Source: an uncultured Clostridia bacterium (GTDB lineage Bacteria; Bacillota; Clostridia; Christensenellales; Borkfalkiaceae). Taken from it: a stretch of 64,000 nucleotides of DNA. Positions 1-64,000 of this stretch are shown in pieces. Within the stretch, counting starts at the first letter, position 1, and the number at the start of each line of letters is the position of its first letter. The notes under the pieces are model-generated. The model did no database searches. It had not been told where the DNA came from and saw nothing but the letters and a program-made list of their open reading frames with translations. Position numbers and translations under genes: made by a program. The stretch lies in contig CALVWQ010000004.1 in assembly GCA_944367535.1 (NCBI GenBank), positions 30,300 through 94,299 on the forward strand, written 5' to 3'.

Positions 1-617
1 GCGGCAACCGCTTTTTCGATGTCCGCAAACTTAGCGGACGTATGACCTATCGACGCAATGACACCGTCTGCGGCAAGTGCGGAAATAAATTTTTCGGCGC
101 CCTCGTTTTCGGGTGCGAGAGTAACTATTTTAATTGCGCCGCCGCTTGCATTCTGATACTTAAAAAACACTTCCGCGTCGGGCGCGGCGATGTATTCGAG
201 AGGCTGCGCTCCCTTATATTTTTCGGCAATAAAAGGACCTTCCAAATGCACGCCCAAAACTTCGGCTCCCTTTTCCGAACCTGCCGCCATATAATCCTTA
301 ACCGCGGAAAGCGCGCGCGTGATATTTTCCACGCTCTGCGTCATGGTCGTCGCGAGAAAAGAAGCCGTCCCTTCTTTTGCGAGCGTTTCGGCGATTACAG
401 AAAGCGCGGACACATTACCGTCCATAGCGTCTGCCCCGCCAGCCCCGTGCACATGCGTGTCTATAAATGCAGGATACACGGTCGCGCCCGACGGAATCTC
501 TATTTTTTCCGCCGCCGTTTCATCCTCAAATCCCAAAATTTTCTCACCGAATACAAGGTCTGTATTTATAATTCCTTTACCTTCTGCATATACTTTTACG
601 TCGCAAAATTTCCTCAT
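1..617 (-). CDS. nagA: N-acetylglucosamine-6-phosphate deacetylase, 3' part cut off by the window edge
   Basis: About 205 N-terminal codons are present and the reading frame runs off the window at position 1. The family hydrolyses GlcNAc-6-phosphate to glucosamine-6-phosphate and acetate in the cytoplasm. The translation shows the amidohydrolase metal motif HVHG (in DTHVHG) near residue 55, the family motif GVHLEGPF near residue 120, and GHTSA close to the truncation, which is where the second metal-binding region lies. The ATG at 615-617 is preceded by GAAGG and by a good promoter. A separate terminator (706-744) lies between this gene and the kinase at 770, so it is its own transcription unit although it belongs to the same amino-sugar pathway. 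Identity is secure from the motifs; the C-terminal half cannot be judged. Confidence 0.9.
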   Translation of the reverse strand, partial: MRKFCDVKVYAEGKGIINTDLVFGEKILGFEDETAAEKIEIPSGATVYPAFIDTHVHGAGGADAMDGNVSALSVIAETLAKEGTASFLATTMTQSVENITRALSAVKDYMAAGSEKGAEVLGVHLEGPFIAEKYKGAQPLEYIAAPDAEVFFKYQNASGGAIKIVTLAPENEGAEKFISALAADGVIASIGHTSAKFADIEKAVA

Positions 618-644
618 ATTTTTTACCTTCGTATTTTTTTATTT

Positions 645-673
645 ATGATAACACATTTTTATTTTTAAGTCAA
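645..673 (-). promoter_or_regulatory. Promoter of nagA
   Basis: On the minus strand TTGACT (668-673) is separated by exactly 17 bases from TATCAT (645-650). The predicted transcript start is near 638, giving a leader of about 20 nt that contains the GAAGG ribosome-binding site. Confidence 0.65.
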
Positions 674-705
674 ATTTTTAATCTCAAACACGAAACTTAC
701 ACATT

Positions 706-744
706 AAAAACTGCGGGCGGTTTATCAGATAAACCGCCCGCAGT
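706..744 (-). terminator. Intrinsic terminator of the amino-sugar operon
   Basis: A perfect 14-bp stem (711-724 with 730-743, 5-nt loop) is followed on the minus strand by five T residues (706-710). It lies just downstream of the PfkB gene that ends at 770. Confidence 0.85.
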
Positions 745-769
745 AAAATATATGTTTACTTTTCCCTGA

Positions 770-1735
770 TTACACATTTTTTCTTTTGAACCGACTGCAA
801 AAATCGATTGCCTTTTCCGCTCTCATCATTCCGCTTACAGCATCTGGCGCTCTTAAAGAAACAGCCGCGCAGCACGAAGCAAGGTTTAAAATCTCGGCGT
901 CGCTCACTCCCCTGTAAATTCCGCACAGAGCGCCCGCGCAGAACGCGTCACCCGCGCCCGTCGAGCCTTTGATATAATTTTCCGGCAAATCGAACGAAGC
1001 GAGTTCCGCGTATCCTCTCTCCGATAAGCATACAGATAAATCAGGCATATGAATTATTACGCGTTCTCTTACGCCAGCTTTTTTGAGTTTTTCGCATATT
1101 TCGCGCAGATTTCCCCGCGTCGCCGCAATGCCCGCGAGTTTTCCCGCCTCTATCTCGTTTACTATAAGATTGTCGACATAACGCAGGCACGGCAGAATAA
1201 GCGAATATCTGTCCGAATTTTCGCTCACAATGTCAATAGAGGTTTTAATCCCTTTTTCTTTGGCGGCTTTAAGTATTTCGAGCCCGTCGCCCTCGTCGAC
1301 CTTTTTTAAAAGGAGAAAATATCCCAGGTGCAACATACAAATATCGTTACGGTCTAAGTTTACGTCCGTCTTTCCGAACAAAGCGCTCGCGCCTGCGAAA
1401 GTGAAGAAAGTCCTTTCTCCGCCCCTGACGCTCATCACGTCCGTGAAACTTGTCTTATCCGAAGGAGAAACAGAAATATCGTCCGAAATTACGCCGTATT
1501 TTCCGAGTTCGTTTCTGACGAACGAGCCCTCTTCGTCCGCGCCCGTTTTCCCGCACGCGTAAACGGGAACCGTACCGTCTATGACTTTAAGGTCGACGGC
1601 AACGTTAGGCACGCAGCCGCCGACTGCCATATCGGTAGAGAGTATCTGTGTCAGTTCCCCCGCTTTCGGAAAAGCCGATATCTCGTTGATTTTGTCGACG
1701 AGAATACTGCCCGCGACCATTATCCCCTTTTTCAT
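770..1735 (-). CDS. PfkB-family carbohydrate kinase
   Basis: A 321-residue sugar kinase of the ribokinase/PfkB fold, a typical full length. The N-terminal half has the glycine-rich GGCVPNVAVDLKVI segment (PfkB signature 1 region). Near the C-terminus GSTGAGDAFCAGALCG is PfkB signature 2, with the GAGD anion hole and catalytic Asp. It phosphorylates a sugar or sugar acid with ATP in the cytosol; the substrate cannot be read from sequence. It is the last gene of the operon that starts at 5247, beginning 3 nt after the MtlD-like stop, with GGGTG as ribosome-binding site inside the upstream gene. Next to a NagB-like deaminase and a polyol-phosphate dehydrogenase, a fructose- or keto-sugar kinase role is plausible but inferred. 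Confidence 0.85.
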   Translation of the reverse strand: MKKGIMVAGSILVDKINEISAFPKAGELTQILSTDMAVGGCVPNVAVDLKVIDGTVPVYACGKTGADEEGSFVRNELGKYGVISDDISVSPSDKTSFTDVMSVRGGERTFFTFAGASALFGKTDVNLDRNDICMLHLGYFLLLKKVDEGDGLEILKAAKEKGIKTSIDIVSENSDRYSLILPCLRYVDNLIVNEIEAGKLAGIAATRGNLREICEKLKKAGVRERVIIHMPDLSVCLSERGYAELASFDLPENYIKGSTGAGDAFCAGALCGIYRGVSDAEILNLASCCAAVSLRAPDAVSGMMRAEKAIDFCSRFKRKNV

Positions 1736-1738
1736 GAT

Positions 1739-2959
1739 TTACACCCGTATATCGCGGTTATTCATCGCGTCGCACATTTTAACCAATGCCGAAAGCGTTT
1801 TTCCGCGTTTAAGTTCGGAATAAAATTTAGAAATGACGGAAACATATCGCCCCGAATAATCGGAATATTTTTCGAGCGCGGCCGCCGCACCGTTCATAGA
1901 AGCAAACTCCGAAAGTTCGGCGCTCGAATCGTCGCCTTCGGGATTGAAAAGCATGCCTGCCGCAACGCCTATACATATATAACCCGCATCGACGCCGTGT
2001 TTTTCGGCGAGTTTAAGAGCACCTATAAGGCGGTCGTTTCCGCCGAGTTTGCGCTTTGTATCCTTACCCACTCGCGCCACGGTATCCGCAAGCGCGGTAT
2101 TGGTAAAACGGTATAAAAGGTTATCCGCATGATCGAGAAGCATTTTTATATCGGTCGAGTTCTCCTCCGAAACCGCGACCGCCATGGCCGTCAAGGCTTT
2201 ATACGCGACGTATTTTATATCGAAATCGGCCACCGCCTCGTAAATATAAGTATAGTCGCGCAGAAATCCGAGATAAGCGCATATTGCATGACTCATGTTA
2301 TGCATGAAAAGTTTACGCTGAATAAACAGATTAAACGGCGAAAAAGGATACAGGTTTGAGACATCGTTTACCATTTCGCCTTTGAATGCCGTCTTATCCA
2401 CGGGCAGAATATTATAAGGCTCAACGTATACCCGAAGCGGATTTCCTTTCTTTTTTTCTTCGGTCATGACGGGAACCATTCTTCCTATACTTGCCTCGAT
2501 AAACCCTACGTTCACACGGATATACTCCGTAAGTTCGGGAATTTCCTTTTCAATGAGTCCGCGAAGATATTCGTCTGCGCCTATCAGATTCTCACAGATG
2601 ATTATATTGAGCGGCGCGGCGCCTGATGCCGCACGCTTTTTTATTCCTTCCGCTATGGGTTTTGCGATAAATTTCAGTACGTTAACGCCTATTGCCGTCG
2701 CCATGAGCTCGCATGACGCGATTTCGTCAGACACCTTTTCCAGGTCAGCGCCGTCTATACCGTATACGTTTTTAACCGTCAGTTCGGTATTTTCACCGCT
2801 TGTTACCACGTTTACGGGATACTCGCCGTCAAGATTGAGCCTTTCTATGACTTCTTTATTTATATCGACAAACCCCACTCTGTAACCGGCGTCCGAGAAA
2901 ACCTGTCCGATAAAACCTCGGCCGATATTACCCGCGCCGTACATAATAAACTTTTTCAT
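1739..2959 (-). CDS. Mannitol-1-phosphate 5-dehydrogenase-like protein
   Basis: 406 residues, the usual size for MtlD (NAD-dependent mannitol-1-phosphate to fructose-6-phosphate). It opens with MKKFIMYGAGNIGRGFIG, the Rossmann motif characteristic of MtlD. A longer frame back to 3076 exists, but that extension is arginine/cysteine-rich shadow sequence from the acetyltransferase. The ATG at 2957-2959 has AAAGGTGAT upstream and overlaps the acetyltransferase stop by 4 bases (ATGA), so translation is probably coupled. No PTS mannitol genes are nearby, so the true substrate may be another hexitol or aldonate phosphate produced in this amino-sugar pathway. Confidence 0.8.
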   Translation of the reverse strand: MKKFIMYGAGNIGRGFIGQVFSDAGYRVGFVDINKEVIERLNLDGEYPVNVVTSGENTELTVKNVYGIDGADLEKVSDEIASCELMATAIGVNVLKFIAKPIAEGIKKRAASGAAPLNIIICENLIGADEYLRGLIEKEIPELTEYIRVNVGFIEASIGRMVPVMTEEKKKGNPLRVYVEPYNILPVDKTAFKGEMVNDVSNLYPFSPFNLFIQRKLFMHNMSHAICAYLGFLRDYTYIYEAVADFDIKYVAYKALTAMAVAVSEENSTDIKMLLDHADNLLYRFTNTALADTVARVGKDTKRKLGGNDRLIGALKLAEKHGVDAGYICIGVAAGMLFNPEGDDSSAELSEFASMNGAAAALEKYSDYSGRYVSVISKFYSELKRGKTLSALVKMCDAMNNRDIRV

Positions 2960-3507
2960 AGATTTTTTATCACCTTTGCGGGATTGCCCGCCAAAACCAC
3001 ATTGTCGCCGAAACTCTTGGTAACCACAGCACCCGCACCTACGACCACGTTGTCGCCGAGCGTTACCCCGGGACATATTACCGCCCCGCCGCCTATCCAG
3101 CAGTTATCGCCTATCGTAACGGGAAAACCGAGCTCTACGCCGTTATATCTTTCCTCCGCGCGGACGGGATGCGTCGCCGAATATATTGCCACATTCGGTG
3201 CAAGCATGCAGTTTTTTCCTATCTTCACTTTGTTGACGTCTAAAATTATACAGCCGTAGTTGGCGAAAAAATTGTCTCCGACCTCTATATTACAACCGTA
3301 ATCGCAGAAAAACGGAGTTTCGACCTGAATATTTTCACCCGTACTGCCGAACAGTTTCTTTATGAGTTTTTTACGTTTTTTAACGTCTTTACAAGACGTC
3401 TTGTTATATTTTTCGAACAGACGCTCGGCACGTATATGCATGGCGTGCAGTTCGGGGTCGAGCGGTGCATAGAGTTCGCCCGCCAGCATTTTTTCTTTTT
3501 CGGTCAT
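2956..3507 (-). CDS. Maltose/galactoside O-acetyltransferase family (left-handed beta-helix)
   Basis: 183 residues, matching the Maa/LacA/NodL family, which transfers acetyl from acetyl-CoA to a sugar hydroxyl. The N-terminus (EKEKMLAGELYAPLDPEL) is the family's maltose-acetyltransferase cap. The rest shows hexapeptide repeats (for example IGDNCWIGGGAVICPG and LGDNVVVGAGAVVTKSF) ending with LAGNPAKVIK. The catalytic His is in ATHPV, near residue 115. It lies 5 nt downstream of the NagB-like stop and overlaps the next gene by 4 bases. It may detoxify non-metabolised sugars or modify a pathway intermediate. Confidence 0.88.
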   Translation of the reverse strand: MTEKEKMLAGELYAPLDPELHAMHIRAERLFEKYNKTSCKDVKKRKKLIKKLFGSTGENIQVETPFFCDYGCNIEVGDNFFANYGCIILDVNKVKIGKNCMLAPNVAIYSATHPVRAEERYNGVELGFPVTIGDNCWIGGGAVICPGVTLGDNVVVGAGAVVTKSFGDNVVLAGNPAKVIKNL

Positions 3508-3512
3508 AATAT

Positions 3513-4457
3513 TTAATTCATGTCAGGGGTAAGCGGTCCCGCAAGTTCCTTTAAGAAGAAGAGTTTACCGGGAATTGTGGGAATAAACGATGAGGGTACG
3601 CTCCTGTTGGGTCCGTATCTTAAAGTCATCCACAAAGACATGCCCTGCCACTGCATCCCGCGCGAAAGCGCTCCGTCCGCACCGCCTATCGCATAATCCG
3701 CGGCAAACATGAGTTTGGGGCCTATAGTGTTGGCTCTGCAAGGAACGAGCGAAGTCCTCGATTTAAATGAGGTTATTGCATTTTGTTCAACGGTGAGCGG
3801 ATGAAGTTTAACGGCTATTCTGTAAGGCTGATCCATCCATTCCGCGTCGCTTTTGAATTCCGCGCCTATCGTAGGCTCCCAGAAAGCAATATGGCACATC
3901 CTGCCTATGCCGTACACGAGCACAAGTTTCGCCCCCTCTTTTTTGAGCGCGGCTATCTTTTCGGGATATTTAGGAAGATTCTCTTTGGTCGCAAAATTTC
4001 TGTGGTCCTCGGGAACGGTGAGTTCCCCGAGCGGGTTGTAAAACGCGGTCTCCATTGCGTTTTGGAAAGACGCTTCTCCCGTTATTGTATTGCCCTCTGC
4101 GTCCGCCCATTCGTCCATATTGAAGCACCACACGTTCTTACACGACACATTCCATTCCTTTAAGAAATATACCGCCCATTTATACATTCCCATTGGGCCG
4201 ACGGGCAGAATGAAAACGAGTTTTCTGCCTTCTTCCGCCGACTTTTTAATCTCGTTCGCTATTTCGTGTCCCATCTTGACGTCGAATTCCGAGACGTCAC
4301 CGCATTCCACCACGCCGAAATTTTTATTCCAGAAAGATTGTCTTTCGGAAATTTTTTCGGGCGCGTGCGCACAGCACGCGTCGATTTTTTTAAAATCCCA
4401 GCCCTCGGGATAAAACCCTTCCAAGTAACTTCCTTTTACCGTTGAATTGAAATCCAT
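3513..4457 (-). CDS. NagB-like glucosamine-6-phosphate deaminase/isomerase family protein
   Basis: 314 residues, somewhat longer than classical NagB (about 240-270). The middle contains the family-like segment [15 protein letters not shown] (compare NagB's F-NMDEY), followed by a long insertion, and the C-terminal part carries a bulky [11 protein letters not shown] where NagB has GIGxDGHIAFNEP. The catalytic glycine-rich loop is therefore only partly conserved, so this is probably the divergent NagB-like branch and not a canonical deaminase. AAGGAG precedes the ATG at 4457. Position in an operon with a PIG-L deacetylase suggests it acts on a deacetylated amino sugar. Confidence 0.75.
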
Positions 4458-4542
4458 GATTTTCTCCTTTATTTTTGAAATTTAAATATATCTATAATTT
4501 TGATTTTTCAATTTATTTTACCCCGTGCGGCGAAAACCGACA

Positions 4543-5247
4543 TCAAGGAAGAAGCCTTTTTGAGGTGCCTTTCAGATACGCCTGACACTGACGGAAGCCC
4601 TCCGCGTATTCCGCGCCGCACTGATATCCGCGATAGCGCGAACAGGTTTTCACCATGTCGGGGAAATCTATATGGTCGTGGTCGCGCATCCAGACTATCT
4701 GACTTTCATGACAGTTGAGCATTTTGATTTTAAGGTCTATTTCTTCCGTTATGTCTACAAAGTCAGTAGGGATAAAGTTCACGCCCGCAAGCGTGTCCAT
4801 ATAATATATCGGAACAAGTTTTGCCGCCTTTTTTTCCCTGCTCTTGTAGTTGGGCAGCGTCGCCGTAAAACTCGCGTCGAACACAAGTCTCGAAACCGCC
4901 GTATGGTCAGGCATGTAATCGTCGGGATTATGAGTGATTATAAGGTCCGGGTCGGCATATTTAATGACGTCCACCATTTTATCCCTTGACTGCTTATTGT
5001 TGTCGAAAATATCGAGGTCATTAAACCCCCCGTAAATAACCTCAATTCCCGCGAGGGCTCCCGCCCTTCTCGCCTCTTCGGCACGTATTACTTTAAGTTC
5101 GTCGGGAGGTATGATTACATGTCCGAGATCTCCGCTCGAAGCATGACACACTATGACCTTGTCGCCTCTCTTGACGCATTTGGCGAGTGTACCCGCACAG
5201 GCGATTTCCACGTCGTCGGGATGACAACCTACCGCAAGAATTCTCAT
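4543..5247 (-). CDS. PIG-L (LmbE-like) family N-deacetylase
   Basis: 234 residues with the diagnostic zinc motif HPDD in MRILAVGCHPDDVEI at the very N-terminus and a second metal ligand region near HNPDDYMPDH. PIG-L enzymes remove acetyl from N-acetylglucosamine-containing compounds. The start at 5247 is chosen because GAGGAG sits 8 nt upstream and the protein then begins exactly at the family N-terminus; a frame to 5289 adds 14 basic residues without support. First gene of a five-gene minus-strand operon, directly behind a 17-bp-spaced promoter and divergent from an AraC regulator. Confidence 0.88.
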   Translation of the reverse strand: MRILAVGCHPDDVEIACAGTLAKCVKRGDKVIVCHASSGDLGHVIIPPDELKVIRAEEARRAGALAGIEVIYGGFNDLDIFDNNKQSRDKMVDVIKYADPDLIITHNPDDYMPDHTAVSRLVFDASFTATLPNYKSREKKAAKLVPIYYMDTLAGVNFIPTDFVDITEEIDLKIKMLNCHESQIVWMRDHDHIDFPDMVKTCSRYRGYQCGAEYAEGFRQCQAYLKGTSKRLLP

Positions 5248-5321
5248 ATATGTTCTCCTCGTTCTTGGCGGAAGCAGGCGGCACCGCACGCTCCCGCCGT
5301 TAATGTGTTTTAATATATATT

Positions 5322-5350
5322 ATTATATAACTTCCAATCTCTCGGGACAA
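5322..5350 (-). promoter_or_regulatory. Promoter of the PIG-L/nagB-like operon
   Basis: Minus-strand TTGTCC (5345-5350), 17-base spacer, TATAAT (5322-5327). Predicted start near 5315. Its -35 box lies 57 bp from that of the divergent AraC promoter, so 5351-5406 is the likely regulator-binding zone. Confidence 0.7.
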
Positions 5351-5406
5351 TGTTTTTCAGTATGCAAAAAAGGTAAAATAATCCGCTCAAAATAATTTTA
5401 AATAAT

Positions 5407-5435
5407 TTGACATATCTTGCGCAGAATGGTATCAT
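5407..5435 (+). promoter_or_regulatory. Promoter of the AraC-type regulator, predicting a leaderless mRNA
   Basis: TTGACA (5407-5412), 17-base spacer, TATCAT (5430-5435). Only 6 bases separate the -10 box from the ATG at 5442, so transcription should begin at or within a base of the start codon. No Shine-Dalgarno sequence is present. Confidence 0.7.
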
Positions 5436-5441
5436 TAAAAT

Positions 5442-6329
5442 ATGGCGAAAAAATATTATAAGCACAAAATCGAAAAACTGCTAGTCGTCGAGGACATAGT
5501 TACCATACACTATCTCGAACCTGAAAAAGATTTTTCGTTTCGGGAGGAAGCGCACGATTTCTGGGAAATAGTTTACGCTGACAAAGAATCGGTGATAATC
5601 ACGGCAGACGATAAAAAAATCGTGCTTTTCGAGGGTGAAATGATATTTCATAAACCTAACGAACGCCATTCTCTCGCGGCGGACGGCAAAAAGGCGCCGA
5701 GCGTGTTCATCGTAACTTTCGTATGCAAGAGCCGCGCAATGCGTTTTTTCGAAAACAAAAAAATAAAACTGAACAAAAAATTTCTGAATTTTGTCTATTT
5801 TATCGCCGAGGAGGGCAAAAAAACCTTTAATCTCCCTTACTTTAATCCCGAACTCACAAAAATGGAGCTCATGCCTCACCCCGCGCTCGGCGGCGAGCAA
5901 CTTATAAAAAACTATCTTGAAATCCTGCTCATAAATATAATGCGCGGCGAAACGGCAAAGAAAGATTCGGACACGGTTTTTCTTTTTAAAGACGAAGGCA
6001 AAAGAATTACCGGACAGATTATCGATTTACTTAAAAGCAATCTCGGAGAAAAACTCACGATTAACGACGTATGCGAGAAAATCAACTACAACAAATCATA
6101 CGTTTTCAGCCGATTTAAAAAGGATACGGGCGTCACGGTGATGACTTACTTTACACGGCTTAAAATCGACCGTGCCAAACAACTTCTCCGCGAGGGCAAT
6201 CTGAATATCGCGCAAATTGCGGCGGAACTCGCTTTCGACACACCCAACTATTTTACCAAGACTTTCAAAAAAATTACGGGGTTTTCCCCGTTGCAATACA
6301 AAAAAATTTATCTTTCGGCGCCGTCATGA
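5442..6329 (+). CDS. AraC-family transcriptional regulator
   Basis: 295 residues: an N-terminal cupin-like sensing domain (about residues 15-100, including the HKPNERHSL motif typical of AraC cupins) and a C-terminal double helix-turn-helix (about residues 190-290). The first helix-turn-helix contains INDVCEKINYNKSYVFSRFKK and the second ends with the family hallmark DTPNYFTKTFKKITGFSP. It is transcribed away from the amino-sugar operon and very likely controls it in response to a sugar ligand. The ATG at 5442 is the only sensible start; the promoter predicts a leaderless message. A 34-nt gap separates it from the TPR gene, so the three plus-strand genes to 8113 probably form one unit. Confidence 0.92.
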   Translation: MAKKYYKHKIEKLLVVEDIVTIHYLEPEKDFSFREEAHDFWEIVYADKESVIITADDKKIVLFEGEMIFHKPNERHSLAADGKKAPSVFIVTFVCKSRAMRFFENKKIKLNKKFLNFVYFIAEEGKKTFNLPYFNPELTKMELMPHPALGGEQLIKNYLEILLINIMRGETAKKDSDTVFLFKDEGKRITGQIIDLLKSNLGEKLTINDVCEKINYNKSYVFSRFKKDTGVTVMTYFTRLKIDRAKQLLREGNLNIAQIAAELAFDTPNYFTKTFKKITGFSPLQYKKIYLSAPS

Positions 6330-6363
6330 AAAACTTTCAGGCGCACCGACAAAAGGAGTTTCA

Positions 6364-7191
6364 ATGATTGATCCTTTCGACTACAAAGAGCCGCACTGCG
6401 CGCTGTGCGGCGGGAAAGAATTCTATAACCCCAAATCAGACGACCCGTCAGGAAGAATTCCAGTAAAGCGCATTATAGAGAAACTCGACGGTTTTTTCGC
6501 ACGCGACGACATGTCCGAAGCGGGCAAGCTGTTAGAATACTGGCAGACCGAGGCGAAAGAACTCGGCGATAAAAACGGAGAGCTTTCCGTCGTAAACGAA
6601 CTCATAGGTTATTACAGAAAAATGGGAGAAAAAGAAAAAGGGCTCGCCGCCGCGGAAAGAGGGCTTTTTCTTCTCGACGCTCTCGGGCTTTCTGAAAGCG
6701 TTTCGGGTGCGACCGTGATACTTAACGCGGCGACGACCTGTAAAGCCTTCGGAGACCCCGCACGCGCTCTCGCGCTGTACGATAAGACTTATATCGTTTT
6801 TTCCCGCGACCTCGATGCAGAAGACCGTCTGTTCGGCGGATTTTACAACAACAAGGCACTCGCGCTTGAAGATATGGGACAATATGAAGAAGCGGAAAAA
6901 TGCTATAAAGCGGCTAAAAACGTAATGAGCAAATTTAAAGACGGTTTAGCCGACTTGGCGATAACCTGCGTCAACATGGCACACCTTTACGAAAAGAGTA
7001 AAAGGGCAAAAAGCATGATAACCGACTGCCTTTTCGAGGCGTATAAATATTTAAACGACGAAGAACTGTCGCATGACGGATACTATGCTTTCGTATGTGC
7101 AAAGTGCGCACCGTCATTCGCGCATTTCGGTTACGGGCGAATTGCGGCCGAACTTGAAGAGGAATCCGATAAAATATATGAAAGGACTTGA
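6364..7191 (+). CDS. Tetratricopeptide-repeat protein
   Basis: 275 residues, alpha-helical throughout. The frame extends back to 6217 inside the AraC gene, but AAAAGGAG just before the ATG at 6364 fixes the start. The N-terminus has a CALCGGKEFY zinc-ribbon-like segment (two Cys only). Residues 60-230 show helix-pair repeats: VNELIGYYRKMGEKEKGLAAAERGL, ALALYDKTY, and NNKALALEDMGQYEEAEKCYKAAK, the last a clear TPR consensus. It overlaps the DUF4037 gene by 14 nt. The pairing suggests a scaffold or regulator for the putative nucleotidyltransferase downstream; function is otherwise unknown. Confidence 0.8.
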   Translation: MIDPFDYKEPHCALCGGKEFYNPKSDDPSGRIPVKRIIEKLDGFFARDDMSEAGKLLEYWQTEAKELGDKNGELSVVNELIGYYRKMGEKEKGLAAAERGLFLLDALGLSESVSGATVILNAATTCKAFGDPARALALYDKTYIVFSRDLDAEDRLFGGFYNNKALALEDMGQYEEAEKCYKAAKNVMSKFKDGLADLAITCVNMAHLYEKSKRAKSMITDCLFEAYKYLNDEELSHDGYYAFVCAKCAPSFAHFGYGRIAAELEEESDKIYERT

Positions 7192-8113
7192 AATATGCGA
7201 AAAATATTACAGACTTTACGGCGAAAGTCTGTTTGAAAAATACCCCGAACTAATGCGCCGCGCGGCGACGGGACTTGTCGGAGAGGGCTCGGAATGTTTA
7301 GGCTTCGACGACGAAATTTCGCGCGACCACGATTTCGATTTTGGTTTTTGCATCTGGCTTACGGACGAGGATGAACGCGATTACGGTTTTGCCCTTTCAC
7401 GCGCATACGCTTCGCTCCCGAAAGAATTTATGGGCCTTAAACGCGCGGCGGATTCCCCCGTCGGCGGAAGCCGCCGCGGCGTGATGACGATTGGCGGATT
7501 TTATCAAAAATTTCTCGGCGGAAAAACGGTCCCTGACGAACTGCACCGCTGGCTGTATATTCCGTCTTACGCGCTCTCCGCCGCGACTAACGGCAAAGTC
7601 TTTTACGACGGTCTCGGCTCTTTTTCCCAAATTCGCGAACAACTTAAAAAAGGATATCCCGAGGACATAAGGAGAAAAAAAATCGCCTCGAACCTCGTCA
7701 TGATGGCACAGACAGGACAGTATAACTACGTTCGGTGCGTAAAGCGCGGAGAAACGGGAGCGGCGGGAATCGCAATCGCCCAATTCGTGAGACACGCCCT
7801 TTCGGTCATTTATCTTTTGAACGGAGTTTACGAGCCATTTTACAAATGGGCTTACAGAGGGCTGAGAGACCTGCCTATTCTTTCCGACCTCGAACTGACT
7901 CTCACGGGTCTGACCGAACTCGGCAACTCGAAAACCGAAGCGGCGGAAAAATCAGAGATAATAGACGACACTGCAAATTTAATATCTCGTGTGTTAAAAG
8001 AACAGGGACTTATTACGGAAACAGGAATCGACCTTGAATCTTTTTCTTATCGCGTAAACGACAGAATAAGCGACTGCAATATAAGGAACATGCACATAAT
8101 GGAGGGATTATAA
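7178..8113 (+). CDS. DUF4037-domain protein, putative nucleotidyltransferase fold
   Basis: 311 residues. The start at 7178 lies inside the end of the TPR gene, with GAAGAGGAA upstream; a frame to 7073 is shadow sequence. The segment GEGSECLGFDDEISRDHDFD (residues about 30-50) matches the DUF4037 signature and resembles the polymerase-beta nucleotidyltransferase pattern (GS, about ten residues, then DxD). This suggests transfer of a nucleotide to an unknown acceptor, but the link is inference. The C-terminal half is helical, in keeping with DUF4037. The 14-nt overlap with the TPR gene implies coupled translation and a shared task. Confidence 0.75.
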   Translation: MKGLEICEKYYRLYGESLFEKYPELMRRAATGLVGEGSECLGFDDEISRDHDFDFGFCIWLTDEDERDYGFALSRAYASLPKEFMGLKRAADSPVGGSRRGVMTIGGFYQKFLGGKTVPDELHRWLYIPSYALSAATNGKVFYDGLGSFSQIREQLKKGYPEDIRRKKIASNLVMMAQTGQYNYVRCVKRGETGAAGIAIAQFVRHALSVIYLLNGVYEPFYKWAYRGLRDLPILSDLELTLTGLTELGNSKTEAAEKSEIIDDTANLISRVLKEQGLITETGIDLESFSYRVNDRISDCNIRNMHIMEGL

Positions 8114-8412
8114 ATAAAAATAACCGATACAGACTAAAATTTTTTACAAAAACAAATCGGTACAAGAAAGAAATTGTACGCTATGCACGCTTTTTTTACG
8201 TCTTTTATGCTGTACTTCGTAAAATATTATTAAAAAGTCGGGCGTTTTGAGAAATTACGTTTTAAGACGTGGATTTTTGTAAAATTACATATGATATAAA
8301 TAAGATTTCAGGTAAAATGCAAAAATAAAAAATTTGTATAAATAATAAAACCGAAGGTCAACGCAATATTAATACGATAAGAGTAATTTTATAATATTTT
8401 ATTTAAAACAAT
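8114..8412. other. AT-rich intergenic stretch without a gene
   Basis: About 300 bases of very AT-rich sequence between the DUF4037 stop and the terminator. It contains small hairpins (for example GTACAA/TTGTAC at 8160-8179) but no ORF, promoter or RNA family that I recognise. Confidence 0.5.
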
Positions 8413-8454
8413 CCCCGCCGCCAGTCGATTCAAGCAACTGGCGGCGGGGTTTTT
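8413..8454 (+). terminator. Intrinsic terminator
   Basis: Perfect 13-bp GC-rich stem (8413-8425 with 8437-8449) followed by five T residues on the plus strand. It probably ends the AraC-TPR-DUF4037 unit despite the 300-nt distance, and may also shield the converging ABC gene. Confidence 0.85.
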
Positions 8455-8546
8455 AATCCGAACATTCAGCATTATTTATTATACGTCTGATATTGATATG
8501 GTGCGCCATATGGCAAAAGGTTCTAAAAAAAACCGTATATTCACCG

Positions 8547-11030
8547 TCATTCGCTGCGCAACGCGACAACGGGGTCTTTCTTTGCCGCTATACTCGAAGG
8601 AATAAGTCCCGCGACGAGCGTCAATGTGATACTTATAAGCACTAAAATCAATGCCGCAAGCGGGTCAAGCACGGCAAGCCTTCCGACATCGGGTATAAGT
8701 TTTGCGAGAATGATATTTATCGGTATCGAGAACAGATACGTTATACCGACGCCTATAAGTCCCGCGAAAAGACCGATAAGGAAAGTTTCCGCGTTAAAGA
8801 CGTTGCCTATCTCGCCCTTTGCCGCGCCGAGCGCACGCAAAACGCCTATTTCCTTAGTTCTTTCAACAACCGAAATATATGTTATTATTCCGATCATGAC
8901 GCTCGAAACTATAAGAGAAATCGATGTAAAGGCAATAAGCACATAAGTTACTGCGTCAACCATGGTATTCAGCATTCCGAACATCATACTCATCATGTCG
9001 GAATAAGTTATCTGCAAACCTTCATTATCTTTAACTTCGGAACGCGCGTTCCATTCGTCAATGTATGCCTTAATGCGTTCTTTGCTCGTAAAGTCGCGCG
9101 CATAAATGCTGATTGTGGAAGGAGTATCGACGCCTGCGAGCTGTCTTAATGTAAGTGTTTCATAAAGTATGGGCCTTGGCGGAGTTGCAGAACTGTCCAT
9201 ACCGCTGTATATCGAAACCATACCGTTCGAATCCGCCGCATTTAAAATCGCACTGTCTTTATTGATTTCGAGGGCATGTTCCGTCAGCGCGGGAGTATAA
9301 GCAAAACCCGTCGAAAGTATGCCGTTTACATTTTCCTTAGCGCGGATTATTCCCACTATTTCGAGCGCTTCGAGCCCCTCGGTATCTTCCTGCACGTCAT
9401 TAAGGAAGTAATACCCGCCGAGATTCTGATACATAATATCGTTGTTTGCAAAATATATTTTCTTGCCGACAATATCCTCTATGGATATATATTTTTTTTT
9501 GTCACAAGTTACGTCCGTTCCCGTTTGGGGGAAATTGATGCCCACATATCCCAAAAGTGCGAGGGTGATGTCGCTAATCCCGTTATATTCATCTACAACG
9601 AGCACAATCTGATTATAATCCGATTTTTCAAAAGAAGGCATCTTTCCGTAAAGCACGTCGTATTGTTCTTCAATAAGTTCCTTGCTGTTCGGCATTTCCT
9701 GAATGGTCGGGATATACTGCCTTACAAAACTCGTACTAAGTCCCATTGCAGCTTCGAGTTGTGCATTATACATATCTTCTATACTATTAACGAGCATGTC
9801 AATCGCCATAAACGTCGGTTCGCCGTTAATAGTTATGTCGGTATAAAAATAATCGTTCATATCGAACCCGTAAGAATATGCGATGTCGTAATACAAGCCG
9901 GGGTCGGCATTATCGAGATAATGTAAAAATCCGTCTTCTGACGTATCCGAAAGGTCGTTATGTTCGAGCATGCCCGTAAGGTTATCGAACGCTTCTTCGA
10001 CTATGACGTTGTCGAGTTCGGGATATTTGTCCTTGCTGATGCTGTCGAACACGTCGGAAAACGTGGACAGGTCGACAGAACTTTCGCTAATCGTAAGCGG
10101 GTAAGTGGCGAGCGTATCTGTCTGCATACGCTCCATATACGCGTTAAACCCGTTTGAAAGAGCGAGAACGAGCGCGACGCCCGTAATACCGATACTTCCC
10201 GCGATAGATGTAAGAACGGTGCGCGTCTTTTTTGAATAAAGGTTTTTTATGGAAAGCGCGAATGCTGTTTTAAAACCCATTTTGGGTTTGCGCATTTTCT
10301 TGGGCTGATTATTGTCTGTTGCCTCGAACGGGTCCGAATCGCCCACCTTTTCCCCGTCGAGAAGGTTGATAATACGAGTAGAATATTTCTGCGCGAGGTC
10401 GGGATTATGAGTAACCATGATGACCAGCCTGTCTTTCGCGACCTCTTTTAAAAGGTCCATGACCTGAACGCTGGTTTCGGTATCTAACGCGCCCGTAGGC
10501 TCGTCGGCGAGGATTATTTCGGGGTCGTTGACAAGTGCGCGCGCAATCGCAACGCGCTGCATCTGTCCGCCCGAAAGCTGATTCGGTTTTTTATACGCCT
10601 GCCCTTCAAGACCGACTTTCTTTAAAATATCGAGAGCGCGGCGCCGCCTCTCGCGCTTGTTCACCCCCGAAAGTTCTAGCGCGAGTTCGACGTTGGCAAG
10701 CACGCTCTGATGCGGTATAAGGTTATATGATTGGAACACGAAACCTATACAGTTATTCCTGTAAGCATCCCAATCCTTGTCATTATAATTCTTGGTGGAG
10801 CGTCCCTCTATCACAAGGTCTCCCGAAGTGTATCTGTCAAGACCGCCTATGATATTCAAAAGCGTAGTCTTGCCGCAACCCGAAGGCCCGAGTATCGATA
10901 CGAATTCGTTCTTACGGAAACTAAGGTTAATACCTTTGAGCGCCTGAACCTTGAAATCTCCCTCTCCGTAAACTTTGACAATGTCAGTCAATCTCAACGC
11001 ACATTCTCCCTGCCTTTTTGGGGTCTTCAT
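8547..11030 (-). CDS. ABC transporter with fused ATPase and FtsX-like permease (MacB type)
   Basis: 827 residues. Residues 10-235 form an ABC ATPase with Walker [10 protein letters not shown], signature [15 protein letters not shown], Walker [13 protein letters not shown] and H-loop VTHN, of the LolD/MacB subclass. A membrane segment at about 265-290 is followed by a large extracellular domain (about 300-680) and three C-terminal helices with the FtsX-like [19 protein letters not shown] motif. This is the MacB arrangement, which works by mechanotransmission to export lipoproteins, peptides or antibiotics, or to signal across the membrane. AAGGAG precedes the ATG at 11030. It stands alone, with no two-component system beside it, so the substrate is unknown. 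Confidence 0.9.
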
Positions 11031-11107
11031 AACGGGAACTCCTTTTATGAAATTATTATTCTATATTCACATTATACCGTAATCGACTTAAATGTTCCTT
11101 GAAAAAC

Positions 11108-11141
11108 CGAAAATATTATCTTTAATTTTTTCAGATAATAT
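11108..11141 (-). terminator. Terminator overlapping the htpG stop codon
   Basis: ATATTATCT (11113-11121) pairs with AGATAATAT (11133-11141), followed on the minus strand by TTTTCGGTTTTT. The stem includes the htpG stop at 11131-11133. Confidence 0.55.
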
Positions 11142-13005
11142 CCGACAGAGCGGACACGAATTCGCCCGCGTCGTCGAGCGCGAGACCTTCTAAAAGTCTC
11201 GCCTGTTCGTAAAGGACGAGAGCGTACTTTTTGAGTTTTTCCTTATCGGTTTCAAAAAGCGTTTTCAGCGTATTGAGAATTTTATGTTCGGCGCTTATTT
11301 CGAGAATCTTATCCGCTTTTACCTTGCCGTCCGAATTCGGCATGGAATTAAAGACTTTCTCCATTTCTATCGATATATCGCCGCCCGAAATGAGGCATAC
11401 GGGATAGGTTTTGAGGTTTGAGGTTAGCCTTACTTCCTTTACCTTGTCGCCGAGGTCGTTTTTAATTTCTGCGAGTAAATCTTTCAGACTCTCACTCTTT
11501 TCTTTTAGTTGCTCCTTTTCGGCGTCCGAATCTATCGAGAAATCGGCTTCGGAAACGGATTTGAACTTCTTTCCGTCGTAATCCATAAGGATTTTGGCAA
11601 CGAATTCATCTACCCCGTCTTTGAAGAAAAGTATTTCGTATCCTTTTTCTTTCGCCTTTTCAATTTGCGGAAGCGCGGCTATCTTCTCGTAACTTTCGCC
11701 CGAGGCATAGTAAATCGCGTCCTGACCTTCGAGCATTCCATCTACATATTCTTTCAGGGAAACGAGTTTTTCCTTTTTCGACGAATAGAACATAAGGAAA
11801 TCTTTTAATTTATCCTTATTCATGCCGAATCCCGCATAAACACCGAATTTTATCGCGAGTCCGAACTCTGCAAACAGTTTTTCGTAAGTTTCGCGCTCCT
11901 CGTCCATCATCTTTTTAAGTTCGGAGGAAATTTTCTTTTCTATGCTGTTTGCAATGGCCTTGACCTGTCTGTCCTGTTGCAGTATTTCACGCGAAATATT
12001 TAAGGAAAGGTCTGCGGAATCCACTATGCCGCGCACAAACCCGAAATAATCGGGCAGAAGTTCCTCGCACTTTTCCATTATCATGACGCCGTTACAATAA
12101 AGTTTGAGTCCCTTTTTATAATCTTTCGAATAATAATCGAAAGGCGCGCGAGACGGGAAGAACAAAAGCGTGTCATAAGTTACACTGCCCTCGATTTTGG
12201 CGTAAACGCTCTTCAACGGGTCGGTATAGTCGTGAAACTCGTTCTTATAAAACTCGTTTAAGTTTTGTTCGGTAACATCTTTCTTGGGTTTTTTCCAAAC
12301 AGGCACCATGCTGTTCAGCGTTTCGGTCTTTTCCACCTGTTCGTACTCGGGTTTATCGTCGGGCGAACCCTCCTTTCTCTCCGAACGCGTAACTTTCATC
12401 GTTATAGGATAACGTATATAGTCCGAATACTGCTTCACGAGCGAAGAAATTCTATATTCTTTGAGAAAATCCGAATATTTGAAATCGTCCGTATCGGCTT
12501 TAAGCGTCAGCACAACCTTCGTGCCGAGTCCTTCTTTTTCCGTCTCCTCGACGGTATATCCCTCGACGCCCGCGCTCGTCCACTTAAAAGCCTTGTCCGC
12601 TCCGTACGCTCTCGAATAAACCTCTATTTTGTCCGCGACCATGAACGCCGAATAAAATCCCACGCCGAACTGACCTATCAGTTCGTTCTCGTTCTTTTCC
12701 GCGTTTTCTTTCTTGAACGCAAGAGTGCCGGACTCGGCTATCGTCCCGAGATTCTTTTCGAGTTCAGCCGCCGTCATGCCTATCCCGTTATCCTCGATGG
12801 TCAGAGTCCTTGCCGCCTCGTCCCGCGTTATGGTTATCTTAAAATCCGAATCGACGCTCGTATCCGTCAAAGATATGAATTTCAGTTTGTCTATCGCGTC
12901 GGACGCGTTGGATATAAGTTCGCGCAGAAATATCTCTTTATTGGTATAAATCGAGTTTATCATTAAGTCGAGTATTCTTTTGGATTCCGTTTTAAATTGT
13001 TTCAT
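11131..13005 (-). CDS. htpG: Hsp90 chaperone HtpG
   Basis: 624 residues, normal for bacterial Hsp90. The N-terminus shows the family signature YTNKEIFLRELISNASDA, the GHKL ATP-binding motifs DNGIGM and GQFGVGFYSAF, and the middle-domain catalytic Arg region LNISREILQQDRQVKAI. It is an ATP-dependent cytosolic chaperone. The start at 13005 gives the family N-terminus MKQFKTESKRI, with GGAG upstream; the longer frame to 13035 begins inside the CIRCE half-site. Expression should be heat-inducible: a TTGACA/TATAAT promoter lies directly upstream, and a CIRCE operator sits over the predicted transcription start, so HrcA should repress it. Confidence 0.97.
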   Translation of the reverse strand: MKQFKTESKRILDLMINSIYTNKEIFLRELISNASDAIDKLKFISLTDTSVDSDFKITITRDEAARTLTIEDNGIGMTAAELEKNLGTIAESGTLAFKKENAEKNENELIGQFGVGFYSAFMVADKIEVYSRAYGADKAFKWTSAGVEGYTVEETEKEGLGTKVVLTLKADTDDFKYSDFLKEYRISSLVKQYSDYIRYPITMKVTRSERKEGSPDDKPEYEQVEKTETLNSMVPVWKKPKKDVTEQNLNEFYKNEFHDYTDPLKSVYAKIEGSVTYDTLLFFPSRAPFDYYSKDYKKGLKLYCNGVMIMEKCEELLPDYFGFVRGIVDSADLSLNISREILQQDRQVKAIANSIEKKISSELKKMMDEERETYEKLFAEFGLAIKFGVYAGFGMNKDKLKDFLMFYSSKKEKLVSLKEYVDGMLEGQDAIYYASGESYEKIAALPQIEKAKEKGYEILFFKDGVDEFVAKILMDYDGKKFKSVSEADFSIDSDAEKEQLKEKSESLKDLLAEIKNDLGDKVKEVRLTSNLKTYPVCLISGGDISIEMEKVFNSMPNSDGKVKADKILEISAEHKILNTLKTLFETDKEKLKKYALVLYEQARLLEGLALDDAGEFVSALSDII

Positions 13006-13028
13006 AACTGTGTATCTCCGTAAGTTTT

Positions 13029-13055
13029 TTGGCACTCTCTATCGTTAAGTGCTAA
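13029..13055 (-). promoter_or_regulatory. CIRCE operator (HrcA-binding site) of htpG
   Basis: TTGGCACTC, 9-base spacer, AAGTGCTAA, compared with the consensus TTAGCACTC-N9-GAGTGCTAA: 16 of 18 half-site bases match. It begins 4 bases after the -10 box, overlapping the predicted start of transcription. Confidence 0.9.
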
Positions 13056-13059
13056 TTAT

Positions 13060-13087
13060 ATTATATACCGCCGAAATTATTTGTCAA
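13060..13087 (-). promoter_or_regulatory. Promoter of htpG
   Basis: Minus-strand TTGACA (13082-13087), 16-base spacer, TATAAT (13060-13065), both consensus. It is immediately upstream of the CIRCE operator. Confidence 0.85.
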
Positions 13088-13145
13088 CTTAATTGACAGG
13101 TTTTTCGCAAAAAAAGAATCGCGGGTTAAGATTTGCCGTAAAACA

Positions 13146-13174
13146 TTGACAAACGCCGTCAAAAATGCTAAACT
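13146..13174 (+). promoter_or_regulatory. Promoter of the BFD-like ferredoxin gene
   Basis: TTGACA (13146-13151), 17-base spacer, TAAACT (13169-13174). The predicted start near 13181 leaves room for the AAAGGAG ribosome-binding site before the ATG at 13205. Confidence 0.65.
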
Positions 13175-13204
13175 TTTTTGTGATTACAAAAGGAGACGAG
13201 AAAA

Positions 13205-13399
13205 ATGGAAAACAAACTGGTCTGCAACTGCAAAAAAGTCTATATGTCGGATATCGAAAAAGCGGTTTATGCGACGAACAACATCACCGACCTCGAAAAG
13301 AAATTCGAAGAAGTGCAGAAAATCACGAAATGCTCTACGGGCTGCGGCGGCTGCCACGATAAAATCATGGATATAATCGCCGATTTCATGAATGCTTAA
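13205..13399 (+). CDS. BFD-like [2Fe-2S]-binding protein
   Basis: 64 residues, the size of a free-standing BFD-like domain (bacterioferritin-associated ferredoxin family). It has CNC near residue 8-10 and CSTGCGGCHDKI near residue 43-54, giving the paired CxC and CxxxxCxxC cysteines expected for a BFD [2Fe-2S] cluster. AAAGGAGACGAG precedes the ATG. Overlapping longer frames at 13146 and 13165 have no ribosome-binding site and encode lysine-rich shadow sequence. It is probably a small electron-transfer or iron-sulfur-delivery protein. It is followed after 18 nt by a membrane protein gene. Confidence 0.85.
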   Translation: MENKLVCNCKKVYMSDIEKAVYATNNITDLEKKFEEVQKITKCSTGCGGCHDKIMDIIADFMNA

Positions 13400-13417
13400 A
13401 CCATAGAAAAATTTACG

Positions 13418-14137
13418 ATGAAGAACCGAATTGTTTCGGCGGTTTTCGGAGTATTTCTTTTCTTTTTGATACTCACCGTTTCGATAGGTTTGCCGATATA
13501 TTTCAGATTTTTCTATTACATACAGATTCGCACGTTGGGACTCGAAAGCACCGGATACAGTTACGCCGAGATAAAGGCGGCTTACGACGAAGTGCTTAAT
13601 TTTCTTACGCTCCCTTTCAGCGAGTTCGGAACGGGAATTTTGCGACACTCGGAAGAGGGTGCGGCGCATTTTTACGACTGCAAGGTACTCTTCAATCTCA
13701 ATGCGGCAGTTATGATAATTTCGGCGACGATATGTATCGTTATAGGCATTCTCAATAAAAAAGGTTACGTCAGCCTCGCCCGCCCGCACGGATTTTCCGT
13801 GGCTTTCTATTCGGCGGTATGCGCGATAGCCCTGCCCGTAATCATAGGCGCGCTCGCGGCGACAGATTTTAACAACGCTTTCGTGATTTTCCATAAAATA
13901 TTCTTCCCGGGAAAAGACAATTGGATTTTCGACGAATACGAGGACGAAATCATAAAAATACTCCCTCAGAAATTTTTCATGAATTGCGCAATACTCATCG
14001 GGGCGGGACTTATTGCGATATGCGCGGCGATTATTGTCGCCGACATAATTAAAAGAAAACGCCGCAAAAAGCAAAGCGCTCTCGGCGAGGACCGCGACAA
14101 AGCCTCAAAAAACGAAAGCGAAAATCTAATACAATAA
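13418..14137 (+). CDS. TIGR01906-family (DUF1461) integral membrane protein
   Basis: 239 residues with four clear hydrophobic segments (about residues 8-30, 95-117, 130-152 and 188-210) and a basic C-terminal tail (IKRKRRKKQ). The extracellular loop before the last segment contains IFFPGKDNWIF, which matches the conserved loop I remember for the TIGR01906/DUF1461 family of Firmicutes. The function of the family is unknown. It is co-transcribed with the BFD-like gene and ends before a strong bidirectional terminator. Confidence 0.78.
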   Translation: MKNRIVSAVFGVFLFFLILTVSIGLPIYFRFFYYIQIRTLGLESTGYSYAEIKAAYDEVLNFLTLPFSEFGTGILRHSEEGAAHFYDCKVLFNLNAAVMIISATICIVIGILNKKGYVSLARPHGFSVAFYSAVCAIALPVIIGALAATDFNNAFVIFHKIFFPGKDNWIFDEYEDEIIKILPQKFFMNCAILIGAGLIAICAAIIVADIIKRKRRKKQSALGEDRDKASKNESENLIQ

Positions 14138-14197
14138 AAATAAAAAGAAATTGCAAATATATAATTTGTAAGAAAAAATTTAAAAAAAGTTATAAGC

Positions 14198-14243
14198 AAA
14201 AATACCCCGCCTCGGGCGATTTCGCCCGAGGCGGGGTATTTTT
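14198..14243. terminator. Bidirectional terminator between convergent genes
   Basis: A nearly perfect inverted repeat (14198-14219 against 14222-14243) with a GC-rich core and A/T-rich ends, so both strands end in a T-tract. It serves the plus-strand membrane protein gene and the minus-strand hsp20 gene. Confidence 0.88.
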
Positions 14244-14315
14244 AAAGATTTGCGGTTTTACCGATTTGAATTCTGTCCTTTCGGCTTCGGATTTATACGG
14301 ATTATAATTCCATAA

Positions 14316-14741
14316 TCATTCTATTAAAATATTCCCCGAATTATTCTGTGTCTCTTCTTTTTTCGGCACACAGAGCAAAAGCACTCCGTTTTCGTATTTC
14401 GCTTTCACGTCGGATTCGGTTATTCCCTCGCCCACATAATAACTGCGGGAACAGGAATAACTTCTTTCACGCCTTACATAGTTCTTTTCGTCTTCCTGTT
14501 TTTCTTCGCGCTTGGCTTCCACGGTAAGATATCCGTTTTTAAGCGTTACGCTTATGTCTTTTTTGTCAAAACCCGGTACCTCGACGGCAAGTTCGTACCC
14601 CTTTTCCGTCTCCTTTACATCCGTTTTCATATTGCCTTTCTTCTGCCCGTAAAACATGGGTTTAAAGAAACTTTCAAACGGGTCTTCCCAGAAATTGAAC
14701 CCCAATCCTTCTTCGTTTTTTCTAGATAAATAGTTTTTCAT
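14316..14741 (-). CDS. Small heat-shock protein, Hsp20/alpha-crystallin family
   Basis: 141 residues. The alpha-crystallin domain runs from about residue 38 to 128: VKETEKGYELAVEVPGFDKKDISV is its start, and the closing ENGVLLLCVPK is the conserved GVL motif. The C-terminal ILIE supplies the I-x-I-type anchor used for oligomer assembly. The N-terminal arm has the usual DPFESFFKPMF segment. It holds unfolding proteins in the cytosol. AAAGGAG precedes the ATG. A consensus promoter and a CIRCE site lie just upstream, so it should belong to the same HrcA regulon as htpG. Confidence 0.95.
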   Translation of the reverse strand: MKNYLSRKNEEGLGFNFWEDPFESFFKPMFYGQKKGNMKTDVKETEKGYELAVEVPGFDKKDISVTLKNGYLTVEAKREEKQEDEKNYVRRERSYSCSRSYYVGEGITESDVKAKYENGVLLLCVPKKEETQNNSGNILIE

Positions 14742-14787
14742 AATATTTCTCTCCTTTAATTTTATTAGCAGTCTTTGGAATTGATTG

Positions 14788-14814
14788 TTAGCACTCTCTT
14801 TTCCTGATTGCTAA
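14788..14814 (-). promoter_or_regulatory. CIRCE operator of hsp20
   Basis: TTAGCACTC, 9-base spacer, GATTGCTAA: one perfect half-site and one with a single mismatch. It overlaps the predicted transcription start. A further lone half-site-like TTAGCAGTC lies at 14765-14773. Confidence 0.9.
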
Positions 14815-14819
14815 CTACA

Positions 14820-14847
14820 ATTATACTCGCGCTTTTTTATTTGTCAA
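14820..14847 (-). promoter_or_regulatory. Promoter of hsp20
   Basis: Minus-strand TTGACA (14842-14847), 16-base spacer, TATAAT (14820-14825), the same layout as the htpG promoter. Confidence 0.85.
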
Positions 14848-14867
14848 GAGTTTTTTTAAAAAAAATA

Positions 14868-14902
14868 AAAAAAGATTGCAAAAATTTTCCGCAATCTTTT
14901 TA
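14868..14902 (-). terminator. Terminator of the ATP-grasp gene
   Basis: GATTGC (14874-14879) pairs with GCAATC (14891-14896), flanked by A/T tracts on both sides so that either strand ends in T residues. It separates the ATP-grasp gene from the hsp20 promoter. Confidence 0.7.
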
Positions 14903-14939
14903 TTGCCTTTTTAAGATTTAATATACCCGATTAATTAAT

Positions 14940-15833
14940 TTATTTGAATGACCCTAAAATATATTCCGCATATTTTGCCGCGACGTTAACGCCCGTAGCC
15001 GCCTCTATTCCCTCAAAAAACGCGTTGGAGTTAACCTCGCATATCACGGGTTCGCCGTTTTTGCCGAATAATATATCGACGCCGCAATAATCCATTCCGA
15101 GAACTCTTGCCGCTCTCTCCGCCTCGCTTATAAAATCGGCGAAAAACGCGTCTTTTAATTCTATTTTTTCACCTTTGCCGCCAAGCGCGATATTTGAACG
15201 GAAATCATTTTTATTGCTTCTCAGCATTGCTGCTTCCGCCTTACCGCCTATGACTATGACGCGCACGTCCTGTCCCACCCTGCCGTCTATATACCGCTGA
15301 TAAATATGCGGGACGGTTTTGAGTCTTTGCATCAGAGCAGTCAGTTCTGACATATTGTCCGCCTTATGCACTCCTTTGCCCATGGAGCCGAAACTCTCTT
15401 TAACCACGACGGGGAATCCGAGCCTTTCTGCAATGTTTCGGGCATCCTCATGAAAAAGAGGTGCTCCCGCGTCGTAGCAAAGCGGCGCGAATACCGTGTC
15501 CGGAAGATTGAAACCGTGTCCCGAGAGGGCTATTACCGTCTCACCCTTATCGTCGCATACTCTTATTTTATCGTGTCTGTTAAAAAGTCTTATACCTTTT
15601 TTTTCGAGTATAGCGGAAAGATATTTATCTTTATCGAGGTAAACGACAAAATCACAAAAAAAAGACGAGGCTTCGGACATCTCGCCGAATACACCCGTTC
15701 CGAGATAGCCGTCGGAAATTATTTCCGTATCCACTCCCCTTGCCGCAAATTCCGACATGAGCCTTTCCGCCTGACGAAGGCTCTGCCCAGGCACACCGAA
15801 ACGATTGACTATAATTTTACCCGTAAGTCCCAT
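14940..15833 (-). CDS. RimK-like ATP-grasp family ligase
   Basis: 297 residues. An N-terminal pre-ATP-grasp region (1-110, with NRFGVPGQSLRQAERL) is followed by an ATP-grasp fold: VVVKESFGSMGKGV is the phosphate-binding loop, IYQRYIDGRVGQDVRVIVIGG the central strand region, and VDILFGKNGEPVICEVNSNAFF the metal-binding C-terminal motif (Asp, Glu, Asn). RimK/LysX-type enzymes join a carboxylate and an amine using ATP. The acceptor is unknown. The longer frame to 15869 would place the start within the -35 box. The ATG at 15833 lies 7 nt after a TATAAT box, so a leaderless mRNA is predicted. Confidence 0.85.
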   Translation of the reverse strand: MGLTGKIIVNRFGVPGQSLRQAERLMSEFAARGVDTEIISDGYLGTGVFGEMSEASSFFCDFVVYLDKDKYLSAILEKKGIRLFNRHDKIRVCDDKGETVIALSGHGFNLPDTVFAPLCYDAGAPLFHEDARNIAERLGFPVVVKESFGSMGKGVHKADNMSELTALMQRLKTVPHIYQRYIDGRVGQDVRVIVIGGKAEAAMLRSNKNDFRSNIALGGKGEKIELKDAFFADFISEAERAARVLGMDYCGVDILFGKNGEPVICEVNSNAFFEGIEAATGVNVAAKYAEYILGSFK

Positions 15834-15840
15834 AAATTTT

Positions 15841-15869
15841 ATTATACTACCTGTTTTATGTTTCGTCAA
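15841..15869 (-). promoter_or_regulatory. Promoter of the ATP-grasp gene, predicting a leaderless mRNA
   Basis: Minus-strand TTGACG (15864-15869), 17-base spacer, TATAAT (15841-15846), then 7 bases (AAAATTT) and the ATG at 15833. No ribosome-binding site fits at a usable distance. Confidence 0.75.
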
Positions 15870-15914
15870 GGAGGTTTGAAAATATTTTCAGACATAAAAT
15901 TTTCGGATTCGGTA

Positions 15915-15943
15915 TTGACAAAATACAGTCAGCATATTATAAT
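15915..15943 (+). promoter_or_regulatory. Consensus promoter of the structured ncRNA
   Basis: TTGACA (15915-15920), exactly 17 bases, TATAAT (15938-15943): a perfect sigma-A promoter with no protein-coding gene behind it. The predicted start is near 15950. Confidence 0.85.
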
Positions 15944-15949
15944 ATAGTT

Positions 15950-16222
15950 GAAAAAGGTAAAGCACCCGCAGGGTGTACCGATTACAGCAATTTAAGGGAG
16001 GGCAGACCAATGTACTTCGATGCAACAGACTCACAAATGTCTGCCGGATGCGTGTAAGACCGTAGAGAAGAAAACCCGAAAATGTCGTAAAGAAGGCAAG
16101 ATGGGTTTAGCGACAAAACGTCGGAGAGAAAATCGGAAAGCACACGCGTCGCGGCAAAAAAATTCGAACGGGATTCAAAACTGAATATATTACCGCCCGC
16201 GGCGAATACGTCGCGGGCGGTA
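15950..16222 (+). ncRNA. Structured non-coding RNA, possibly of the raiA-motif class
   Basis: About 270 nt transcribed from a perfect promoter, GC-richer than its AT-rich flanks and without an ORF. Visible structure: hairpin CACCC/GGGTG at 15963-15975; a long-range stem GGCAGAC (16001-16007) with GTCTGCC (16039-16045); an apparent H-type pseudoknot in which AAACCC (near 16072) pairs with GGGTTT (near 16104) while TGTCG (near 16084) pairs with CGACA (near 16111); and a terminal stem 16191-16201/16212-16222. The T-tract after it is weak (TGTCTTTAAATT). The GGGTGTACCG start, TACTTCGATG loop and pseudoknot remind me of the raiA motif of Firmicutes, but this is from memory; no raiA gene is in the window. 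Confidence 0.6.
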
Positions 16223-16432
16223 TGTCTTTAAATTCCTTAAATTCTTTTCGGCAATATGTTCCTAAAAATTTTAACGCTTTATATTAAAGAAATCTTCTAT
16301 TCGTTAAAAATATCTTTCGATATTTCCTAATACTTTACAAAATTTACCGTCAATAAAGATTTTTATTATTAAGTATTAAACCGAAAATAATTTTTTTATT
16401 AAAACAATTATTCTTTGTAGAAAACCGACACC
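16223..16432. other. AT-rich intergenic stretch
   Basis: About 210 bases between the ncRNA and the trkH stop. No ORF and no clear terminator; nothing recognised. Confidence 0.4.
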
Positions 16433-17881
16433 TTACTTTTTCCATGTGCGCGGGGTAAAAAGTATGATTATAGGAAATAATTCAAGTCTTCCCGCCAGCA
16501 TGGCAAAGGAAAGCGAAAGCTTAGAAAACCAATTGTATCCCGCGTAAGACGAGGCAGGTCCCACAAGATTAAGTCCGGGTCCGACGTTGCCTATACAGGC
16601 GAGAGTCGCGGAAAAGTTACTTAGAATATCTCCGCCGGAATAAGCGTCGAGCGATACGAGAAGCGTTACCGCCACAACGAACAGCATGTACAGAATAAAG
16701 TAAGAACGGACGTTCTGCTCCGTCTCGGAAGTGAGCGCGCTTCCCTCGTTTTTAACAGTTATTACCGCGCGCGGATTTATCATTCTCTTTATATCTGCAG
16801 CGCCCGACTTACACAGTACTATAACTCTAGAAACTTTCATTCCGCCACCCGTGGAACCGCCGCATGCGCCTACTACGGTCAAAACAAGAAGAATACCCTT
16901 TGAGAGCGCTGGCCACGTATTGAAGTCCGCCGTGGCAAAACCTGTCGTGGAACTTATAGACGTAACTTGGAAGAAAGAATAGCGTAGCGCAGCGGAAAAG
17001 TCTGCGCACATACCGAGAATGTTTATCGCAATAATGAGCGTGGAAACGACGACTATCGCAAAATAAGTGAGAAATTCCCTGTTTCTGAATGCTTTGGAAA
17101 AATTTCCTATTATAAAAAGATAATATACGTTGAAATTCACGCCGAATAAAAACATAAATACTGCGATGACCATCTCGACGTAAACGCTGTTATAGTAAGC
17201 GATACTCCCGTTATGAGTACCGAAACCGCCCGTACCTGCGGTGGAAAAAGAATTTAAAAGACTTTCGTAAAGATTCAGTCCGCCCGTACAAAGAAGGATT
17301 GTTTCAATCAATGTCATTATAACGTAAATACCGTAAAGAATCTGTGCGGTATTGCGTATTTTCCCGACGAGTTTACTCGACGAAGGGCCCGGGGACTCCG
17401 CCTTAAAAATATGCATTGCGCCCGACCCGCTCGCGGGTATCACCGCGAGCACGAATACGAGCACGCCCATGCCGCCTATCCAGTGTGTGAAAAGCCGCCA
17501 GAACATTCCGCTTTTAGAGAGCGTCTCGACGTTATTGAGTATACTCGCCCCGGTCGTCGTGAAACCCGAAACCGTCTCGAAAAAGGCGTCGATATAATTA
17601 GGTATTTCTCCGCCTATCACAAAACATGTCGCACCCACAAGCGACATGATTATCCATGCTAGAGCGACGATGACGAATCCTTCTTTTGCATAAATGGACC
17701 TGTCTTTTATTTTGATTAAAGAAAGCGCCGTCCCTGCCGCCGTCAGCCCCGCCATGGGCAAAAGGTAGTTTAAATAGGTATTTTCCCTATAATAAATTCC
17801 CACAAATAGAGGGAATATCATGAGCAAGGCCTCTATAAGCATGACCTTACCGAGAACGTTTGCGACCAGCCTGTGATTCAT
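16433..17881 (-). CDS. trkH: TrkH/KtrB-family potassium channel subunit
   Basis: 482 residues, the TrkH length. The four pore-loop repeats can be seen: TTTGASIL (about 110), STAGTGGFGTHN (about 220), SSTTGFATADF (about 315) and CIGNVGPGLN (about 435). Their glycines form the potassium selectivity filter. About ten membrane segments surround them. The protein sits in the cytoplasmic membrane and takes up potassium, gated by the TrkA-type ring encoded by the preceding gene. Its ATG begins 1 nt after the trkA stop, so the pair is translationally coupled. TrkH is favoured over KtrB by length and by the two-domain partner. Confidence 0.93.
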   Translation of the reverse strand: MNHRLVANVLGKVMLIEALLMIFPLFVGIYYRENTYLNYLLPMAGLTAAGTALSLIKIKDRSIYAKEGFVIVALAWIIMSLVGATCFVIGGEIPNYIDAFFETVSGFTTTGASILNNVETLSKSGMFWRLFTHWIGGMGVLVFVLAVIPASGSGAMHIFKAESPGPSSSKLVGKIRNTAQILYGIYVIMTLIETILLCTGGLNLYESLLNSFSTAGTGGFGTHNGSIAYYNSVYVEMVIAVFMFLFGVNFNVYYLFIIGNFSKAFRNREFLTYFAIVVVSTLIIAINILGMCADFSAALRYSFFQVTSISSTTGFATADFNTWPALSKGILLVLTVVGACGGSTGGGMKVSRVIVLCKSGAADIKRMINPRAVITVKNEGSALTSETEQNVRSYFILYMLFVVAVTLLVSLDAYSGGDILSNFSATLACIGNVGPGLNLVGPASSYAGYNWFSKLSLSFAMLAGRLELFPIIILFTPRTWKK

Positions 17882-17882
17882 A

Positions 17883-19235
17883 TCATATCAACATATCGTT
17901 AAGCGCGGAAATTTTGCGTTCCGCCGCCACTACGATTACCCTGTCCCCCAACAAAAACCGTGTTTCACCGACGGGCAGAATAAATTCCCCGTCCCTGACG
18001 ATGCCGCCGATGAGCGTGTCTTTCTTTATTTTGAGTTCGCTCAACTTCTTATTTATACCGGAGAAATCTCCGCCGACCGTAAATTCCACCGCCTCGACTT
18101 TGTCGTGCAGTTTATACAGCGCATTCATTCCCTCCGACTTTTCAGACAATTCTTTTCTGACAAACCTGATTATGTGATTTGCAATGGAATTACGAGGCGA
18201 TACAACCGTATCCAAGCCGAATTTTTTCACCATATCGGTAACGGTCGGTCTGTCCACCTTGGTAACCACTTTGCCCACGCCGAGCATTTTGGCGTATAGC
18301 GATATAATAACGTTTTCCTCGTCAACGCCCGTGAGCGTAACGCACGCGTCGCTGGTTTTAAGTCCTTCTTCGCGCAATATATTCTGGTCTGTGCCGTCGC
18401 CGAAAAGAATAGTCGCCTCCGGTATTCTCTCGCTGAGTTCCTTGCAGCGGGTTTTATCGTTTTCGATAATCTTTACCGCGACTCCGTTTTTTACAAGTTC
18501 GGACGTAAGATAATATGCTATTTTACTTCCGCCGATAATAAAAACCGAACGCACGGGAGATTTGAAAATTTTAAGTTTTTTGCAGAACGCTTTCAATTCG
18601 GATTCGGTGGCGATTATATATACGCTGTCGTTTTCGTGAATCACAAAATCGCCGCGCGGAATAAAGACTTTATCCTCTCTTTTTACCATGCAGAACAAAA
18701 ATTTGCATTTATATTGCGCCGCGACCTCCATAAGCGGTTTATCTTTTATGGAATTAGCCGCTGAAATATAAAACTCGACGAGCAGCGCCTTCCCGCCCGC
18801 GAAACTTTCCACACTCTTTGCCGAAGGAAAATCCAAAACGTTTATGATATCCATTGCCGCGCGGTATTCGGGATTAAAAGCGAGGTCAAGACCGAGATAT
18901 TCGCGGAGACTTTCCATTTCCTTAAAATACTGCGGGTCGCGAACTCGCGCTATCGTTCTCTTTGCGCCGAGTTTTTTTGCGAGCACGCAACAGAGGACGT
19001 TAGTCTCGTCGCGGGAAGTGCAGGCAATGAAAAAGTCGGCGGACTCCACACCTGCGTCGCTTAAAACGCTGCGCTCCAATCCGCCGCCTATTATACCGTT
19101 GACGTCATATTTGTTCACGGCGTTCGCAACCTTGGTCTCGCTGAGGTCCACCACGACTATGTCGTGCCCCTCTTTGACGAAACTCTCGATTAAAGTAGTA
19201 CCTACTTTTCCCACGCCTATGATTATAATTCTCAT
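17883..19235 (-). CDS. trkA: Trk system potassium-uptake regulatory subunit TrkA
   Basis: 450 residues with the duplicated RCK architecture of TrkA: RCK_N with the Rossmann motif IIIIGVGKVGTTL at the N-terminus, RCK_C around residues 140-220, a second RCK_N from about 230 (VFIIGGSKIAYYL, where the glycine pattern is degenerate) and a final RCK_C ending near IVVAAERKISALND. It forms a cytosolic NAD(H)/ATP-sensing ring that gates TrkH. The start at 19235 gives the family N-terminus MRIIIIGVG, with GGGAAA upstream; the extension to 19280 reads through a GC-rich hairpin and lacks family features. It lies 75 bp after the hydrogenase gene. Confidence 0.93.
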   Translation of the reverse strand: MRIIIIGVGKVGTTLIESFVKEGHDIVVVDLSETKVANAVNKYDVNGIIGGGLERSVLSDAGVESADFFIACTSRDETNVLCCVLAKKLGAKRTIARVRDPQYFKEMESLREYLGLDLAFNPEYRAAMDIINVLDFPSAKSVESFAGGKALLVEFYISAANSIKDKPLMEVAAQYKCKFLFCMVKREDKVFIPRGDFVIHENDSVYIIATESELKAFCKKLKIFKSPVRSVFIIGGSKIAYYLTSELVKNGVAVKIIENDKTRCKELSERIPEATILFGDGTDQNILREEGLKTSDACVTLTGVDEENVIISLYAKMLGVGKVVTKVDRPTVTDMVKKFGLDTVVSPRNSIANHIIRFVRKELSEKSEGMNALYKLHDKVEAVEFTVGGDFSGINKKLSELKIKKDTLIGGIVRDGEFILPVGETRFLLGDRVIVVAAERKISALNDMLI

Positions 19236-19248
19236 AATTTTCCCATAA

Positions 19249-19278
19249 GCCGCGCCGCAAATGCGCTGTCGGCGCGGC
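19249..19278. other. GC-rich hairpin in the trkA leader
   Basis: A perfect 9-bp stem GCCGCGCCG/CGGCGCGGC (19249-19257 with 19270-19278) between the hydrogenase stop and trkA. There is no T-tract, so it is not a standard terminator; it could be an mRNA-stability or partial attenuation element. Confidence 0.5.
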
Positions 19279-19310
19279 AATCAACTACCGATATAATTTT
19301 TCAAAGCCCG

Positions 19311-20744
19311 TCAATTTTGTTTGTCAAGCGCTGACACGGCTTCGAGAATGGTTTTTTCCTTTGCTTTGAGCCCGAACTGGTCGACGGCAATTTTATTTTT
19401 TTCGCCGTGCGTAAGACAGCCCGCGCCGCCCACGCAACCGCCTACACACGCCATCCCCTCTATAAAATTGGCATCCGAAAGATTTTTGCTCTTTTTAATG
19501 AGTGCTACTTTGCAAGCCTCTATACCGTCGCAGGAAACGGGCTTTAAATTAAAGTCCGTAAGTCCCTGTTCTTTAAGCCCCTCGGCGACGGCATCCGCAA
19601 GTCCGCCGCAACGCGCAAAAATTCTGCCGAAATAAGAGGCATTGTCAAGACTGCTTTCGGGGAGAGTGGTAATATCAATATCTTTGCTGTCGAAAAGAGC
19701 CTGCAATTCTTCGAATGTCATCGCCACGTCCACATAATCCTTGACTTCTTCCCTGCGCACTTCCGCTTTTTTTGCGGTGCAAGGTCCTATGAATACTACC
19801 TTTGCGCCTTTGAATTTATCCTTAATATATTTCGCGATAGTCGCCATAGGCGAAAGATTGTGCGAAATATACGGAACTAGTTCCGGAAAACTTTTCTTTA
19901 CGTAATCAACAAAAGCGGGACAGCAAGAACTAGTTAAAAAACCCTTTTCGGCGAGCTCTTTGGATTCCGCCTTTGCCACCATATCTGCGCCGAGAGCGGC
20001 TTCCATCACCGTATCGAATCCGAGTTCTTTAATGCCAGACACGACCTGCCCGAGTTTCGCATAAGAAAACTGGCTTGAAATCGACGGTGCCACAACCGCG
20101 TACATTTTATATGCCGTGTTGTTTTTGCTGTTTTTAAGCAGTTCTATTACGTTTACGATAAAAGATTTATCTGTTATCGCCCCGAACGGACACTGATACA
20201 CACACGCGCCGCATGATATACATTTGGAATCGTCTATTTTAGCGGCTTTATTCTCGTCCATCGATATGGCTTTTATTTTACAAGCCGTCTGACATGGTCT
20301 TTTGAAATTATGAATTGCGCTGTAAGGACAGACTTTTGCGCAAGCGCCGCACTCCACGCATTTATTCTTGTCGATATGCGCTTTCTGGTGCTCGTCGAAT
20401 GTTATTGCGCCCATGCGGCAGACATCCTCACAGCGGTGCGCAAGACAACCCCTGCAAGCGTCGGTAACTTCGAATCCGCCCATAGGACACTCATCGCAAG
20501 CTATGTCTATAACCTGAATGACGTTGCCATCTTCATTGCAATCGCTCATGGCGAGTTTTACCCTTTCCGTGAGAATTGCTCGCTCCTTATACACGCAGCA
20601 GCGCATCGTGGGCACTTTGCCGGGTACGATTATCCTGGGAATGTCGATAGCTGTTTGCGGAAGTCTGCCCGCCCAAGCCTCGCGCGCCACCTCTCGCAGG
20701 ACTTTATATTTAAGATGCTGAACTTTGGTATCGAATTTTCTCAT
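19311..20744 (-). CDS. [FeFe] hydrogenase, group B type
   Basis: 477 residues. The N-terminal third carries several ferredoxin-like clusters (CDECPMGGFEVTDACRGC, CVECGACAKVCP, CISCGACVYQCP). The H-cluster domain follows with L1 TSSCCPAFVDYV, L2 IGPCTAKKAEV and L3 EGMACVGGCVGGAG, all expected Cys ligands present. The N-terminus MRKFDTKVQHLKYKVLREVA is what I recall for the clostridial group B (TIGR04105-like) enzymes. It is cytosolic and would evolve or sense H2 with ferredoxin as partner. The ATG at 20744 is preferred over 20762 because it gives this N-terminus; the ribosome-binding site is weak in both cases. No HydEFG maturase genes are in the window. It is separated from the energy operon by 172 nt and a hairpin. 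Confidence 0.9.
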   Translation of the reverse strand: MRKFDTKVQHLKYKVLREVAREAWAGRLPQTAIDIPRIIVPGKVPTMRCCVYKERAILTERVKLAMSDCNEDGNVIQVIDIACDECPMGGFEVTDACRGCLAHRCEDVCRMGAITFDEHQKAHIDKNKCVECGACAKVCPYSAIHNFKRPCQTACKIKAISMDENKAAKIDDSKCISCGACVYQCPFGAITDKSFIVNVIELLKNSKNNTAYKMYAVVAPSISSQFSYAKLGQVVSGIKELGFDTVMEAALGADMVAKAESKELAEKGFLTSSCCPAFVDYVKKSFPELVPYISHNLSPMATIAKYIKDKFKGAKVVFIGPCTAKKAEVRREEVKDYVDVAMTFEELQALFDSKDIDITTLPESSLDNASYFGRIFARCGGLADAVAEGLKEQGLTDFNLKPVSCDGIEACKVALIKKSKNLSDANFIEGMACVGGCVGGAGCLTHGEKNKIAVDQFGLKAKEKTILEAVSALDKQN

Positions 20745-20884
20745 AATACCCCGATTTGACATGCGGTCCGCCCCGCATGGTTATTACATATTCTCAATAT
20801 TTAATTTACTTTTTCAGTAGGTTTTTCGGTGTGGTCAATTTCTATATAATATATATTCCCCGCAATATTACGAGTTTATAATCA

Positions 20885-20913
20885 GTCGCGCCGCGAATTT
20901 ATCGCGGCGCGGA
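20885..20913. terminator. GC-rich hairpin after the transporter gene, possible weak terminator
   Basis: A 12-bp stem (GTCGCGCCGCGA with TCGCGGCGCGGAC, one bulge) directly after the transporter stop. No T-tract follows on the minus strand, so read-through into the hydrogenase gene is possible. Confidence 0.5.
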
Positions 20914-20916
20914 CAA

Positions 20917-22386
20917 TTACATTAAAATAACGAGGAACTGCGATACTAAAACGACCGCAACCAGCGCTATCGGATAAGTCGCCGCATAAGCGGAGGCGAC
21001 GTCGTCCGTCCCCGAAACGTTTATTAAGGTTCCGAGCGCCGGAGTACTCGTCATACCGCCCGTAATGGATCCGAGATTGTTCAAAAGACCGATTTTCAAT
21101 ACGTGCTTTGCGAAGAAGAAACCGATGAACATCGGCACAATCGTCATGACCGCGCCGCCGATAAACCCGTAAAGCACGAGCATGCCGCCGAGTTCCGATT
21201 TACTGATTTCACTGACGAGGCTTACTCCTCCCGACACGCCTGCGCCGATAAGGAATAACATGAGCCCGAATTCACGGAATACTTTAATGGTCTTTTCGGG
21301 TACGTCGAGCGAAAGTTTGCCTATCTTACCGAAATGCCCGAATATTAAGCACATTATGAGCACGCCGCCCGTATTACCGAGCGAGAAACACGCGCCGTCA
21401 TAACCTTTGCCCGTAAGCGGAATGGTTATTGAGCCCACCGCTATCCCGCAGACGACTGCGAGTGCAAAAGGCATAAGCCCGAACGGGTCGCATTCTAAAA
21501 GTCCTTCTCTTTTCACATGCAGTTCTTTTGCGCCCGCAGTGAGAATGAGTCTTTCCTTGCTCATGTCGGCTTTCATAATCTTGGGGACGAGTTGCACGAA
21601 AAGCACGACCCCCACGACGCCGAACGGATACGCCACCGCGTGTCCGAGCGTCACGGAATTTCTCAAAGAGGCATCCGCCGCTTCTTTTGCCGCCGAAAAG
21701 CCCGGCGTGGTCGTCAGCGCGCCCGAAAGCACGCCTGCGGAAAACTCGGGGCTTATTCCCGGAATAAGCGTAAATAAAGCCGCAACCGCGCCGCCCGCGA
21801 CGATTATGAGCACGCCGAGAAGCACATACGATTTTGCGTTCTTTTTAAGATTTTTGAAAAAACTCGGACCTGCGATGAATCCTACCGCAGCGACAAACAG
21901 AATAAGTCCGATATTCTGCACAATGTTCTCAAAATAGCCGTTGAGCGTGGATTCGGTGTCCTGCATATAAAAGACGTCGAATATAGGCGCGTCTTTAAGC
22001 CACGGAAGCGTACATAGATAACCGAACAAAATAGCGACGAGGAACACGCCCGCAGTACCGAGCGAGACGCCCTTTATGGTTATTCTGCCGAGCAGATACC
22101 CTATCAGCGCGACGAGGAAAAGTCCCGTGAGAAGCGCTATGACCTGACTGACGTTGAATACTTCCTCTACGCCGTTATCGACTTTAAGCGCGTTTACGAT
22201 ACACCATGCCGCAATTCCGCCGGCAATCAAAACCGCTAAGGTTATCCAAAGCCACTTTAAGTTGCGTTTTTTCTCGGGCGCGCCGTTAGAATTCCCCGCG
22301 CCCTCTGTCACGACGGAAGCTTCGGCGCCGCCGTTTTCGGAAGCTACTGCTTCGGAAACCTCCGTTTTTTCAATTTCTTTTTCCAT
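20917..22386 (-). CDS. Aspartate:alanine exchanger (AAE) family transporter, candidate dicarboxylate/succinate exchanger
   Basis: 489 residues. A Glu/Ala-rich cytosolic N-terminus (1-45) precedes two homologous sets of membrane helices. Each set has the AAE hallmark: SGALTTTPGFSAAKEAAD (about 230) and GSITGGMTSTPALGTLI (about 445). The family includes AspT, YidE-type permeases and the succinate exporter SucE1. The RCK_C domains usually found between the halves are absent. AAGGAG precedes the ATG, 42 nt after the fumarate reductase flavoprotein stop, so it is very likely the last gene of the fumarate operon. Exchange or export of succinate, fumarate or aspartate is inferred from family and context. 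Confidence 0.82.
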   Translation of the reverse strand: MEKEIEKTEVSEAVASENGGAEASVVTEGAGNSNGAPEKKRNLKWLWITLAVLIAGGIAAWCIVNALKVDNGVEEVFNVSQVIALLTGLFLVALIGYLLGRITIKGVSLGTAGVFLVAILFGYLCTLPWLKDAPIFDVFYMQDTESTLNGYFENIVQNIGLILFVAAVGFIAGPSFFKNLKKNAKSYVLLGVLIIVAGGAVAALFTLIPGISPEFSAGVLSGALTTTPGFSAAKEAADASLRNSVTLGHAVAYPFGVVGVVLFVQLVPKIMKADMSKERLILTAGAKELHVKREGLLECDPFGLMPFALAVVCGIAVGSITIPLTGKGYDGACFSLGNTGGVLIMCLIFGHFGKIGKLSLDVPEKTIKVFREFGLMLFLIGAGVSGGVSLVSEISKSELGGMLVLYGFIGGAVMTIVPMFIGFFFAKHVLKIGLLNNLGSITGGMTSTPALGTLINVSGTDDVASAYAATYPIALVAVVLVSQFLVILM

Positions 22387-22428
22387 TTTTAACTCCTTAT
22401 AACTGAAACGACTTTAAACCGCTGTCTA

Positions 22429-24033
22429 TTACATATCCTTTCTTCTGTAATCGGGAAGAATACGTGGCGAACTCACTTTGGGCGAAATCTTTGCTGCGGC
22501 AAGTTCTTTCTCGAACGCGTCGACGTGCGAAAGCGAAAGTTTTCCGACTTTCACGGTCTTTGCTTTTTCGCAGGCGTTACTGCCCGCATTTCTGCCGAAT
22601 ACTATTATATCGAGAAGCGAATTGCCCATGAGCCTGTTCCTGCCGTGTATGCCTCCCACCGCTTCGCCCGCGACAAACAGATTTTCGACGCCGCTCTGCC
22701 CGTCCGCCGAAATATCGATACCGCCGTTCTGATAATGGAGCGTCGGATAAACAAGAATAGGTTCTTTTCTTATATCGATACCGTATTTGCCGAACATTCT
22801 CATCATTGCGGGGATACGTTTTTCGATTGTCCCCTCGCCGCCGAGCTGTTCAATCATCGGAGTATCGAGCCATACGCCTACGCCGTCGGTAGTCTTTACT
22901 CCTTTATTTCTCTTATTACATTCTCTTATTATCGTAGAGGCGGTTACGTCCCTTGTTTCAAGAGAATAAACGAACGCGTTTCCGTCCGCATTGACGAGCT
23001 GCGCACCGAGAGAGCGCACCTTTTCCGTCACGAGCGCGCCGAAAATCTGGGTAGGTTCGGCAACGCCGGTGGGGTGATACTGCAAGGTATCCGCGTAAAG
23101 AAGTTTCGCTCCCGCACGATAAGCGAGAATAAGTCCGTCCGCCGTCGCGCCGTAGTGGTTGGAGGTCGGGAAGCCCTGATAGTGAAGCCTGCCCGCGCCG
23201 CCCGTGGCGATTATGACCGTCTTGGCTTTGGCGATGAGAATCTCCTTCGTCTCCATGTTGAGAAGAACCGCGCCGCAAGCCTGACCTTTATCGTCCTTTA
23301 TTATCTCTATCGCCGCGGTGAAATCGACGACGGGGATATTTCTGTTCAATACTTCGTCGCGCAGAGTTCTCATTATTTCCGCGCCCGAATAGTCTTTGCA
23401 TGCGTGCATTCTTTTTCTCGACGTGCCGCCGCCGTGCGTGGTTATCATGGTGCCGTCGGGGGCTTTGTCGAACATTACCCCGAGGTCGTTAAGCCACTTT
23501 ATGGCGTCGGGCGCCTCGTTAACGAGTTTATATAAAAGTTCGTGTTTTGCCGCAAAATGGCCGCCGCCGAACGCGTCGAGATAGTGTATTGCGGGGCTGT
23601 CGTTTTCTTTATCCGCCGCCTGTATTCCGCCTTCCGCCATCATGGTATTGGCGTCACCTATGCGGAGTTTTGTTACCATCATGACGTTTGCGCCGCCCAT
23701 GTGCGCCGTAATCGCCGCGGAAGAACCCGCGCCGCCGCCGCCTATCACCAGCACGTCCACGTCGTAATCGGGTTTATCGAGATTGATTTGATAATCTCTA
23801 ATCCTCGGTCTGCCCTGCAAGAGGTCGGCAAGTTCGTGCAGAACCTTATCGCCTTTATTGGGTCCGACTTTAAGCGTCTCGTATGCGCTCTCTATATAGT
23901 CGGGATGGTTTTCTTTTAATACGGTATCCTTTTCTTCGGCAGACATTCTGGGGAAAAGATTTTTAAGCCTTTCCGCCCTCGTCGCCTCAACTTTTTTCAT
24001 CGACTGCAACTGTTCTTCGGTATAATGATACAT
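22429..24033 (-). CDS. Soluble fumarate reductase flavoprotein subunit (FrdA/TfrA-like)
   Basis: 534 residues. A helical 90-residue N-terminal extension precedes the FAD-binding Rossmann motif VLVIGGGGAGSSAA (about 95-108). Further family motifs: AEGGIQAA, GGGTSRKRMHACKDYSG, the substrate-site HPTG, and the C-terminal GEAVGGIHGRNRLMGNSLLD, which retains the R/NR region of fumarate reductases. It ends soon after this and lacks the usual C-terminal helical domain of SdhA/FrdA, as in shorter thiol:fumarate reductase (TfrA)-like proteins. No membrane-anchor genes are nearby, so the enzyme is predicted to be cytosolic. It lies 11 nt after frdB in the Hdr/Flx operon and probably reduces fumarate to succinate. 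Confidence 0.87.
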   Translation of the reverse strand: MYHYTEEQLQSMKKVEATRAERLKNLFPRMSAEEKDTVLKENHPDYIESAYETLKVGPNKGDKVLHELADLLQGRPRIRDYQINLDKPDYDVDVLVIGGGGAGSSAAITAHMGGANVMMVTKLRIGDANTMMAEGGIQAADKENDSPAIHYLDAFGGGHFAAKHELLYKLVNEAPDAIKWLNDLGVMFDKAPDGTMITTHGGGTSRKRMHACKDYSGAEIMRTLRDEVLNRNIPVVDFTAAIEIIKDDKGQACGAVLLNMETKEILIAKAKTVIIATGGAGRLHYQGFPTSNHYGATADGLILAYRAGAKLLYADTLQYHPTGVAEPTQIFGALVTEKVRSLGAQLVNADGNAFVYSLETRDVTASTIIRECNKRNKGVKTTDGVGVWLDTPMIEQLGGEGTIEKRIPAMMRMFGKYGIDIRKEPILVYPTLHYQNGGIDISADGQSGVENLFVAGEAVGGIHGRNRLMGNSLLDIIVFGRNAGSNACEKAKTVKVGKLSLSHVDAFEKELAAAKISPKVSSPRILPDYRRKDM

Positions 24034-24044
24034 AATGCGTCTCC

Positions 24045-24719
24045 TTATTTCTCGATATCTCTCTTATTGTAGAGTTCTTTGAGTTCTTCCACGGGCTTGT
24101 TCATCACGTCTTCTATAAGTTTCACGAAGTCGCCGTTGTTTATCTCCGCGACCCTCTTTTCGAGGTGTTCGGACTTGGGCGCGATATACTTCCCGTAAAG
24201 TCTTCTCGCGAGTTCGGCAACCTGCGGATGCGATATGCCCGCGGGGCAACGAGCCGAACATACACCGCACATCACGCAGTCAAAACTCTCGTCCGCACAC
24301 TTTTTATATTCGCCGCGCTGTGCGTAAGCGATATATTGCATTACGTTGAGTCCCTGCGTACAGCTCTTTGTACAGGCATTGCAGCCTATGCAGGAATAAA
24401 TCTCGGGATAAAGCTGCATCATTATCTGTTCGGTGGGTTTGATTTTCTCTATATCGTAAACCTGTTTTACGAGCGGGAAGAAAGGAAGCGTCGCGACGTA
24501 CATTCCCTCTTCGACCTGCGTCTGACATGCAAGGCACGTTTTGAGTTCCTGTTTTCCCTGAATACGGTATATGGTCGCGCAGGCGCCGCAGAACCCGTTT
24601 CTGCACCCGCAGCCGCGGACGAGCTGATATCCCGCATATTCCATCGCCTTCATTATGGTAAGACTTTCGGGAACGCGGTATTTCTTACCGAAAAAATAAA
24701 CATTTACAAAGTTTTCCAT
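24045..24719 (-). CDS. Fumarate reductase iron-sulfur subunit (FrdB/TfrB N-domain-like)
   Basis: 224 residues. Residues 1-90 form a [2Fe-2S] plant-ferredoxin-like domain with CGCRNGFCGAC and CLAC. The C-terminal part has two cysteine sets, CIGCNACTKSC (about 112) and CVMCGVCSARCPAG (about 146), for [4Fe-4S]/[3Fe-4S] clusters. This is the FrdB/SdhB layout, but it is shorter at the N-terminus and has no membrane-anchor partner. In the methanogen thiol:fumarate reductase this module is fused to an HdrB-like CCG domain; here the CCG protein is a separate gene in the same operon. It lies 18 nt after flxA and should pass electrons from the Hdr/Flx part to the flavoprotein. Confidence 0.87.
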   Translation of the reverse strand: MENFVNVYFFGKKYRVPESLTIMKAMEYAGYQLVRGCGCRNGFCGACATIYRIQGKQELKTCLACQTQVEEGMYVATLPFFPLVKQVYDIEKIKPTEQIMMQLYPEIYSCIGCNACTKSCTQGLNVMQYIAYAQRGEYKKCADESFDCVMCGVCSARCPAGISHPQVAELARRLYGKYIAPKSEHLEKRVAEINNGDFVKLIEDVMNKPVEELKELYNKRDIEK

Positions 24720-24737
24720 GAGTAATCTCCTTAAAAA

Positions 24738-25565
24738 TCAATATTCGTCGGGGAGTTCGTCCAACTCGTCCATTCTGAAAACGGGTCCGTCCTTACAGAC
24801 AAACTTATCTCCCACGTTGCACCTGCCGCACTTGCCTATTCCGCATTTCATTCTTAGTTCAAGCGTGGTGTAGACTCTCGACTTATCGAAACCGAGTTCC
24901 AAAAGTCCCTGTAAAGTGAATTTAATCATTATCGGGGGTCCGCAGAGCACTGCCGTCATGGTGGGGTCGAGTCCCAATTCCTTGACGTACGCGGGAACGA
25001 ATCCCACGTGTCCGTCCCAGCCTTCCTGAGGTCTGTCTATCGTGAGATAGACGTTGAAGTCGGGTTCATTCATCCATTCGGTCTTGATTTCGTTTATGTC
25101 CACGAGGTCGTCCATACTCCTCGCGCCGTAAACTATAACCACTTTACCGTAATTTTTTCTGTAATGACGTACATAGTTTATTACGCTCCTTAAAGGCGCA
25201 AGTCCTATGCCGCCCGCGATAAAGAGAAGGTCTTTGCCCTTGAATTCGCCTTCCACGGGGAAATTCTTGCCGTAAGGTCCTCTGACCGTAACCTGCTGTC
25301 CCACTTCAAGCGAATGCAGGACTTCCGTAAGACAGCCGCATTTCTTTATCGAAAATTCCATAAACTCCTCGTTTGTCGGCGACGAGGTTATGGAAAACAT
25401 GGCTTCGCCCACTCCCGGCACGGAGAGCATGGCGCATTGTCCGGGCTTATGTTCGAAGGGCTTTTTCCCGTCGAGTCCGAGCACTCTGAAAGTTTTGACG
25501 TCTGGCGTGTCGCGCCTTATATCCGTAATGACGCCTATGCTCGGTATGAGATGTTCGTTAATCAT
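24738..25565 (-). CDS. flxA: FlxA-like FAD/NAD(P)H-binding oxidoreductase subunit
   Basis: 275 residues. The ferredoxin-NADP reductase fold is visible: FAD region PGQCAMLSVPG with SITSSP, the NAD-binding segment FIAGGIGLAPLRSVINY (about 120-137) and the nicotinamide-side LCGPPIMI. The C-terminal LRMKCGIGKCGRCNVGDKFVCKDG carries four cysteines for a [2Fe-2S] cluster, as in PyrK, AsrB and FlxA. In FlxABCD-HdrABC complexes this subunit oxidises NADH and feeds electrons inward. It overlaps flxB by 8 nt. AsrB of anaerobic sulfite reductase is the closest alternative, but no AsrC is present and the gene set matches Flx. Confidence 0.85.
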   Translation of the reverse strand: MINEHLIPSIGVITDIRRDTPDVKTFRVLGLDGKKPFEHKPGQCAMLSVPGVGEAMFSITSSPTNEEFMEFSIKKCGCLTEVLHSLEVGQQVTVRGPYGKNFPVEGEFKGKDLLFIAGGIGLAPLRSVINYVRHYRKNYGKVVIVYGARSMDDLVDINEIKTEWMNEPDFNVYLTIDRPQEGWDGHVGFVPAYVKELGLDPTMTAVLCGPPIMIKFTLQGLLELGFDKSRVYTTLELRMKCGIGKCGRCNVGDKFVCKDGPVFRMDELDELPDEY

Positions 25566-26586
25566 TCTCTTTATCTCCTAAACGTTTGATGACTTTTACG
25601 ATATTGAGCCTCTGTGGGCATTTGTTCACGCACCTGCCGCATCCCACGCAAGAATACGTTCCGCCGTACTGCGAGGGATAATACACGAGTTTATGCATGA
25701 ATCTCTGACGGTATCTTTGCAGTTGGGTCGTCCTGCTGTTTGCCGCCGCCATCTGCGTGAAATCGGAATACATGCAGGAATCCCAGCAACGGAATCTTAT
25801 CACTCCGTCGTTGGTCTTAAAATCTCTTATATCGAAACACTGACACGTGGGGCACACGAAAGTACACGTACCGCAGCCGAGACACGCTTCCGAGAGAGAT
25901 GCCCATTCCTCCGAAGCAAAAAGTTTATTGAGGTTTTCGGGCTTAAATACCGACAAATCAAGGTGCGTAAACGGAAGTTTTTCCATAATCTCGCGGGTAT
26001 TCTTCTTTTGAGCTTCCACTTCCTTTTCGCCGCCTTCCGTACCGAAAGCGCCGATAATTTCCATAAGTTTGGCACCCTTATCGGTATTCGACTTAAAATA
26101 CAGATATTTGTCGTCCGCATAGCAGGTAACGTCGCCTTTCGGGTCGGCGGAATCTATTCCGAACACGCTGCAAAAACAGCTCTCCTCGGGTTTTGCGCAC
26201 GCCATGGTAACTATCACCGCGGCGTCGCGCCTTTCCTTATAATAAGTGTCCACGGGTTCTTGCAAAAACACTTTATCCAAAATATCGAACGACCTGTAAT
26301 CGCAGCCGCGCACGCCGAAAATCACGAAGGGCGCGACTTCCTTCCTGTCGTCTATAATCTCGATTTTCTTGCCTTCCGCCTTAAAGCGCATCATCGTTTC
26401 GCTCTGCGGGAAGAAAAAATCTTTTGCGGACTTAACCGTTTTTAAGGTATCCAAAGAAACATCCGCGCCCTTTTCCCACGGCGCGTAATTCACTTCTCCC
26501 GCCGATTTCACGGGAATAAAAAGCGGCATCTTTTCGGATATGGCGGCATACATGCCGTCAGCCTTTGTTCTATCTACTTTAATCAT
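25558..26586 (-). CDS. flxB: FlxB-like 4Fe-4S dicluster subunit (AsrA-like)
   Basis: 342 residues with an AsrA/FlxB layout. The N-terminal domain (about 1-210) contains isolated cysteines such as GVRGCDYRSFDILD and a CxxxxCFCS motif (PEESCFCSVFG). Two classical clusters follow: CLGCGTCTFVCPTCQCFDI (about 235) and CVGCGRCVNKCPQRLNI (about 317). It overlaps flxC by 4 nt and flxA by 8 nt. It is predicted to be a cytosolic electron-wiring subunit between the NADH-oxidising FlxA and the FlxD/HdrA core. Confidence 0.83.
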   Translation of the reverse strand: MIKVDRTKADGMYAAISEKMPLFIPVKSAGEVNYAPWEKGADVSLDTLKTVKSAKDFFFPQSETMMRFKAEGKKIEIIDDRKEVAPFVIFGVRGCDYRSFDILDKVFLQEPVDTYYKERRDAAVIVTMACAKPEESCFCSVFGIDSADPKGDVTCYADDKYLYFKSNTDKGAKLMEIIGAFGTEGGEKEVEAQKKNTREIMEKLPFTHLDLSVFKPENLNKLFASEEWASLSEACLGCGTCTFVCPTCQCFDIRDFKTNDGVIRFRCWDSCMYSDFTQMAAANSRTTQLQRYRQRFMHKLVYYPSQYGGTYSCVGCGRCVNKCPQRLNIVKVIKRLGDKEND

Positions 26587-27566
26587 TTGCGCACCCCCGC
26601 ATTGAAAACATCGTTAGGCTCGACATCGCCGACTGTATAATCGGTGAGCGGAGTTTTTCCGTCAGCCGCCTCGCCCGCCTGATATTCGCCGTAACAGGTA
26701 TTGATGTCTTTGATGAATTTTCTGTTCAAAAGGTGAAGCGGAATGCGCTGCGGGCACACCCTGCTGCATTCGCCGCAGTCGGTGCACCTGCCCGAAACGT
26801 GGAACGCACGGATGATATGGAAAAGTTGTTCTTCGAATTCATCGTCGTTGGCTTTCGCCGCCACTCCCGACTGCGGATTGTCGAACACGCATTTCACGCA
26901 CGAACACGCGGGACAAACGTTACGGCACGCGTTACAGCGTATACACTTCGAAAGCTGGCTTTTCCAGAAGGCAAAGCGTTCCGCCTCGGTCATTTTTTCG
27001 AGTTTTTCGACCTCTTCAAACCTGTCGCTCGGTGCTTCTTCCATTTCGCCCAATACTATCGTTTCGTCCACACCCACGAGTTTTTTGCTCTTGCATGTAA
27101 GACATTTGATAAGAAGAATATCTTCCTTATTCATTACCGACTTTCCGTAAAGAGAAGAAACGGTAACTTCTTTTCCTGTTTCAGAAGCCTCGGTAACCGC
27201 CGAAACGCCCTTTTCCTTAATCTTTTCTATATCGAGCTTTCCGTTGCACTCTATGCCTATCGCGATTATGTTGTCGCGATTGACACGGTGCTCCTTTACG
27301 AGCTGATTTAAACTGAAAGTATCGCAGGGTTTAAGAAACACCGCGGTCTTGCCGGGTTTTTTACTTACCTGAATGAGATACTTTGAAAGATTTGCGCCGC
27401 AGAAACCGTTATATACGAAATCACGTAGCTGTTCTTTGCTGTCGAATTCGGCGGGAGAAGGGTCGAAATAAAACTCCCCTTTTTTCCAGCCCACGACGCG
27501 TGCCGCTTCTCCGCTTTCGAGCAGATTTTCCGCTCTCTCGATGATTTTATTTTCCAAGTCAGTCAT
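26583..27566 (-). CDS. flxC: FlxC-like iron-sulfur subunit with FrhB/FdhB-like N-domain
   Basis: 327 residues. The N-terminal two-thirds resembles the F420-hydrogenase/dehydrogenase beta-subunit fold (KPCDTFSLNQLVKEHRV, IGIECNGK). The C-terminal part carries CIRCNACRNVCPACSCVKC (about 210) and CTDCGECSRVCPQRIPL (about 262), two cubane-type clusters. AAGGAGAAATAA precedes the ATG, 3 nt after flxD. A bacterium using NADH and no F420 would employ this subunit as a wire. The relationship to FlxC is from gene order plus domain layout. Confidence 0.82.
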   Translation of the reverse strand: MTDLENKIIERAENLLESGEAARVVGWKKGEFYFDPSPAEFDSKEQLRDFVYNGFCGANLSKYLIQVSKKPGKTAVFLKPCDTFSLNQLVKEHRVNRDNIIAIGIECNGKLDIEKIKEKGVSAVTEASETGKEVTVSSLYGKSVMNKEDILLIKCLTCKSKKLVGVDETIVLGEMEEAPSDRFEEVEKLEKMTEAERFAFWKSQLSKCIRCNACRNVCPACSCVKCVFDNPQSGVAAKANDDEFEEQLFHIIRAFHVSGRCTDCGECSRVCPQRIPLHLLNRKFIKDINTCYGEYQAGEAADGKTPLTDYTVGDVEPNDVFNAGVRK

Positions 27567-27569
27567 TAT

Positions 27570-28010
27570 TTATTTCTCCTTGACCCTGAGGTCGGTTATA
27601 CGCCTGTTTTCACCGAGTTCAGTAATTTTTTTAACAAAATCGTTCATTACCTGCGAAAAACGTGCGCCTTCGGCCGCGGAAACCCATTCTACGCGCGTAC
27701 GTTCTTTTTCGATTCCCATATAGTTAAGGAAATCGAAGAGCATAGCCATTCTGCGCCTCGTATAATAGTTACCCGTAACGTAATGGCAGTCGCCGGGATG
27801 ACAACCGCACAGAATCACGCCGTCCGCACCGCGCTGAAAGGCTTTCAGAATAAACATGGGATTAACTCTGCAAGAGCAGGGCACCCTTATTATTTTAACG
27901 TTTGCGGGATAGGAAAGTCTGCCCGAACCCGCGAGGTCGGCACCCGCATACGAGCACCAGTTGCAACAAAAAGCCACGATATTCGGCACGAATTCTTTTA
28001 TCTCTTGCAT
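27570..28010 (-). CDS. flxD: FlxD/MvhD-like [2Fe-2S] subunit
   Basis: 146 residues with the MvhD (methyl-viologen hydrogenase delta) domain: CCNWCSYAGADLAG at the N-terminus, RVPCSCRVNP, and the conserved GADGVILCGCHPGDCHY in the middle. The cysteines bind a [2Fe-2S] cluster. In FlxABCD-HdrABC and MvhADG-HdrABC complexes this small subunit docks on HdrA and delivers electrons to the bifurcating flavin. It overlaps hdrA by 13 nt, in keeping with tight stoichiometry. Confidence 0.9.
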   Translation of the reverse strand: MQEIKEFVPNIVAFCCNWCSYAGADLAGSGRLSYPANVKIIRVPCSCRVNPMFILKAFQRGADGVILCGCHPGDCHYVTGNYYTRRRMAMLFDFLNYMGIEKERTRVEWVSAAEGARFSQVMNDFVKKITELGENRRITDLRVKEK

Positions 28011-29989
28011 ATCGCTTCAACCTCCGACATAATCTGTTTGGAAGAAAATCCCGACAAATCCATCGCGCCGGAAGGACAGGTTACGGTGCACGCGCCGCAA
28101 CCCTGACAGACCGCGGGATTGACCGAGGCGACTCTTCTTACTTCCGTCTTGCCGCCGCCTATGCGGAATTCCTTGTCTACATAAGTTATCGCGCCGTAAG
28201 CGCAGACATTCGCGCACTGACTGCAACCGTTACACATCATTTCGTTGCAGTGCGCCACGCACGGATTGGTCTTTAATTTATCTTTTACGAGAAGCCCTAT
28301 GACCTTCGCCGCGCAAGCAGAGGCCTGCGAGACGGTCTCGGGAATATCTTTCGGACCCTGACACATACCCGCGAGGTATACGCCCGCCGTCGGGCTCTCC
28401 ACGGGACGGAGTTTGGGATGAGATTCGTTCATGAAATTATTTGTGTCTATGCTCGCGGTAAGAAGGGTTGCAATCTTTCTTACCGAAGGTTCGGGCTCGA
28501 TTGCCGTCGCAAGCACGACGAGATCGGACGGAATAATCACCTGTTCGTTATCGATGAGGTTGGAGCCCTGCACCATGAGTTTACCGTTCTCGTTATATAC
28601 TTTACCGACCATACCCTTGATGTAATCGACGCCGTACTGTTCTACCGCGCGACGGTAGAACTCATCGTAATTCTTGCCGGGAGTACGCACGTCAATATAA
28701 AAGACGTGGACTTCGGTATCGGGATACTTTTCTCTTATAAGCATGGCGTGTTTTGCCGTATACATGCAGCATACTTTGGAGCAATACGGTTTTCCGCAGC
28801 CCGAAACGTCACGCGAGCCGACGCACTGAATAAAGGTTATGACCTTGGGGTGCGTCTTGTCGGACGGGCGCAGAAGCACTCCGTTCGTCGGACCTGCGGC
28901 ATTCATAAGCCTTTCAAGTTCAAGAGAGGTGATAACGTCGGCGTTATCGCTGTATCCGTATTCATTGAATGCGTCTATATTAATGGGTCTGAAACCCGTG
29001 GCGACGACTATCGCGCCGTATTCGCGGTCGACGAACTCGTCTTTCATTTCGTAATTTATCGCACCCGCACCGCAGAATTTCTGACAGATACCGCACTTGC
29101 CCGTTTTAAGTTTTATACACTGTTCGGGGTCTATTACCGCCACGTTGGGTATAGCCTGCGCAAACGGAATATATATTGCGGTACGGTTATTGAGATTCAT
29201 GTTGAATTCGTTGAGGCCCTTTTTGGATGGACATTTTTCCATACAGACCTTACAGCCCGTACACTTCTTTTCGTCAACGTATCTCGCCTTCTTACGTATC
29301 TTAACTTTGAAGTTTCCTACAAAACCCTTAACTTCTTCCACTTCCGAATAAGATAAAATGTCAATCTTATCGCTCTGCGCGCAATCTACCATTTTGGGCG
29401 TAAGTATACAAGCCGAGCAGTCAAGCGTCGGGAACGTCTTGTCGAGTTGCGCCATTCTGCCGCCGATAGTGGCGTTCTTTTCCACGATATCGACTTCGAA
29501 TCCCGCCTCGGCTATATCGAGCGCCGCCTGAATACCAGCGATACCTCCGCCTATTACGAGCGCGCGCTTGGTTACGGGGCTTTCGCCTTCCTGAAGGGGA
29601 GTATTCAACCGCACTTTGGCGATGGCGGTACGGATAAGTATCAGCGCCTTTTCTGTCGCCTCATCCATATCTTTGTGAATCCAAGAGCACTGCTCTCTTA
29701 TGTTGGCGACTTCAAGCATATACGGGTTAAGCCCTGCCTCCGCCGCCGCCCTTCTGAAAGTAGCTTCGTGCATTCTCGGAGAACACGAGCCTATGACGAC
29801 GCCCGTAAGATTATGCTCTTTTATCGCGTTCTTTAACAGCTGCTGTCCGTTTTCCGAACACATGTATTGGTAATCCGCGGAATAAACCACGCCGGGTTCC
29901 GCCTTTATCGCTTCGGCGACGCGCTTTACGTCTACCGTCGCGGCGATATTACTTCCGCACCAACAAATAAAAACACCTATTCTCTGCAT
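27998..29989 (-). CDS. hdrA: HdrA-like flavoprotein, candidate electron-bifurcating subunit
   Basis: 663 residues, full-length HdrA. In order: an N-terminal thioredoxin-reductase-like domain with an unusual cluster (CWCGSNIA, CSPRMHEATFR), FAD Rossmann motif RALVIGGGIAGIQAALD (about 143-159), the HdrA signature FPTLDCSACILTPKM (about 186-200), clusters CTGCKVCMEKCP and CGICQKFCGAGA, then FIQCVGSRD, and two C-terminal ferredoxin clusters CNGCSQCANVC and CQGCGACTVTCPSGA. HdrA carries the flavin that splits electron pairs to ferredoxin and a second acceptor. Situated between hdrC and flxD. No selenocysteine or fused hydrogenase domain is seen. Confidence 0.94.
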   Translation of the reverse strand: MQRIGVFICWCGSNIAATVDVKRVAEAIKAEPGVVYSADYQYMCSENGQQLLKNAIKEHNLTGVVIGSCSPRMHEATFRRAAAEAGLNPYMLEVANIREQCSWIHKDMDEATEKALILIRTAIAKVRLNTPLQEGESPVTKRALVIGGGIAGIQAALDIAEAGFEVDIVEKNATIGGRMAQLDKTFPTLDCSACILTPKMVDCAQSDKIDILSYSEVEEVKGFVGNFKVKIRKKARYVDEKKCTGCKVCMEKCPSKKGLNEFNMNLNNRTAIYIPFAQAIPNVAVIDPEQCIKLKTGKCGICQKFCGAGAINYEMKDEFVDREYGAIVVATGFRPINIDAFNEYGYSDNADVITSLELERLMNAAGPTNGVLLRPSDKTHPKVITFIQCVGSRDVSGCGKPYCSKVCCMYTAKHAMLIREKYPDTEVHVFYIDVRTPGKNYDEFYRRAVEQYGVDYIKGMVGKVYNENGKLMVQGSNLIDNEQVIIPSDLVVLATAIEPEPSVRKIATLLTASIDTNNFMNESHPKLRPVESPTAGVYLAGMCQGPKDIPETVSQASACAAKVIGLLVKDKLKTNPCVAHCNEMMCNGCSQCANVCAYGAITYVDKEFRIGGGKTEVRRVASVNPAVCQGCGACTVTCPSGAMDLSGFSSKQIMSEVEAICKR

Positions 29990-30010
29990 CTTATATTCTC
30001 ACTTTTCAAC

Positions 30011-30397
30011 TCATTTGTTGTATTTTCTGTATGCGCTGACGAGTAACTGCTGCGGAATCAACTCGTCTACTATCGGCGGGATATCCTCCGCGGCGAGTCC
30101 GTTATTGTTCTGCGCGCGGGTAAACGTGGTTCTCACCGCCTCTATAACCTGCGCGGGAGCAACTCCTCTCGGACAGCGTTCAACGCAAGCCATGCATGAA
30201 AAACAGTTCCATATTGCCGAACAATTAAGAAGTTCTTCCACTTTTCCCTTTTCCAGCATGGTTACAAACTGATGCGGTTTTATGTCCATATCCTTATACG
30301 CGGGACAACGCCCCGAGCATTTGCCGCATTTCATACATTTTCTGACGTCGGTACCGGAAATTTCTTTCATGATTTCGGTCATTTCGGTTTTATCCAT
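30011..30397 (-). CDS. hdrC: HdrC-like iron-sulfur protein
   Basis: 128 residues, small like other HdrC proteins. Two [4Fe-4S] motifs, CMKCGKCSGRCPAY (about 21) and CFSCMACVERCPRG (about 65), wire electrons from HdrA to HdrB. GGGGTGAAATA precedes the ATG, which shares one base with the hdrB stop codon (TAATG), a coupled junction. Confidence 0.92.
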   Translation of the reverse strand: MDKTEMTEIMKEISGTDVRKCMKCGKCSGRCPAYKDMDIKPHQFVTMLEKGKVEELLNCSAIWNCFSCMACVERCPRGVAPAQVIEAVRTTFTRAQNNNGLAAEDIPPIVDELIPQQLLVSAYRKYNK

Positions 30398-31173
30398 TAT
30401 TTCACCCCCAACGCTTCCGCGAGCAGTTCGGTAAAGTAACGCGCGGGAAGAATCCCGGCTCCGTTTACCTGTAAATTATAAAGGCACAGGGGACATGCGG
30501 TAATAACTTCTTCCGCGCCCTTTTCTTTTGCGGAATTAAGAATTTTCGCGCTTCTTTCTTTCGGAAGCGTCTGATTTTTCAGCGAAACGTACGCTCCGCA
30601 GCACTCGTTTCTGAACGGGTAAATGACGGGCGTTCCGCCGATTGCGCGGATAAAATCCTCGATAATAGAAGGATTTTCCGGATTATCGAATGCGAGCACT
30701 CCGCTCGGTCTTAAAAGAAGACATCCGTAATAGGCTCCCACTTTCCTGTTAAGGGGTTTTACGACTTTTTTTGCTATCTCGTCGAAACTGACCTCGTTTT
30801 TCAGCATTTCGAGATAATGTATGACCTGTGTTTCGCCGTTGTAACTTTCTTCGAGTGCGAGATAGTTGTTTGCCTTCGTCCTGATGTTTTCGTCGTTTTT
30901 CATGTCGTCGTTGACGCGCTTAATTACGTTATGGCAAGCCGAACAGAGCGTAAGAAGTTTTCCGCCGTTATGCTTGGCGTAATCGAGAGCGCGGACTGCC
31001 GAAAGTTTAGTGGCAATCTCGTTTTTCGCCATGGGATAGACAGCGCCGCAACACTGCCAGTCCTTTACTTCCTCCATCTCCACGCCGAGCGCTTCCGCCG
31101 CTTTACGCGCGTAAGCGTCGAGTTCTTTGGCTTTCGTCTTTAACGTACAGCCGGGATAATAACAAATCTTCAT
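30397..31173 (-). CDS. hdrB: HdrB-like CCG-domain protein
   Basis: 258 residues with two CCG domains: first YPGCTL..WQCCGAV..LCSACHN, second YYGCLL..NECCGAY..ACPLCLYN. In HdrB these bind the two non-cubane [4Fe-4S] clusters that cleave a disulfide. The ATG at 31173 is chosen because AAGGTG lies 7 nt upstream; a GTG three codons earlier overlaps that site. It begins 48 nt after fumC. Bacteria lack the CoM-CoB heterodisulfide, so the acceptor here is another disulfide or, as argued in the findings, the fumarate reductase itself. Confidence 0.92.
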   Translation of the reverse strand: MKICYYPGCTLKTKAKELDAYARKAAEALGVEMEEVKDWQCCGAVYPMAKNEIATKLSAVRALDYAKHNGGKLLTLCSACHNVIKRVNDDMKNDENIRTKANNYLALEESYNGETQVIHYLEMLKNEVSFDEIAKKVVKPLNRKVGAYYGCLLLRPSGVLAFDNPENPSIIEDFIRAIGGTPVIYPFRNECCGAYVSLKNQTLPKERSAKILNSAKEKGAEEVITACPLCLYNLQVNGAGILPARYFTELLAEALGVK

Positions 31174-31221
31174 ATATTGCACCTTGTAAAAATTTAATAG
31201 TCGGTATAATACTTATATCAA

Positions 31222-32598
31222 TCAGTCCTGCGGATAAGCCATTTTTTCGGGTTGGAACACCTCATCGAATTTTTCCGCAGTCAAAAACCCGAGTTTTACG
31301 CAGGCTTCCTTCAAGGAAATATTTTCTTTATAAGCGGTCTTTGCAGTCTTTGCCGCGTTTTCGTATCCGATATAGGGATTGAGAACGGTAACCAACATCA
31401 AAGAATTGTAAAGATTATGTTTCATCTTTTCCTTGTTTGCACGGATTCCCGTAGCGCAGTTTTTCTCGAAAGAGGTGATGCTGTCCGCGAGAAGTCTTGC
31501 CGATTGCAGGAAATTATACGCTATTACGGGCATGAACACATTCAGCTCGAAATTCCCCTGCGAAGCACCCATTCCGACAGCCACGTCGTTTGCGATGACC
31601 TGAACGGCAACCATAGTCATGGATTCGCACTGCGTGGGATTGACCTTACCGGGCATGATTGACGAGCCGGGTTCGTTTTCGGGTATAAATATTTCCCCGA
31701 GTCCGTCGCGGGGTCCCGAAGCGAGCCAACGCACGTCGTTGGCTATCTTCATGAGGTTAGCCGCGAGCGCTTTAAATGCCCCGTGCGCAAACACCATGGC
31801 ATCTTTTGAAGTAAGCGAATGAAATTTATTCTCCGCGGTAACGAAAGTTTTTCCCGTCAGTGCGCTCACCTGTGCCGCGACTTCGACGTCGAAACCTTTG
31901 GGAGCGTTCAGCCCCGTCCCCACTGCAGTTCCTCCGAGCGCAAGCTCTTTTAAACCTGCAAGGGAAAGCGTAATCTGCTTTTTCGTAGCTTGGAGCATGA
32001 CCCGCCAGCCGCTTATTTCCTGTGAAAAAGCAATCGGCACAGCATCCTGTAAATGCGTTCTGCCGCTTTTTACTATACCCTCATTTTCTTTTTCCAGACG
32101 AAGGAAAGTATTGATAAGTTTATCCATGGCGGGGAAAAGCCCGTCCTCTATTGCCAGAACCGCCGCTATATGCATCGCAGTCGGAAAAGTATCGTTAGAA
32201 CTCTGACTCTTGTTTATATCATCGTTCGGGTGAAGAAGTTTTTTGCCCGCAATCTCGTTGCCGCGATTGGCAATAACCTCGTTGGCGTTCATATTGGACT
32301 GCGTTCCGCTGCCCGTCTGCCATACGACGAGCGGGAAATTGTCGTTAAGTTCACCGGAAATGACCTCGTCGCACGCGGCGCATATCGCCACACGCTTTTC
32401 GTCGGAAAGTTTCCCGAGATTGAAATTGGCAATCGCCGCAGCCTTTTTCAGGATACCGAACGCGTGAGTGATTTCTCTCGGCATGATTTCCGTGCCGATT
32501 TTGAAATTCTCGAAACTGCGCTCGGTCTGCGCCGCCCAATACTTATCGGCGGGGACCTTCATTTCGCCCATTGTGTCTTTTTCGATACGATACTCCAT
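31222..32598 (-). CDS. fumC: Class II fumarate hydratase (fumarase C)
   Basis: 458 residues, the standard FumC length. The N-terminus [28 protein letters not shown], the mid-region [12 protein letters not shown] and the superfamily signature [15 protein letters not shown] (the mobile catalytic-serine loop) identify the aspartase/fumarase class II family. [13 protein letters not shown] matches FumC closely. GTNANEV-type aspartase features cannot be fully excluded, but the C-terminus ([11 protein letters not shown]) favours fumarase. It converts malate to fumarate in the cytosol and is the first gene of the Hdr/Flx/Frd operon, supplying the terminal acceptor. Confidence 0.93.
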
Positions 32599-32623
32599 AA
32601 AATACGCTCCGTAATTTATTTAA

Positions 32624-32722
32624 GGCTCTTTGAGACTTGACATCCTAAGCCTTTATTCATAATTTACCGTGCCACCTTATGCGCACGGCATTTTTGCGGA
32701 AACGCGGCATGTCCGCTGTCCG
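32624..32722 (-). promoter_or_regulatory. Structured 5' leader segment of fumC
   Basis: Minus-strand hairpins in the fumC leader: CGGA..GCGG/CCGC..TCCG at about 32695-32722; TGCCGTGC/GCACGGTA with AAGGTG in its loop at about 32668-32692; and AAGGCT/AGCCTT at about 32624-32648. Together with the upstream T-tract they could control operon expression, but no known riboswitch class is recognised. Confidence 0.4.
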
Positions 32723-32729
32723 AAAAAAT

Positions 32730-32921
32730 AAAAAAAGCCCCCCTTGCGGAGTAGCCCTAATAAACGCGTCTTTCGTTTTGCGGCGTACCCCAAATAAAGA
32801 CGTATCGGCCGCACGATTTACGTTACGGCGCCACTGCGGGTTAAGCCCCCTTCTCCCCGCAGAGAAAATATTATGAATGTAGTCTTGTAAAACCCTATTT
32901 AACGAAACAATCAACCAGCCA
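32730..32921 (-). ncRNA. Structured RNA upstream of fumC, 6S-like or attenuator candidate
   Basis: On the minus strand a promoter (TATAAT, 32928-32933) predicts a start near 32921; a run of seven T residues at 32730-32736 would end a transcript of about 190 nt. The GC-rich 3' part folds as a rod: a closing stem TGCGGGG (32855-32861) with CTCCGCA (32745-32751), a large internal bubble, and an apical stem. This resembles 6S RNA in size and shape. Alternatives: CTGCGGG can instead pair with CCCGCAG, and GCGGC/GCCGC with CGTCTTT/AAAGACG could form a pseudoknot. It may equally be a leader or attenuator of the fumC operon. A 90-aa frame across it is arginine-rich and not credible. Confidence 0.45.
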
Positions 32922-32927
32922 AAACAC

Positions 32928-32956
32928 ATTATAACACAAACATTCCTTTAATGCAA
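32928..32956 (-). promoter_or_regulatory. Promoter of the fumC leader / ncRNA
   Basis: Minus-strand TTGCAT (32951-32956), 17-base spacer, TATAAT (32928-32933). The -10 is perfect, the -35 is moderate. Confidence 0.55.
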
Positions 32957-33430
32957 ACAAATTTTCTCCGTAAATTTTTCTATTTTTCCTCTTTTAGGCT
33001 CTATTTTCTTTTTAGGCAGTTTTTGAAAAACTTTTACCAAACTATTTATTCCATAAATCGCAGCACGCGATTATGTTATAAAACAGCGAATCTAAACGAA
33101 AAAATAAATTTTATAGGGCATGAAAATGGGAAAATACTTTTAAAAGTAAATAACAGAAATTAAAAAAGCAATTATAAAGTTTTGAAAGTTTTTATCAGTG
33201 TTTCTGATAAAAAATTAACATATATGAAAAAACAAATAGTCGAATATTTTTGCTAAGATTTTAGCATCAAACAAAAATATTATGAAAGATATATTAAAGA
33301 ATATTAAAATTTTCAGCTATTATCGAAAGTATAACGCATAAACTGTGCATCAAGGATAATATAAATACAATAAAGCAAAATAATTTTATTAAATGCAATT
33401 AAATTAAAAATTGATTTATTTGATATTAAA
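32957..33430. other. AT-rich gene-free stretch left of the island
   Basis: About 470 bases, extremely AT-rich. It contains one perfect 10-bp AT hairpin (33189-33198 with 33204-33213). Short frames here have no ribosome-binding sites; no gene is supported. Confidence 0.45.
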
Positions 33431-33470
33431 AAACCGCGAGCTGAACTTTATCCGTTCAGCTCGCGGTTTT
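33431..33470. terminator. Bidirectional terminator beside the tRNA fragment
   Basis: Perfect 16-bp stem (33431-33446 with 33454-33469), flanked by A and T tracts. It is directly 3' of the displaced tRNA-Arg end, where the original tRNA terminator would be. Confidence 0.85.
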
Positions 33471-33472
33471 AA

Positions 33473-33516
33473 TGGTACTCCCTGCGGGAATCGAACCCAC
33501 AACTGCCCCTTAGGAG
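33473..33516 (-). other. 3' half of tRNA-Arg(CCU), presumed attachment site (left)
   Basis: Read on the minus strand it starts at the anticodon loop (CTCCTAA, anticodon CCT), continues through the 3' anticodon stem GGGGC, a T-arm (GTGGG-TTCGATT-CCCGC), an acceptor 3' strand AGGGAGT, discriminator A and encoded CCA. The sequence on the 5' side (GCGAAAAC-like, AT-rich) cannot form the missing anticodon stem, D-arm or acceptor strand, so this is a tRNA half and not a gene. Such fragments are left when an element integrates in a tRNA. Confidence 0.8.
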
Positions 33517-33816
33517 TTTTGCGAGGTTGTAAAAGTATCTTTTTTGATGTTAAAAACATTAAAAAACGTGCATTTTGTGCATTATTTTGCGTCTATTTTA
33601 AGCGTTTTTATTCAAAATTTCAAATTTTTTTCGTGTTTTGCAACAACTTTTATTTGAAATTTATACTTTTTTTATACTTTTTTTGATTAGAAAATGATTT
33701 AATTTTTATCGAAAAAAAGCCGTATCCCTTCGTGAGAGCACCTATATTTATTTGCATATATTATAGCAGATTATTAAAGTTATGACAAGTTGTGGGGGGG
33801 GGTACAGCCTTTTTAT
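33517..33816. other. Gene-free left arm of the island
   Basis: About 300 AT-rich bases with ATTTATACTT (33659-33668) and a second TTTATACTTT 12-13 bp on, candidates for integrase arm sites. It ends with a run of nine G residues (33794-33802), very unusual in this context. Confidence 0.4.
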
Positions 33817-34240
33817 TTATAAAAATTCGCAACCTTGTTTTTCTCCTTTCGCTACGTTACCGTAAATGAACACGGTTGCATACAGCGTGGGAAACGCAGT
33901 AGAAACGTCGTACATAAGTCCTTCGCTTACGACCGCGCCCGATAGCGACGCGCCCTCTTTTTTCATAAGATATACCACCGCGGCCGAATTGCTTAACACT
34001 TGTTTCATAGTGGCTATCCATACCACGCCGCCGATAAGGCTCGGCAACAGGTATATGACGCGGCAAACGTAATGCCCGAAAACCCTTCTGAAAAGCACGT
34101 AGGTCGTGCAAAGCGAAATGGAAAATACTATTCCGTTGGATATAAGCCACAGAGTGAACGAGCGCAAAATCATCGTTAAGATATTCGTTCCGTACTCGTC
34201 CGCGTGCGTAAGCCCGTGCCACACCTGTTTATACGCCCGA
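33817..34240 (-). pseudogene. Internal fragment of a sugar ABC transporter permease
   Basis: About 140 codons resembling the middle of a MalF/LplB-type permease: WHGLTHADEYGTNILTMILRSF, a membrane segment, then FGHYVCRVIYLLPSLIGGVVW. The reading frame upstream hits a stop just before 34240 and there is no start codon with a ribosome-binding site, so the N-terminal membrane segment is missing. The C-terminal half with the EAA loop is missing as well. A remnant of an earlier sugar-uptake operon at the island margin. Confidence 0.65.
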
Positions 34241-34307
34241 ATTTATATGTAAACACTCAAAATTTCTTATAATTTATTGTATTCGTCAGTTCAAACCTGA
34301 CAGGTTA

Positions 34308-34335
34308 TTAAAAAATATCGGTTCGCGCCGATATA
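34308..34335 (-). terminator. Terminator downstream of the 110-aa ORF
   Basis: Minus-strand stem TATCGG/CCGATA (34316-34321 with 34328-34333, loop CGCGAA) followed by six T residues. Confidence 0.6.
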
Positions 34336-34376
34336 AAAAATGATGGTCTATAAGAAAAGACTTATAATGCCGTCAA

Positions 34377-34709
34377 TTATCTTCGCCCGAAGAAGTTGTC
34401 GTTTAAGCCCCGAATTCGCCTTGTATAGCCTTTCAAAAACTTGCTTTTAGTTGTTTTAGTCCCTTTCGCTTTTACGGTTTTCATAACGGGTACGAGTTCT
34501 CCGTCAACGAATTCCACCTGCGTTAATACTACCCCGTTAGGAGTAGTAATCGTTATAGGTTCTTGCTTATCCCGAACGGGTTTTAATTTCTCGTCCACCG
34601 TTATTTCTTTTTCTTGCTTTTTAAGTCGCGGCTTCGTCCACCGCGTAGTATGCGGTATCGCTATATAATGCGATCCGTTGGAATATATCTTTGCTTTCTC
34701 ATATATCAC
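34377..34709 (-). CDS. Small unknown protein of mobile-element type, possibly a truncated Rep-like protein
   Basis: 110 residues, Lys/Arg-rich. The N-terminus (MIYEKAKIYSNGSHYIAIPH) resembles what I remember of the start of a clostridial replication-initiator-like protein found in integrated elements, but the protein is far shorter than those (several hundred residues) and the HUH motif region is absent. The C-terminus SKFLKGYTRRIRGLNDNFFGRR does not ring a bell. It follows a frameshifted helix-turn-helix gene and precedes a terminator. Probably a decayed element gene; the family link is unverified. Confidence 0.4.
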   Translation of the reverse strand: MIYEKAKIYSNGSHYIAIPHTTRWTKPRLKKQEKEITVDEKLKPVRDKQEPITITTPNGVVLTQVEFVDGELVPVMKTVKAKGTKTTKSKFLKGYTRRIRGLNDNFFGRR

Positions 34710-34844
34710 GTTTAACTCCTTTGTCGTATAAAGTGGCGCAAGGGGTAGTTTCCTCGTCGCATTTATACAACGAATTTATGAAATAACTGTTCTGAACCTT
34801 TAATTCGGCTATTATTTTTATTTTTTGTTACTTACACATTCTCT

Positions 34845-35184
34845 TTACTTCTCCCAAATTTTTTTAAGATGCTTTTCATTATAATCAAGTCTTTCACGGA
34901 TAGACTTAACGATAATCTTAAAAGTAACTCATATTGCTCGGAGTCGAGTTTTTCAAGCAAATCTATTCTTGCGCTATCAACCACATGAACTCCTCCGCCT
35001 GTACCTTTCGTGGTGTAAATCGGATATTCGAGCGAAAGCCAATAGATATCGTATTCTATTGTCCGACGACTAACGTGATATTGAAATGCAAGATTAGAAA
35101 TTTTTTTATCGTCTTACACTCAAGTCTCTTATGATAGCCCTGTGTCTTTCGCTCGCCGTCAACCGATTTTCACCTCCTCGCATC
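34845..35184 (-). pseudogene. Frameshifted helix-turn-helix regulator of mobile-element type
   Basis: Reading two frames together gives a protein of about 110 residues: RLTASERHRAIIRDLSVRR, then after a 1-base shift ISNLAFQYHVSRRTIEYDIYWL (a clear HTH), then YPIYTTKGTGGGVHV. This pattern is common for small HTH/DeoR-like regulators of clostridial elements. The break is a TAA followed by seven A residues near 35110; the stop comes before the A-run, so programmed slippage is unlikely. AGGAGG lies inside the 5' end, so the original start may be the TTG at about 35163. Confidence 0.7.
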
Positions 35185-35468
35185 TTTGTGTCTTAAGTGT
35201 AAACCACCAATACGCAATATCCTTGCGTATTGAAAAAAATAATTTTTAAAAACTTAAATTTTTATAATAAAAAACCCGACAAACAACCAAAACTATACGT
35301 TTCAAGTCGTCTATCAGGTTTTATAATCTTTGATAACAATTTTTATTCTGTAATATACATTCTCTTTCGCAAATAATTATTTACGACACACTTGCCATAC
35401 CAATAGGTGAAACGACCTAATTGCCAAATATTTATATATGTTAAAAAATAAGTTTACAAAGCAAGTTT
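35185..35468. other. Gene-free stretch in the decayed margin
   Basis: About 280 AT-rich bases. No ORF, promoter or known element recognised. Confidence 0.4.
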
Positions 35469-35648
35469 TTATGACTCTATCTGTATTTCATTCGGAGCGG
35501 TTATGCGCGTTTTAATTTTCCCATCCGCTTGCCGCTTACTTACTACCCGTGTTTCGCCGTAAGGCGTGGGATACGTGCCGCATACTTCATTAAGTCGTTC
35601 TAAATTCGGTTTTACCGAATATTTGTTTTCACCTACTTTTTTACGCAT
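35469..35648 (-). CDS. Hypothetical small protein (59 aa)
   Basis: 59 residues from ATG 35648 to a TAA at 35469: charged, with RLNEVCGTYPTPYGETRVV and KIKTRITAPNEIQIES. Its ATG overlaps the stop of the preceding frame by 8 bases (ATGCGTAA), which could mean coupled translation, but that upstream frame is part of a pseudogene. It may be a chance frame or the tail of a degraded gene. I recognise no family. Confidence 0.3.
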   Translation of the reverse strand: MRKKVGENKYSVKPNLERLNEVCGTYPTPYGETRVVSKRQADGKIKTRITAPNEIQIES

Positions 35649-36085
35649 AAAATATTCTCAGACATATAAGCAAGCACTCCACTCGCCCAGCCATGACAAA
35701 GACTGTGCCAATAACCCATGTGCAAAACCTGCCATAATCGCCGTGTTTGCCGAATTTATCGAGCGCGCCGAATATAAAATAATTCAAAAACGTAATTAAA
35801 CCTTTAGCCACACCGCTAAGCATTACTTTTTCGTTCTCTTCCGTTATCTCACCGGCGTAAACGCCCAAAGCCGCTATTTGCTTATACTCTTTAACCTCTT
35901 TTCCGTCCTTTATTCCACACAAAACGATATGATCCTTGTTATTCTAAGCCTTGAATTTATCCAAATTACCGAACAGTATTTCTGCCGAATACTTGCAGTT
36001 ACCCTCTTTATTTAGCGTATCTAAATACGCGTCGGCAAAAGTTCTTAAAAAATATCCCCTCGCCTAATTGCAATAATTTAATCAT
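35641..36085 (-). pseudogene. Remnant of a tagaturonate/fructuronate reductase-like (mannitol dehydrogenase family) gene
   Basis: The start MIKLLQLGEG breaks by a 1-base shift and continues as FLRTFADAYLDTLNKEG, which together rebuild the family N-terminus (LQFGEGNFLRAF type). The second frame continues to LFGNLDKFKA, then an in-frame TAG where a Gln would be expected, then KDHIVLCGIKDGKEVKEYKQI, matching the family's next segment. After about residue 95 the sequence becomes an unrelated hydrophobic stretch, so the 3' part was deleted and joined to something else. UxaB-type enzymes act in galacturonate breakdown, which fits the GH28-like gene of this island. Confidence 0.6.
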
Positions 36086-36124
36086 ATTTTCCGTTAAACC
36101 TCTTTCTTTTTCGGCAATATCCCT

Positions 36125-37066
36125 TTATTTATCGCGAATATCGTCGATAGCGGATAAAATCGTGGCTATAAGCACTATTCCGCCGCCTAAAAACAAATTA
36201 AGAGAAGGCGCGTCGGTTTTGATCAGAACCGAAACTATCCCCGTTACCACGGCGGAAAACGGCATCATAACCGCAACTACCGACGCGTTGACGAATTTCA
36301 TAGCGTGGGTACGCACTATCCAACACAAAGTGGACGATACGAGCGTCAACGCGCCCACGAACGCCAAAGCCTTTATATCCCAAGAAAAAACGAACGGCGA
36401 CACGGCTGCGCCGTTTATTTTTACGCAGTTGAGTATTACCGCCGTAAGTAAACTTACGAAAACGTTTATCCAAGTTTGCAGCATAACATACAGGGGCGCG
36501 TACAATTTTTTAGCGTACACCCCCGTACCCGCTATATTTACCCCGTAAAAAACGCCCGCCAACGCGCAAAGTATTTCGCCTTTTCCGACGGCTAATCCGT
36601 ACGCCGAAAAATTTATTCCGCTTAACACGAAGCACCCTGCCAGACACGACGCGCTTGCGATAACGGTGAGCGCGCTCGGTTTCTTCCTTATAAAAACGAA
36701 CAATAATATCGGCACTACCACGCACGATAAATTTTCTAAAAACGCGTAATGCGTAGGCGTGGTATACGGCAAACCTATTTTTTGCAAAAGATTTGCAAGC
36801 GCGTTGAAAAGTCCCGTAGGCACGGCGACCTTATAATACGAGAAATTCAGTTCTTTAATACGTGGCAAACATATAAGCAACAAAGCCACGCCCGAAATTA
36901 TCGCTCCGACGAGCGAATAAGCCGTCGCGCTGTAATAATTCAGCGCGTAAGAAGTCAACAGCGGCGATACGCCCCACACGAAAACGACGAATATTATAGC
37001 CGCATAGGCAAAAACTCGTTTTCGGTTAGTTTTTTCTTCGGATATTTCAGTTTTTTCCGTATTCAT
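36125..37066 (-). CDS. EamA/DMT-family transporter
   Basis: 313 residues with ten predicted membrane helices in two homologous halves of about 145 residues, the EamA architecture (FVWGVSPLLTSYAL in helix 1, TPTHYAFLENLSCVVVPIL, and in the second half TLCWIVRTHAMKFVNASVVAVMMPF). These export or import small metabolites across the cytoplasmic membrane; the substrate is unknown. It overlaps the esterase-like gene by 20 nt and is the last intact gene of the island's long operon. Confidence 0.88.
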   Translation of the reverse strand: MNTEKTEISEEKTNRKRVFAYAAIIFVVFVWGVSPLLTSYALNYYSATAYSLVGAIISGVALLLICLPRIKELNFSYYKVAVPTGLFNALANLLQKIGLPYTTPTHYAFLENLSCVVVPILLFVFIRKKPSALTVIASASCLAGCFVLSGINFSAYGLAVGKGEILCALAGVFYGVNIAGTGVYAKKLYAPLYVMLQTWINVFVSLLTAVILNCVKINGAAVSPFVFSWDIKALAFVGALTLVSSTLCWIVRTHAMKFVNASVVAVMMPFSAVVTGIVSVLIKTDAPSLNLFLGGGIVLIATILSAIDDIRDK

Positions 37067-38108
37067 AATCGTTTTGGTTTTTATTTTTTGTGCGAGCGGA
37101 GTTTATTGCTTGCCAAACGACGTCCTTACACCACCAATGAGCTTTATCGGTTACGATCAATTCGCAATTTTGCGGCGCGCCTATCCTTTCGTAAATTTTC
37201 TCGACGGTAGCGTAGGAATCCTTTACGCCCTTCAATAAAAAGTAAGGATCGTCCTTTCCTGCAATTATAATTAACTTTCTCGGTGCGATAAGCCCCGCAA
37301 GGTCGCCCATATCAAAGTATTCGCGCGCACCGGGAATATAGTTGCAAGTACAATGGTAAACTTTCATAATAGACTCGTCGTAAGAACAGAACGCGCAACT
37401 CGGCGCGGAAAGTTTAATTCTTTCGTCTATGCAGGCGGCGTAAAAGGAAGTCGTTCCGCCGCCCGAATTTCCCGTTATAAACACGTCTTCGAAATCGACC
37501 TCGGCAAACTCGTGGAGCAAGTCCACGGCGCGCATAACGTCCCACACTCTTTCGCCTATTACCGTTCTGCCAAGCATAATCGCCGTCATCGACTGGAAAA
37601 GGCACATCTGCTCGCGGAAGGTATGCCTTGAAGTTACCCTTTCGCCCATAGCGCGTTGTTCTATGCACAATGCGGCGTAACCGTTTTTTACCGCCTGCCT
37701 GCCGAAATCTCCGCGCGTTAAGTAATCGTCGTTCGGATTGCCGTAGTTTTCGCCTATCGAATAGCGAAAACCCGACGAATGTCCTTGCAAAGTTATAGCG
37801 ACGGGATATTTTTTCTTTTCCCCGCGCGGAATCAAAAGGTAACAAGGCACGAACGAGCCTTTTTCGCTCTCGAATACAAGCCTTATTCTTCTGTAATCGT
37901 CAACGACGGTATCTTCTTCGATTTTCGAATCGGGGGCGCAAGCGTTAGCCGCTATTTTGTCAAGTCCGAGTTTTTTCATCAACTCTTCGCGAAGGTTTTT
38001 ACGCCAAACCTCAAAATCGCAGTCATCGCGATAGGCAAACTTTTTAACCGTGTTTTCGGTAAGCAATTCGTGGCACGAGTCGCCGTTTATTATAGTTTTT
38101 TCAGTCAT
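37047..38108 (-). CDS. Alpha/beta-hydrolase, acetyl-xylan-esterase-like
   Basis: 353 residues. The nucleophile elbow GNSGGG (in VFITGNSGGGTTSFYAA, about residue 215) provides the catalytic Ser. A later Asp (AGKDDPYF) and His (KAHWW) complete a plausible triad. The order, and segments such as VAITLQGHSSGF, LCIEQRAMGER and TVIGERVWDVMRAVDLL, resemble acetyl-xylan-esterase-type and related hydrolases of this superfamily. There is no signal peptide, so it acts inside the cell, presumably deacylating imported oligosaccharides. It lies 8 nt after the GH28-like gene. Confidence 0.82.
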   Translation of the reverse strand: MTEKTIINGDSCHELLTENTVKKFAYRDDCDFEVWRKNLREELMKKLGLDKIAANACAPDSKIEEDTVVDDYRRIRLVFESEKGSFVPCYLLIPRGEKKKYPVAITLQGHSSGFRYSIGENYGNPNDDYLTRGDFGRQAVKNGYAALCIEQRAMGERVTSRHTFREQMCLFQSMTAIMLGRTVIGERVWDVMRAVDLLHEFAEVDFEDVFITGNSGGGTTSFYAACIDERIKLSAPSCAFCSYDESIMKVYHCTCNYIPGAREYFDMGDLAGLIAPRKLIIIAGKDDPYFLLKGVKDSYATVEKIYERIGAPQNCELIVTDKAHWWCKDVVWQAINSARTKNKNQNDYEYGKN

Positions 38109-38116
38109 GTTAAACC

Positions 38117-39454
38117 TCAGTATATCTTTAAATTTTCAATGTCGTCGAAGGCGAAGGCGTTTCTCTCGTCTTTTTCCGTCGTTTGTACAGTTACGCCGTT
38201 TAAAGTCAAACCTTTAACGTGCCTGAAATACATTCCGTATACGGGGAATTTATCCCCGAATTGATAATTTTCGGGATATAATTTCGTAATCTCGGGTAAT
38301 ATAACGCTCTTATCCTCGGTTTTTCCGCCGCCCGCGGTCGTTATGAAAATATTGCTGAAAGATACGTTTTCTATCTTTCCGTCGGGTTGCCCGGTTATCG
38401 TAGACGGCATAACCTGCGACGACCACAAACTTTCGCCTTTTTCCCACAAAGCCGTTATTCTCGGCGCGAGCCACGGCGTGAACGGTCCGCTTGCGGTTAT
38501 ATTGCTTACGGTTATATTTTTCATACTGCCGAGCGAAGTGCCTTTCGGACCTCTCAACCGCCCCGACAATATGATAAAAAACGGATAACCCACGTTTTTC
38601 ATAACTATATTCGATACGGATATACCGTCTACTTCGCCGCCGTCGGTGCTTTCAATCGAAATCGCACCGTAATAAGTGTCGTAAATCGCGCAGTTGCTTA
38701 TCGCCACATTTTTAAATCCGCCGTTCGATTCCGTGCCGAGTTTTATCGCACTGCATCGCGAAGTTACGGTACAGTTGCTTATCACTACGTTTTCGCAATC
38801 TTTGATTTTATTGAGCGTATAAGAACTTTTTAAAACTATTCCGTCGTCGCCGCTGCGAATTATACAGTCGGTAATAATCACGCTTTTACAACAGTCGGGA
38901 CTTATTCCGTCTATGTTCACGTCGATAGTAAGACCTCTTACTTTAACGCGTTCACACCCAGCGAAATACAACGCGAGGTCGGTTGAATGAAGCAGCGTTA
39001 AATCGGTAACCGAAATATCTTTACACTCCTTGAAAGAAAATATTTTTACCGCTCGCTGAGCGTTCCATTCGCTCTCGCCCTCAACGGGTTCGTTTTCCCA
39101 CACTTCGCGCATATCTATCGTTCCGAAACCGGAAAAAGTTATATTGCTTTTGTTTTTGGCAACGAACATACTTCTGTCGAAATAACTGTGAGAAGCGTCC
39201 TGATAGAGCGGATATTCGGGTTTTTCTCTCGGCGCGAAATCCTCGAGATTTTCGCTGCCGAGTATTTTTGCGCCCGCCTCGAAAACGAAGTGAACGTTAT
39301 CGCATAAAAATACCGTGCCTATGACGAACTCGCCAAAAGGTACGAAAATAGTACCTCCGCCCTGTTTTTCGCACGCGTCTACGGCGTTTTGAAAAGCCAC
39401 CGTGGAAACCGCGTTTATATCGGCTTTCGCGCCGAAATCAATCAAGTTAAACAT
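38117..39454 (-). CDS. GH28 (polygalacturonase)-family protein without the canonical GHG motif
   Basis: 445 residues forming a right-handed beta-helix: N-terminal FGAKADINAVSTVAFQNAVDAC, NIDGISPD (about 180) and SGDDGIVLKS (about 201) supply the three Asp residues of GH28 catalysis. The usual GHG motif about 25-30 residues further is replaced by RCSAIKLGTES (about 233), so the conserved His is absent. Related GH28-like enzymes with this substitution act on rhamnogalacturonan or other pectic or unknown linkages; the exact activity is open. No signal peptide is seen, so it should work in the cytosol on imported fragments. It overlaps the fusion gene by 8 nt. Confidence 0.85.
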   Translation of the reverse strand: MFNLIDFGAKADINAVSTVAFQNAVDACEKQGGGTIFVPFGEFVIGTVFLCDNVHFVFEAGAKILGSENLEDFAPREKPEYPLYQDASHSYFDRSMFVAKNKSNITFSGFGTIDMREVWENEPVEGESEWNAQRAVKIFSFKECKDISVTDLTLLHSTDLALYFAGCERVKVRGLTIDVNIDGISPDCCKSVIITDCIIRSGDDGIVLKSSYTLNKIKDCENVVISNCTVTSRCSAIKLGTESNGGFKNVAISNCAIYDTYYGAISIESTDGGEVDGISVSNIVMKNVGYPFFIILSGRLRGPKGTSLGSMKNITVSNITASGPFTPWLAPRITALWEKGESLWSSQVMPSTITGQPDGKIENVSFSNIFITTAGGGKTEDKSVILPEITKLYPENYQFGDKFPVYGMYFRHVKGLTLNGVTVQTTEKDERNAFAFDDIENLKIY

Positions 39455-42209
39455 TTTTAAATTTTTCCTTTAATTCCGCAACACAATTTTCCCACGTTTT
39501 GCGTTTAAGCGGATATGGCAGTTTATGTTTTATCCGCGTATATTCGTCAATCAATCTATCTCGTTCGGCGGCAGATAATTCGTCTCCGTAAAGATACACG
39601 AGGGCGAACTTGCAAAACTGACTTTCGGTATCAACCCTGTCTTTATATCTATCGTACTCGCCATAGGCAGCACGACTTAAATTATCGTGGGCGCGCGTTA
39701 TTATTTCGTTCATTTTAACAAGCGTGGATTTATGCCAAATTTCGCGCTTTAACAAATCGTCGTAAATTCCGCATTTAAATTCGGGATTATTCTTCATAAA
39801 CTCATCGAACGATTTTTTATACAGGTCGTAATACTCGCGAATATCGCTCGCCGCCTCGCCGTAATAGTTATCTATAAAGTCGTCGGCAAGCGCGTCTTCG
39901 CTTCGACTAGTATTCCACAACAATTTCGAGCGAACGTAATCGTCCAACCTACCGAACACCCTGTCGTTGTACGGCACTGCGCTTTGGCTTAAAACGTCTA
40001 ACACGTCCATATTTTTATAGTCGATATAATTGCGCTTAACCGCTCTATATGTCGGTAAAGGCACTATTCCGCAATAAAACGTGAAAGAATAATCCCACAC
40101 CGCAAACTTTTCGGCAACGCTCTTCCACCCCTCGAACATAGCGTAGGAAACGGCGTTGTGCGCCTCGTCGGTAAACGGGTAATAATGGTCGGACAGCATA
40201 GGAGCAAGGCGTATAACCACGTTGTCCTCGACTACGACTTCTTTGCAAATCGGCTCGAATTTTCCGTCAGGTAATTTCTTCGCGGGCGGTAATTGAGTGG
40301 ACAAATAGGCGAACACGACCAAATATATTTGTCTGTCGGGGCAATTTTCCGATTGCCATTTTTTAACCCTTTTCGCAACCGCGTTGACGAATTTAATCGT
40401 CGCGCCAGAGGCGGTATATTTCTCTCTGTCTGCGGCGCATCGCTCGCAATCGCAAACGAACTCGTTGTCCGATAAACCAAGCATAAAAAACCTTTTTTCT
40501 TTTTCCGCCGCTATATATCGGTTTATAAGGTTGGAAACAAAAGTTTCAAACGCGTCGCCCGCAACCCCTTGCGAGTTTAACAGTTCGGCGTAGCATAACT
40601 GCACGTTTTCCTTAACGAACTTCCACACGGGGTCGAGATACTTTATCTCGACTTCTTCGGCGAGTATTTTTTCCGCCTCGGCTTTTTTATCCTCTGGCAA
40701 ATAATACCAATTTTTATGCTCGCGGTAATACTCGCTCGCATTAAGAATTTGCATAGTCATAGACTGATCGGTAAGCGACGACCAAAAACCGCTCGTTCCA
40801 TACTCGGGCAGTTGCCCCGTGCGTTGATTGTTATTTCTTAAAAACAGCCTGTTTTCGGCATTGTTCACGACCTCGGTAGAAAACGAAATTCTCCCCTCGA
40901 AATCGGGAATGAATTTCTCGTCGATTATTTTAAACCTTACGCTTTTTAACTCGGGAATTTTTTCGCAATCGGCGGCGTAATACTCGTATCCTATCGTTTT
41001 TGAAGCGAACTCCGTCGCGGCGTAAATAACTGCTCTGTCCTCTTTCGCCGCCAAGAATACGCCGCTGCCGACGGTTTTTATTATAAAGCCGTCGTAATTC
41101 AAATCCACGCGCGAAAGGTCTGTTCCGCTGTCGCGCAGTAAAGCCGTATTGCCCACGGAAATATATTTATTTTTCGAGTCGAAAGTCTTACCTTCGTCGG
41201 TTTCCACGGGGATATTTACACCGGTAGAAGTTTTAAATATGCGTGCCAACTGCCCCGCCGCGTATTTTTCGGGAGGAGTCGCTAACGCGCCTACGATTAT
41301 TTTATAATCGCTTTTACCGTCGTCACAGATAAAATCAAACGAGCAACCGTTAGCGCGGATTTCCTTTGCGAATTGAATTTCGGTCGTTACGTATTCCGCT
41401 TCGACTTTTTTCCCGCTGTACTCTACGGCAAAACGAGTTGCGTCCTTTAATGAACCGCCGCGCAGCAAACCGTAACACAAACCCGCATTAAAGCAATCGC
41501 CCGCGCCAGTAGTGTTTTTTACTTTTACCTTTTCGGCAGGAATATCCGTCGCCTTTCCGTTTTCTATAATCCGCGCGCCTTTCGCGCCGAGAGTTACGAC
41601 CGCGCGGGCGGGATTAAAAGTCCTGAATAAAACCCCGCTTTCCTGTTCGTTAGGCGTCAACAGATAAGCGCGTTTTAAAATATCGGCGGAAACATTCCTC
41701 GCGGGGGCGGGATTAAGTATAACTTTAACGCCATACTTATCAGCAATCTCGAAAGCGGCGAATAACGCGTCGTCGTTAAATTCGAGTTGCAAAAGCAAAT
41801 ATTCGCTTTCGGAAATTTCTTTCTCGAAAGAATAAATATCCTCTTTGGTAACCGACGCGGACGCGCCCGCGTACACTATAACGCGATTTTCGCCCGTTTT
41901 ATCGGTTATTATAGAACCATAATCAGTGCTTGCGCCCTTTTTTCTTACGGTCTTATAATTTACCCCTTCCCGTCTTAAATACGCCTCGCATTTATCCGCT
42001 TCCTCGTCGTCGCCGAGAACGGTGAAATAGTTTACGCTTACACCGAGCCTTGCAAGCGCGACGGCTTGATTTATACCCTTGCCGCCTGTCTCCGAGTGCA
42101 TTTTTTCCGCCATTACCGTTTCGCCGTTTTCGTTGAATTTATTTACCTTTAAAAACACCGACCAGCCGCAAAGCCCTATGACGGAAACCGTATTCTTTTT
42201 AAAGCACAT
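39447..42209 (-). CDS. Fusion of a ribokinase-family kinase and a DUF4838 hydrolase-like protein
   Basis: 920 residues in one uninterrupted frame. Residues 1-285 are a complete PfkB/ribokinase: ETGGKGINQAVALARLG (about 40-56) and NTTGAGDCFNAGLCYG (about 232-247) are its signatures. From about residue 290 (near 41350) the sequence is a DUF4838-type protein, closely matching the lipoprotein at 47135-49138 from its DGKSxY start to the C-terminus (shared: NYDGFxIKT, GYEYYAADCEK, RLFLRNNNQ, KRFFMLGL, CDCxxC, RVDTESQF). DUF4838 proteins are large glycosidase-like enzymes, usually exported; here there is no signal peptide, so this copy is cytosolic. It overlaps the SIS gene by 11 nt. A genuine hydrolase-kinase fusion would free and phosphorylate a sugar in sequence. 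Confidence 0.85.
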   Translation of the reverse strand: MCFKKNTVSVIGLCGWSVFLKVNKFNENGETVMAEKMHSETGGKGINQAVALARLGVSVNYFTVLGDDEEADKCEAYLRREGVNYKTVRKKGASTDYGSIITDKTGENRVIVYAGASASVTKEDIYSFEKEISESEYLLLQLEFNDDALFAAFEIADKYGVKVILNPAPARNVSADILKRAYLLTPNEQESGVLFRTFNPARAVVTLGAKGARIIENGKATDIPAEKVKVKNTTGAGDCFNAGLCYGLLRGGSLKDATRFAVEYSGKKVEAEYVTTEIQFAKEIRANGCSFDFICDDGKSDYKIIVGALATPPEKYAAGQLARIFKTSTGVNIPVETDEGKTFDSKNKYISVGNTALLRDSGTDLSRVDLNYDGFIIKTVGSGVFLAAKEDRAVIYAATEFASKTIGYEYYAADCEKIPELKSVRFKIIDEKFIPDFEGRISFSTEVVNNAENRLFLRNNNQRTGQLPEYGTSGFWSSLTDQSMTMQILNASEYYREHKNWYYLPEDKKAEAEKILAEEVEIKYLDPVWKFVKENVQLCYAELLNSQGVAGDAFETFVSNLINRYIAAEKEKRFFMLGLSDNEFVCDCERCAADREKYTASGATIKFVNAVAKRVKKWQSENCPDRQIYLVVFAYLSTQLPPAKKLPDGKFEPICKEVVVEDNVVIRLAPMLSDHYYPFTDEAHNAVSYAMFEGWKSVAEKFAVWDYSFTFYCGIVPLPTYRAVKRNYIDYKNMDVLDVLSQSAVPYNDRVFGRLDDYVRSKLLWNTSRSEDALADDFIDNYYGEAASDIREYYDLYKKSFDEFMKNNPEFKCGIYDDLLKREIWHKSTLVKMNEIITRAHDNLSRAAYGEYDRYKDRVDTESQFCKFALVYLYGDELSAAERDRLIDEYTRIKHKLPYPLKRKTWENCVAELKEKFKNV

Positions 42210-42924
42210 CTATTCGCCCCTTATACTTATTTATAATTTCTCTATTGTATTCCGCGCCGCCTTGCACGTTGCCGCTTGCGAAAATCGACGGTTTTACACC
42301 CTCGCTTAAAGCGATTTCTTCCGCTTTTAAAGTTATTGCCTGCATAACCGAGCAAGACGCGGCGGTAGACACCGCGCCCGCCGCGACGCAGCCTTTGAAT
42401 TTTATCACCGCGTCGCCGTGCGGCACGCAATTATCCACGGCGACGGTCGCAATTTCGCATAACTTTTTCCCCGAAGAATGTCTTGACTTTTCCCCCGAAT
42501 ACGCCGACGAATACACTGCGACGATGGGCAAACCTTTGCTTGCCGCTTGCAACGCCGCGTCTATCGGAACGCCGTTTATACCCGAAGTGGAAATAACGAC
42601 GAAACAATCGTTGGGTGTAAAATTATATTTATCGAGCAGTCCCACTGCGTTTTTCTCGTCTTTTTCGAGAACGCTGCTTTTGCTCGCGTTTTCGTGCAAC
42701 ATAAGTCCGGGTCGAAAAACGGGATAAACGTTGGCAAGTCCGCCCGCCCTATAAAAAGCGTCCTCGGCGACTATATGCGAATGTCCGCACCCGAAAATAT
42801 AAACGAGTCCGTCGTTTTTTATCGTTTCGGCCACTATCCGAGCGGCGGCGTTTATATTTTCGGTCTGCGTTTTTTCTATCTCGCTTAAAAGTTCTCGCAC
42901 GATAGCAAAATAACTTTTATTCAT
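42199..42924 (-). CDS. SIS-domain sugar-phosphate-binding protein (copy 1)
   Basis: 241 residues with an SIS fold: IFGCGHSHIVAEDAFYRAGGLANV (about 42-65) is the phosphosugar-binding start and VVISTSGINGVPIDAAL (about 106-122) the second SIS motif. It is of the single-domain, UPF0309-like type. It binds or isomerises phosphorylated sugars in the cytosol; the substrate is not evident. About 30-35 percent similar by eye to the copy at 44531-45283. It overlaps the next gene by 11 nt and the preceding one by 8 nt. Confidence 0.85.
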   Translation of the reverse strand: MNKSYFAIVRELLSEIEKTQTENINAAARIVAETIKNDGLVYIFGCGHSHIVAEDAFYRAGGLANVYPVFRPGLMLHENASKSSVLEKDEKNAVGLLDKYNFTPNDCFVVISTSGINGVPIDAALQAASKGLPIVAVYSSAYSGEKSRHSSGKKLCEIATVAVDNCVPHGDAVIKFKGCVAAGAVSTAASCSVMQAITLKAEEIALSEGVKPSIFASGNVQGGAEYNREIINKYKGRIDVL

Positions 42925-44521
42925 ACGAAATATCCGTACTCCACTTTGATTGATGCCAATGGCAACCGTCGTAATTTCTTATTCCGACGGCGAATTTTAA
43001 TTTATCCGTCCTTCTGAGCAGTTTAATTTCGATTTTATTTTTACCTTTTTTAAGTTCGGCAAGGCAGAAATTATTTTGCGGAGTCCACAACCTTATTTCG
43101 TCCATTTTAAGTACTTCCTTTCCGTTTATCTTAATCGAAAAACCGTCGTTGTTGCCCACTACGAACCAAACCTTTCTGTCGTCGGGACAAACGACCGTGG
43201 TCTCGGCAAAACAACAATACTGCCCTTCCATAGTGATTACGGAATCTGCGTCGATAAAATCGTCGTAAGCCTCTATTTTTTCGTACTCGTCGCCTTTTTC
43301 GTATTCCTTATCGAGAAACACCTCGTTGTTTACCATACACACGAGGTCGGGAAGAGGACTCCCTTCGGGATGCGGACTCGGGAAATTCGGGTTCATAGGC
43401 AAATCGAGTTGTTGAAAGTACGGTCCGTATATCTTCCATGGTATCGGCTTTAACTTGGCGATTTCGGCTTTTAAACCTTCCTCGGTCGCGTATTCGGGCT
43501 CGGTAACGAGTTTACCGCGTTTTTCAACGGACGGCGCGTTTACGAATTCGACTTCCTCGTTCGTAACGCCAACCGCAAATTCCGCCACGTCTTTCGCAAG
43601 GTCGAAAATTTCGCCCGAAGGACGGTTTGCGTTTATGCCGCACACAAATCTGCCGTTAACTGCCTTGGTTACTTCTCCGAGCGCGGAATAGCCTTTAAGT
43701 ATACCCACTACGGACGCCGCCGACGCACAGGTGCAGTCGGTATCGTAACCGCATTTAAGGGCGATATTGAGTACGCTGCGCATATCGCAATTACCGTACA
43801 AAAGCGCAATCGTTATAAACGCGAGGTTTTGCACTACGTTGGTAAAATCTTCGTGTCCGAACTTTGCCAAAACGGCGCGACGAACGGCTATCCACTCCTT
43901 TCCCTCTTCGTAACTCTTTAAGACGAAACGAATACATTTACTTAACTTGCTATACTCTGGCACGTATTTTAAGCCGTCGGATATGAGTTCTCGTATATCC
44001 GATTTGAAAAACGCCTGACTTTCGATTGCCGCCAAAAACCTTTCGGCGTTTACCGCCTCGTCGGCGTGGTCTATGCAACCATCTATATAAGCGTACTTAA
44101 CGGCGACGTCGGGATTGCCCGCCGCTATTACCGCCCATATTTCGGAGCGAATGGCGCAACCCATACCGTTTTTATAAAAACCGTTGTTGATAATCCCCGT
44201 ATAAGGCGGTTTTACGCCGCGCATATAGTTTTTCATAAAATATCCGTATTCGGAAAAGGGATACCAACATCTTTCGACGAACGCCTTTGCCAAGTCATTC
44301 GAAGTTATATCCGCGCCTTTTTCTTCAAGCACGAATAACCACAACAACTGTATGTCGAGGTCGTCGTTAGGCAGTTCGGGGCTGCAAACTTCCGTAAAAT
44401 CGTCGATCGGTATTATCTTTTTTACGCCCTCGTTAGACGCGCCCGCCGCGCCGCCGAGGCATTTACCGAACCAACAACCGTGAACTTTGTCTAAAAATTC
44501 TTCGTAACCGATTTTTTTCAT
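42917..44521 (-). CDS. ADP-ribosylglycohydrolase-family protein with C-terminal beta domain
   Basis: 534 residues. The all-helical ADP-ribosylglycohydrolase fold (about 1-330) begins KVHGCWFGKCLGGAAG, has the metal-site PNDDLDIQLLWLF (about 51-63), GCIDHADEAVNAERFLAA (about 148) and CGYDTDCTCASAASVVG (about 270). Metal-binding acidic residues are therefore conserved. The last 130 residues look like a beta-sandwich carbohydrate-binding-like domain (QYCCFAETTVVCPDDRKVWFVVG). In sugar operons such proteins are thought to cleave non-ADP-ribose N- or O-glycosides. It sits between two SIS proteins and upstream of the ribokinase fusion, so release of a ribose-like sugar is a reasonable guess. Confidence 0.85.
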   Translation of the reverse strand: MKKIGYEEFLDKVHGCWFGKCLGGAAGASNEGVKKIIPIDDFTEVCSPELPNDDLDIQLLWLFVLEEKGADITSNDLAKAFVERCWYPFSEYGYFMKNYMRGVKPPYTGIINNGFYKNGMGCAIRSEIWAVIAAGNPDVAVKYAYIDGCIDHADEAVNAERFLAAIESQAFFKSDIRELISDGLKYVPEYSKLSKCIRFVLKSYEEGKEWIAVRRAVLAKFGHEDFTNVVQNLAFITIALLYGNCDMRSVLNIALKCGYDTDCTCASAASVVGILKGYSALGEVTKAVNGRFVCGINANRPSGEIFDLAKDVAEFAVGVTNEEVEFVNAPSVEKRGKLVTEPEYATEEGLKAEIAKLKPIPWKIYGPYFQQLDLPMNPNFPSPHPEGSPLPDLVCMVNNEVFLDKEYEKGDEYEKIEAYDDFIDADSVITMEGQYCCFAETTVVCPDDRKVWFVVGNNDGFSIKINGKEVLKMDEIRLWTPQNNFCLAELKKGKNKIEIKLLRRTDKLKFAVGIRNYDGCHWHQSKWSTDISYE

Positions 44522-44530
44522 ATTCTGTCC

Positions 44531-45283
44531 TCACAGCATTTTAATTCTCGAACGATATTTATCGAGATATTTCTTATTCTTTTCATCGCCGCCGAGCGCG
44601 TTCGCGCTCGACCAGCACGGCGGAGTTATTCCTCTTTTAACGCACTCTTCCACCGTCTTTATTTCAAGTAAGTGCGCTATATAAAAATCGACTATATTCG
44701 ATATGGGCGCAATGGGCGTATCAAAACCTTCCACCTTTACAACCGCGTCGCCCACGGGATTGTAGTCGTTTATCTTCACGTCGGCGTAATCGAACAGGTT
44801 TTTGCCGTTGGGGTGGCGTATAAAATGGTCTTTGGGCATTTTTTCCTGCCACTCGCTACTCGCCACGGCTATTATTTTTACGCCTCGCTTTTTTGCCTCT
44901 TCCGCCGCGTCTATCGTGGCGGGGTTTATTCCGATGTTATGGAATATGATAAGCACGTCGTCTTTTTTCAAATCGTAATATTTGAGTATAGCCGAGCCGT
45001 AGTTTACAGTCCTTTCGAGTTCGAGATATTTGAGCGCCTGATTAAACACCGACAAACCCGTTTCCATTATAGGGTTGATATTGGCAAGTCCGCCCGCGCG
45101 GAAAAACGTTTCGCCCATGCAAAGCGTGGTATGTCCGCCGCCCGCGTATACGTTTATGAGTTTATCACTCTCTATCGCGTCCGCCATAAGCAAAGCTGCT
45201 TTTTCGATATTTTCCGTTTGTTTTGAGTTTACCTTTTCGAGATTTTCGATTATAGCGTCGTAATAACTTTTTGCATAATCCAT
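44531..45283 (-). CDS. SIS-domain sugar-phosphate-binding protein (copy 2)
   Basis: 250 residues. VYAGGGHTTLCMGETFFRAGGLANI (about 44-68) and IIFHNIGINPATIDAAEEAKKRG (about 112-134) are the two SIS motifs; the usual Ser/Thr in the second is replaced by HNIGIN. It resembles the copy at 42199-42924 in length, motifs and C-terminus (KYLDKYRSRIKML). The pair may form a heteromer or act on successive intermediates. It lies 9 nt before the ADP-ribosylglycohydrolase gene. Confidence 0.85.
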   Translation of the reverse strand: MDYAKSYYDAIIENLEKVNSKQTENIEKAALLMADAIESDKLINVYAGGGHTTLCMGETFFRAGGLANINPIMETGLSVFNQALKYLELERTVNYGSAILKYYDLKKDDVLIIFHNIGINPATIDAAEEAKKRGVKIIAVASSEWQEKMPKDHFIRHPNGKNLFDYADVKINDYNPVGDAVVKVEGFDTPIAPISNIVDFYIAHLLEIKTVEECVKRGITPPCWSSANALGGDEKNKKYLDKYRSRIKML

Positions 45284-45302
45284 ATTTTTTCTCCGTTTAA
45301 TT

Positions 45303-46406
45303 TTATATTTCTATTATTTCGCCGCTCGATACGCTTTCGTAAGAGCGGTTAATAAACTTCATTACGTTGCCGTAGTCCTTAAAAAATTCCCTCGTCGTGT
45401 CGGGAATTTCCCCGCGAATCATCGCAACCACGCGTTTCATCATAGCCAACCTGTCGTCGTCGAAGGCGGGGTGCGCTTCCCATATCTTAAAATCTTCGCT
45501 GCCTTTAAGCGCGAATGACAACGCGTCAGAGCCGTAAACGTCGGCAATAACACTTCCCTTTTCGCCGTGAACGCAAAGCCCGACCTCTACGGGGCGCGGA
45601 AATTTTGAAAAATCCTCGTCCATTGCGACCACGACGTCGCTTTTTTCCTTATTTGCGTAGGACGGATCGAGCGAAAAAATAACGCCGTTTTCCATTTCGC
45701 CTATAACGTAAATCATATCTTCCACGCATTGTTCCTTGCGCATATTCGGCGCGACGTCGGCGTATACCCGTTTTACGTTGCAATCGAATATAAAGCGTAT
45801 AAGGTCGAAAATATGCGGATGGTCGGTAAGCGCGCCGCCGCGATATCTTTTTTCACCCGTCTTTATAGGCACAACCCTACCGTAACTGCCGTCGGGGTCG
45901 GTCATCCATCGTACCCAAGTAGGAAAATGCGAGTAATTATACGCGTTGAACGATAAAACTTTGCCTATCGCGCCGCTTTGCACAAGATCTTTTACGCGCA
46001 ACACTTCGCAATGCCAACGCATTTCGAGTTCTATCGCGCAACACAACTTCTTTTCTTCTAATCCACGGCAAATTTCGGCGTATTCCCGCTCGTTTAAAGT
46101 AGGAATTTTCATCGAAAGCATATTCGCGCCGTGCTCTATACACAGTTTGAACTGCTCGTAATGCTCTTTATTCGTTCCGCCGAGCAAAGCAAAGTCTACG
46201 CTATGATTTTTAAAGACTTCTTCGTCGTTATCGTAAATGGGAATTTTATCGAAACGATTGCCGAAATAACTGTAAAAAGTATGCACGGACTCGGGCGAAA
46301 GCGACACCGCGACGACGTTGAAATCGTCATTGGCGAGTATGGATTCTATTATATAATGGGTATGCCCGTTATCTATTTTGAGTATAGCCGTGTTTAATTT
46401 TTTCAT
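45303..46406 (-). CDS. Gfo/Idh/MocA-family oxidoreductase
   Basis: 367 residues. The start at 46406 is chosen over 46475 because it overlaps the preceding stop by 4 bases (ATGA) and follows GGGGGCGGG. The N-terminus MKKLNTAILKIDNGHTHYI lacks the strict GxGxxG of the family's Rossmann fold, yet the fold follows (VVAVSLSP, DFALLGGTNKEHYEQFKLCIEHGANMLSMKIP). The central EMRWH..DLVQSGAIGKV and GGALTDHPHIFDLIRF carry the catalytic Lys/His region. Sugar or inositol oxidation is typical, but the altered dinucleotide motif leaves cofactor use in doubt. Translational coupling links it to the unknown gene upstream. Confidence 0.8.
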   Translation of the reverse strand: MKKLNTAILKIDNGHTHYIIESILANDDFNVVAVSLSPESVHTFYSYFGNRFDKIPIYDNDEEVFKNHSVDFALLGGTNKEHYEQFKLCIEHGANMLSMKIPTLNEREYAEICRGLEEKKLCCAIELEMRWHCEVLRVKDLVQSGAIGKVLSFNAYNYSHFPTWVRWMTDPDGSYGRVVPIKTGEKRYRGGALTDHPHIFDLIRFIFDCNVKRVYADVAPNMRKEQCVEDMIYVIGEMENGVIFSLDPSYANKEKSDVVVAMDEDFSKFPRPVEVGLCVHGEKGSVIADVYGSDALSFALKGSEDFKIWEAHPAFDDDRLAMMKRVVAMIRGEIPDTTREFFKDYGNVMKFINRSYESVSSGEIIEI

Positions 46407-47122
46407 AACCCGCCCCCTGCGCTCTTGCCGAAAATCTCGTCGGCAACGGCGTTTAATCTCGATAATTTTTCGCAAAAATCGTCTGTTCGGGTTTTACCCG
46501 TGAGAACGGAATATATAGCTGACACCCGCGTCAACTCGTCCTCCGAAAAACCGTACAAATTGCAGGAATAATCCGAAAAAGTTTCGTGTTTACCCTGCGC
46601 GAACAAATGCACCGCCTCGTTTTTTAAAAGTTGCGCGGGAACTTTGTCGCTGACGAAGCCGTTTCTCGCAAAAACCGTCTGAACGCCCTGCTCGGTCGAA
46701 TTTTCGTCCAGACACCCCGACAACTCGAAAACCGCGAGCGCGCCGCTATCCAACTTTGCTATCGCGTTAGCCGTTCTGCCGTTGGAAAAGGATTTTATTT
46801 CGGTTATCTGCGCGCCCGAAATATACTCCGCCAAGTCGCATTTTTGCACGGCGAGTCTTTTCATAGGCACTTCCCTGCCCACGCACGCGTTTATTTTAAC
46901 CGACACTATTTTGCCTATTCTTAAAGACACCGATTTCATTTTGTTTATCGACGCTTTTTTTCGCCAATACGGCAGCGGGTACTTTTTGCCGTTTAAAACT
47001 ATAAATTCGTCTATAGTTTTTTCGGGGTCTATTCCGTACCCGTAACTATCGTAAACCGATTTCGTACCGTATAGCGAAAAAATCTTTTCTACGCCCGATA
47101 ACACCTTATCGCAATCTATCAT
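46403..47122 (-). CDS. Hypothetical protein (239 aa) coupled to the Gfo/Idh/MocA gene
   Basis: 239 residues, soluble, no signal peptide or membrane segment. It starts 12 nt after the DUF4838 lipoprotein gene and overlaps the oxidoreductase gene by 4 bases, so the two are likely used together. Segments such as GREVPMKRLAVQKCDLAEYISGAQITEIKSFSNGRTANAIAKLDSG and GALAVFELSG resemble the substrate-binding half of Gfo/Idh/MocA proteins that lost the NAD domain, but this is by eye only. I do not recognise a named family. Confidence 0.65.
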   Translation of the reverse strand: MIDCDKVLSGVEKIFSLYGTKSVYDSYGYGIDPEKTIDEFIVLNGKKYPLPYWRKKASINKMKSVSLRIGKIVSVKINACVGREVPMKRLAVQKCDLAEYISGAQITEIKSFSNGRTANAIAKLDSGALAVFELSGCLDENSTEQGVQTVFARNGFVSDKVPAQLLKNEAVHLFAQGKHETFSDYSCNLYGFSEDELTRVSAIYSVLTGKTRTDDFCEKLSRLNAVADEIFGKSAGGGL

Positions 47123-47134
47123 ACGCTCCTCCGT

Positions 47135-49138
47135 TTATATAACGCCGTACTTTTCCCTCCATAATTTTACGCAGGACTGCGGCGTAACCGTAGTTTTATA
47201 CACGAAAGTTATGGGATTTTTTATCGCCGCAAACTCGTCTATTTCGTTTTTCAATTCGCTTTCGGTAAATAAATGTCTGCCGTAATATTCGATAAGTTGA
47301 TACCTGTAAAACTGACTTTCGGTATCCACTCTGTCTTTTATAACTTCGCGCCGATCTTCGGGCAGTTCGGATATTTTCTCGTAAGCCCTTTGGAAAATGC
47401 TCTTTATATTGAGCAAAACTTCCTGCGGCCAGTAGACGGACGATTGCAAATTATCATAAGGCAAACACGAAAATCCCGACTGCTTTTCTATAAAAGTCTT
47501 ATAGTGAAGTTGCAGATAATCGTAGTATTCGGCTATATACGGCGCGGCTTCGCCGTAATAATTATCTATAAAATCGTATGCGAGCGACTCGTAATTCAAA
47601 GAACTGTCCCACAGCAGTTTCGAGCGGACGTAATCATCGAGTTTACCGAAACATCTGTTTGCCGTAGGCACGTCGCTTTGCGACAACACGTCTACTACGC
47701 CCATTTCTTTATACGCCGCGTAATTCGGCGCAACGGCGTTCCAAGACGGAAACGGCGCGATACGATAAGTAAAGTTGAAAGAATAATCCCATATTGCAAA
47801 CTTGCTTGCGCAAACTTTCCAACCTCCTATCATACGAGCCGAAGCGGCGTTATGCTCTTTATCCTCAAACTCGTAATAATGGTCGGACTCTATCGGCGCA
47901 ATCCTTATAACCACGTTGTTCTTCGCCACCACTTCGGCGGAAACGGGTTGATACGAACCGTCTTTAAGTCTGTTTACGGGCGGATCTTGCGTGGAAAGAT
48001 ATGCGAAAACAACTAAATCTATTTCGCGGTCGGGGCAATTTTCGGTTCTCCATTTTTCCACGCGCTCGGCAACGGCGTTTATGAACCTTATGGTCGCGCC
48101 CGAAGTCGTGTATTTTTCGTTATCTGCTACGCACCCCGCGCAATCGCATATGTTTTTATTGTCCGCCAAACCGAGCATAAAAAATCTTTTATCGGTTTCT
48201 ACGGCAATATACCTATCTATAAGGTTAGTAACGAAAGTTTCAAACGCGCCGCCGCTTTTACCTATCGACTCCATAGCGGTGTGGTAGCATATCTGCATAT
48301 TCTCTTTTATAAACCGCCAAATCGCGCCCTCGTAGGTAATTTCAGTTTTCTCTTTGAGTTTATCCGCAGCCTCGCTGCGTTTTTCCTGCGGAACGAAATA
48401 CCACTCGGGATGAGCCGCATAATATTCGGTTGCATCAAGTATCTGCATAGGCATAGACTGATCCGAAAGCGACGACCAGTAACTGCTCGTTCCGTATTCC
48501 TCTTTCCAACCCGTGCCTTGATTGTTGTTTCTTAAAAACAGTCTGTTTCTCGCGTCGTTTACGACTTCGGCGGAAAAAGATATTCTGCCCTGAAAATCGG
48601 GAACGCTGACGAGATCGAATTTTTTAAGTCTTATTTCGTCGCTTTGCACGAATTTCTCGCAATCGGCGGCGTAATATTCGTAGCCGAGATTTTGCGAGCA
48701 AAATTCAAGTGCCGCGTAAATCTTCGCTCGTTCTTCTTTAGCGTTAAGTAAAACGGTGTTGCCTATCGTCTTAATCATAAAGCCGTCGTAATTAAAATCC
48801 GTACTGTTTAAATCGACGCCGCTCGTTTTAAAAATATTACCGTCGCCGACGGAAATAAATTTATTTTGCTCGTTAAAAGCCTTATCGCCGTCATTTATTA
48901 CGGGTAATTCCGCGCCCGTAGTGCGGTAAAAAATCCTGACGAGTTCTTCCGCGGCGAACTTTTCGGGTTCGGTGGCGTTTTCGCTTATCACTACGGAATA
49001 TTCACTCTTTCCGTCCTTAAAAAGGTAAGCGTCGGCGTACTCGAAAACGTTAGATTGAGTTTTTTTGCGGCAACCCGCAAACGACGAAAGGCATATCGCC
49101 GCAAGGATAAAAGCAAATAATCTTTTTAATTTATTCAT
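47135..49138 (-). CDS. DUF4838-domain lipoprotein (surface glycosidase-like)
   Basis: 667 residues. MNKLKRLFAFILAAICLSSFAGC is a lipoprotein signal with the lipobox Cys at 23, so it is anchored on the outer face of the cell membrane. An alpha-glucuronidase-N-terminal-like domain (about 40-165) precedes DUF4838 (about 170-520; RLFLRNNNQGTGW, KRFFMLGLADN, CDCAGCVADN, LVVFAYLSTQ). DUF4838 occurs in proteins from glycan-use loci, with a TIM-barrel-like core; catalytic activity is unproven. It is the paralogue of the C-terminal 630 residues of the fusion at 39447-42209. AGAGGTGAAAG precedes the ATG, which overlaps the previous stop. Confidence 0.87.
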   Translation of the reverse strand: MNKLKRLFAFILAAICLSSFAGCRKKTQSNVFEYADAYLFKDGKSEYSVVISENATEPEKFAAEELVRIFYRTTGAELPVINDGDKAFNEQNKFISVGDGNIFKTSGVDLNSTDFNYDGFMIKTIGNTVLLNAKEERAKIYAALEFCSQNLGYEYYAADCEKFVQSDEIRLKKFDLVSVPDFQGRISFSAEVVNDARNRLFLRNNNQGTGWKEEYGTSSYWSSLSDQSMPMQILDATEYYAAHPEWYFVPQEKRSEAADKLKEKTEITYEGAIWRFIKENMQICYHTAMESIGKSGGAFETFVTNLIDRYIAVETDKRFFMLGLADNKNICDCAGCVADNEKYTTSGATIRFINAVAERVEKWRTENCPDREIDLVVFAYLSTQDPPVNRLKDGSYQPVSAEVVAKNNVVIRIAPIESDHYYEFEDKEHNAASARMIGGWKVCASKFAIWDYSFNFTYRIAPFPSWNAVAPNYAAYKEMGVVDVLSQSDVPTANRCFGKLDDYVRSKLLWDSSLNYESLAYDFIDNYYGEAAPYIAEYYDYLQLHYKTFIEKQSGFSCLPYDNLQSSVYWPQEVLLNIKSIFQRAYEKISELPEDRREVIKDRVDTESQFYRYQLIEYYGRHLFTESELKNEIDEFAAIKNPITFVYKTTVTPQSCVKLWREKYGVI

Positions 49139-51930
49139 TCTTTCACCTCTATCGGAACTTTCTTTATTCTGTAAGAGAACGAACTTTCGTCATAAGCGTA
49201 ATAAAACAGATAATGCACGCCCGTTTTTTCAAACTTAAAACTGCCCGATTCGGTTATATCCGTAAGCCGTCCGTCGGACGATTTCACGAATATCGAAACT
49301 TTATACCCCTTGCCGAGCGTCGGCGCGCTCACCTCTATCGTTTGCCCTACTTTTACCGTTTCGGGTATTTCCCCTATCGCAAAGTCGGCTATAGAGTCCG
49401 AGTGGACGACTACGGAATAACTCGACGAAAAAGCGTTCCCCTTTATATCCGTAGCGGTAAATAAAATATAGTACACGCCGCATTTTTCGGCGACGAATTT
49501 AAAACCGTCGGCGGCGTTTTCAATCGCGAAAGAATTGCCGTCGGGGTCGATAACGCCCACCGAAATATTCGCCTCACTGCTTAACACGTCTACCGCGAAC
49601 GCCGCGGGAACAACTATCGTTTCGCCTACTTTCGCCGATTTTTTCATGTCTCCTTTTACCCCGACGAAAGGTCCTGTCGTATCTTCGGTATCCTTATTTA
49701 TTATCTGATTGTTTACTTTTAAAATTCTTATCGAAGACTCACCTTTAACCCCGTTAAACCCGATTGACAAATATACCGTATCGCTTGAAAAGCTTTTAAA
49801 CGGCTTACCGTTTTTATAGTTGTTTACGGCTATGAGTTTAGCGTCGCCCGACTTTATCCACCCGCTCGAATAGGATAAATTCATTATGGTTTTAACCGAA
49901 AACGCCGACGAGGAAAATTCCTTTTCGTTTGCGCCGTTTACGGATATTTTGCAGGTGGTATCGCTCCCGCGTGAAATCGTCACGTCAACCTCTTCGCCTA
50001 CCGTTTTCGAGTCGCGAAGAGTGATAGTCAGGCTATCAAAAGCGGACTTTGCGGGGTCTATGAAAAAGTTGAATACGAGCGGCGCGGCGGACAATTCGTT
50101 TACAAAACTCAACTTTGCCCCGTCCGTACTCGTCGTGTACGCCGTTTCGTTTGTTTTTGCGGGGTATTCCGTAGTTATATCGCCGCTTTCGGCGGTAAAA
50201 TAATCTCCCGTGCGAATAGGCGCAAGCACTTTTACGGAATAAATTTTTTCCGCCGCCTCGCCGTCTATAACGTTACGAGCAAGCAATTTAACGCGGATAT
50301 CGCCTTCCGTTTCGGGTACGAAGCCGCCGTTTACTTTTTTCCACTCGCTCCCGCCGACGGAAACGAATATCTCTACGGGAACTTCCACGCGCGAACGGTA
50401 AGAATAAAAATCGTAAGCCGTCGCTTCGGGCAATACGAGTTTTTTACCCTTAACCGCGAATTTAGGCATAACGACCCCTTCTATCAAGGGCGTCCTGCGC
50501 CCCGCGACCGTTATTTCGCGCGAGAAAGTCCGCTCGTTGCCTATATAATCGGTTATAGCGTATTTAAGCGTATACCGCCCCTCTTTTTCTAGCGCGATAT
50601 TGCCGTCGGTAATTTCAATCTCTTCGCCGTATTCGTCAATAAGCGCAACGCTCGAAGAATATAAGCCGCTGCCGCCGCTTATTTTTATTTCGGGCAAAGT
50701 AAACGTTTCGCCTATGACGAACTCGGTTTTTTCGTCGGGATTTTTAAATTCCGCTTCTATTACGAGTTCGGCGAAAACCTTAACTTTAAACTCTATAACC
50801 GCGCTATTGCCCGATTTATCCGTTACGATATACCTTACGGTATAGTTGCCCGTTTCTTCGGGAACGAACGCGCCGTTTAAAACCGAAAATTGCTTTTCGC
50901 CCGCCTCTTCATAGGCGTAATATACTTCCGCGTTCGGAATAAAATTCGGCGTTTTACCGTCGAAATTATCGTACACGGTAACCGAGGGCAACGGGTACGC
51001 GGTATAAGATTTGCCATAAGGCACGCCGTTTTCGGTAAACTTTTCTTCGATTTCCGCCACGGGCGCGACTTCGTCTTTTACCTCGCCGCTAATCCGCGTT
51101 CCGTTTACGGAAAAAATCGTAAGACTTGCGCCCGCGCGCGAAACGCTTTCCATTCGCACGCTCAACGAAACCTCGTCGGAAGAAAATCCTTCCCAAACTT
51201 CGTCGTCGCCCGTAATATCGGCGGAAGAATCGAGGTCGCGAACCGTAGCAAGCCCCGAAACGCCCGACGCTCTGCTCGCCTTTACGACTGCCGTTTGCGG
51301 ATCAAAATAGAAACTCGCAGTTTCGTAAATCCCTTCGCCATGACCGTAGCCGCAAAAGTTAGTTTGCATAATAAGCCCGTAGGCGTTATCTAATTTCCCG
51401 TCCTGCCGCCTGCCGTAAGAACCTTGTTTCGCGCTGCGCGCCCTTGCGCAGGTTTGCGTGGAAGTTTCCAAATGGGGCGTCAAAGTCATCTCTATAAAAT
51501 TATTTTCGTCGCGGGCGTCGGTTAAAACCACCGTCAATTTATTAAAATCGTAAGTTTTACCCGTCGCGCCTTTTTCCGCTGGCGTTGCCAAAAATTCTAT
51601 TAACGGGTAATCGTCGCAAAGGGTTTTAAGCGACAGTTTTTTTGCATATTCCGCCGTTACCGTTTTCACGTCGGCGTTCGCTTTGATTTCCACACCCGAA
51701 ATATCAGATCTCGGCGAAACGATCCCGTCGTAAGTCTTTACTTGTTCCACGTAGGACGGCAGAGCGTTCGCCGTGAAAATTTCTCCGCCCGTAACCGAGA
51801 ACAGTTCGGCAGTAACTACGCCGTCAGCCGAAACGTTCGGCTTAACGCTTCGCAAAGGAATAAGCGCGCAAGTCGCAATAGCCGCGCACGATACCGCTAT
51901 AAGCAAGGGTTTTAGTTTTCGACCTATCAT
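49135..51930 (-). CDS. Large secreted multidomain beta-sandwich protein
   Basis: 931 residues with an N-terminal signal (about 1-36, VSCAAIATCALIPL) and no C-terminal anchor, so probably secreted. About residues 190-290 hold a lectin-like segment (ASFYFDPQTAVVKAS..VWEGFSSDEVSLSVRM) that recurs in the protein at 55598-59389. Several Ig-like domains of the HYR/DUF5011 type follow, with repeated phrases such as YPLPSVTVYDNFDGKTP, NYTVRYIVTDKSGNSAVIEF and KCGVYYILFTATDIKGN. No catalytic domain is seen. It probably binds a glycan outside the cell. The start overlaps the permease stop by 4 bases (ATGA). Confidence 0.8.
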   Translation of the reverse strand: MIGRKLKPLLIAVSCAAIATCALIPLRSVKPNVSADGVVTAELFSVTGGEIFTANALPSYVEQVKTYDGIVSPRSDISGVEIKANADVKTVTAEYAKKLSLKTLCDDYPLIEFLATPAEKGATGKTYDFNKLTVVLTDARDENNFIEMTLTPHLETSTQTCARARSAKQGSYGRRQDGKLDNAYGLIMQTNFCGYGHGEGIYETASFYFDPQTAVVKASRASGVSGLATVRDLDSSADITGDDEVWEGFSSDEVSLSVRMESVSRAGASLTIFSVNGTRISGEVKDEVAPVAEIEEKFTENGVPYGKSYTAYPLPSVTVYDNFDGKTPNFIPNAEVYYAYEEAGEKQFSVLNGAFVPEETGNYTVRYIVTDKSGNSAVIEFKVKVFAELVIEAEFKNPDEKTEFVIGETFTLPEIKISGGSGLYSSSVALIDEYGEEIEITDGNIALEKEGRYTLKYAITDYIGNERTFSREITVAGRRTPLIEGVVMPKFAVKGKKLVLPEATAYDFYSYRSRVEVPVEIFVSVGGSEWKKVNGGFVPETEGDIRVKLLARNVIDGEAAEKIYSVKVLAPIRTGDYFTAESGDITTEYPAKTNETAYTTSTDGAKLSFVNELSAAPLVFNFFIDPAKSAFDSLTITLRDSKTVGEEVDVTISRGSDTTCKISVNGANEKEFSSSAFSVKTIMNLSYSSGWIKSGDAKLIAVNNYKNGKPFKSFSSDTVYLSIGFNGVKGESSIRILKVNNQIINKDTEDTTGPFVGVKGDMKKSAKVGETIVVPAAFAVDVLSSEANISVGVIDPDGNSFAIENAADGFKFVAEKCGVYYILFTATDIKGNAFSSSYSVVVHSDSIADFAIGEIPETVKVGQTIEVSAPTLGKGYKVSIFVKSSDGRLTDITESGSFKFEKTGVHYLFYYAYDESSFSYRIKKVPIEVKE

Positions 51931-52817
51931 CCTTTAAGCCCTCCGAAATTCAAATTTTCAAACATTTGCTTTTTAAACGCTATAAACAGTACGAATATGG
52001 GCAAGCAGAATATTATGGAAGAAGCGAGTATAAACGGAACTCCTCCTTCCGCAATGACATTGTTAGTGCTGTTCTGGAAGTAGTAAAGACTATACGCCGC
52101 AACCGGCCACGAAGGCAGGTAAACCACGTTTACGCTCCAATCGTTCCAAAAAGTTATGAACGAAGTAAGCGAGAATATGGCGATAGTCGCTTTGCCCATA
52201 GGCAGCATTATGCTCATCATAATTTTAAACGGTCCTGCTCCGTCCACCAGTGCCGCCTCCGCGTACTCCCAGGAAACGCCCTTGTATACGGTATAGAATA
52301 TAAGAAAGTCCATACCGCCGAAACCCGCTTTCATCACCATAAGCGCAAACGCGTTATCGTAAATGTTCAAAAATTTCATTATGGACAATTCCGAAGCCAA
52401 CGCGCCTATAACGGGCAAAATCATTACGACCATAGCAAGGTTAAACAAGAATTTTTTCATCTTGAAATTATAGTGCGCGAAAACGTAGCCGCATACCGCT
52501 TTGGGGAATATCGAAAAGAAAGTACACCCCACGGCGTATATAAGCGAATTGATAAACATACTTAAAAAGTCGTACCTTATCATTCCCACGCCGACTTTAA
52601 GCACGTCGATATACAAAACCGAAAACACCTTGGAATAATTCTCGAATTTAAGTTGTTTAGGCAATGCCATAGGGTAAAAGTTAAATTCTTCCTTGGTCTT
52701 TAAAGAGTTAAGCACCGTCCAGGCGAGCATTATAATAAATAATATCGAAAACACCGCGAGAACGGTAAATATTATTACTTTAAACGCCGCCTCGGACGCT
52801 TTTTGTTTTTTTCTCAT
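51927..52817 (-). CDS. Carbohydrate ABC transporter permease, MalG type
   Basis: 296 residues with six membrane helices and the cytoplasmic EAA loop YAEAALVDGAGPFKIMMSIMLP (about 190), which docks the ATPase. The start at 52817 has AGAGGTGGAA upstream; a frame to 52886 adds 23 basic residues from shadow sequence. It pairs with the permease at 52829-53875. No ATPase (MsmK/UgpC-type) is encoded in the window, so a shared one elsewhere is needed, which is common in Firmicutes. Confidence 0.93.
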   Translation of the reverse strand: MRKKQKASEAAFKVIIFTVLAVFSILFIIMLAWTVLNSLKTKEEFNFYPMALPKQLKFENYSKVFSVLYIDVLKVGVGMIRYDFLSMFINSLIYAVGCTFFSIFPKAVCGYVFAHYNFKMKKFLFNLAMVVMILPVIGALASELSIMKFLNIYDNAFALMVMKAGFGGMDFLIFYTVYKGVSWEYAEAALVDGAGPFKIMMSIMLPMGKATIAIFSLTSFITFWNDWSVNVVYLPSWPVAAYSLYYFQNSTNNVIAEGGVPFILASSIIFCLPIFVLFIAFKKQMFENLNFGGLKG

Positions 52818-52828
52818 ATTTCCACCTC

Positions 52829-53875
52829 TTAAAACGATACGTCGGACGGTCCGAGTTTGGTAAGCGCCCACCTTGCGCCTAAACACAAAGGAGTCGCTAT
52901 TATCGTGAATATCAAGCCCGCAGCCGAGGCATAGGGATATTGATAGGACGAACCCGTTTTAACTACTTCTCTGAAAAGATAATAGCCTATGGTCTGAAAT
53001 TCCGTCGGCGCGCTCGCCCCGAAGAACGTATACAACGCGCCCTGCCCCGAAAAAATACCTACTATACTTACAGCCATTTGTATGGACACGGTAGGCCATA
53101 CGAGCGGCAAAGTGATATACCAAAATTCCTTTAAGGCGGTAATGCCGTCGAGCCTTGCCGCCTCTACGAGATGATCGGGTATTCTCGACATTAAGCCGAC
53201 GTATAAGACTATTCCCGAGCCGAAACCCGCCCACACGCAATACGCTATCTGCGTGCCGAACCCATATTTGAGCGAGCCGATGAGATCGGGAAAACTCGCG
53301 CCGAACAAGGCGGGCAAACCGAGCGTTACCATATACTTGAACATAGTTGTAAGTATAATGGACGACAATATGGTGGGCAAAAACAGCAACACGCTGAACG
53401 TTTTATAACCGAAATATTTTTTGTAAATATAGTACGAATTTATAAGGTGCAACGGGAATGAAAATATACCCGTGAATAAGTACAGTATAAGCGAATTTTT
53501 TAAAGCCGTAATCATAAAATATTCGCCCGACACCTGCTTAAATATCTTCGTAAAATTTGAAAACAAATTCGGCAATCCGAGGAAGTAGAAACTTTTAGTT
53601 TCGGAATCGTAATATTCAAACGCAAGAAGAACGGAGTTTATTCCTCTTACAAAGTAAAATATTACGAAAATAAGCAGCGGCAGAAACAAGCAGGCACAAA
53701 CGAAAAAAGCGTTCTGTCTTTTAATTCCGTTAGCCGTTTTCGGTTTTTTATTTTTGAAAAAGGTTTTATGAAAAAGTACGTTTACCCCGTACAAGCCGTC
53801 CTTTATTCTACCCCAAACGGACTTTAAAACGGCGGTCGCTTTATTCTCCCTTTCAATTTTTTGTTTTTTATTCAT
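52829..53875 (-). CDS. Carbohydrate ABC transporter permease, MalF/LplB type
   Basis: 348 residues, six to seven membrane helices (first at about 48-70). The EAA loop is LVEAARLDGITALKEFWYITLPL (about 235). A basic N-terminal tail of 45 residues precedes helix 1. It is the membrane partner of the MalG-type gene 11 nt downstream. It belongs to the oligosaccharide uptake system whose binding protein is encoded just upstream. Confidence 0.92.
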   Translation of the reverse strand: MNKKQKIERENKATAVLKSVWGRIKDGLYGVNVLFHKTFFKNKKPKTANGIKRQNAFFVCACLFLPLLIFVIFYFVRGINSVLLAFEYYDSETKSFYFLGLPNLFSNFTKIFKQVSGEYFMITALKNSLILYLFTGIFSFPLHLINSYYIYKKYFGYKTFSVLLFLPTILSSIILTTMFKYMVTLGLPALFGASFPDLIGSLKYGFGTQIAYCVWAGFGSGIVLYVGLMSRIPDHLVEAARLDGITALKEFWYITLPLVWPTVSIQMAVSIVGIFSGQGALYTFFGASAPTEFQTIGYYLFREVVKTGSSYQYPYASAAGLIFTIIATPLCLGARWALTKLGPSDVSF

Positions 53876-53895
53876 CTTGCAGTCCGCCCCGAATT

Positions 53896-55596
53896 TTACT
53901 TACTTAATTGATATTGCCCCGCCCAATAGGACGCCGTATATTTCCTCTCGGACGCCTTCATATAGGCGTATGCGTCCAGATTACGGGCTTGCATATCGCT
54001 TATAATGCTCGACACGCCGACTTGCATTCCGTCGCTTAAAACGTGAGTGCCCAACCACAAAAGATTATATCTTTCGGTATATTCCGTGTTGTTTTGGTAG
54101 AAAGTGGTTTTTGCAAGTCCCGACACTTTGTCAACCTTATCCGACGACATTATTTCGGAAGAAATCCTGTAAAAATACGGCATATCCGCGTATTGCTCGT
54201 CGGAAAGTTCGTAATTATAGAACATCGACATACCCGATTGAACGGCGGTCGTTTTAATGTTTTCGGTCGTGAGAGTGTATTGCAAAAACTTCTTCGCAAG
54301 GTCCTTTTGATCCGCGTTCTTCCTCACGAACGCGCCGAAGTTTGCCGAAGAAATCATTATCGTGGATTTTTCGTTTTCCGAAGTATCGAATTTCGGGAAC
54401 GGCATTATGGAAAATCTCCTTCCGTTGGCGGCATATTCGGGATAGTTCGTCGCAGTATAACTCCTATCGTAAGCCTTGATTTCGTTATACCAATGTCCTC
54501 CGTCAATCAAAAACGCGATGCGGTTATACGCAGGGTTCGTTTTGGCGTATTTTTTGGATTCGACATAGAAACTTTGCGCCTGCATAAAGGTAGTCGTGCC
54601 GAGATCCGAACGCGTATCGTACCAACCGTTGTCGAGTACGTCGCGCATAAGTTTAAGCGCGGCGGCTTTGCCTTTCATTTGCGAAATATAATAGCCAGTT
54701 TTATCCGTTAAAACTTCTTTTCTGTCATTACTTGCCATAGCCTCTTCGTAAGTCGATTTGGAAGTATCGAAAAGAGTTACTTCCGCACCCTCCATAGCGT
54801 AAGCCTCGTCTATAACTGACTTACCCTCGTAATCCGCCATAAGCGATTGCATAAAATAGGAATGGTATCCGTTTTGCTTATTTGCCCATATAAACGGCGT
54901 TATGGATTTTTGAGCCATTCGCAGCATAAGCGCGTAAAAATCCTCGTAAGTCGTGGGGCAACCGTCGTCGTAAGTACCCGCAACGCCGTCGCGACCGACC
55001 GATTTCGCGGGTTGCCCGACAAGTCCGCTCGTCCAAGTTATATTATCGCCGCTCCCGTCCGACTCCGATATGAAAAGGCTTTCCTCTTCAAACAAATCGT
55101 AATCGTAATTTAAGCCCCAAAAACCGCCGCCGAGCGGAACTGCGTAATACGCGGGGGCGCTTTCCGTACCCATATTAAAATAGTTTTTAAAATCGGACAT
55201 CATTCTGCTTTCGATAGACGAATCCTTAACCCCGTTTAAATCAATTGCCTGAGTTACCGCGTCGGTTATATCCAACGCGAAATCTTCTTCTATCATTTGC
55301 AGGTAAGATATAGGCGCGTAGTAAAGGTCTATACCGAGTTCGTCGATAGTATCTTTAAGTTTGCTCGTTTCGTATTCGTCTTTTTTCTGCATTAAAACCA
55401 CGTCTACTTCGTGGTATAATTCCTCGAAACCTCTCTCGGCTTCTTCGAGCCACGACATACCGTAACCGCCGTTATAAACGCCTACGTAGAGTTGCGTTTT
55501 GTCTTTTTCGAAACTCTGTATAGTCTTTCCGCAACTCGCACTCGCGAGCGTCGCAAGCGACAAAAAAGTCACCGTCAAAATCTTTTTTACCTTCAT
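53896..55596 (-). CDS. Sugar ABC transporter substrate-binding lipoprotein
   Basis: 566 residues, large for the family, as in CUT1 binding proteins for oligosaccharides. The signal MKVKKILTVTFLSLATLASASC ends in a lipobox Cys at 22. The sequence then has YVGVYNGGYGMSWLEEAERGFEELY, typical of the family start, and conserved FPKFDTSENEKSTIMIS and FVRKNADQKDLAKKFLQYTLT segments near the C-terminus. It is membrane-tethered and captures the sugar ligand for the two permeases. It starts 1 nt after the stop of the giant surface protein gene, with GGAAGGTAGG in front. Confidence 0.92.
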   Translation of the reverse strand: MKVKKILTVTFLSLATLASASCGKTIQSFEKDKTQLYVGVYNGGYGMSWLEEAERGFEELYHEVDVVLMQKKDEYETSKLKDTIDELGIDLYYAPISYLQMIEEDFALDITDAVTQAIDLNGVKDSSIESRMMSDFKNYFNMGTESAPAYYAVPLGGGFWGLNYDYDLFEEESLFISESDGSGDNITWTSGLVGQPAKSVGRDGVAGTYDDGCPTTYEDFYALMLRMAQKSITPFIWANKQNGYHSYFMQSLMADYEGKSVIDEAYAMEGAEVTLFDTSKSTYEEAMASNDRKEVLTDKTGYYISQMKGKAAALKLMRDVLDNGWYDTRSDLGTTTFMQAQSFYVESKKYAKTNPAYNRIAFLIDGGHWYNEIKAYDRSYTATNYPEYAANGRRFSIMPFPKFDTSENEKSTIMISSANFGAFVRKNADQKDLAKKFLQYTLTTENIKTTAVQSGMSMFYNYELSDEQYADMPYFYRISSEIMSSDKVDKVSGLAKTTFYQNNTEYTERYNLLWLGTHVLSDGMQVGVSSIISDMQARNLDAYAYMKASERKYTASYWAGQYQLSK

Positions 55597-55597
55597 T

Positions 55598-58500
55598 TTA
55601 CCTACCTTCCTTTTTTGATTTTTTTATTATCATCGCTGCCGCGCACGTTATACAGAGCGTGATAAGCATCCTATCCACCGACAAACGGCAATTACAACCT
55701 TTTTGGGCGGGTTTAGTCCCGTCGCCTACGGTTATTTTATATTTTTCCGATACGCTCGCGTTTCCGCTGCCGTCCGCAGCCTCGTAAATAACGAACCATT
55801 CGCCCGCTTTATCGGGTACGAAACTTCCGCTTATAACCTCGAACCTTTCGCCGTCGTGTTCTACGAAAATTTTCAGTTTCGGCGTTATATCGAAGTTATC
55901 CTTAACTTCGGGTTCGATAAGGAATATCGTTTCGCCTATCGTCGCCGTTTCGGGTAAAGAAACTTTACCTATCACGGGCGCGATGGTGTCTTGTGAAATC
56001 GTACTTACGGTAATATAAGCCGTTTCGCCATCTTTTTCAGCCGTACAGGTAATCGCGTACACGCCTGTAAACGCGGGTCTGAACTTTCCGTTTACCGCAG
56101 ATTGAGCAGTCGTGCCGTCAGTTACGAACGAGAACGAAAGCGTATAACCTTGCGTCGCAGAACCGTCCACGTTTTTCACGGTAAAATAATCTTTTAAATC
56201 GAGTTCTTCGCCGACTTCCACCGTCGCCGGTACGCCGTTTGCCTCGACCGTCAGCCAAAAATCTTTAACTTCAACGCTTATAAACAGTAAACTTTCGTTC
56301 GTTCCGTCGCTGACCGCGAATTTAAGTATATAAGTCCCGTTTTCTTCGGGCAAAACCGTAATTCCGCCGTCTTTATCGTAAGCAACACCGTCGGTAACCA
56401 CGCTTGCGTTTTTCACGAGCGTATATTTAACTCGCTCGGTCAAATCTTCGCCGTCGTCGAGCGCGGTTATTCCTTTAACCGAAAAAGCCTGCCCCTTGAC
56501 CGCCTTATAAAAGAAAGTCCCTTCTGCGGTTTTATCGGCGTTTTCATACAGACCCGAAACCGTTTTTGCAAAATTTATTACGGGTTTGGTCAAGTCCTTG
56601 ACGGAGATTTTCCGACTGACGGACAAGGTCTTTTCCTCCGCGCCCTGCACTGCCTCGTAAGTTGCGGTATACCTTATCTCGTACTCGCCTATCTTCAATT
56701 TTTCGCCGTCGTATTTTTTAAACGCGCCGCCGTTTTCGGAAATTTCCACGACTATATTCACGCGATACGGCTTGCCGCCTTCGCTCGCGTAATCCCATAC
56801 GATTACGTCGTCCGCTTTAACGCTTATTTCGGAATTGCGGTCCGCCGTCGATTTTTCGGAAATGCCGTCGGCAAAACGAATATCCGAATACACTACGGAA
56901 AATTTAACCGTTTTTACCGTTACCCTTTCAAGCGCGTCGCGAACCGTCCATTCGAGTTCGTATTCGCCCTCGTCGAATGCTTTTTCGCCGTTCGTGTTAA
57001 AGTCGTACTCGCAAAGGAATAGTCCGTTCTTATAAATTTTCAAATCCACGGGCAACTCGGTTGGCTTTATATAAATACCCGAATCGGCGTCGGCGGAAAC
57101 GTCTAACGAGCAATAACCGTAGTATTTGCGGTTATATTCGCCTACGTTTAAGTTCAGCGCGGGAGCAACGGAAGCGTCGTCTACGCGAATTACGGTATCC
57201 GTGCGATAAGTCTTACCGCTTATCGCGGCGTAGTATTCGCACCTGTAATCGCCCGCTTTATCTGGCAGAAACTTGCCGTCTTCCACTTTATATTCCTTGC
57301 CGTCGGCGACGAAAAACACCCGCCTTACGAGCGACACGTCCTCAACCGCTACGCGATCCCTTGCGGAAGGATCGTAACAATCGTCTATAGTCGGCAAAGG
57401 ATAATATAAGTCTTTTACTCCCGTTGCTATCGGCGTTATCGTATGCGGCGCGCCGAAATCGACCCCGCCGAGCGACAACACCGACAAATTGCCGACTTTA
57501 CCGCCGATCGTTTGCGCGCTTATCTCTACGCCTACTTCTTCGTCTGAAAAGCCTTGCCATACGCCGTCTACGCAATCGACTTTACTTTCCCTTATCGGCA
57601 TTTCAGTTTCATTAAGCGAAAAATCTCTTATAAGCCCTTTGGTTTTAGAGTTGTTTTTATCCGCGACGGGCGTGGCGTAAAGTTGTTTGGTCGAATTATC
57701 GTAGTAAAATGTAATCGGCAAATAACCGTTAGAACCGACTGGCTTTCCGTAAAGACTTTGCGTCGCCTGCGAGGGGAAGTCAACGGAATATTTTTCAAGC
57801 GCGAGGAAATACCCCAACGCGTTTTGCGTTACGGTTTTTCCGCTCGATTCGTCGTACCAACTCGCGTAAGCGGTCATCTTGGTAAACTGTTTGTCGTTCG
57901 CCTGCGATATAAGCAGGTTTATGCAGTTTCTGCCGTCGTTTAAGTCGTAAAACTTAATTTTTATACTTGCAAACTCTTCGCCGCCCGACTTATCCTCTTC
58001 GGGTGCAATAAACAATTCTATAAGTTTATCGTCGGCGGTTTTGCCCGCGAGATTGACCTTACCTTTATAGGAAATTTTCGCGCCGTTATTCAGTTTAAAC
58101 CCTACGCCGCTATATTCCGACGAGCCGCTCACGCTCGAAAGTATCGCGGAATTGCTCGCAAAACTTCCGTCGCACACCTCGAAATATTCGTCTGCGGAAT
58201 TATAAAAATAATTTTCCGCGTCCACGCCGTCGGAACTTTCGGGAATATAAACCGTAGCGCGCTTTAAACGAGTTAAAAGCGGATAATTATCGTAAACGAC
58301 GTACCCGTCGGGCGTTTCGCTCGGTTGAGGTTGGCGTTTAACCGCGCCGAGTAAACAATCGTCGCTCGTCGCGCTCGCCCTGATATACGCTCCGTCCTTA
58401 GTTAAAATCGTTTCACGCTTACCTCCCACGGGAGTAAAGTCCGTTCCGTCGATATTCGTAATTATAATCTTTGCCGACTTGTCCGTTTTAAGCGCGGATT

Positions 58501-59389
58501 TCGTAAGCGTGTTGAAATTATTTAAAACAGTACTTTTGCCATAAATATCCGTATAAGAGTTTTGGTTTTTAAGATTTTTAATCGTCCTTACGGTGATTTT
58601 TGCGGACTCTATCTTGTCTACGCCCAAGGCGGTCAAATCGAAAACCGCGTTTTGGGCGTCGTTATAGTCGCCGACTTTAAGTTTATTCCCGCTATAATCG
58701 TAGAAAAACGAAAACTCGCGGTTGTTATACTCCGTCGAAAAACTCGCGCCGCTTATAAAACGGTATACGTCTACTTTGCCCGCGTTCATAGCGGGAGTTC
58801 TTACGAAAACGTAAGAGCAACCTATTTGAGTTTCGGAGTAACTGCTTTGTTGATATACAGTTATTACGAAATACTTTTCACTATTCTTTGCGTCTTTTAC
58901 GGTTATATCCAACACGTCAAAGTTCCGCGAATTGAAAACCTTACCTTCGTAAGCGTAGGAAAAACTTTCGTTTCCGTCGTTCGGCACGGCTAATTTTATT
59001 AGCGGAACGCTAAAATCATTGTCCGTCAGTTTACAGGTTTTAGCGTATTCGACCTGCGTAATTTCGTTTAGCGCGGCGTTGCCGTCCGTCTTTACTCTGT
59101 CGATATAAACGCCGCCGACTTTCTTTTGTCCTTGCGAAGATAACCTCGAAACGACGGTTTCCCCGTTGGAAATCGCGTTATAAACGCTCGTTCTTAATTC
59201 AGCCTCGGCAAAATACACGCTTGCCTCTTTTATCGCGTTTTTTCCGTCGGTTACGACGAAAAGCGACCTCAAACGACTCTCGTCGGCGTCCGCCGCCTTT
59301 ACCTCTTTCTTTCCGCCGCCGTAAAAAGCAGCCGCCAAAACGAGCGAAAGCGTAAAAATTAAGATAAATACTGCTCTTATCTTTCTCAT
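55598..59389 (-). CDS. Giant membrane-anchored surface protein with lectin-like and Ig-like modules
   Basis: 1263 residues. Signal peptide about 1-33 (ending VKA). Module A (about 38-370) closely matches the first 380 residues of the 686-aa protein at 60654-62714: LFVVTDGKNAIKEASVYFAEAELRTS at its start and LTIRTIKNLKNASSYTDIYGK-type sequence near its end. Module B (about 420-700) carries FYYDNSTKQLYATP..VWQGFSDEEVGVEIS, shared with the 931-aa protein. Four to five Ig-like domains follow (about 700-1210), then a C-terminal membrane helix with KKSKKEGR tail. There is no LPXTG motif. It is probably a glycan-binding cell-surface scaffold. GGAGGGAAT precedes the ATG, 25 nt after the regulator gene. 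Confidence 0.82.
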   Translation of the reverse strand: MRKIRAVFILIFTLSLVLAAAFYGGGKKEVKAADADESRLRSLFVVTDGKNAIKEASVYFAEAELRTSVYNAISNGETVVSRLSSQGQKKVGGVYIDRVKTDGNAALNEITQVEYAKTCKLTDNDFSVPLIKLAVPNDGNESFSYAYEGKVFNSRNFDVLDITVKDAKNSEKYFVITVYQQSSYSETQIGCSYVFVRTPAMNAGKVDVYRFISGASFSTEYNNREFSFFYDYSGNKLKVGDYNDAQNAVFDLTALGVDKIESAKITVRTIKNLKNQNSYTDIYGKSTVLNNFNTLTKSALKTDKSAKIIITNIDGTDFTPVGGKRETILTKDGAYIRASATSDDCLLGAVKRQPQPSETPDGYVVYDNYPLLTRLKRATVYIPESSDGVDAENYFYNSADEYFEVCDGSFASNSAILSSVSGSSEYSGVGFKLNNGAKISYKGKVNLAGKTADDKLIELFIAPEEDKSGGEEFASIKIKFYDLNDGRNCINLLISQANDKQFTKMTAYASWYDESSGKTVTQNALGYFLALEKYSVDFPSQATQSLYGKPVGSNGYLPITFYYDNSTKQLYATPVADKNNSKTKGLIRDFSLNETEMPIRESKVDCVDGVWQGFSDEEVGVEISAQTIGGKVGNLSVLSLGGVDFGAPHTITPIATGVKDLYYPLPTIDDCYDPSARDRVAVEDVSLVRRVFFVADGKEYKVEDGKFLPDKAGDYRCEYYAAISGKTYRTDTVIRVDDASVAPALNLNVGEYNRKYYGYCSLDVSADADSGIYIKPTELPVDLKIYKNGLFLCEYDFNTNGEKAFDEGEYELEWTVRDALERVTVKTVKFSVVYSDIRFADGISEKSTADRNSEISVKADDVIVWDYASEGGKPYRVNIVVEISENGGAFKKYDGEKLKIGEYEIRYTATYEAVQGAEEKTLSVSRKISVKDLTKPVINFAKTVSGLYENADKTAEGTFFYKAVKGQAFSVKGITALDDGEDLTERVKYTLVKNASVVTDGVAYDKDGGITVLPEENGTYILKFAVSDGTNESLLFISVEVKDFWLTVEANGVPATVEVGEELDLKDYFTVKNVDGSATQGYTLSFSFVTDGTTAQSAVNGKFRPAFTGVYAITCTAEKDGETAYITVSTISQDTIAPVIGKVSLPETATIGETIFLIEPEVKDNFDITPKLKIFVEHDGERFEVISGSFVPDKAGEWFVIYEAADGSGNASVSEKYKITVGDGTKPAQKGCNCRLSVDRMLITLCITCAAAMIIKKSKKEGR

Positions 59390-59414
59390 ATTCCCTCCGA
59401 ATATTTTATTTCGG

Positions 59415-60458
59415 TTAAATTTTGCTAGTTAAATGAAACGGTATAAAATGCGTGGTTAAATTATCGTAGTCGCCGTTAATCCTCGAAATCAGCAGTCCGA
59501 CGGACTTTTTAGCCATATCTTTAAAAGAGTAAGCAACGGAAGAATATACCCCCGCGTTATCGAAAATAGGAAGATTATCAAAGCCTATAACGTAACTTTT
59601 TTCGAGTATATTCCTGCCGTGCGCCTGACAAATATCCAAAATGGATTTAAGCACGAGATCGTGATAGCAAAAAACTCCGAGGCGACCTTCTTTTATGAAC
59701 TCGTCGGCTTTTTTCAAAAATTTAACTTTCAACTCGGCATCGGTGGAAAACGAAATAAAGTTTTCGTCGCCGATTTGCTCGTTCATCCTTTCAAGTTCGT
59801 ATTTAAAACCGCTTTTTCGCGTGTTCTCTTCGTCGTTCATCTCGGGCGAAACCATTAAAAACTTATAGCATTTTTCGCTCATCAATTTTTGCGCGACTAT
59901 TCTGCCCGCACCGAAACCGTCTACCTGAACGCCGTCGAAATACCCGTCCTCACCCGACGCGCCTATCGCGACGAGCGGAATACGATATCGTCTGAAATAA
60001 TCGCCGTAATCTTTATGCGAACACATAAACAATACCCCACGGGTTACTTCCGACAATACGTTCATACCCACGATTGCGTCGGCAGGGTCGTTCGCATCGC
60101 AATAATACGAAATCACTTCGTAACCCTTTTCCTTCGCGGCGGCTTTTACCGCCTTTGACATAAGTATATAAAACTTGTTGTCTATATCGGGATAAAGCAT
60201 ACCTATAAGGCGTTTATCGTTATTTTTGTAAAGTTCCGTTCCGCGTCTTATCAACGCGTATGTCAAATAGTAATTTTTACCTTTAAGCGATATTAACCCG
60301 TTTTCTTTCAAAACGCCGTAAATCTTTATCGCGGTACTCGACGAAACGTTTTCTTTGCTTTTAAATTCCCTTATCGACGGAAACTTACCGCCCGAAACCC
60401 CGTATTCGCCGTTTAATATCCGCCGTTCGACCTCGTTTGCGATTGCAAGATATTTCAA
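59415..60458 (-). CDS. GntR/LacI-type hybrid transcriptional regulator (AraR-like)
   Basis: 347 residues if translation starts at the TTG of 60458, preferred because GGAGG lies 10 nt upstream and the protein then begins at the winged-helix domain; another TTG at 60479 would add seven residues. Residues 1-70 are a GntR helix-turn-helix (KFPSIREFKSKENVSSSTAIKIYGVLKENGLI). From about 80 a periplasmic-binding-like sugar sensor follows (IGMLYPDIDNKFYILM, GVLFMCSHKDYG, DGVQVDGFGAGRIVAQKLM, YVIGFDNLP). This layout is typical of AraR-like repressors relieved by a sugar. It is the first gene of the long island operon and presumably controls it. Confidence 0.88.
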   Translation of the reverse strand: MKYLAIANEVERRILNGEYGVSGGKFPSIREFKSKENVSSSTAIKIYGVLKENGLISLKGKNYYLTYALIRRGTELYKNNDKRLIGMLYPDIDNKFYILMSKAVKAAAKEKGYEVISYYCDANDPADAIVGMNVLSEVTRGVLFMCSHKDYGDYFRRYRIPLVAIGASGEDGYFDGVQVDGFGAGRIVAQKLMSEKCYKFLMVSPEMNDEENTRKSGFKYELERMNEQIGDENFISFSTDAELKVKFLKKADEFIKEGRLGVFCYHDLVLKSILDICQAHGRNILEKSYVIGFDNLPIFDNAGVYSSVAYSFKDMAKKSVGLLISRINGDYDNLTTHFIPFHLTSKI

Positions 60459-60476
60459 ACTCTTTTTCCCTCCGAT

Positions 60477-60510
60477 CAAAAAGCAGCCGCCGCTATCACG
60501 GCGGCCGATA
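60477..60510 (-). terminator. Terminator or attenuator in front of the regulator gene
   Basis: Minus-strand GC-rich stem (GCCGC/GCGGC core, 60485-60506) followed by CTTTTTG. It lies after the regulator promoter and before its ribosome-binding site, so it could end the upstream unit and also attenuate the operon. Confidence 0.6.
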
Positions 60511-60515
60511 AACTT

Positions 60516-60544
60516 TTTATATTTTTATTTCTTAAACTTGCCAA
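60516..60544 (-). promoter_or_regulatory. Promoter of the regulator and the long island operon
   Basis: Minus-strand TTGGCA (60539-60544), 17-base spacer, TATAAA (60516-60521). The -35 box overlaps the last codons of the 35-aa peptide gene. Confidence 0.55.
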
Positions 60545-60639
60545 TCGGAGAAATGGCCGTAATTTTCATCCGATGCGGTTAATACGTCCGTTTTTGCGTA
60601 AATCGTTTCTATTATGGGTTTCAAATAAATTTTCTTCAT
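60532..60639 (-). CDS. Small peptide gene (35 aa) downstream of the secreted protein
   Basis: 35 codons with AGGGAG 9 nt before the ATG at 60639 and 14 nt after the stop of the 686-aa protein, so it is probably co-translated. The product starts MKKIYLKPIIETIYAKTDVL and ends ASDENYGHFSDWQV. The lysine start, KPxIE core and acidic or aromatic tail recall the very short peptides found in many gut Firmicutes and Bacteroidetes, whose role (signal or secreted peptide) is not established. The gene is real-looking by its ribosome-binding site, spacing and frame, but unproven. Confidence 0.6.
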   Translation of the reverse strand: MKKIYLKPIIETIYAKTDVLTASDENYGHFSDWQV

Positions 60640-60653
60640 AAATTCAAACTCCC

Positions 60654-62714
60654 TTATTTACTGTATTTTGCCGCTATTTCGGCTATATATTCAAGTTGCG
60701 CCGCATCGTAGCCTTCTTTATAGAATTTGCCGTTAAATTCTACGGTATACTCGCCTTCCGCCGCGTCTTTACAATCGTTGATAGCGGTGTCCGCTATTTG
60801 CGCTATGGAACGGGTTACGGTCGAATCAGACTCTATTTTAAGACTTCCGTTTTCAAAGGTTATTACCGCGTAAGCCTTTGCCGTAAATTCGTAATTATAA
60901 TAATCGTAAGTTTCGCCAAATCCCGTTAAAACCGCGGAATACGCAGCGTACACGCCGTCCGTCGTATCGAGTATCTCGCCGTACTGATTTGCTCCATCCG
61001 TCCAATCGCCCTCGCGCCATACTTCCGTCTTTATATTGAGATATCCTTGCTTTTGGGCAGAAGTAACGCGAGTTCCGTATTCTACGGAAAGTATTTTACC
61101 CAAATCGCCGAACGATTGCTCGTTTGCAATCATCGCCTCTATTGCAACTTTATCTTCTTTAAGTACTACGGTCTGAAATCTCAAACCCTGCCTGCCGTTT
61201 GCTTTAATCGACGCTTTATTTAGCGTTTTCAACTCTAACTTTATCGCGTAAACGCCGTACTCGGCAACTTCGGCGGTACAAGCCTCGTCCGAATAATATT
61301 TTACGGAGTAAGTCGCGGTGGAATTATCAGTCTTTACGGTTGCGTTTTCAGTCCACTTGCCCGACTCTAAACCCGACACGGTTATTTCTTGGTCGCCCTT
61401 AAACGCCTTTACGAAATAGTTTGCCGAAATTATTTCGTTTTCGTTTATGCCGTCGAACAAGTTATGCGTAGAAAGAGTTGCTACGGTTACGCTTTCGCCT
61501 GCCGCTACCACCGTATCTTTCGCCGCCCAAATGCCCGCGTCGTTAGCCGTATCGTAACTCAAACTCGCGCCTTGACGGTCGATTACCAACGGGAAATTAT
61601 CGTAAACGGTGTAATGCGAATCCACGCCCTCGGGTTGCGGGTCTCGCTTTACCGCGCCGTATAAATAATTGCTGCTCGTCCTTGCCCCGTATACGCCCGC
61701 TCCGCTTTCTTTTACGAGCGAAACGTTTTTAGTTCCGTTAGAAGCGGCAAGCGAAACGCCGTCAATATTCGTTATTACGAGTTTTGCCGATTTATCGGTT
61801 TTAAGCGCAGCGCCGGTTATCGCGTTGAAATTTTGTAAAGTAGTGTTTTTACCGTATATATCCGTATACGAAGAGGCGTTTTTTAAATTTTTGATAGTTC
61901 TTATCGTCAATTTCGCCGTTTTTATCGCTGTAGTACCGTCAAGCACGAAAGTATCGTTAGCCGTATCGTTATAGTTGCCGACTTTTAACGAATTAGTTTC
62001 GTAATCGTAATAAAAGGCGTATTCTTGATTCCTGAAATCCGCACAAACGCTTGTGTTCGTAACGTATTTATAGGGTGAATTACTATAACTCGGCGTGTTA
62101 AAACCTAGCGTCCGTCCCGCAGTTCTTATTGAAATAAACGAACCCGTAGGTTGAGATTCTCCGTAGTTGTTATGCGGATAAATGGTAATAACGAAATAAT
62201 TATTCGCGTTTTCCGTATCTTCTACCGCTATATCTATAACGTCGTAATTTCTTGCGTTATAACTTTTAGTAGTTTCGTTAAATTTCAACGCCGTCCAAGT
62301 TTCGTTTCCGTCGTTGGGTACCGCAAATTTTATAAACGGCGTAGTCAACGCGTTATCCGCCAAATAAATCGGCTTTGCGTAATTTATCTGCATTATTTCG
62401 CCGTTTGCATCGTTTCCCGCCGTAGTAACTCTGTCGATATATACGCCGTTGGCTTTATACGCGCCTTCCCAAGAGCCACCCGCCTCGGTCGCCGGAATTT
62501 TCGACGTTCTGATTTCCGCCTCGGCGAACTTAACGACCGCCTCGTCTATCGCGTTTTTTCCGTCCGTTACCTTAAACAAGCCCGCCAAATCCGCTTCGGT
62601 TACGGTGCGCGTTTCGGCAAGAGCCTTAACGGGGAGTCTTACGACGCCTATCATCGTAGCCGCTAGCGCACATACGACGAACAACGACGCCACTTTGTTT
62701 CTAATCCTTTTCAT
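60654..62714 (-). CDS. Secreted surface protein, paralogue of the giant island protein
   Basis: 686 residues. The N-terminus has a signal peptide (about 1-33, VCALAATMIGVVRLPVKALA). Residues 35-380 (module A: LFKVTDGKNAIDEAVVKFAEAEIRTS, FYYDYETNSLKVGNYNDT, LTIRTIKNLKNASSYTDIYGKNT, TDKSAKLVITNIDG) match the first module of the 1263-aa protein closely. The C-terminal 200 residues (NGRQGLRFQTVVLKED, YGTRVTSAQKQGYLN, DYYNYEFTAKAYAVITFENG) form a different domain of the kind often seen in clostridial cell-surface proteins. No anchor is seen. GAAAGGAGAAG precedes the ATG. It has its own promoter and a leader of about 110 nt. Confidence 0.82.
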   Translation of the reverse strand: MKRIRNKVASLFVVCALAATMIGVVRLPVKALAETRTVTEADLAGLFKVTDGKNAIDEAVVKFAEAEIRTSKIPATEAGGSWEGAYKANGVYIDRVTTAGNDANGEIMQINYAKPIYLADNALTTPFIKFAVPNDGNETWTALKFNETTKSYNARNYDVIDIAVEDTENANNYFVITIYPHNNYGESQPTGSFISIRTAGRTLGFNTPSYSNSPYKYVTNTSVCADFRNQEYAFYYDYETNSLKVGNYNDTANDTFVLDGTTAIKTAKLTIRTIKNLKNASSYTDIYGKNTTLQNFNAITGAALKTDKSAKLVITNIDGVSLAASNGTKNVSLVKESGAGVYGARTSSNYLYGAVKRDPQPEGVDSHYTVYDNFPLVIDRQGASLSYDTANDAGIWAAKDTVVAAGESVTVATLSTHNLFDGINENEIISANYFVKAFKGDQEITVSGLESGKWTENATVKTDNSTATYSVKYYSDEACTAEVAEYGVYAIKLELKTLNKASIKANGRQGLRFQTVVLKEDKVAIEAMIANEQSFGDLGKILSVEYGTRVTSAQKQGYLNIKTEVWREGDWTDGANQYGEILDTTDGVYAAYSAVLTGFGETYDYYNYEFTAKAYAVITFENGSLKIESDSTVTRSIAQIADTAINDCKDAAEGEYTVEFNGKFYKEGYDAAQLEYIAEIAAKYSK

Positions 62715-62740
62715 ACTCTTCTCCTTTCAGAAAAATATTT

Positions 62741-62760
62741 CGGCGTAAAAGCGAACGCCG
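62741..62760 (-). promoter_or_regulatory. Hairpin in the leader of the 686-aa protein gene
   Basis: CGGCGT/ACGCCG stem (62741-62746 with 62755-62760), 8-nt loop, between the transcription start and the ribosome-binding site. Possible mRNA stabiliser. Confidence 0.4.
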
Positions 62761-62831
62761 ACGCTGAAATTACTTGCAGGAAAGTCATTTACGGCAATTT
62801 AAGCGACTTGACCCCACATAATTTCTTCTCA

Positions 62832-62860
62832 ATTATATAACAAAAAAGCCGCCGTGTCGA
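62832..62860 (-). promoter_or_regulatory. Promoter of the 686-aa secreted protein gene
   Basis: Minus-strand TCGACA (62855-62860), 17-base spacer, TATAAT (62832-62837). Predicted start near 62825. Confidence 0.7.
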
Positions 62861-63061
62861 TAGTTACTAAAAAAATAAAAACGGAACGATGAAGCGTTCG
62901 TTCTATTACCGTTGCGCAACGCGAATTTGCTTACGACAAACGAATTTAGTTATTTCGTCTTTTTAAAAAATTCATCTATAAAATCATTGCCATTTACAAA
63001 AAAAGTTTGATATAATCTTACGCAGAAAATTATTACATCCACTGCAAAAGACGGATAATTA
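62861..63061. other. Gene-free stretch
   Basis: About 200 AT-rich bases between the promoter and the SGNH pseudogene. Nothing further recognised. Confidence 0.4.
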
Positions 63062-63477
63062 GGAAAAGTATTTATTTTGGGGGATAGTTATTCGACTTTT
63101 AAAGGGAACAATCCTGAAAGTTACCCTCATTATTACGACGAAAACAGTCTGGATTTATTCGGTTTTAACGCTAAAGAATATACTTGGTGGAGTTTGTTTT
63201 AAAAAGATCGGACGGCGTTTTAACGTTGAACGACAGTTGTTCTGGCAGCACAATTTGCTATACAGGCTACGACGGTTCAAACGCAAAAAAAACGTCTTTA
63301 CTATTCCGTATGAAAAATTATATCGAAAACGGATATTTTAACAAAAATAAAATAGATACGATATTCGTTTTCGGCGGCACTAACGACAGTTGGGCAAATT
63401 CGCCGTTGGGTATCGACGCCAACGAAAGCGATTTTTATAGTTTCCGCCCCGCCACAAGAGAATTGTACGCACCCTAA
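63062..63477 (+). pseudogene. Remnant of an SGNH/GDSL-family hydrolase
   Basis: Joining two frames restores GKVFILGDSYSTFKGN (block I with catalytic Ser), EYTWWS, then after a 1-base shift near 63200 KRSDGVLTLNDSCSGSTIC and DTIFVFGGTNDSWANSPLG (block III GGTND with Asn). The frame is broken by stops upstream of 63062, shifted in the middle, and ends after RELYAP without the C-terminal Asp-His block. It is therefore dead: truncated at both ends and frameshifted. It is the only plus-strand gene remnant at this island end. Confidence 0.75.
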
Positions 63478-63496
63478 CGATAAAAAGTTTAGGTGC

Positions 63497-63688
63497 TTAT
63501 ATTTCTTTTCTCACGAATATTTCGGGATTATTATCAACAGATGAATACACACGCAGCACATTGCCGGGCGAATAAGATCGCTCGGCTTTTTTATTACTAT
63601 CTTCTATTACTCCATATTTTTGCCTTTCGTCTTGGTCGTTGTAGCACAGTATCACTATGGAAATAGATGGATTATCAATTATAATCAA
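63497..63688 (-). CDS. Hypothetical 63-aa ORF, doubtful
   Basis: 63 residues (SIVILCYNDQDERQKYGVIEDSNKKAERSYSPGNVLRVYSSVDNNPEIFVRKEI region) without a convincing ribosome-binding site. It may be the tail of a decayed element gene or a chance frame. No family recognised. Confidence 0.25.
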   Translation of the reverse strand: MIIIDNPSISIVILCYNDQDERQKYGVIEDSNKKAERSYSPGNVLRVYSSVDNNPEIFVRKEI

Positions 63689-63864
63689 ATTGAATCCGTT
63701 ATAACCGAATACTTCAAGAAAACTAACTACAAAATAAAAAGATTAAAACGTAAAAAAGTCAGTAAATAAAAGGCTTTCAACGATTTTTTGAAGTATAAAT
63801 TAGGTATAAATGTAAACAAGATTTAATATCAAAACCAACCACAAAATATAGTAAAAATAAAGAA

Positions 63865-63890
63865 AAAGACCACAATATTTAGTGGTCTTT
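63865..63890. terminator. Hairpin terminator beside the right tRNA fragment
   Basis: AAAGACCAC (63865-63873) pairs with GTGGTCTTT (63882-63890), 8-nt AT loop, preceded by an A-tract. It sits directly 3' of the tRNA fragment's CCA end, mirroring the arrangement at 33431-33470. Confidence 0.7.
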
Positions 63891-63933
63891 GGCGTCCCCA
63901 CAGGGAATCGAACCCCGAACTAGCCCTTAGGAG
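63890..63933 (-). other. 3' half of tRNA-Arg(CCU), presumed attachment site (right)
   Basis: On the minus strand: anticodon loop CTCCTAA, 3' anticodon stem GGGCT, T-arm CGGGG-TTCGATT-CCCTG, acceptor 3' strand TGGGGAC, discriminator G, CCA. The neighbouring 5' side (AAGGAACGA, then AT-rich) cannot supply the missing half. It ends at the same tRNA position as the left fragment but differs at 11 of 44 bases, so it came from another element or another tRNA-Arg allele. Confidence 0.78.
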
Positions 63934-64000
63934 TCGTTCCTTATCATTAAAATAAAGGTAAAAACTGTGAGTTGTTTTCAAAATCGCTACTAAAATCGCC

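Follow-up and report, generated by a model that had tools for sequence, protein, structure and literature searches.

A conserved operon of uncultured Clostridia that probably couples NADH oxidation to the reduction of ferredoxin and fumarate

The window analysed here, a 64,000-nt stretch of an uncultured Clostridia MAG, carries eleven consecutive minus-strand ORFs in the order fumC-hdrB-hdrC-hdrA-flxD-flxC-flxB-flxA-frdB-frdA-AAE (Table 1). This operon probably encodes a cytosolic, quinone-free succinate-forming system, in which the electrons of NADH are split between ferredoxin and, via HdrB and FrdB, fumarate (rough probability 0.65). A sequence-only reading of the same DNA had proposed such cytosolic bifurcation. 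It is still the interpretation that best fits what synteny, co-occurrence, cofactor sites and the gene content of the genome show, and no Sdh_cyt or FrdC membrane anchor was found, while the FrdAB family proved not to be tied to Hdr everywhere. The coordinates and the domain and model matches agreed with the eleven genes and families which that reading had listed, and the junctions from hdrB through frdA, where it had seen overlaps or gaps of at most 21 nt, measured −1, +21, −13, +3, −4, −8, +18, and +11 nt, that is, −13 to +21 nt. Promoter- and terminator-like sites around the operon were not more frequent than in shuffled sequence, and an Rfam search of the entire window gave no match.

Table 1. 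Genes of the operon and the adjoining hydrogenase gene, with window coordinates
Gene and product	Coordinates	Strand	Basis of assignment
fumC, class II fumarate hydratase	31222..32598	-	TIGR00979 fumC_II 721 bits, above cut-off 664.75
hdrB, CCG-domain protein	30397..31182	-	GTG start; PDB HdrB match 7.5e-37
hdrC, two 4Fe-4S motifs	30011..30397	-	HdrC model best, 61.9 bits, under cut-off 160
hdrA, FAD/4Fe-4S subunit	27998..29989	-	HdrA2 model 804 bits, residues 3–661, under cut-off 1100; PDB HdrA 1.1e-205
flxD, MvhD-like 2Fe-2S protein	27570..28010	-	PF02662 FlpD 188.8 bits
flxC, 4Fe-4S protein	26583..27566	-	Fer4 families; place within conserved operon
flxB, sulfhydrogenase-beta/AsrA-like 4Fe-4S protein	25558..26586	-	NF040829 177.2 bits, under cut-off 690
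flxA, FAD/NAD(P)H-binding protein	24738..25565	-	NAD_binding_1, FAD_binding_6, DHODB_Fe-S_bind
frdB, a 2Fe-2S motif plus two complete 4Fe-4S motifs, without CCG domain	24045..24719	-	conserved Cys; alignment of 22
frdA, fumarate reductase flavoprotein	22429..24033	-	FAD_binding_2; alignment to E. coli FrdA; Foldseek
AAE-family (Asp-Al_Ex) transporter	20917..22386	-	PF06826 matched in two stretches, 209 bits
group B1 monomeric [FeFe] hydrogenase, adjoining operon	19311..20762	-	TIGR04105 564.9 bits, above cut-off 450

All seven subunits of an FlxABCD-HdrABC module are encoded side by side in the operon. HdrA is full-length, contains FAD and ferredoxin-like Fe-S domains and aligns end to end with HdrA models, scoring below their cut-offs. 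Eight cysteines of HdrC were kept in 112/112 aligned rows, and the ten CCG cysteines of HdrB, the ligands of two noncubane [4Fe-4S] clusters, in 113/113; the row sets include near copies and contigs common to both collections, and the distinct rows number 105 of 113 for HdrB, 144 of 156 for FrdB and 136 of 144 for FrdA. In the proposed mechanism, NADH would enter at FlxA and its electrons would pass via FlxB, FlxC and FlxD to the flavin of HdrA, the presumed place of bifurcation, where the pair would be split and the low-potential electron delivered to ferredoxin. The high-potential electron would travel through HdrC, acting as a wire, to HdrB, then to the 2Fe-2S and two 4Fe-4S clusters of FrdB and finally to the FAD of FrdA, where fumarate would be reduced to succinate. 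FumC would supply fumarate from malate, and succinate is probably exported by the AAE protein. Reduced ferredoxin would be reoxidised via Rnf with ion pumping (RnfC passes its cut-off in the own genome of the window) or by the B1 [FeFe] hydrogenase, a possible sink. For the more specific version of this scheme, a single soluble nine-subunit complex common in gut-type Clostridia, in which the noncubane clusters of HdrB form a wire to FrdB rather than a disulfide site and Rnf makes an ion gradient, we consider the chances about even.

Judged by alignment, FrdA retains the residues of a fumarate reductase: E337, R340, and H433 were present in 144/144 rows and R467 in 143, with one gap. The best Foldseek match of FrdA was 1kf6 (E 2.6e-25). 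In the structure models, the active-site loops of FrdA had pLDDT values below 50, and the FrdB model, with a pLDDT of 54.6, was of insufficient quality to be used. Compared with the E. coli protein, FrdA has approximately 75 additional N-terminal residues, and N129 occupies the position of the histidine that binds FAD covalently (Asn in 143/144 rows). The FAD site of L-aspartate oxidase (NadB) has no covalent histidine either, and the nadB model (268.6 bits) followed close behind TfrA, the nearest NCBIfam model (333 bits vs. a cut-off of 718), so FrdA might be a NadB or an enzyme for some other enoate, fumarate not being its natural acceptor. We regard this as very improbable. The score lies under the nadB cut-off of 452.75 and no NadA above cut-off was found in the own genome, on which grounds the NadB identity was rejected; moreover, a fumarase heads the operon, and at another locus (L108) fumarase and malic enzyme genes precede frdBA.

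In FrdB (224 aa), the cysteines 39/44/47/65, 110/113/116/120, and 148/151/154/158 were kept in 156/156 rows, so the second cluster motif is of the full 4Fe-4S type in each. Quinol-dependent enzymes carry a 3Fe-4S type at this site. This difference bears on another reading, according to which FrdAB and HdrB form a membrane-associated quinol enzyme like SdhABE or methylmenaquinol:fumarate reductase. HdrB indeed scored slightly higher on the SdhE model (135.9 bits vs. a cut-off of 500) than on CoB_CoM_SS_B (133.2 bits), but both values are far below the cut-offs. In the own genome, which is 94% complete, the best Sdh_cyt match reached 12.9 bits (cut-off 25.8), Fumarate_red_C had no match at E ≤ 10, and UbiA reached 14.9 bits (cut-off 34.2). 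The absence of anchor subunits claimed by the sequence-only reading was thus borne out for Sdh_cyt and Fumarate_red_C at this completeness. A quinol enzyme would also leave HdrA and FlxABCD without explanation, and this reading, for which we see hardly any chance, was rejected on the missing Sdh_cyt/FrdC anchor, the missing UbiA and the 4Fe-4S motif. The operon shares with E. coli FrdABCD the FrdA fold and catalytic residues, but differs from it in the lack of detected anchors and UbiA, the absent covalent-FAD histidine and the 4Fe-4S motif.

The association of FrdAB with Flx-Hdr was followed in several samples. Among 81 genomes of relatives (44 from one genus; the samples lean toward near relatives), HdrB was detected in 37 and each of these also had FrdB, while 42 genomes had neither; FrdB occurred alone in two, both incomplete. 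Outside the genus of the window, the two proteins were found in the same 11 of 37 genomes. The Fisher tests of this co-occurrence ignore kinship. A scan of named genomes confirmed at least 590 FrdB stretches at E ≤ 1e-3, so the family is widespread, and the best 80 of these were taken as named loci. The nine-gene core stood in one order in 62 of these best 80. In the remaining 18, a contig end interrupts the locus and leaves less than 5.2 kb upstream of frdB, which is insufficient for the core and accounts for its incompleteness. The adjacency of frdA and the AAE gene was seen at 55 of the best 80 loci, some being cut downstream. At the order level, 30/38 loci showed the nine-gene order and the other eight were broken at contig ends. 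Chance co-location was rejected on the basis of synteny and co-occurrence.

The phylum sample (398 genomes, 39 with FrdB and 359 without) gave a more varied picture. HdrB-type proteins were present in 122/359 genomes lacking FrdB, and 5/39 FrdB-bearing genomes had no HdrB match. Hence the co-occurrence that the sequence-only reading had left to be checked is not rare in the relatives, but FrdAB is not bound to Hdr phylum-wide. The 27 best HdrB matches all came from FrdB-bearing genomes, the next two did not, and in six of these 27 genomes hdrBCA-flxDCBA lies at a separate locus, one of them cut after flxB. Elsewhere in the phylum, the Flx-Hdr/FrdAB pairing recurs in changed order or at two loci. 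Among 38 fetched loci, 17 had frdBA without adjoining hdr genes, and one of these (L133) has a cytochrome b561/ferredoxin gene directly after frdBA. Five loci, one of them cut, carry hdrCB-frdBA without adjoining hdrA. At the class D loci, succinate-CoA ligase and 2-oxoacid:ferredoxin oxidoreductase genes stand beside frdBA (L125 was tested, the rest assigned by clustering), and the latter enzyme could be a user of ferredoxin. A guessed region of genome G119 (L245) contained no recognised Hdr gene. The five linked Hdr-Frd arrangements fell into three groups of an FrdAB tree, with unlinked ones between them; this quick tree has 71 rows (6/77 were dropped due to incomplete FrdA or FrdB), its nodes are supported by SH-aLRT values only, and several of its branches are long. 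The three changes of Hdr label on it may represent one gain and two losses.

These exceptions lend some weight to the view that two independent enzymes share one operon, FrdAB being fed by ferredoxin, flavodoxin or another donor and Flx-Hdr having its own acceptor: some FrdAB-bearing genomes lack an HdrB match, the cytochrome b561/ferredoxin gene adjoins frdBA at L133, and Flx-Hdr is unlinked in six of the 27 genomes with the best HdrB. We nevertheless find this improbable, since HdrB without FrdB was never met among the 81 relatives and the nine-gene order is constant, and a ferredoxin-driven fumarate reduction would be expected to squander the energy saved by Flx-Hdr.

It is also conceivable, though unlikely, that the two modules communicate through a thiol relay: Flx-Hdr would send NADH electrons to ferredoxin and to a small disulfide at HdrB, and the thiol would be oxidised by HdrB/FrdAB in the manner of a split thiol:fumarate reductase. 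The overall coupling would be unchanged, but would run via a diffusible thiol. Since HdrB keeps all ten noncubane-cluster cysteines, a thiol step may be feasible there; the same ten cysteines are also expected in a functioning disulfide reductase. TfrA is the top NCBIfam model of FrdA, HdrB aligns to positions 262–464 of the 488-position TfrB model (34.7 bits), hdrCB-frdBA clusters without adjoining hdrA exist, and PMC7282089 words the transfer as going to ferredoxin “and thiols”. On the other hand, FrdB lacks the CCG domain of TfrB, and hdrB is the sole CCG-family ORF found in the own genome, which has one FrdA and one HdrB locus, so that one HdrB would need to do both half-reactions. DsrC had no match above cut-off in the own genome, which also led us to reject it as the electron acceptor. 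TfrAB of Methanobacterium thermoautotrophicum likewise combines fumarate reductase with HdrB-type CCG chemistry, but there CCG is fused in TfrB, whereas in the window it belongs to the separate HdrB. Membership in Tfr was rejected because of the missing fusion and scores far under the cut-offs (FrdB on the TfrB model, 37.2 bits vs. 385).

A link of this kind between ferredoxin and fumarate reduction has been proposed before in the literature. The sequence-only reading knew of no described complex of this composition, which has to be corrected: PMC7282089 describes a “succinate operon” of Pseudoclostridium thermosuccinogenes, proposed to link fumarate reduction to ferredoxin reduction, with reference to a 2019 preprint of Koendjbiharie and van Kranenburg. 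By its locus-tag description (CDQ83_RS03315–03365), this operon has fumarase, Flx-Hdr, fumarate reductase and a putative transporter in the same block order as the window; the Flx-Hdr tag range fits seven genes, the fumarate reductase has two tags, and a hypothetical protein is the proposed succinate transporter. Its host is a thermophile in which CRISPRi has been described (PMC9044749), while the window comes from an uncultured Clostridia MAG. According to PMC7282089, the operon went up approximately fourfold when CO2 was limiting, a rise that did not reach significance in all subunits, as rnf went down about twofold, and H2 is reported to have nearly abolished succinate, the effect of Na2S being opposite. 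The rise of the operon and the H2 effect speak for the proposed coupling, the fall of rnf and the Na2S effect against it. PMC6315080 reports tfrAB-korABCD-flxABCD-hdrABC clusters in tubeworm symbionts and Thioflavicoccus, where the authors raise an FlxABCD-HdrABC, TfrAB and KorABCD complex; a possible association of Flx-Hdr with fumarate reductase is common with the window, but these clusters include 2-oxoglutarate:ferredoxin oxidoreductase genes and belong to autotrophs with the reverse TCA cycle. In Desulfovibrio vulgaris, FlxABCD-HdrABC (Ramos et al., 2015, as presented in citing papers) is a similar seven-subunit NADH dehydrogenase/heterodisulfide reductase module with DsrC as the proposed acceptor, in contrast to the operon described here, to which FrdAB is attached and whose genome gave no DsrC match. 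A literature search, with preprints and most subscription articles beyond its reach, found no biochemical test of a fumarate-coupled Flx-Hdr.

Cells without quinones are expected to be unable to use the large drop from NADH to fumarate, and coupling to ferredoxin, which has a potential near −420 mV, would recover energy from it. With −320 mV for NADH and +33 mV for fumarate, as given in PMC5861303, and ferredoxin at −420 mV, about −49 kJ per fumarate is left by calculation after ferredoxin reduction. The operon probably lets a quinone-free cell conserve energy during succinate formation. Many titles among the best 80 of at least 590 named FrdB stretches refer to ruminant, chicken, horse or rabbit gut, others giving no source. 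The proposal of a fumarate-coupled Flx-Hdr dates to 2019–2020 and the operon type is already known from a thermophilic clostridium; if proven, the coupling would explain how uncultured gut anaerobes without membrane fumarate reductase produce succinate, and the Hdr family would gain a fumarate-coupled member.

An ORF scan confirmed the eleven minus-strand genes at 20917-32598 of the window and the tight junctions from hdrB to frdA, which range from -13 to +21 nt. FumC scored above the cut-off of its model (721 vs 664.75 bits), FlxA contained NAD and FAD domains in a Pfam-type domain search, and Asp-Al_Ex matched the AAE protein in two stretches, with TrkA_C giving no match to it at E ≤ 0.001. 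Positions 1-641 of the HdrA2 model were matched by HdrA and positions 642-774 by FlxD, as if the two were a split HdrA2-type protein. Given that HdrA could be aligned over its full length with solved HdrA (1.1e-205), and that HdrB aligned with solved HdrB and kept the ten Cys of its two CCG motifs in 113/113 rows (aligned family sequences), the Hdr module looks complete; HdrB looks chemically competent, and a disulfide step may occur. Coordinates and arrangements are collected in the table.

Locations of features in the window and in fetched loci (L), and arrangements (classes B-F) at 38 other phylum loci
Feature	Location	Description
AAE transporter	window 20917-22386	
frdA	window 22429-24033	534 aa
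frdB	window 24045-24719	224 aa
fumC	window 31222-32598	
Upstream of fumC	window 32930-36124	~3.2 kb; short ORFs only (≤135 aa); no match in Rfam search
PfkB-DUF4838 ORF	window 39447-42209	920 aa; PfkB/ribokinase domain fused with DUF4838
Second DUF4838 protein	window 47135-49138	5 kb beyond PfkB-DUF4838 ORF, near rhamnogalacturonidase-like gene
Long ORF	window 55598-59389	1263 aa; no Pfam match at 1e-8
Long ORF	window 60654-62714	686 aa; no Pfam match at 1e-8
Second HdrA-like flavoprotein, class D	e.g. L125:12232-15444	~1070 aa, with Fer4 regions
hdrA of genome G113	L244:10610-12825	two in-frame ORFs separated by TGA
Class B		frdBA-hdrBCA-flxDCBA; 4/38
Class C		hdrCBA-flxDCBA-frdBA; 1/38
Class D		hdrCBA, second large HdrA-like protein, flxD, FlxC-like protein, frdBA; 11/38 (L123, L128 cut; L129 with differing hdr gene order)
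Class E		hdrC-hdrB-frdB-frdA, no hdrA alongside; 5/38 (L106, L113 (cut), L121, L131, L132)
Class F		frdBA without adjoining hdr; 17/38

In FrdA, E337, R340 and H433 were conserved in 144/144 rows and R467 in 143/144, the remaining row having a gap; all four align with catalytic motifs of E. coli FrdA. The position of the E. coli His that holds FAD covalently is occupied by Asn in 143/144 rows and by His in one (L069). E. coli enzymes without this His still reduce fumarate and oxidise succinate poorly, and the Asn would fit a one-way reductase. The predicted FrdA model (pTM 0.80, mean pLDDT 75.3) had E. coli quinol-fumarate reductase 1kf6 as its best Foldseek match (E 2.6e-25, TM ~0.6, rmsd 5.5), but it is informative on fold only, since the segments holding the active-site residues (319-334, 433-435, 464-471) are below pLDDT 50. 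Alignment with E. coli FrdA begins at residue 88; the first ~75 residues form a conserved extension that is not reached by the best stretches shared with solved relatives, and are a candidate docking part. Among NCBIfam models FrdA was nearest to TfrA, yet far below the TfrA cut-off. FrdB showed one 2Fe-2S motif plus two CxxCxxCxxxC motifs, both complete, in 156/156 rows; these were additionally viewed in an alignment of 22. The second motif of quinol enzymes is a 3Fe-4S site, and the two full 4Fe-4S motifs would suit a protein that hands electrons to another Fe-S protein instead of to a quinone.

Profile searches of the own genome (94.25% complete, 3.49% contamination) detected no Sdh_cyt, UbiA, NadA, DsrC or Fumarate_red_C above cut-off. 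It contains one full FrdA-family match (next best E 0.002), one CCG locus with both domains within one ORF, and RnfC (469.5 bits, cut-off 245.95). A group B1 [FeFe] hydrogenase adjoins the operon.

A search for synteny of frdAB with hdrABC-flxABCD, called for by the sequence-only reading, found it conserved, with strict co-occurrence in the window's order. Among 81 relatives including the own genome (44 from one genus, 5 more from the family and 32 more from the order), FrdB was present at ≥75% identity in 39, the others giving weak ferredoxin-like matches or none. HdrB was found in 37, every one among these 39; in the two FrdB carriers without it, G013 (70% complete) and G032 (84% complete), the frdB contigs stop short of hdrB. 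Outside the genus both proteins occurred in the same 11/37 genomes. The full nine-gene core was seen in 30/38 fetched near-relative loci, the other 8 being cut by contig ends. A named-genome scan confirmed at least 590 stretches; in the best 80, Clostridia MAGs by title (e.g. Candidatus Scatosoma), the core was complete and in the same order in 62, and the other 18 were cut upstream of it.

At phylum level, FrdB (≥46% identity) was detected in 39/398 genomes, own genome included. HdrB occurred without FrdB in 122/359 genomes, so FrdB-specificity holds only in the HdrB subfamily near the window's: FrdB genomes hold the best 27 ranked HdrB matches and the 30th, but not numbers 28 and 29. In class D the FlxC-like protein has 22-26% identity and no Pfam family, and the HdrA-like protein together with an unnamed 367-aa protein occupies the place of FlxA/FlxB. 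Class E clusters are possibly a split thiol:fumarate reductase. In 8/17 class F genomes hdr-flx clusters lie at another place, as hdrBCA-flxDCBA in six (G090, G430, G265 (cut after flxB), G315, G290, G450) and likewise in G171, and as hdrCBA-flxDCBA in G113. HdrB matches are present in class F genomes G119, G155, G160 and G462; a search at E ≤ 1e-15 gave none in 5/39 FrdB genomes (G147, G151, G210, G376, G460). The TGA in G113 hdrA coincides with the second Cys in DCSAC, a motif residue that corresponds to window C194; flxD of this genome also terminates early at TGA. By analogy with the selenocysteine known in HdrA and VhuD of some methanogens, these may be selenocysteine codons. On the FrdAB tree (71 rows) the window's type (SH-aLRT 76 only), class B and class E each formed one group, and the Hdr label required at least three changes, possibly a single gain plus two losses.

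Hdr was the most frequent possible partner of FrdAB in the samples, linked in 21/38 phylum loci, with hdr-flx elsewhere in 8 more. The class D representative L125 has a 2-oxoacid:ferredoxin oxidoreductase (alpha above cut-off, beta and gamma below theirs) and succinate-CoA ligase downstream and a malic enzyme fragment upstream, so a reductive branch could consume, two steps further on, the ferredoxin that the complex would make. Elsewhere frdBA is followed by a cytochrome b561/Fer4 protein (L133; clustering places homologues at L136 and L137) or preceded by an FMN_bind/Fer4 protein (L104), fumarase and malic enzyme (L108) or pyruvate carboxylase (L110; homologues in L116 and L119). These varied neighbours indicate that FrdAB is a module with several possible partners.

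The operon is real, conserved and functionally coherent, and the likeliest reading is that NADH would be bifurcated in the cytosol to ferredoxin and fumarate. The sequence-only reading had put forward this mechanism and knew of no described complex of such composition; the mechanism is still the likeliest, but it is not new, as PMC7282089 already assumes a link via Flx-Hdr between fumarate reductase and the reduction of ferredoxin, citing Ramos 2015 and a 2019 preprint. By locus tag, the P. thermosuccinogenes operon described there has the same block order as the window. Under CO2 limitation it was ~4-fold up, not significantly for all subunits, and rnf was ~2-fold down. The same paper (PMC7282089) cites earlier results by which succinate was nearly abolished by H2, and Na2S had the opposite effect. 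A complex of Flx-Hdr, KorABCD and TfrAB is raised as a possibility in PMC6315080. Biochemical proof of fumarate-coupled Flx-Hdr was not found in the literature covered, to which preprints and most subscription papers do not belong. What is new here is the strict FrdB/HdrB co-occurrence in the window's taxonomic order, the existence of loci with another gene arrangement or with hdr-flx apart from frdBA, the signatures at cofactor sites (HdrB with its clusters intact, FrdB with 4Fe-4S, FrdA with Asn at the FAD site), and an own genome in which UbiA and anchor genes are not detectable.
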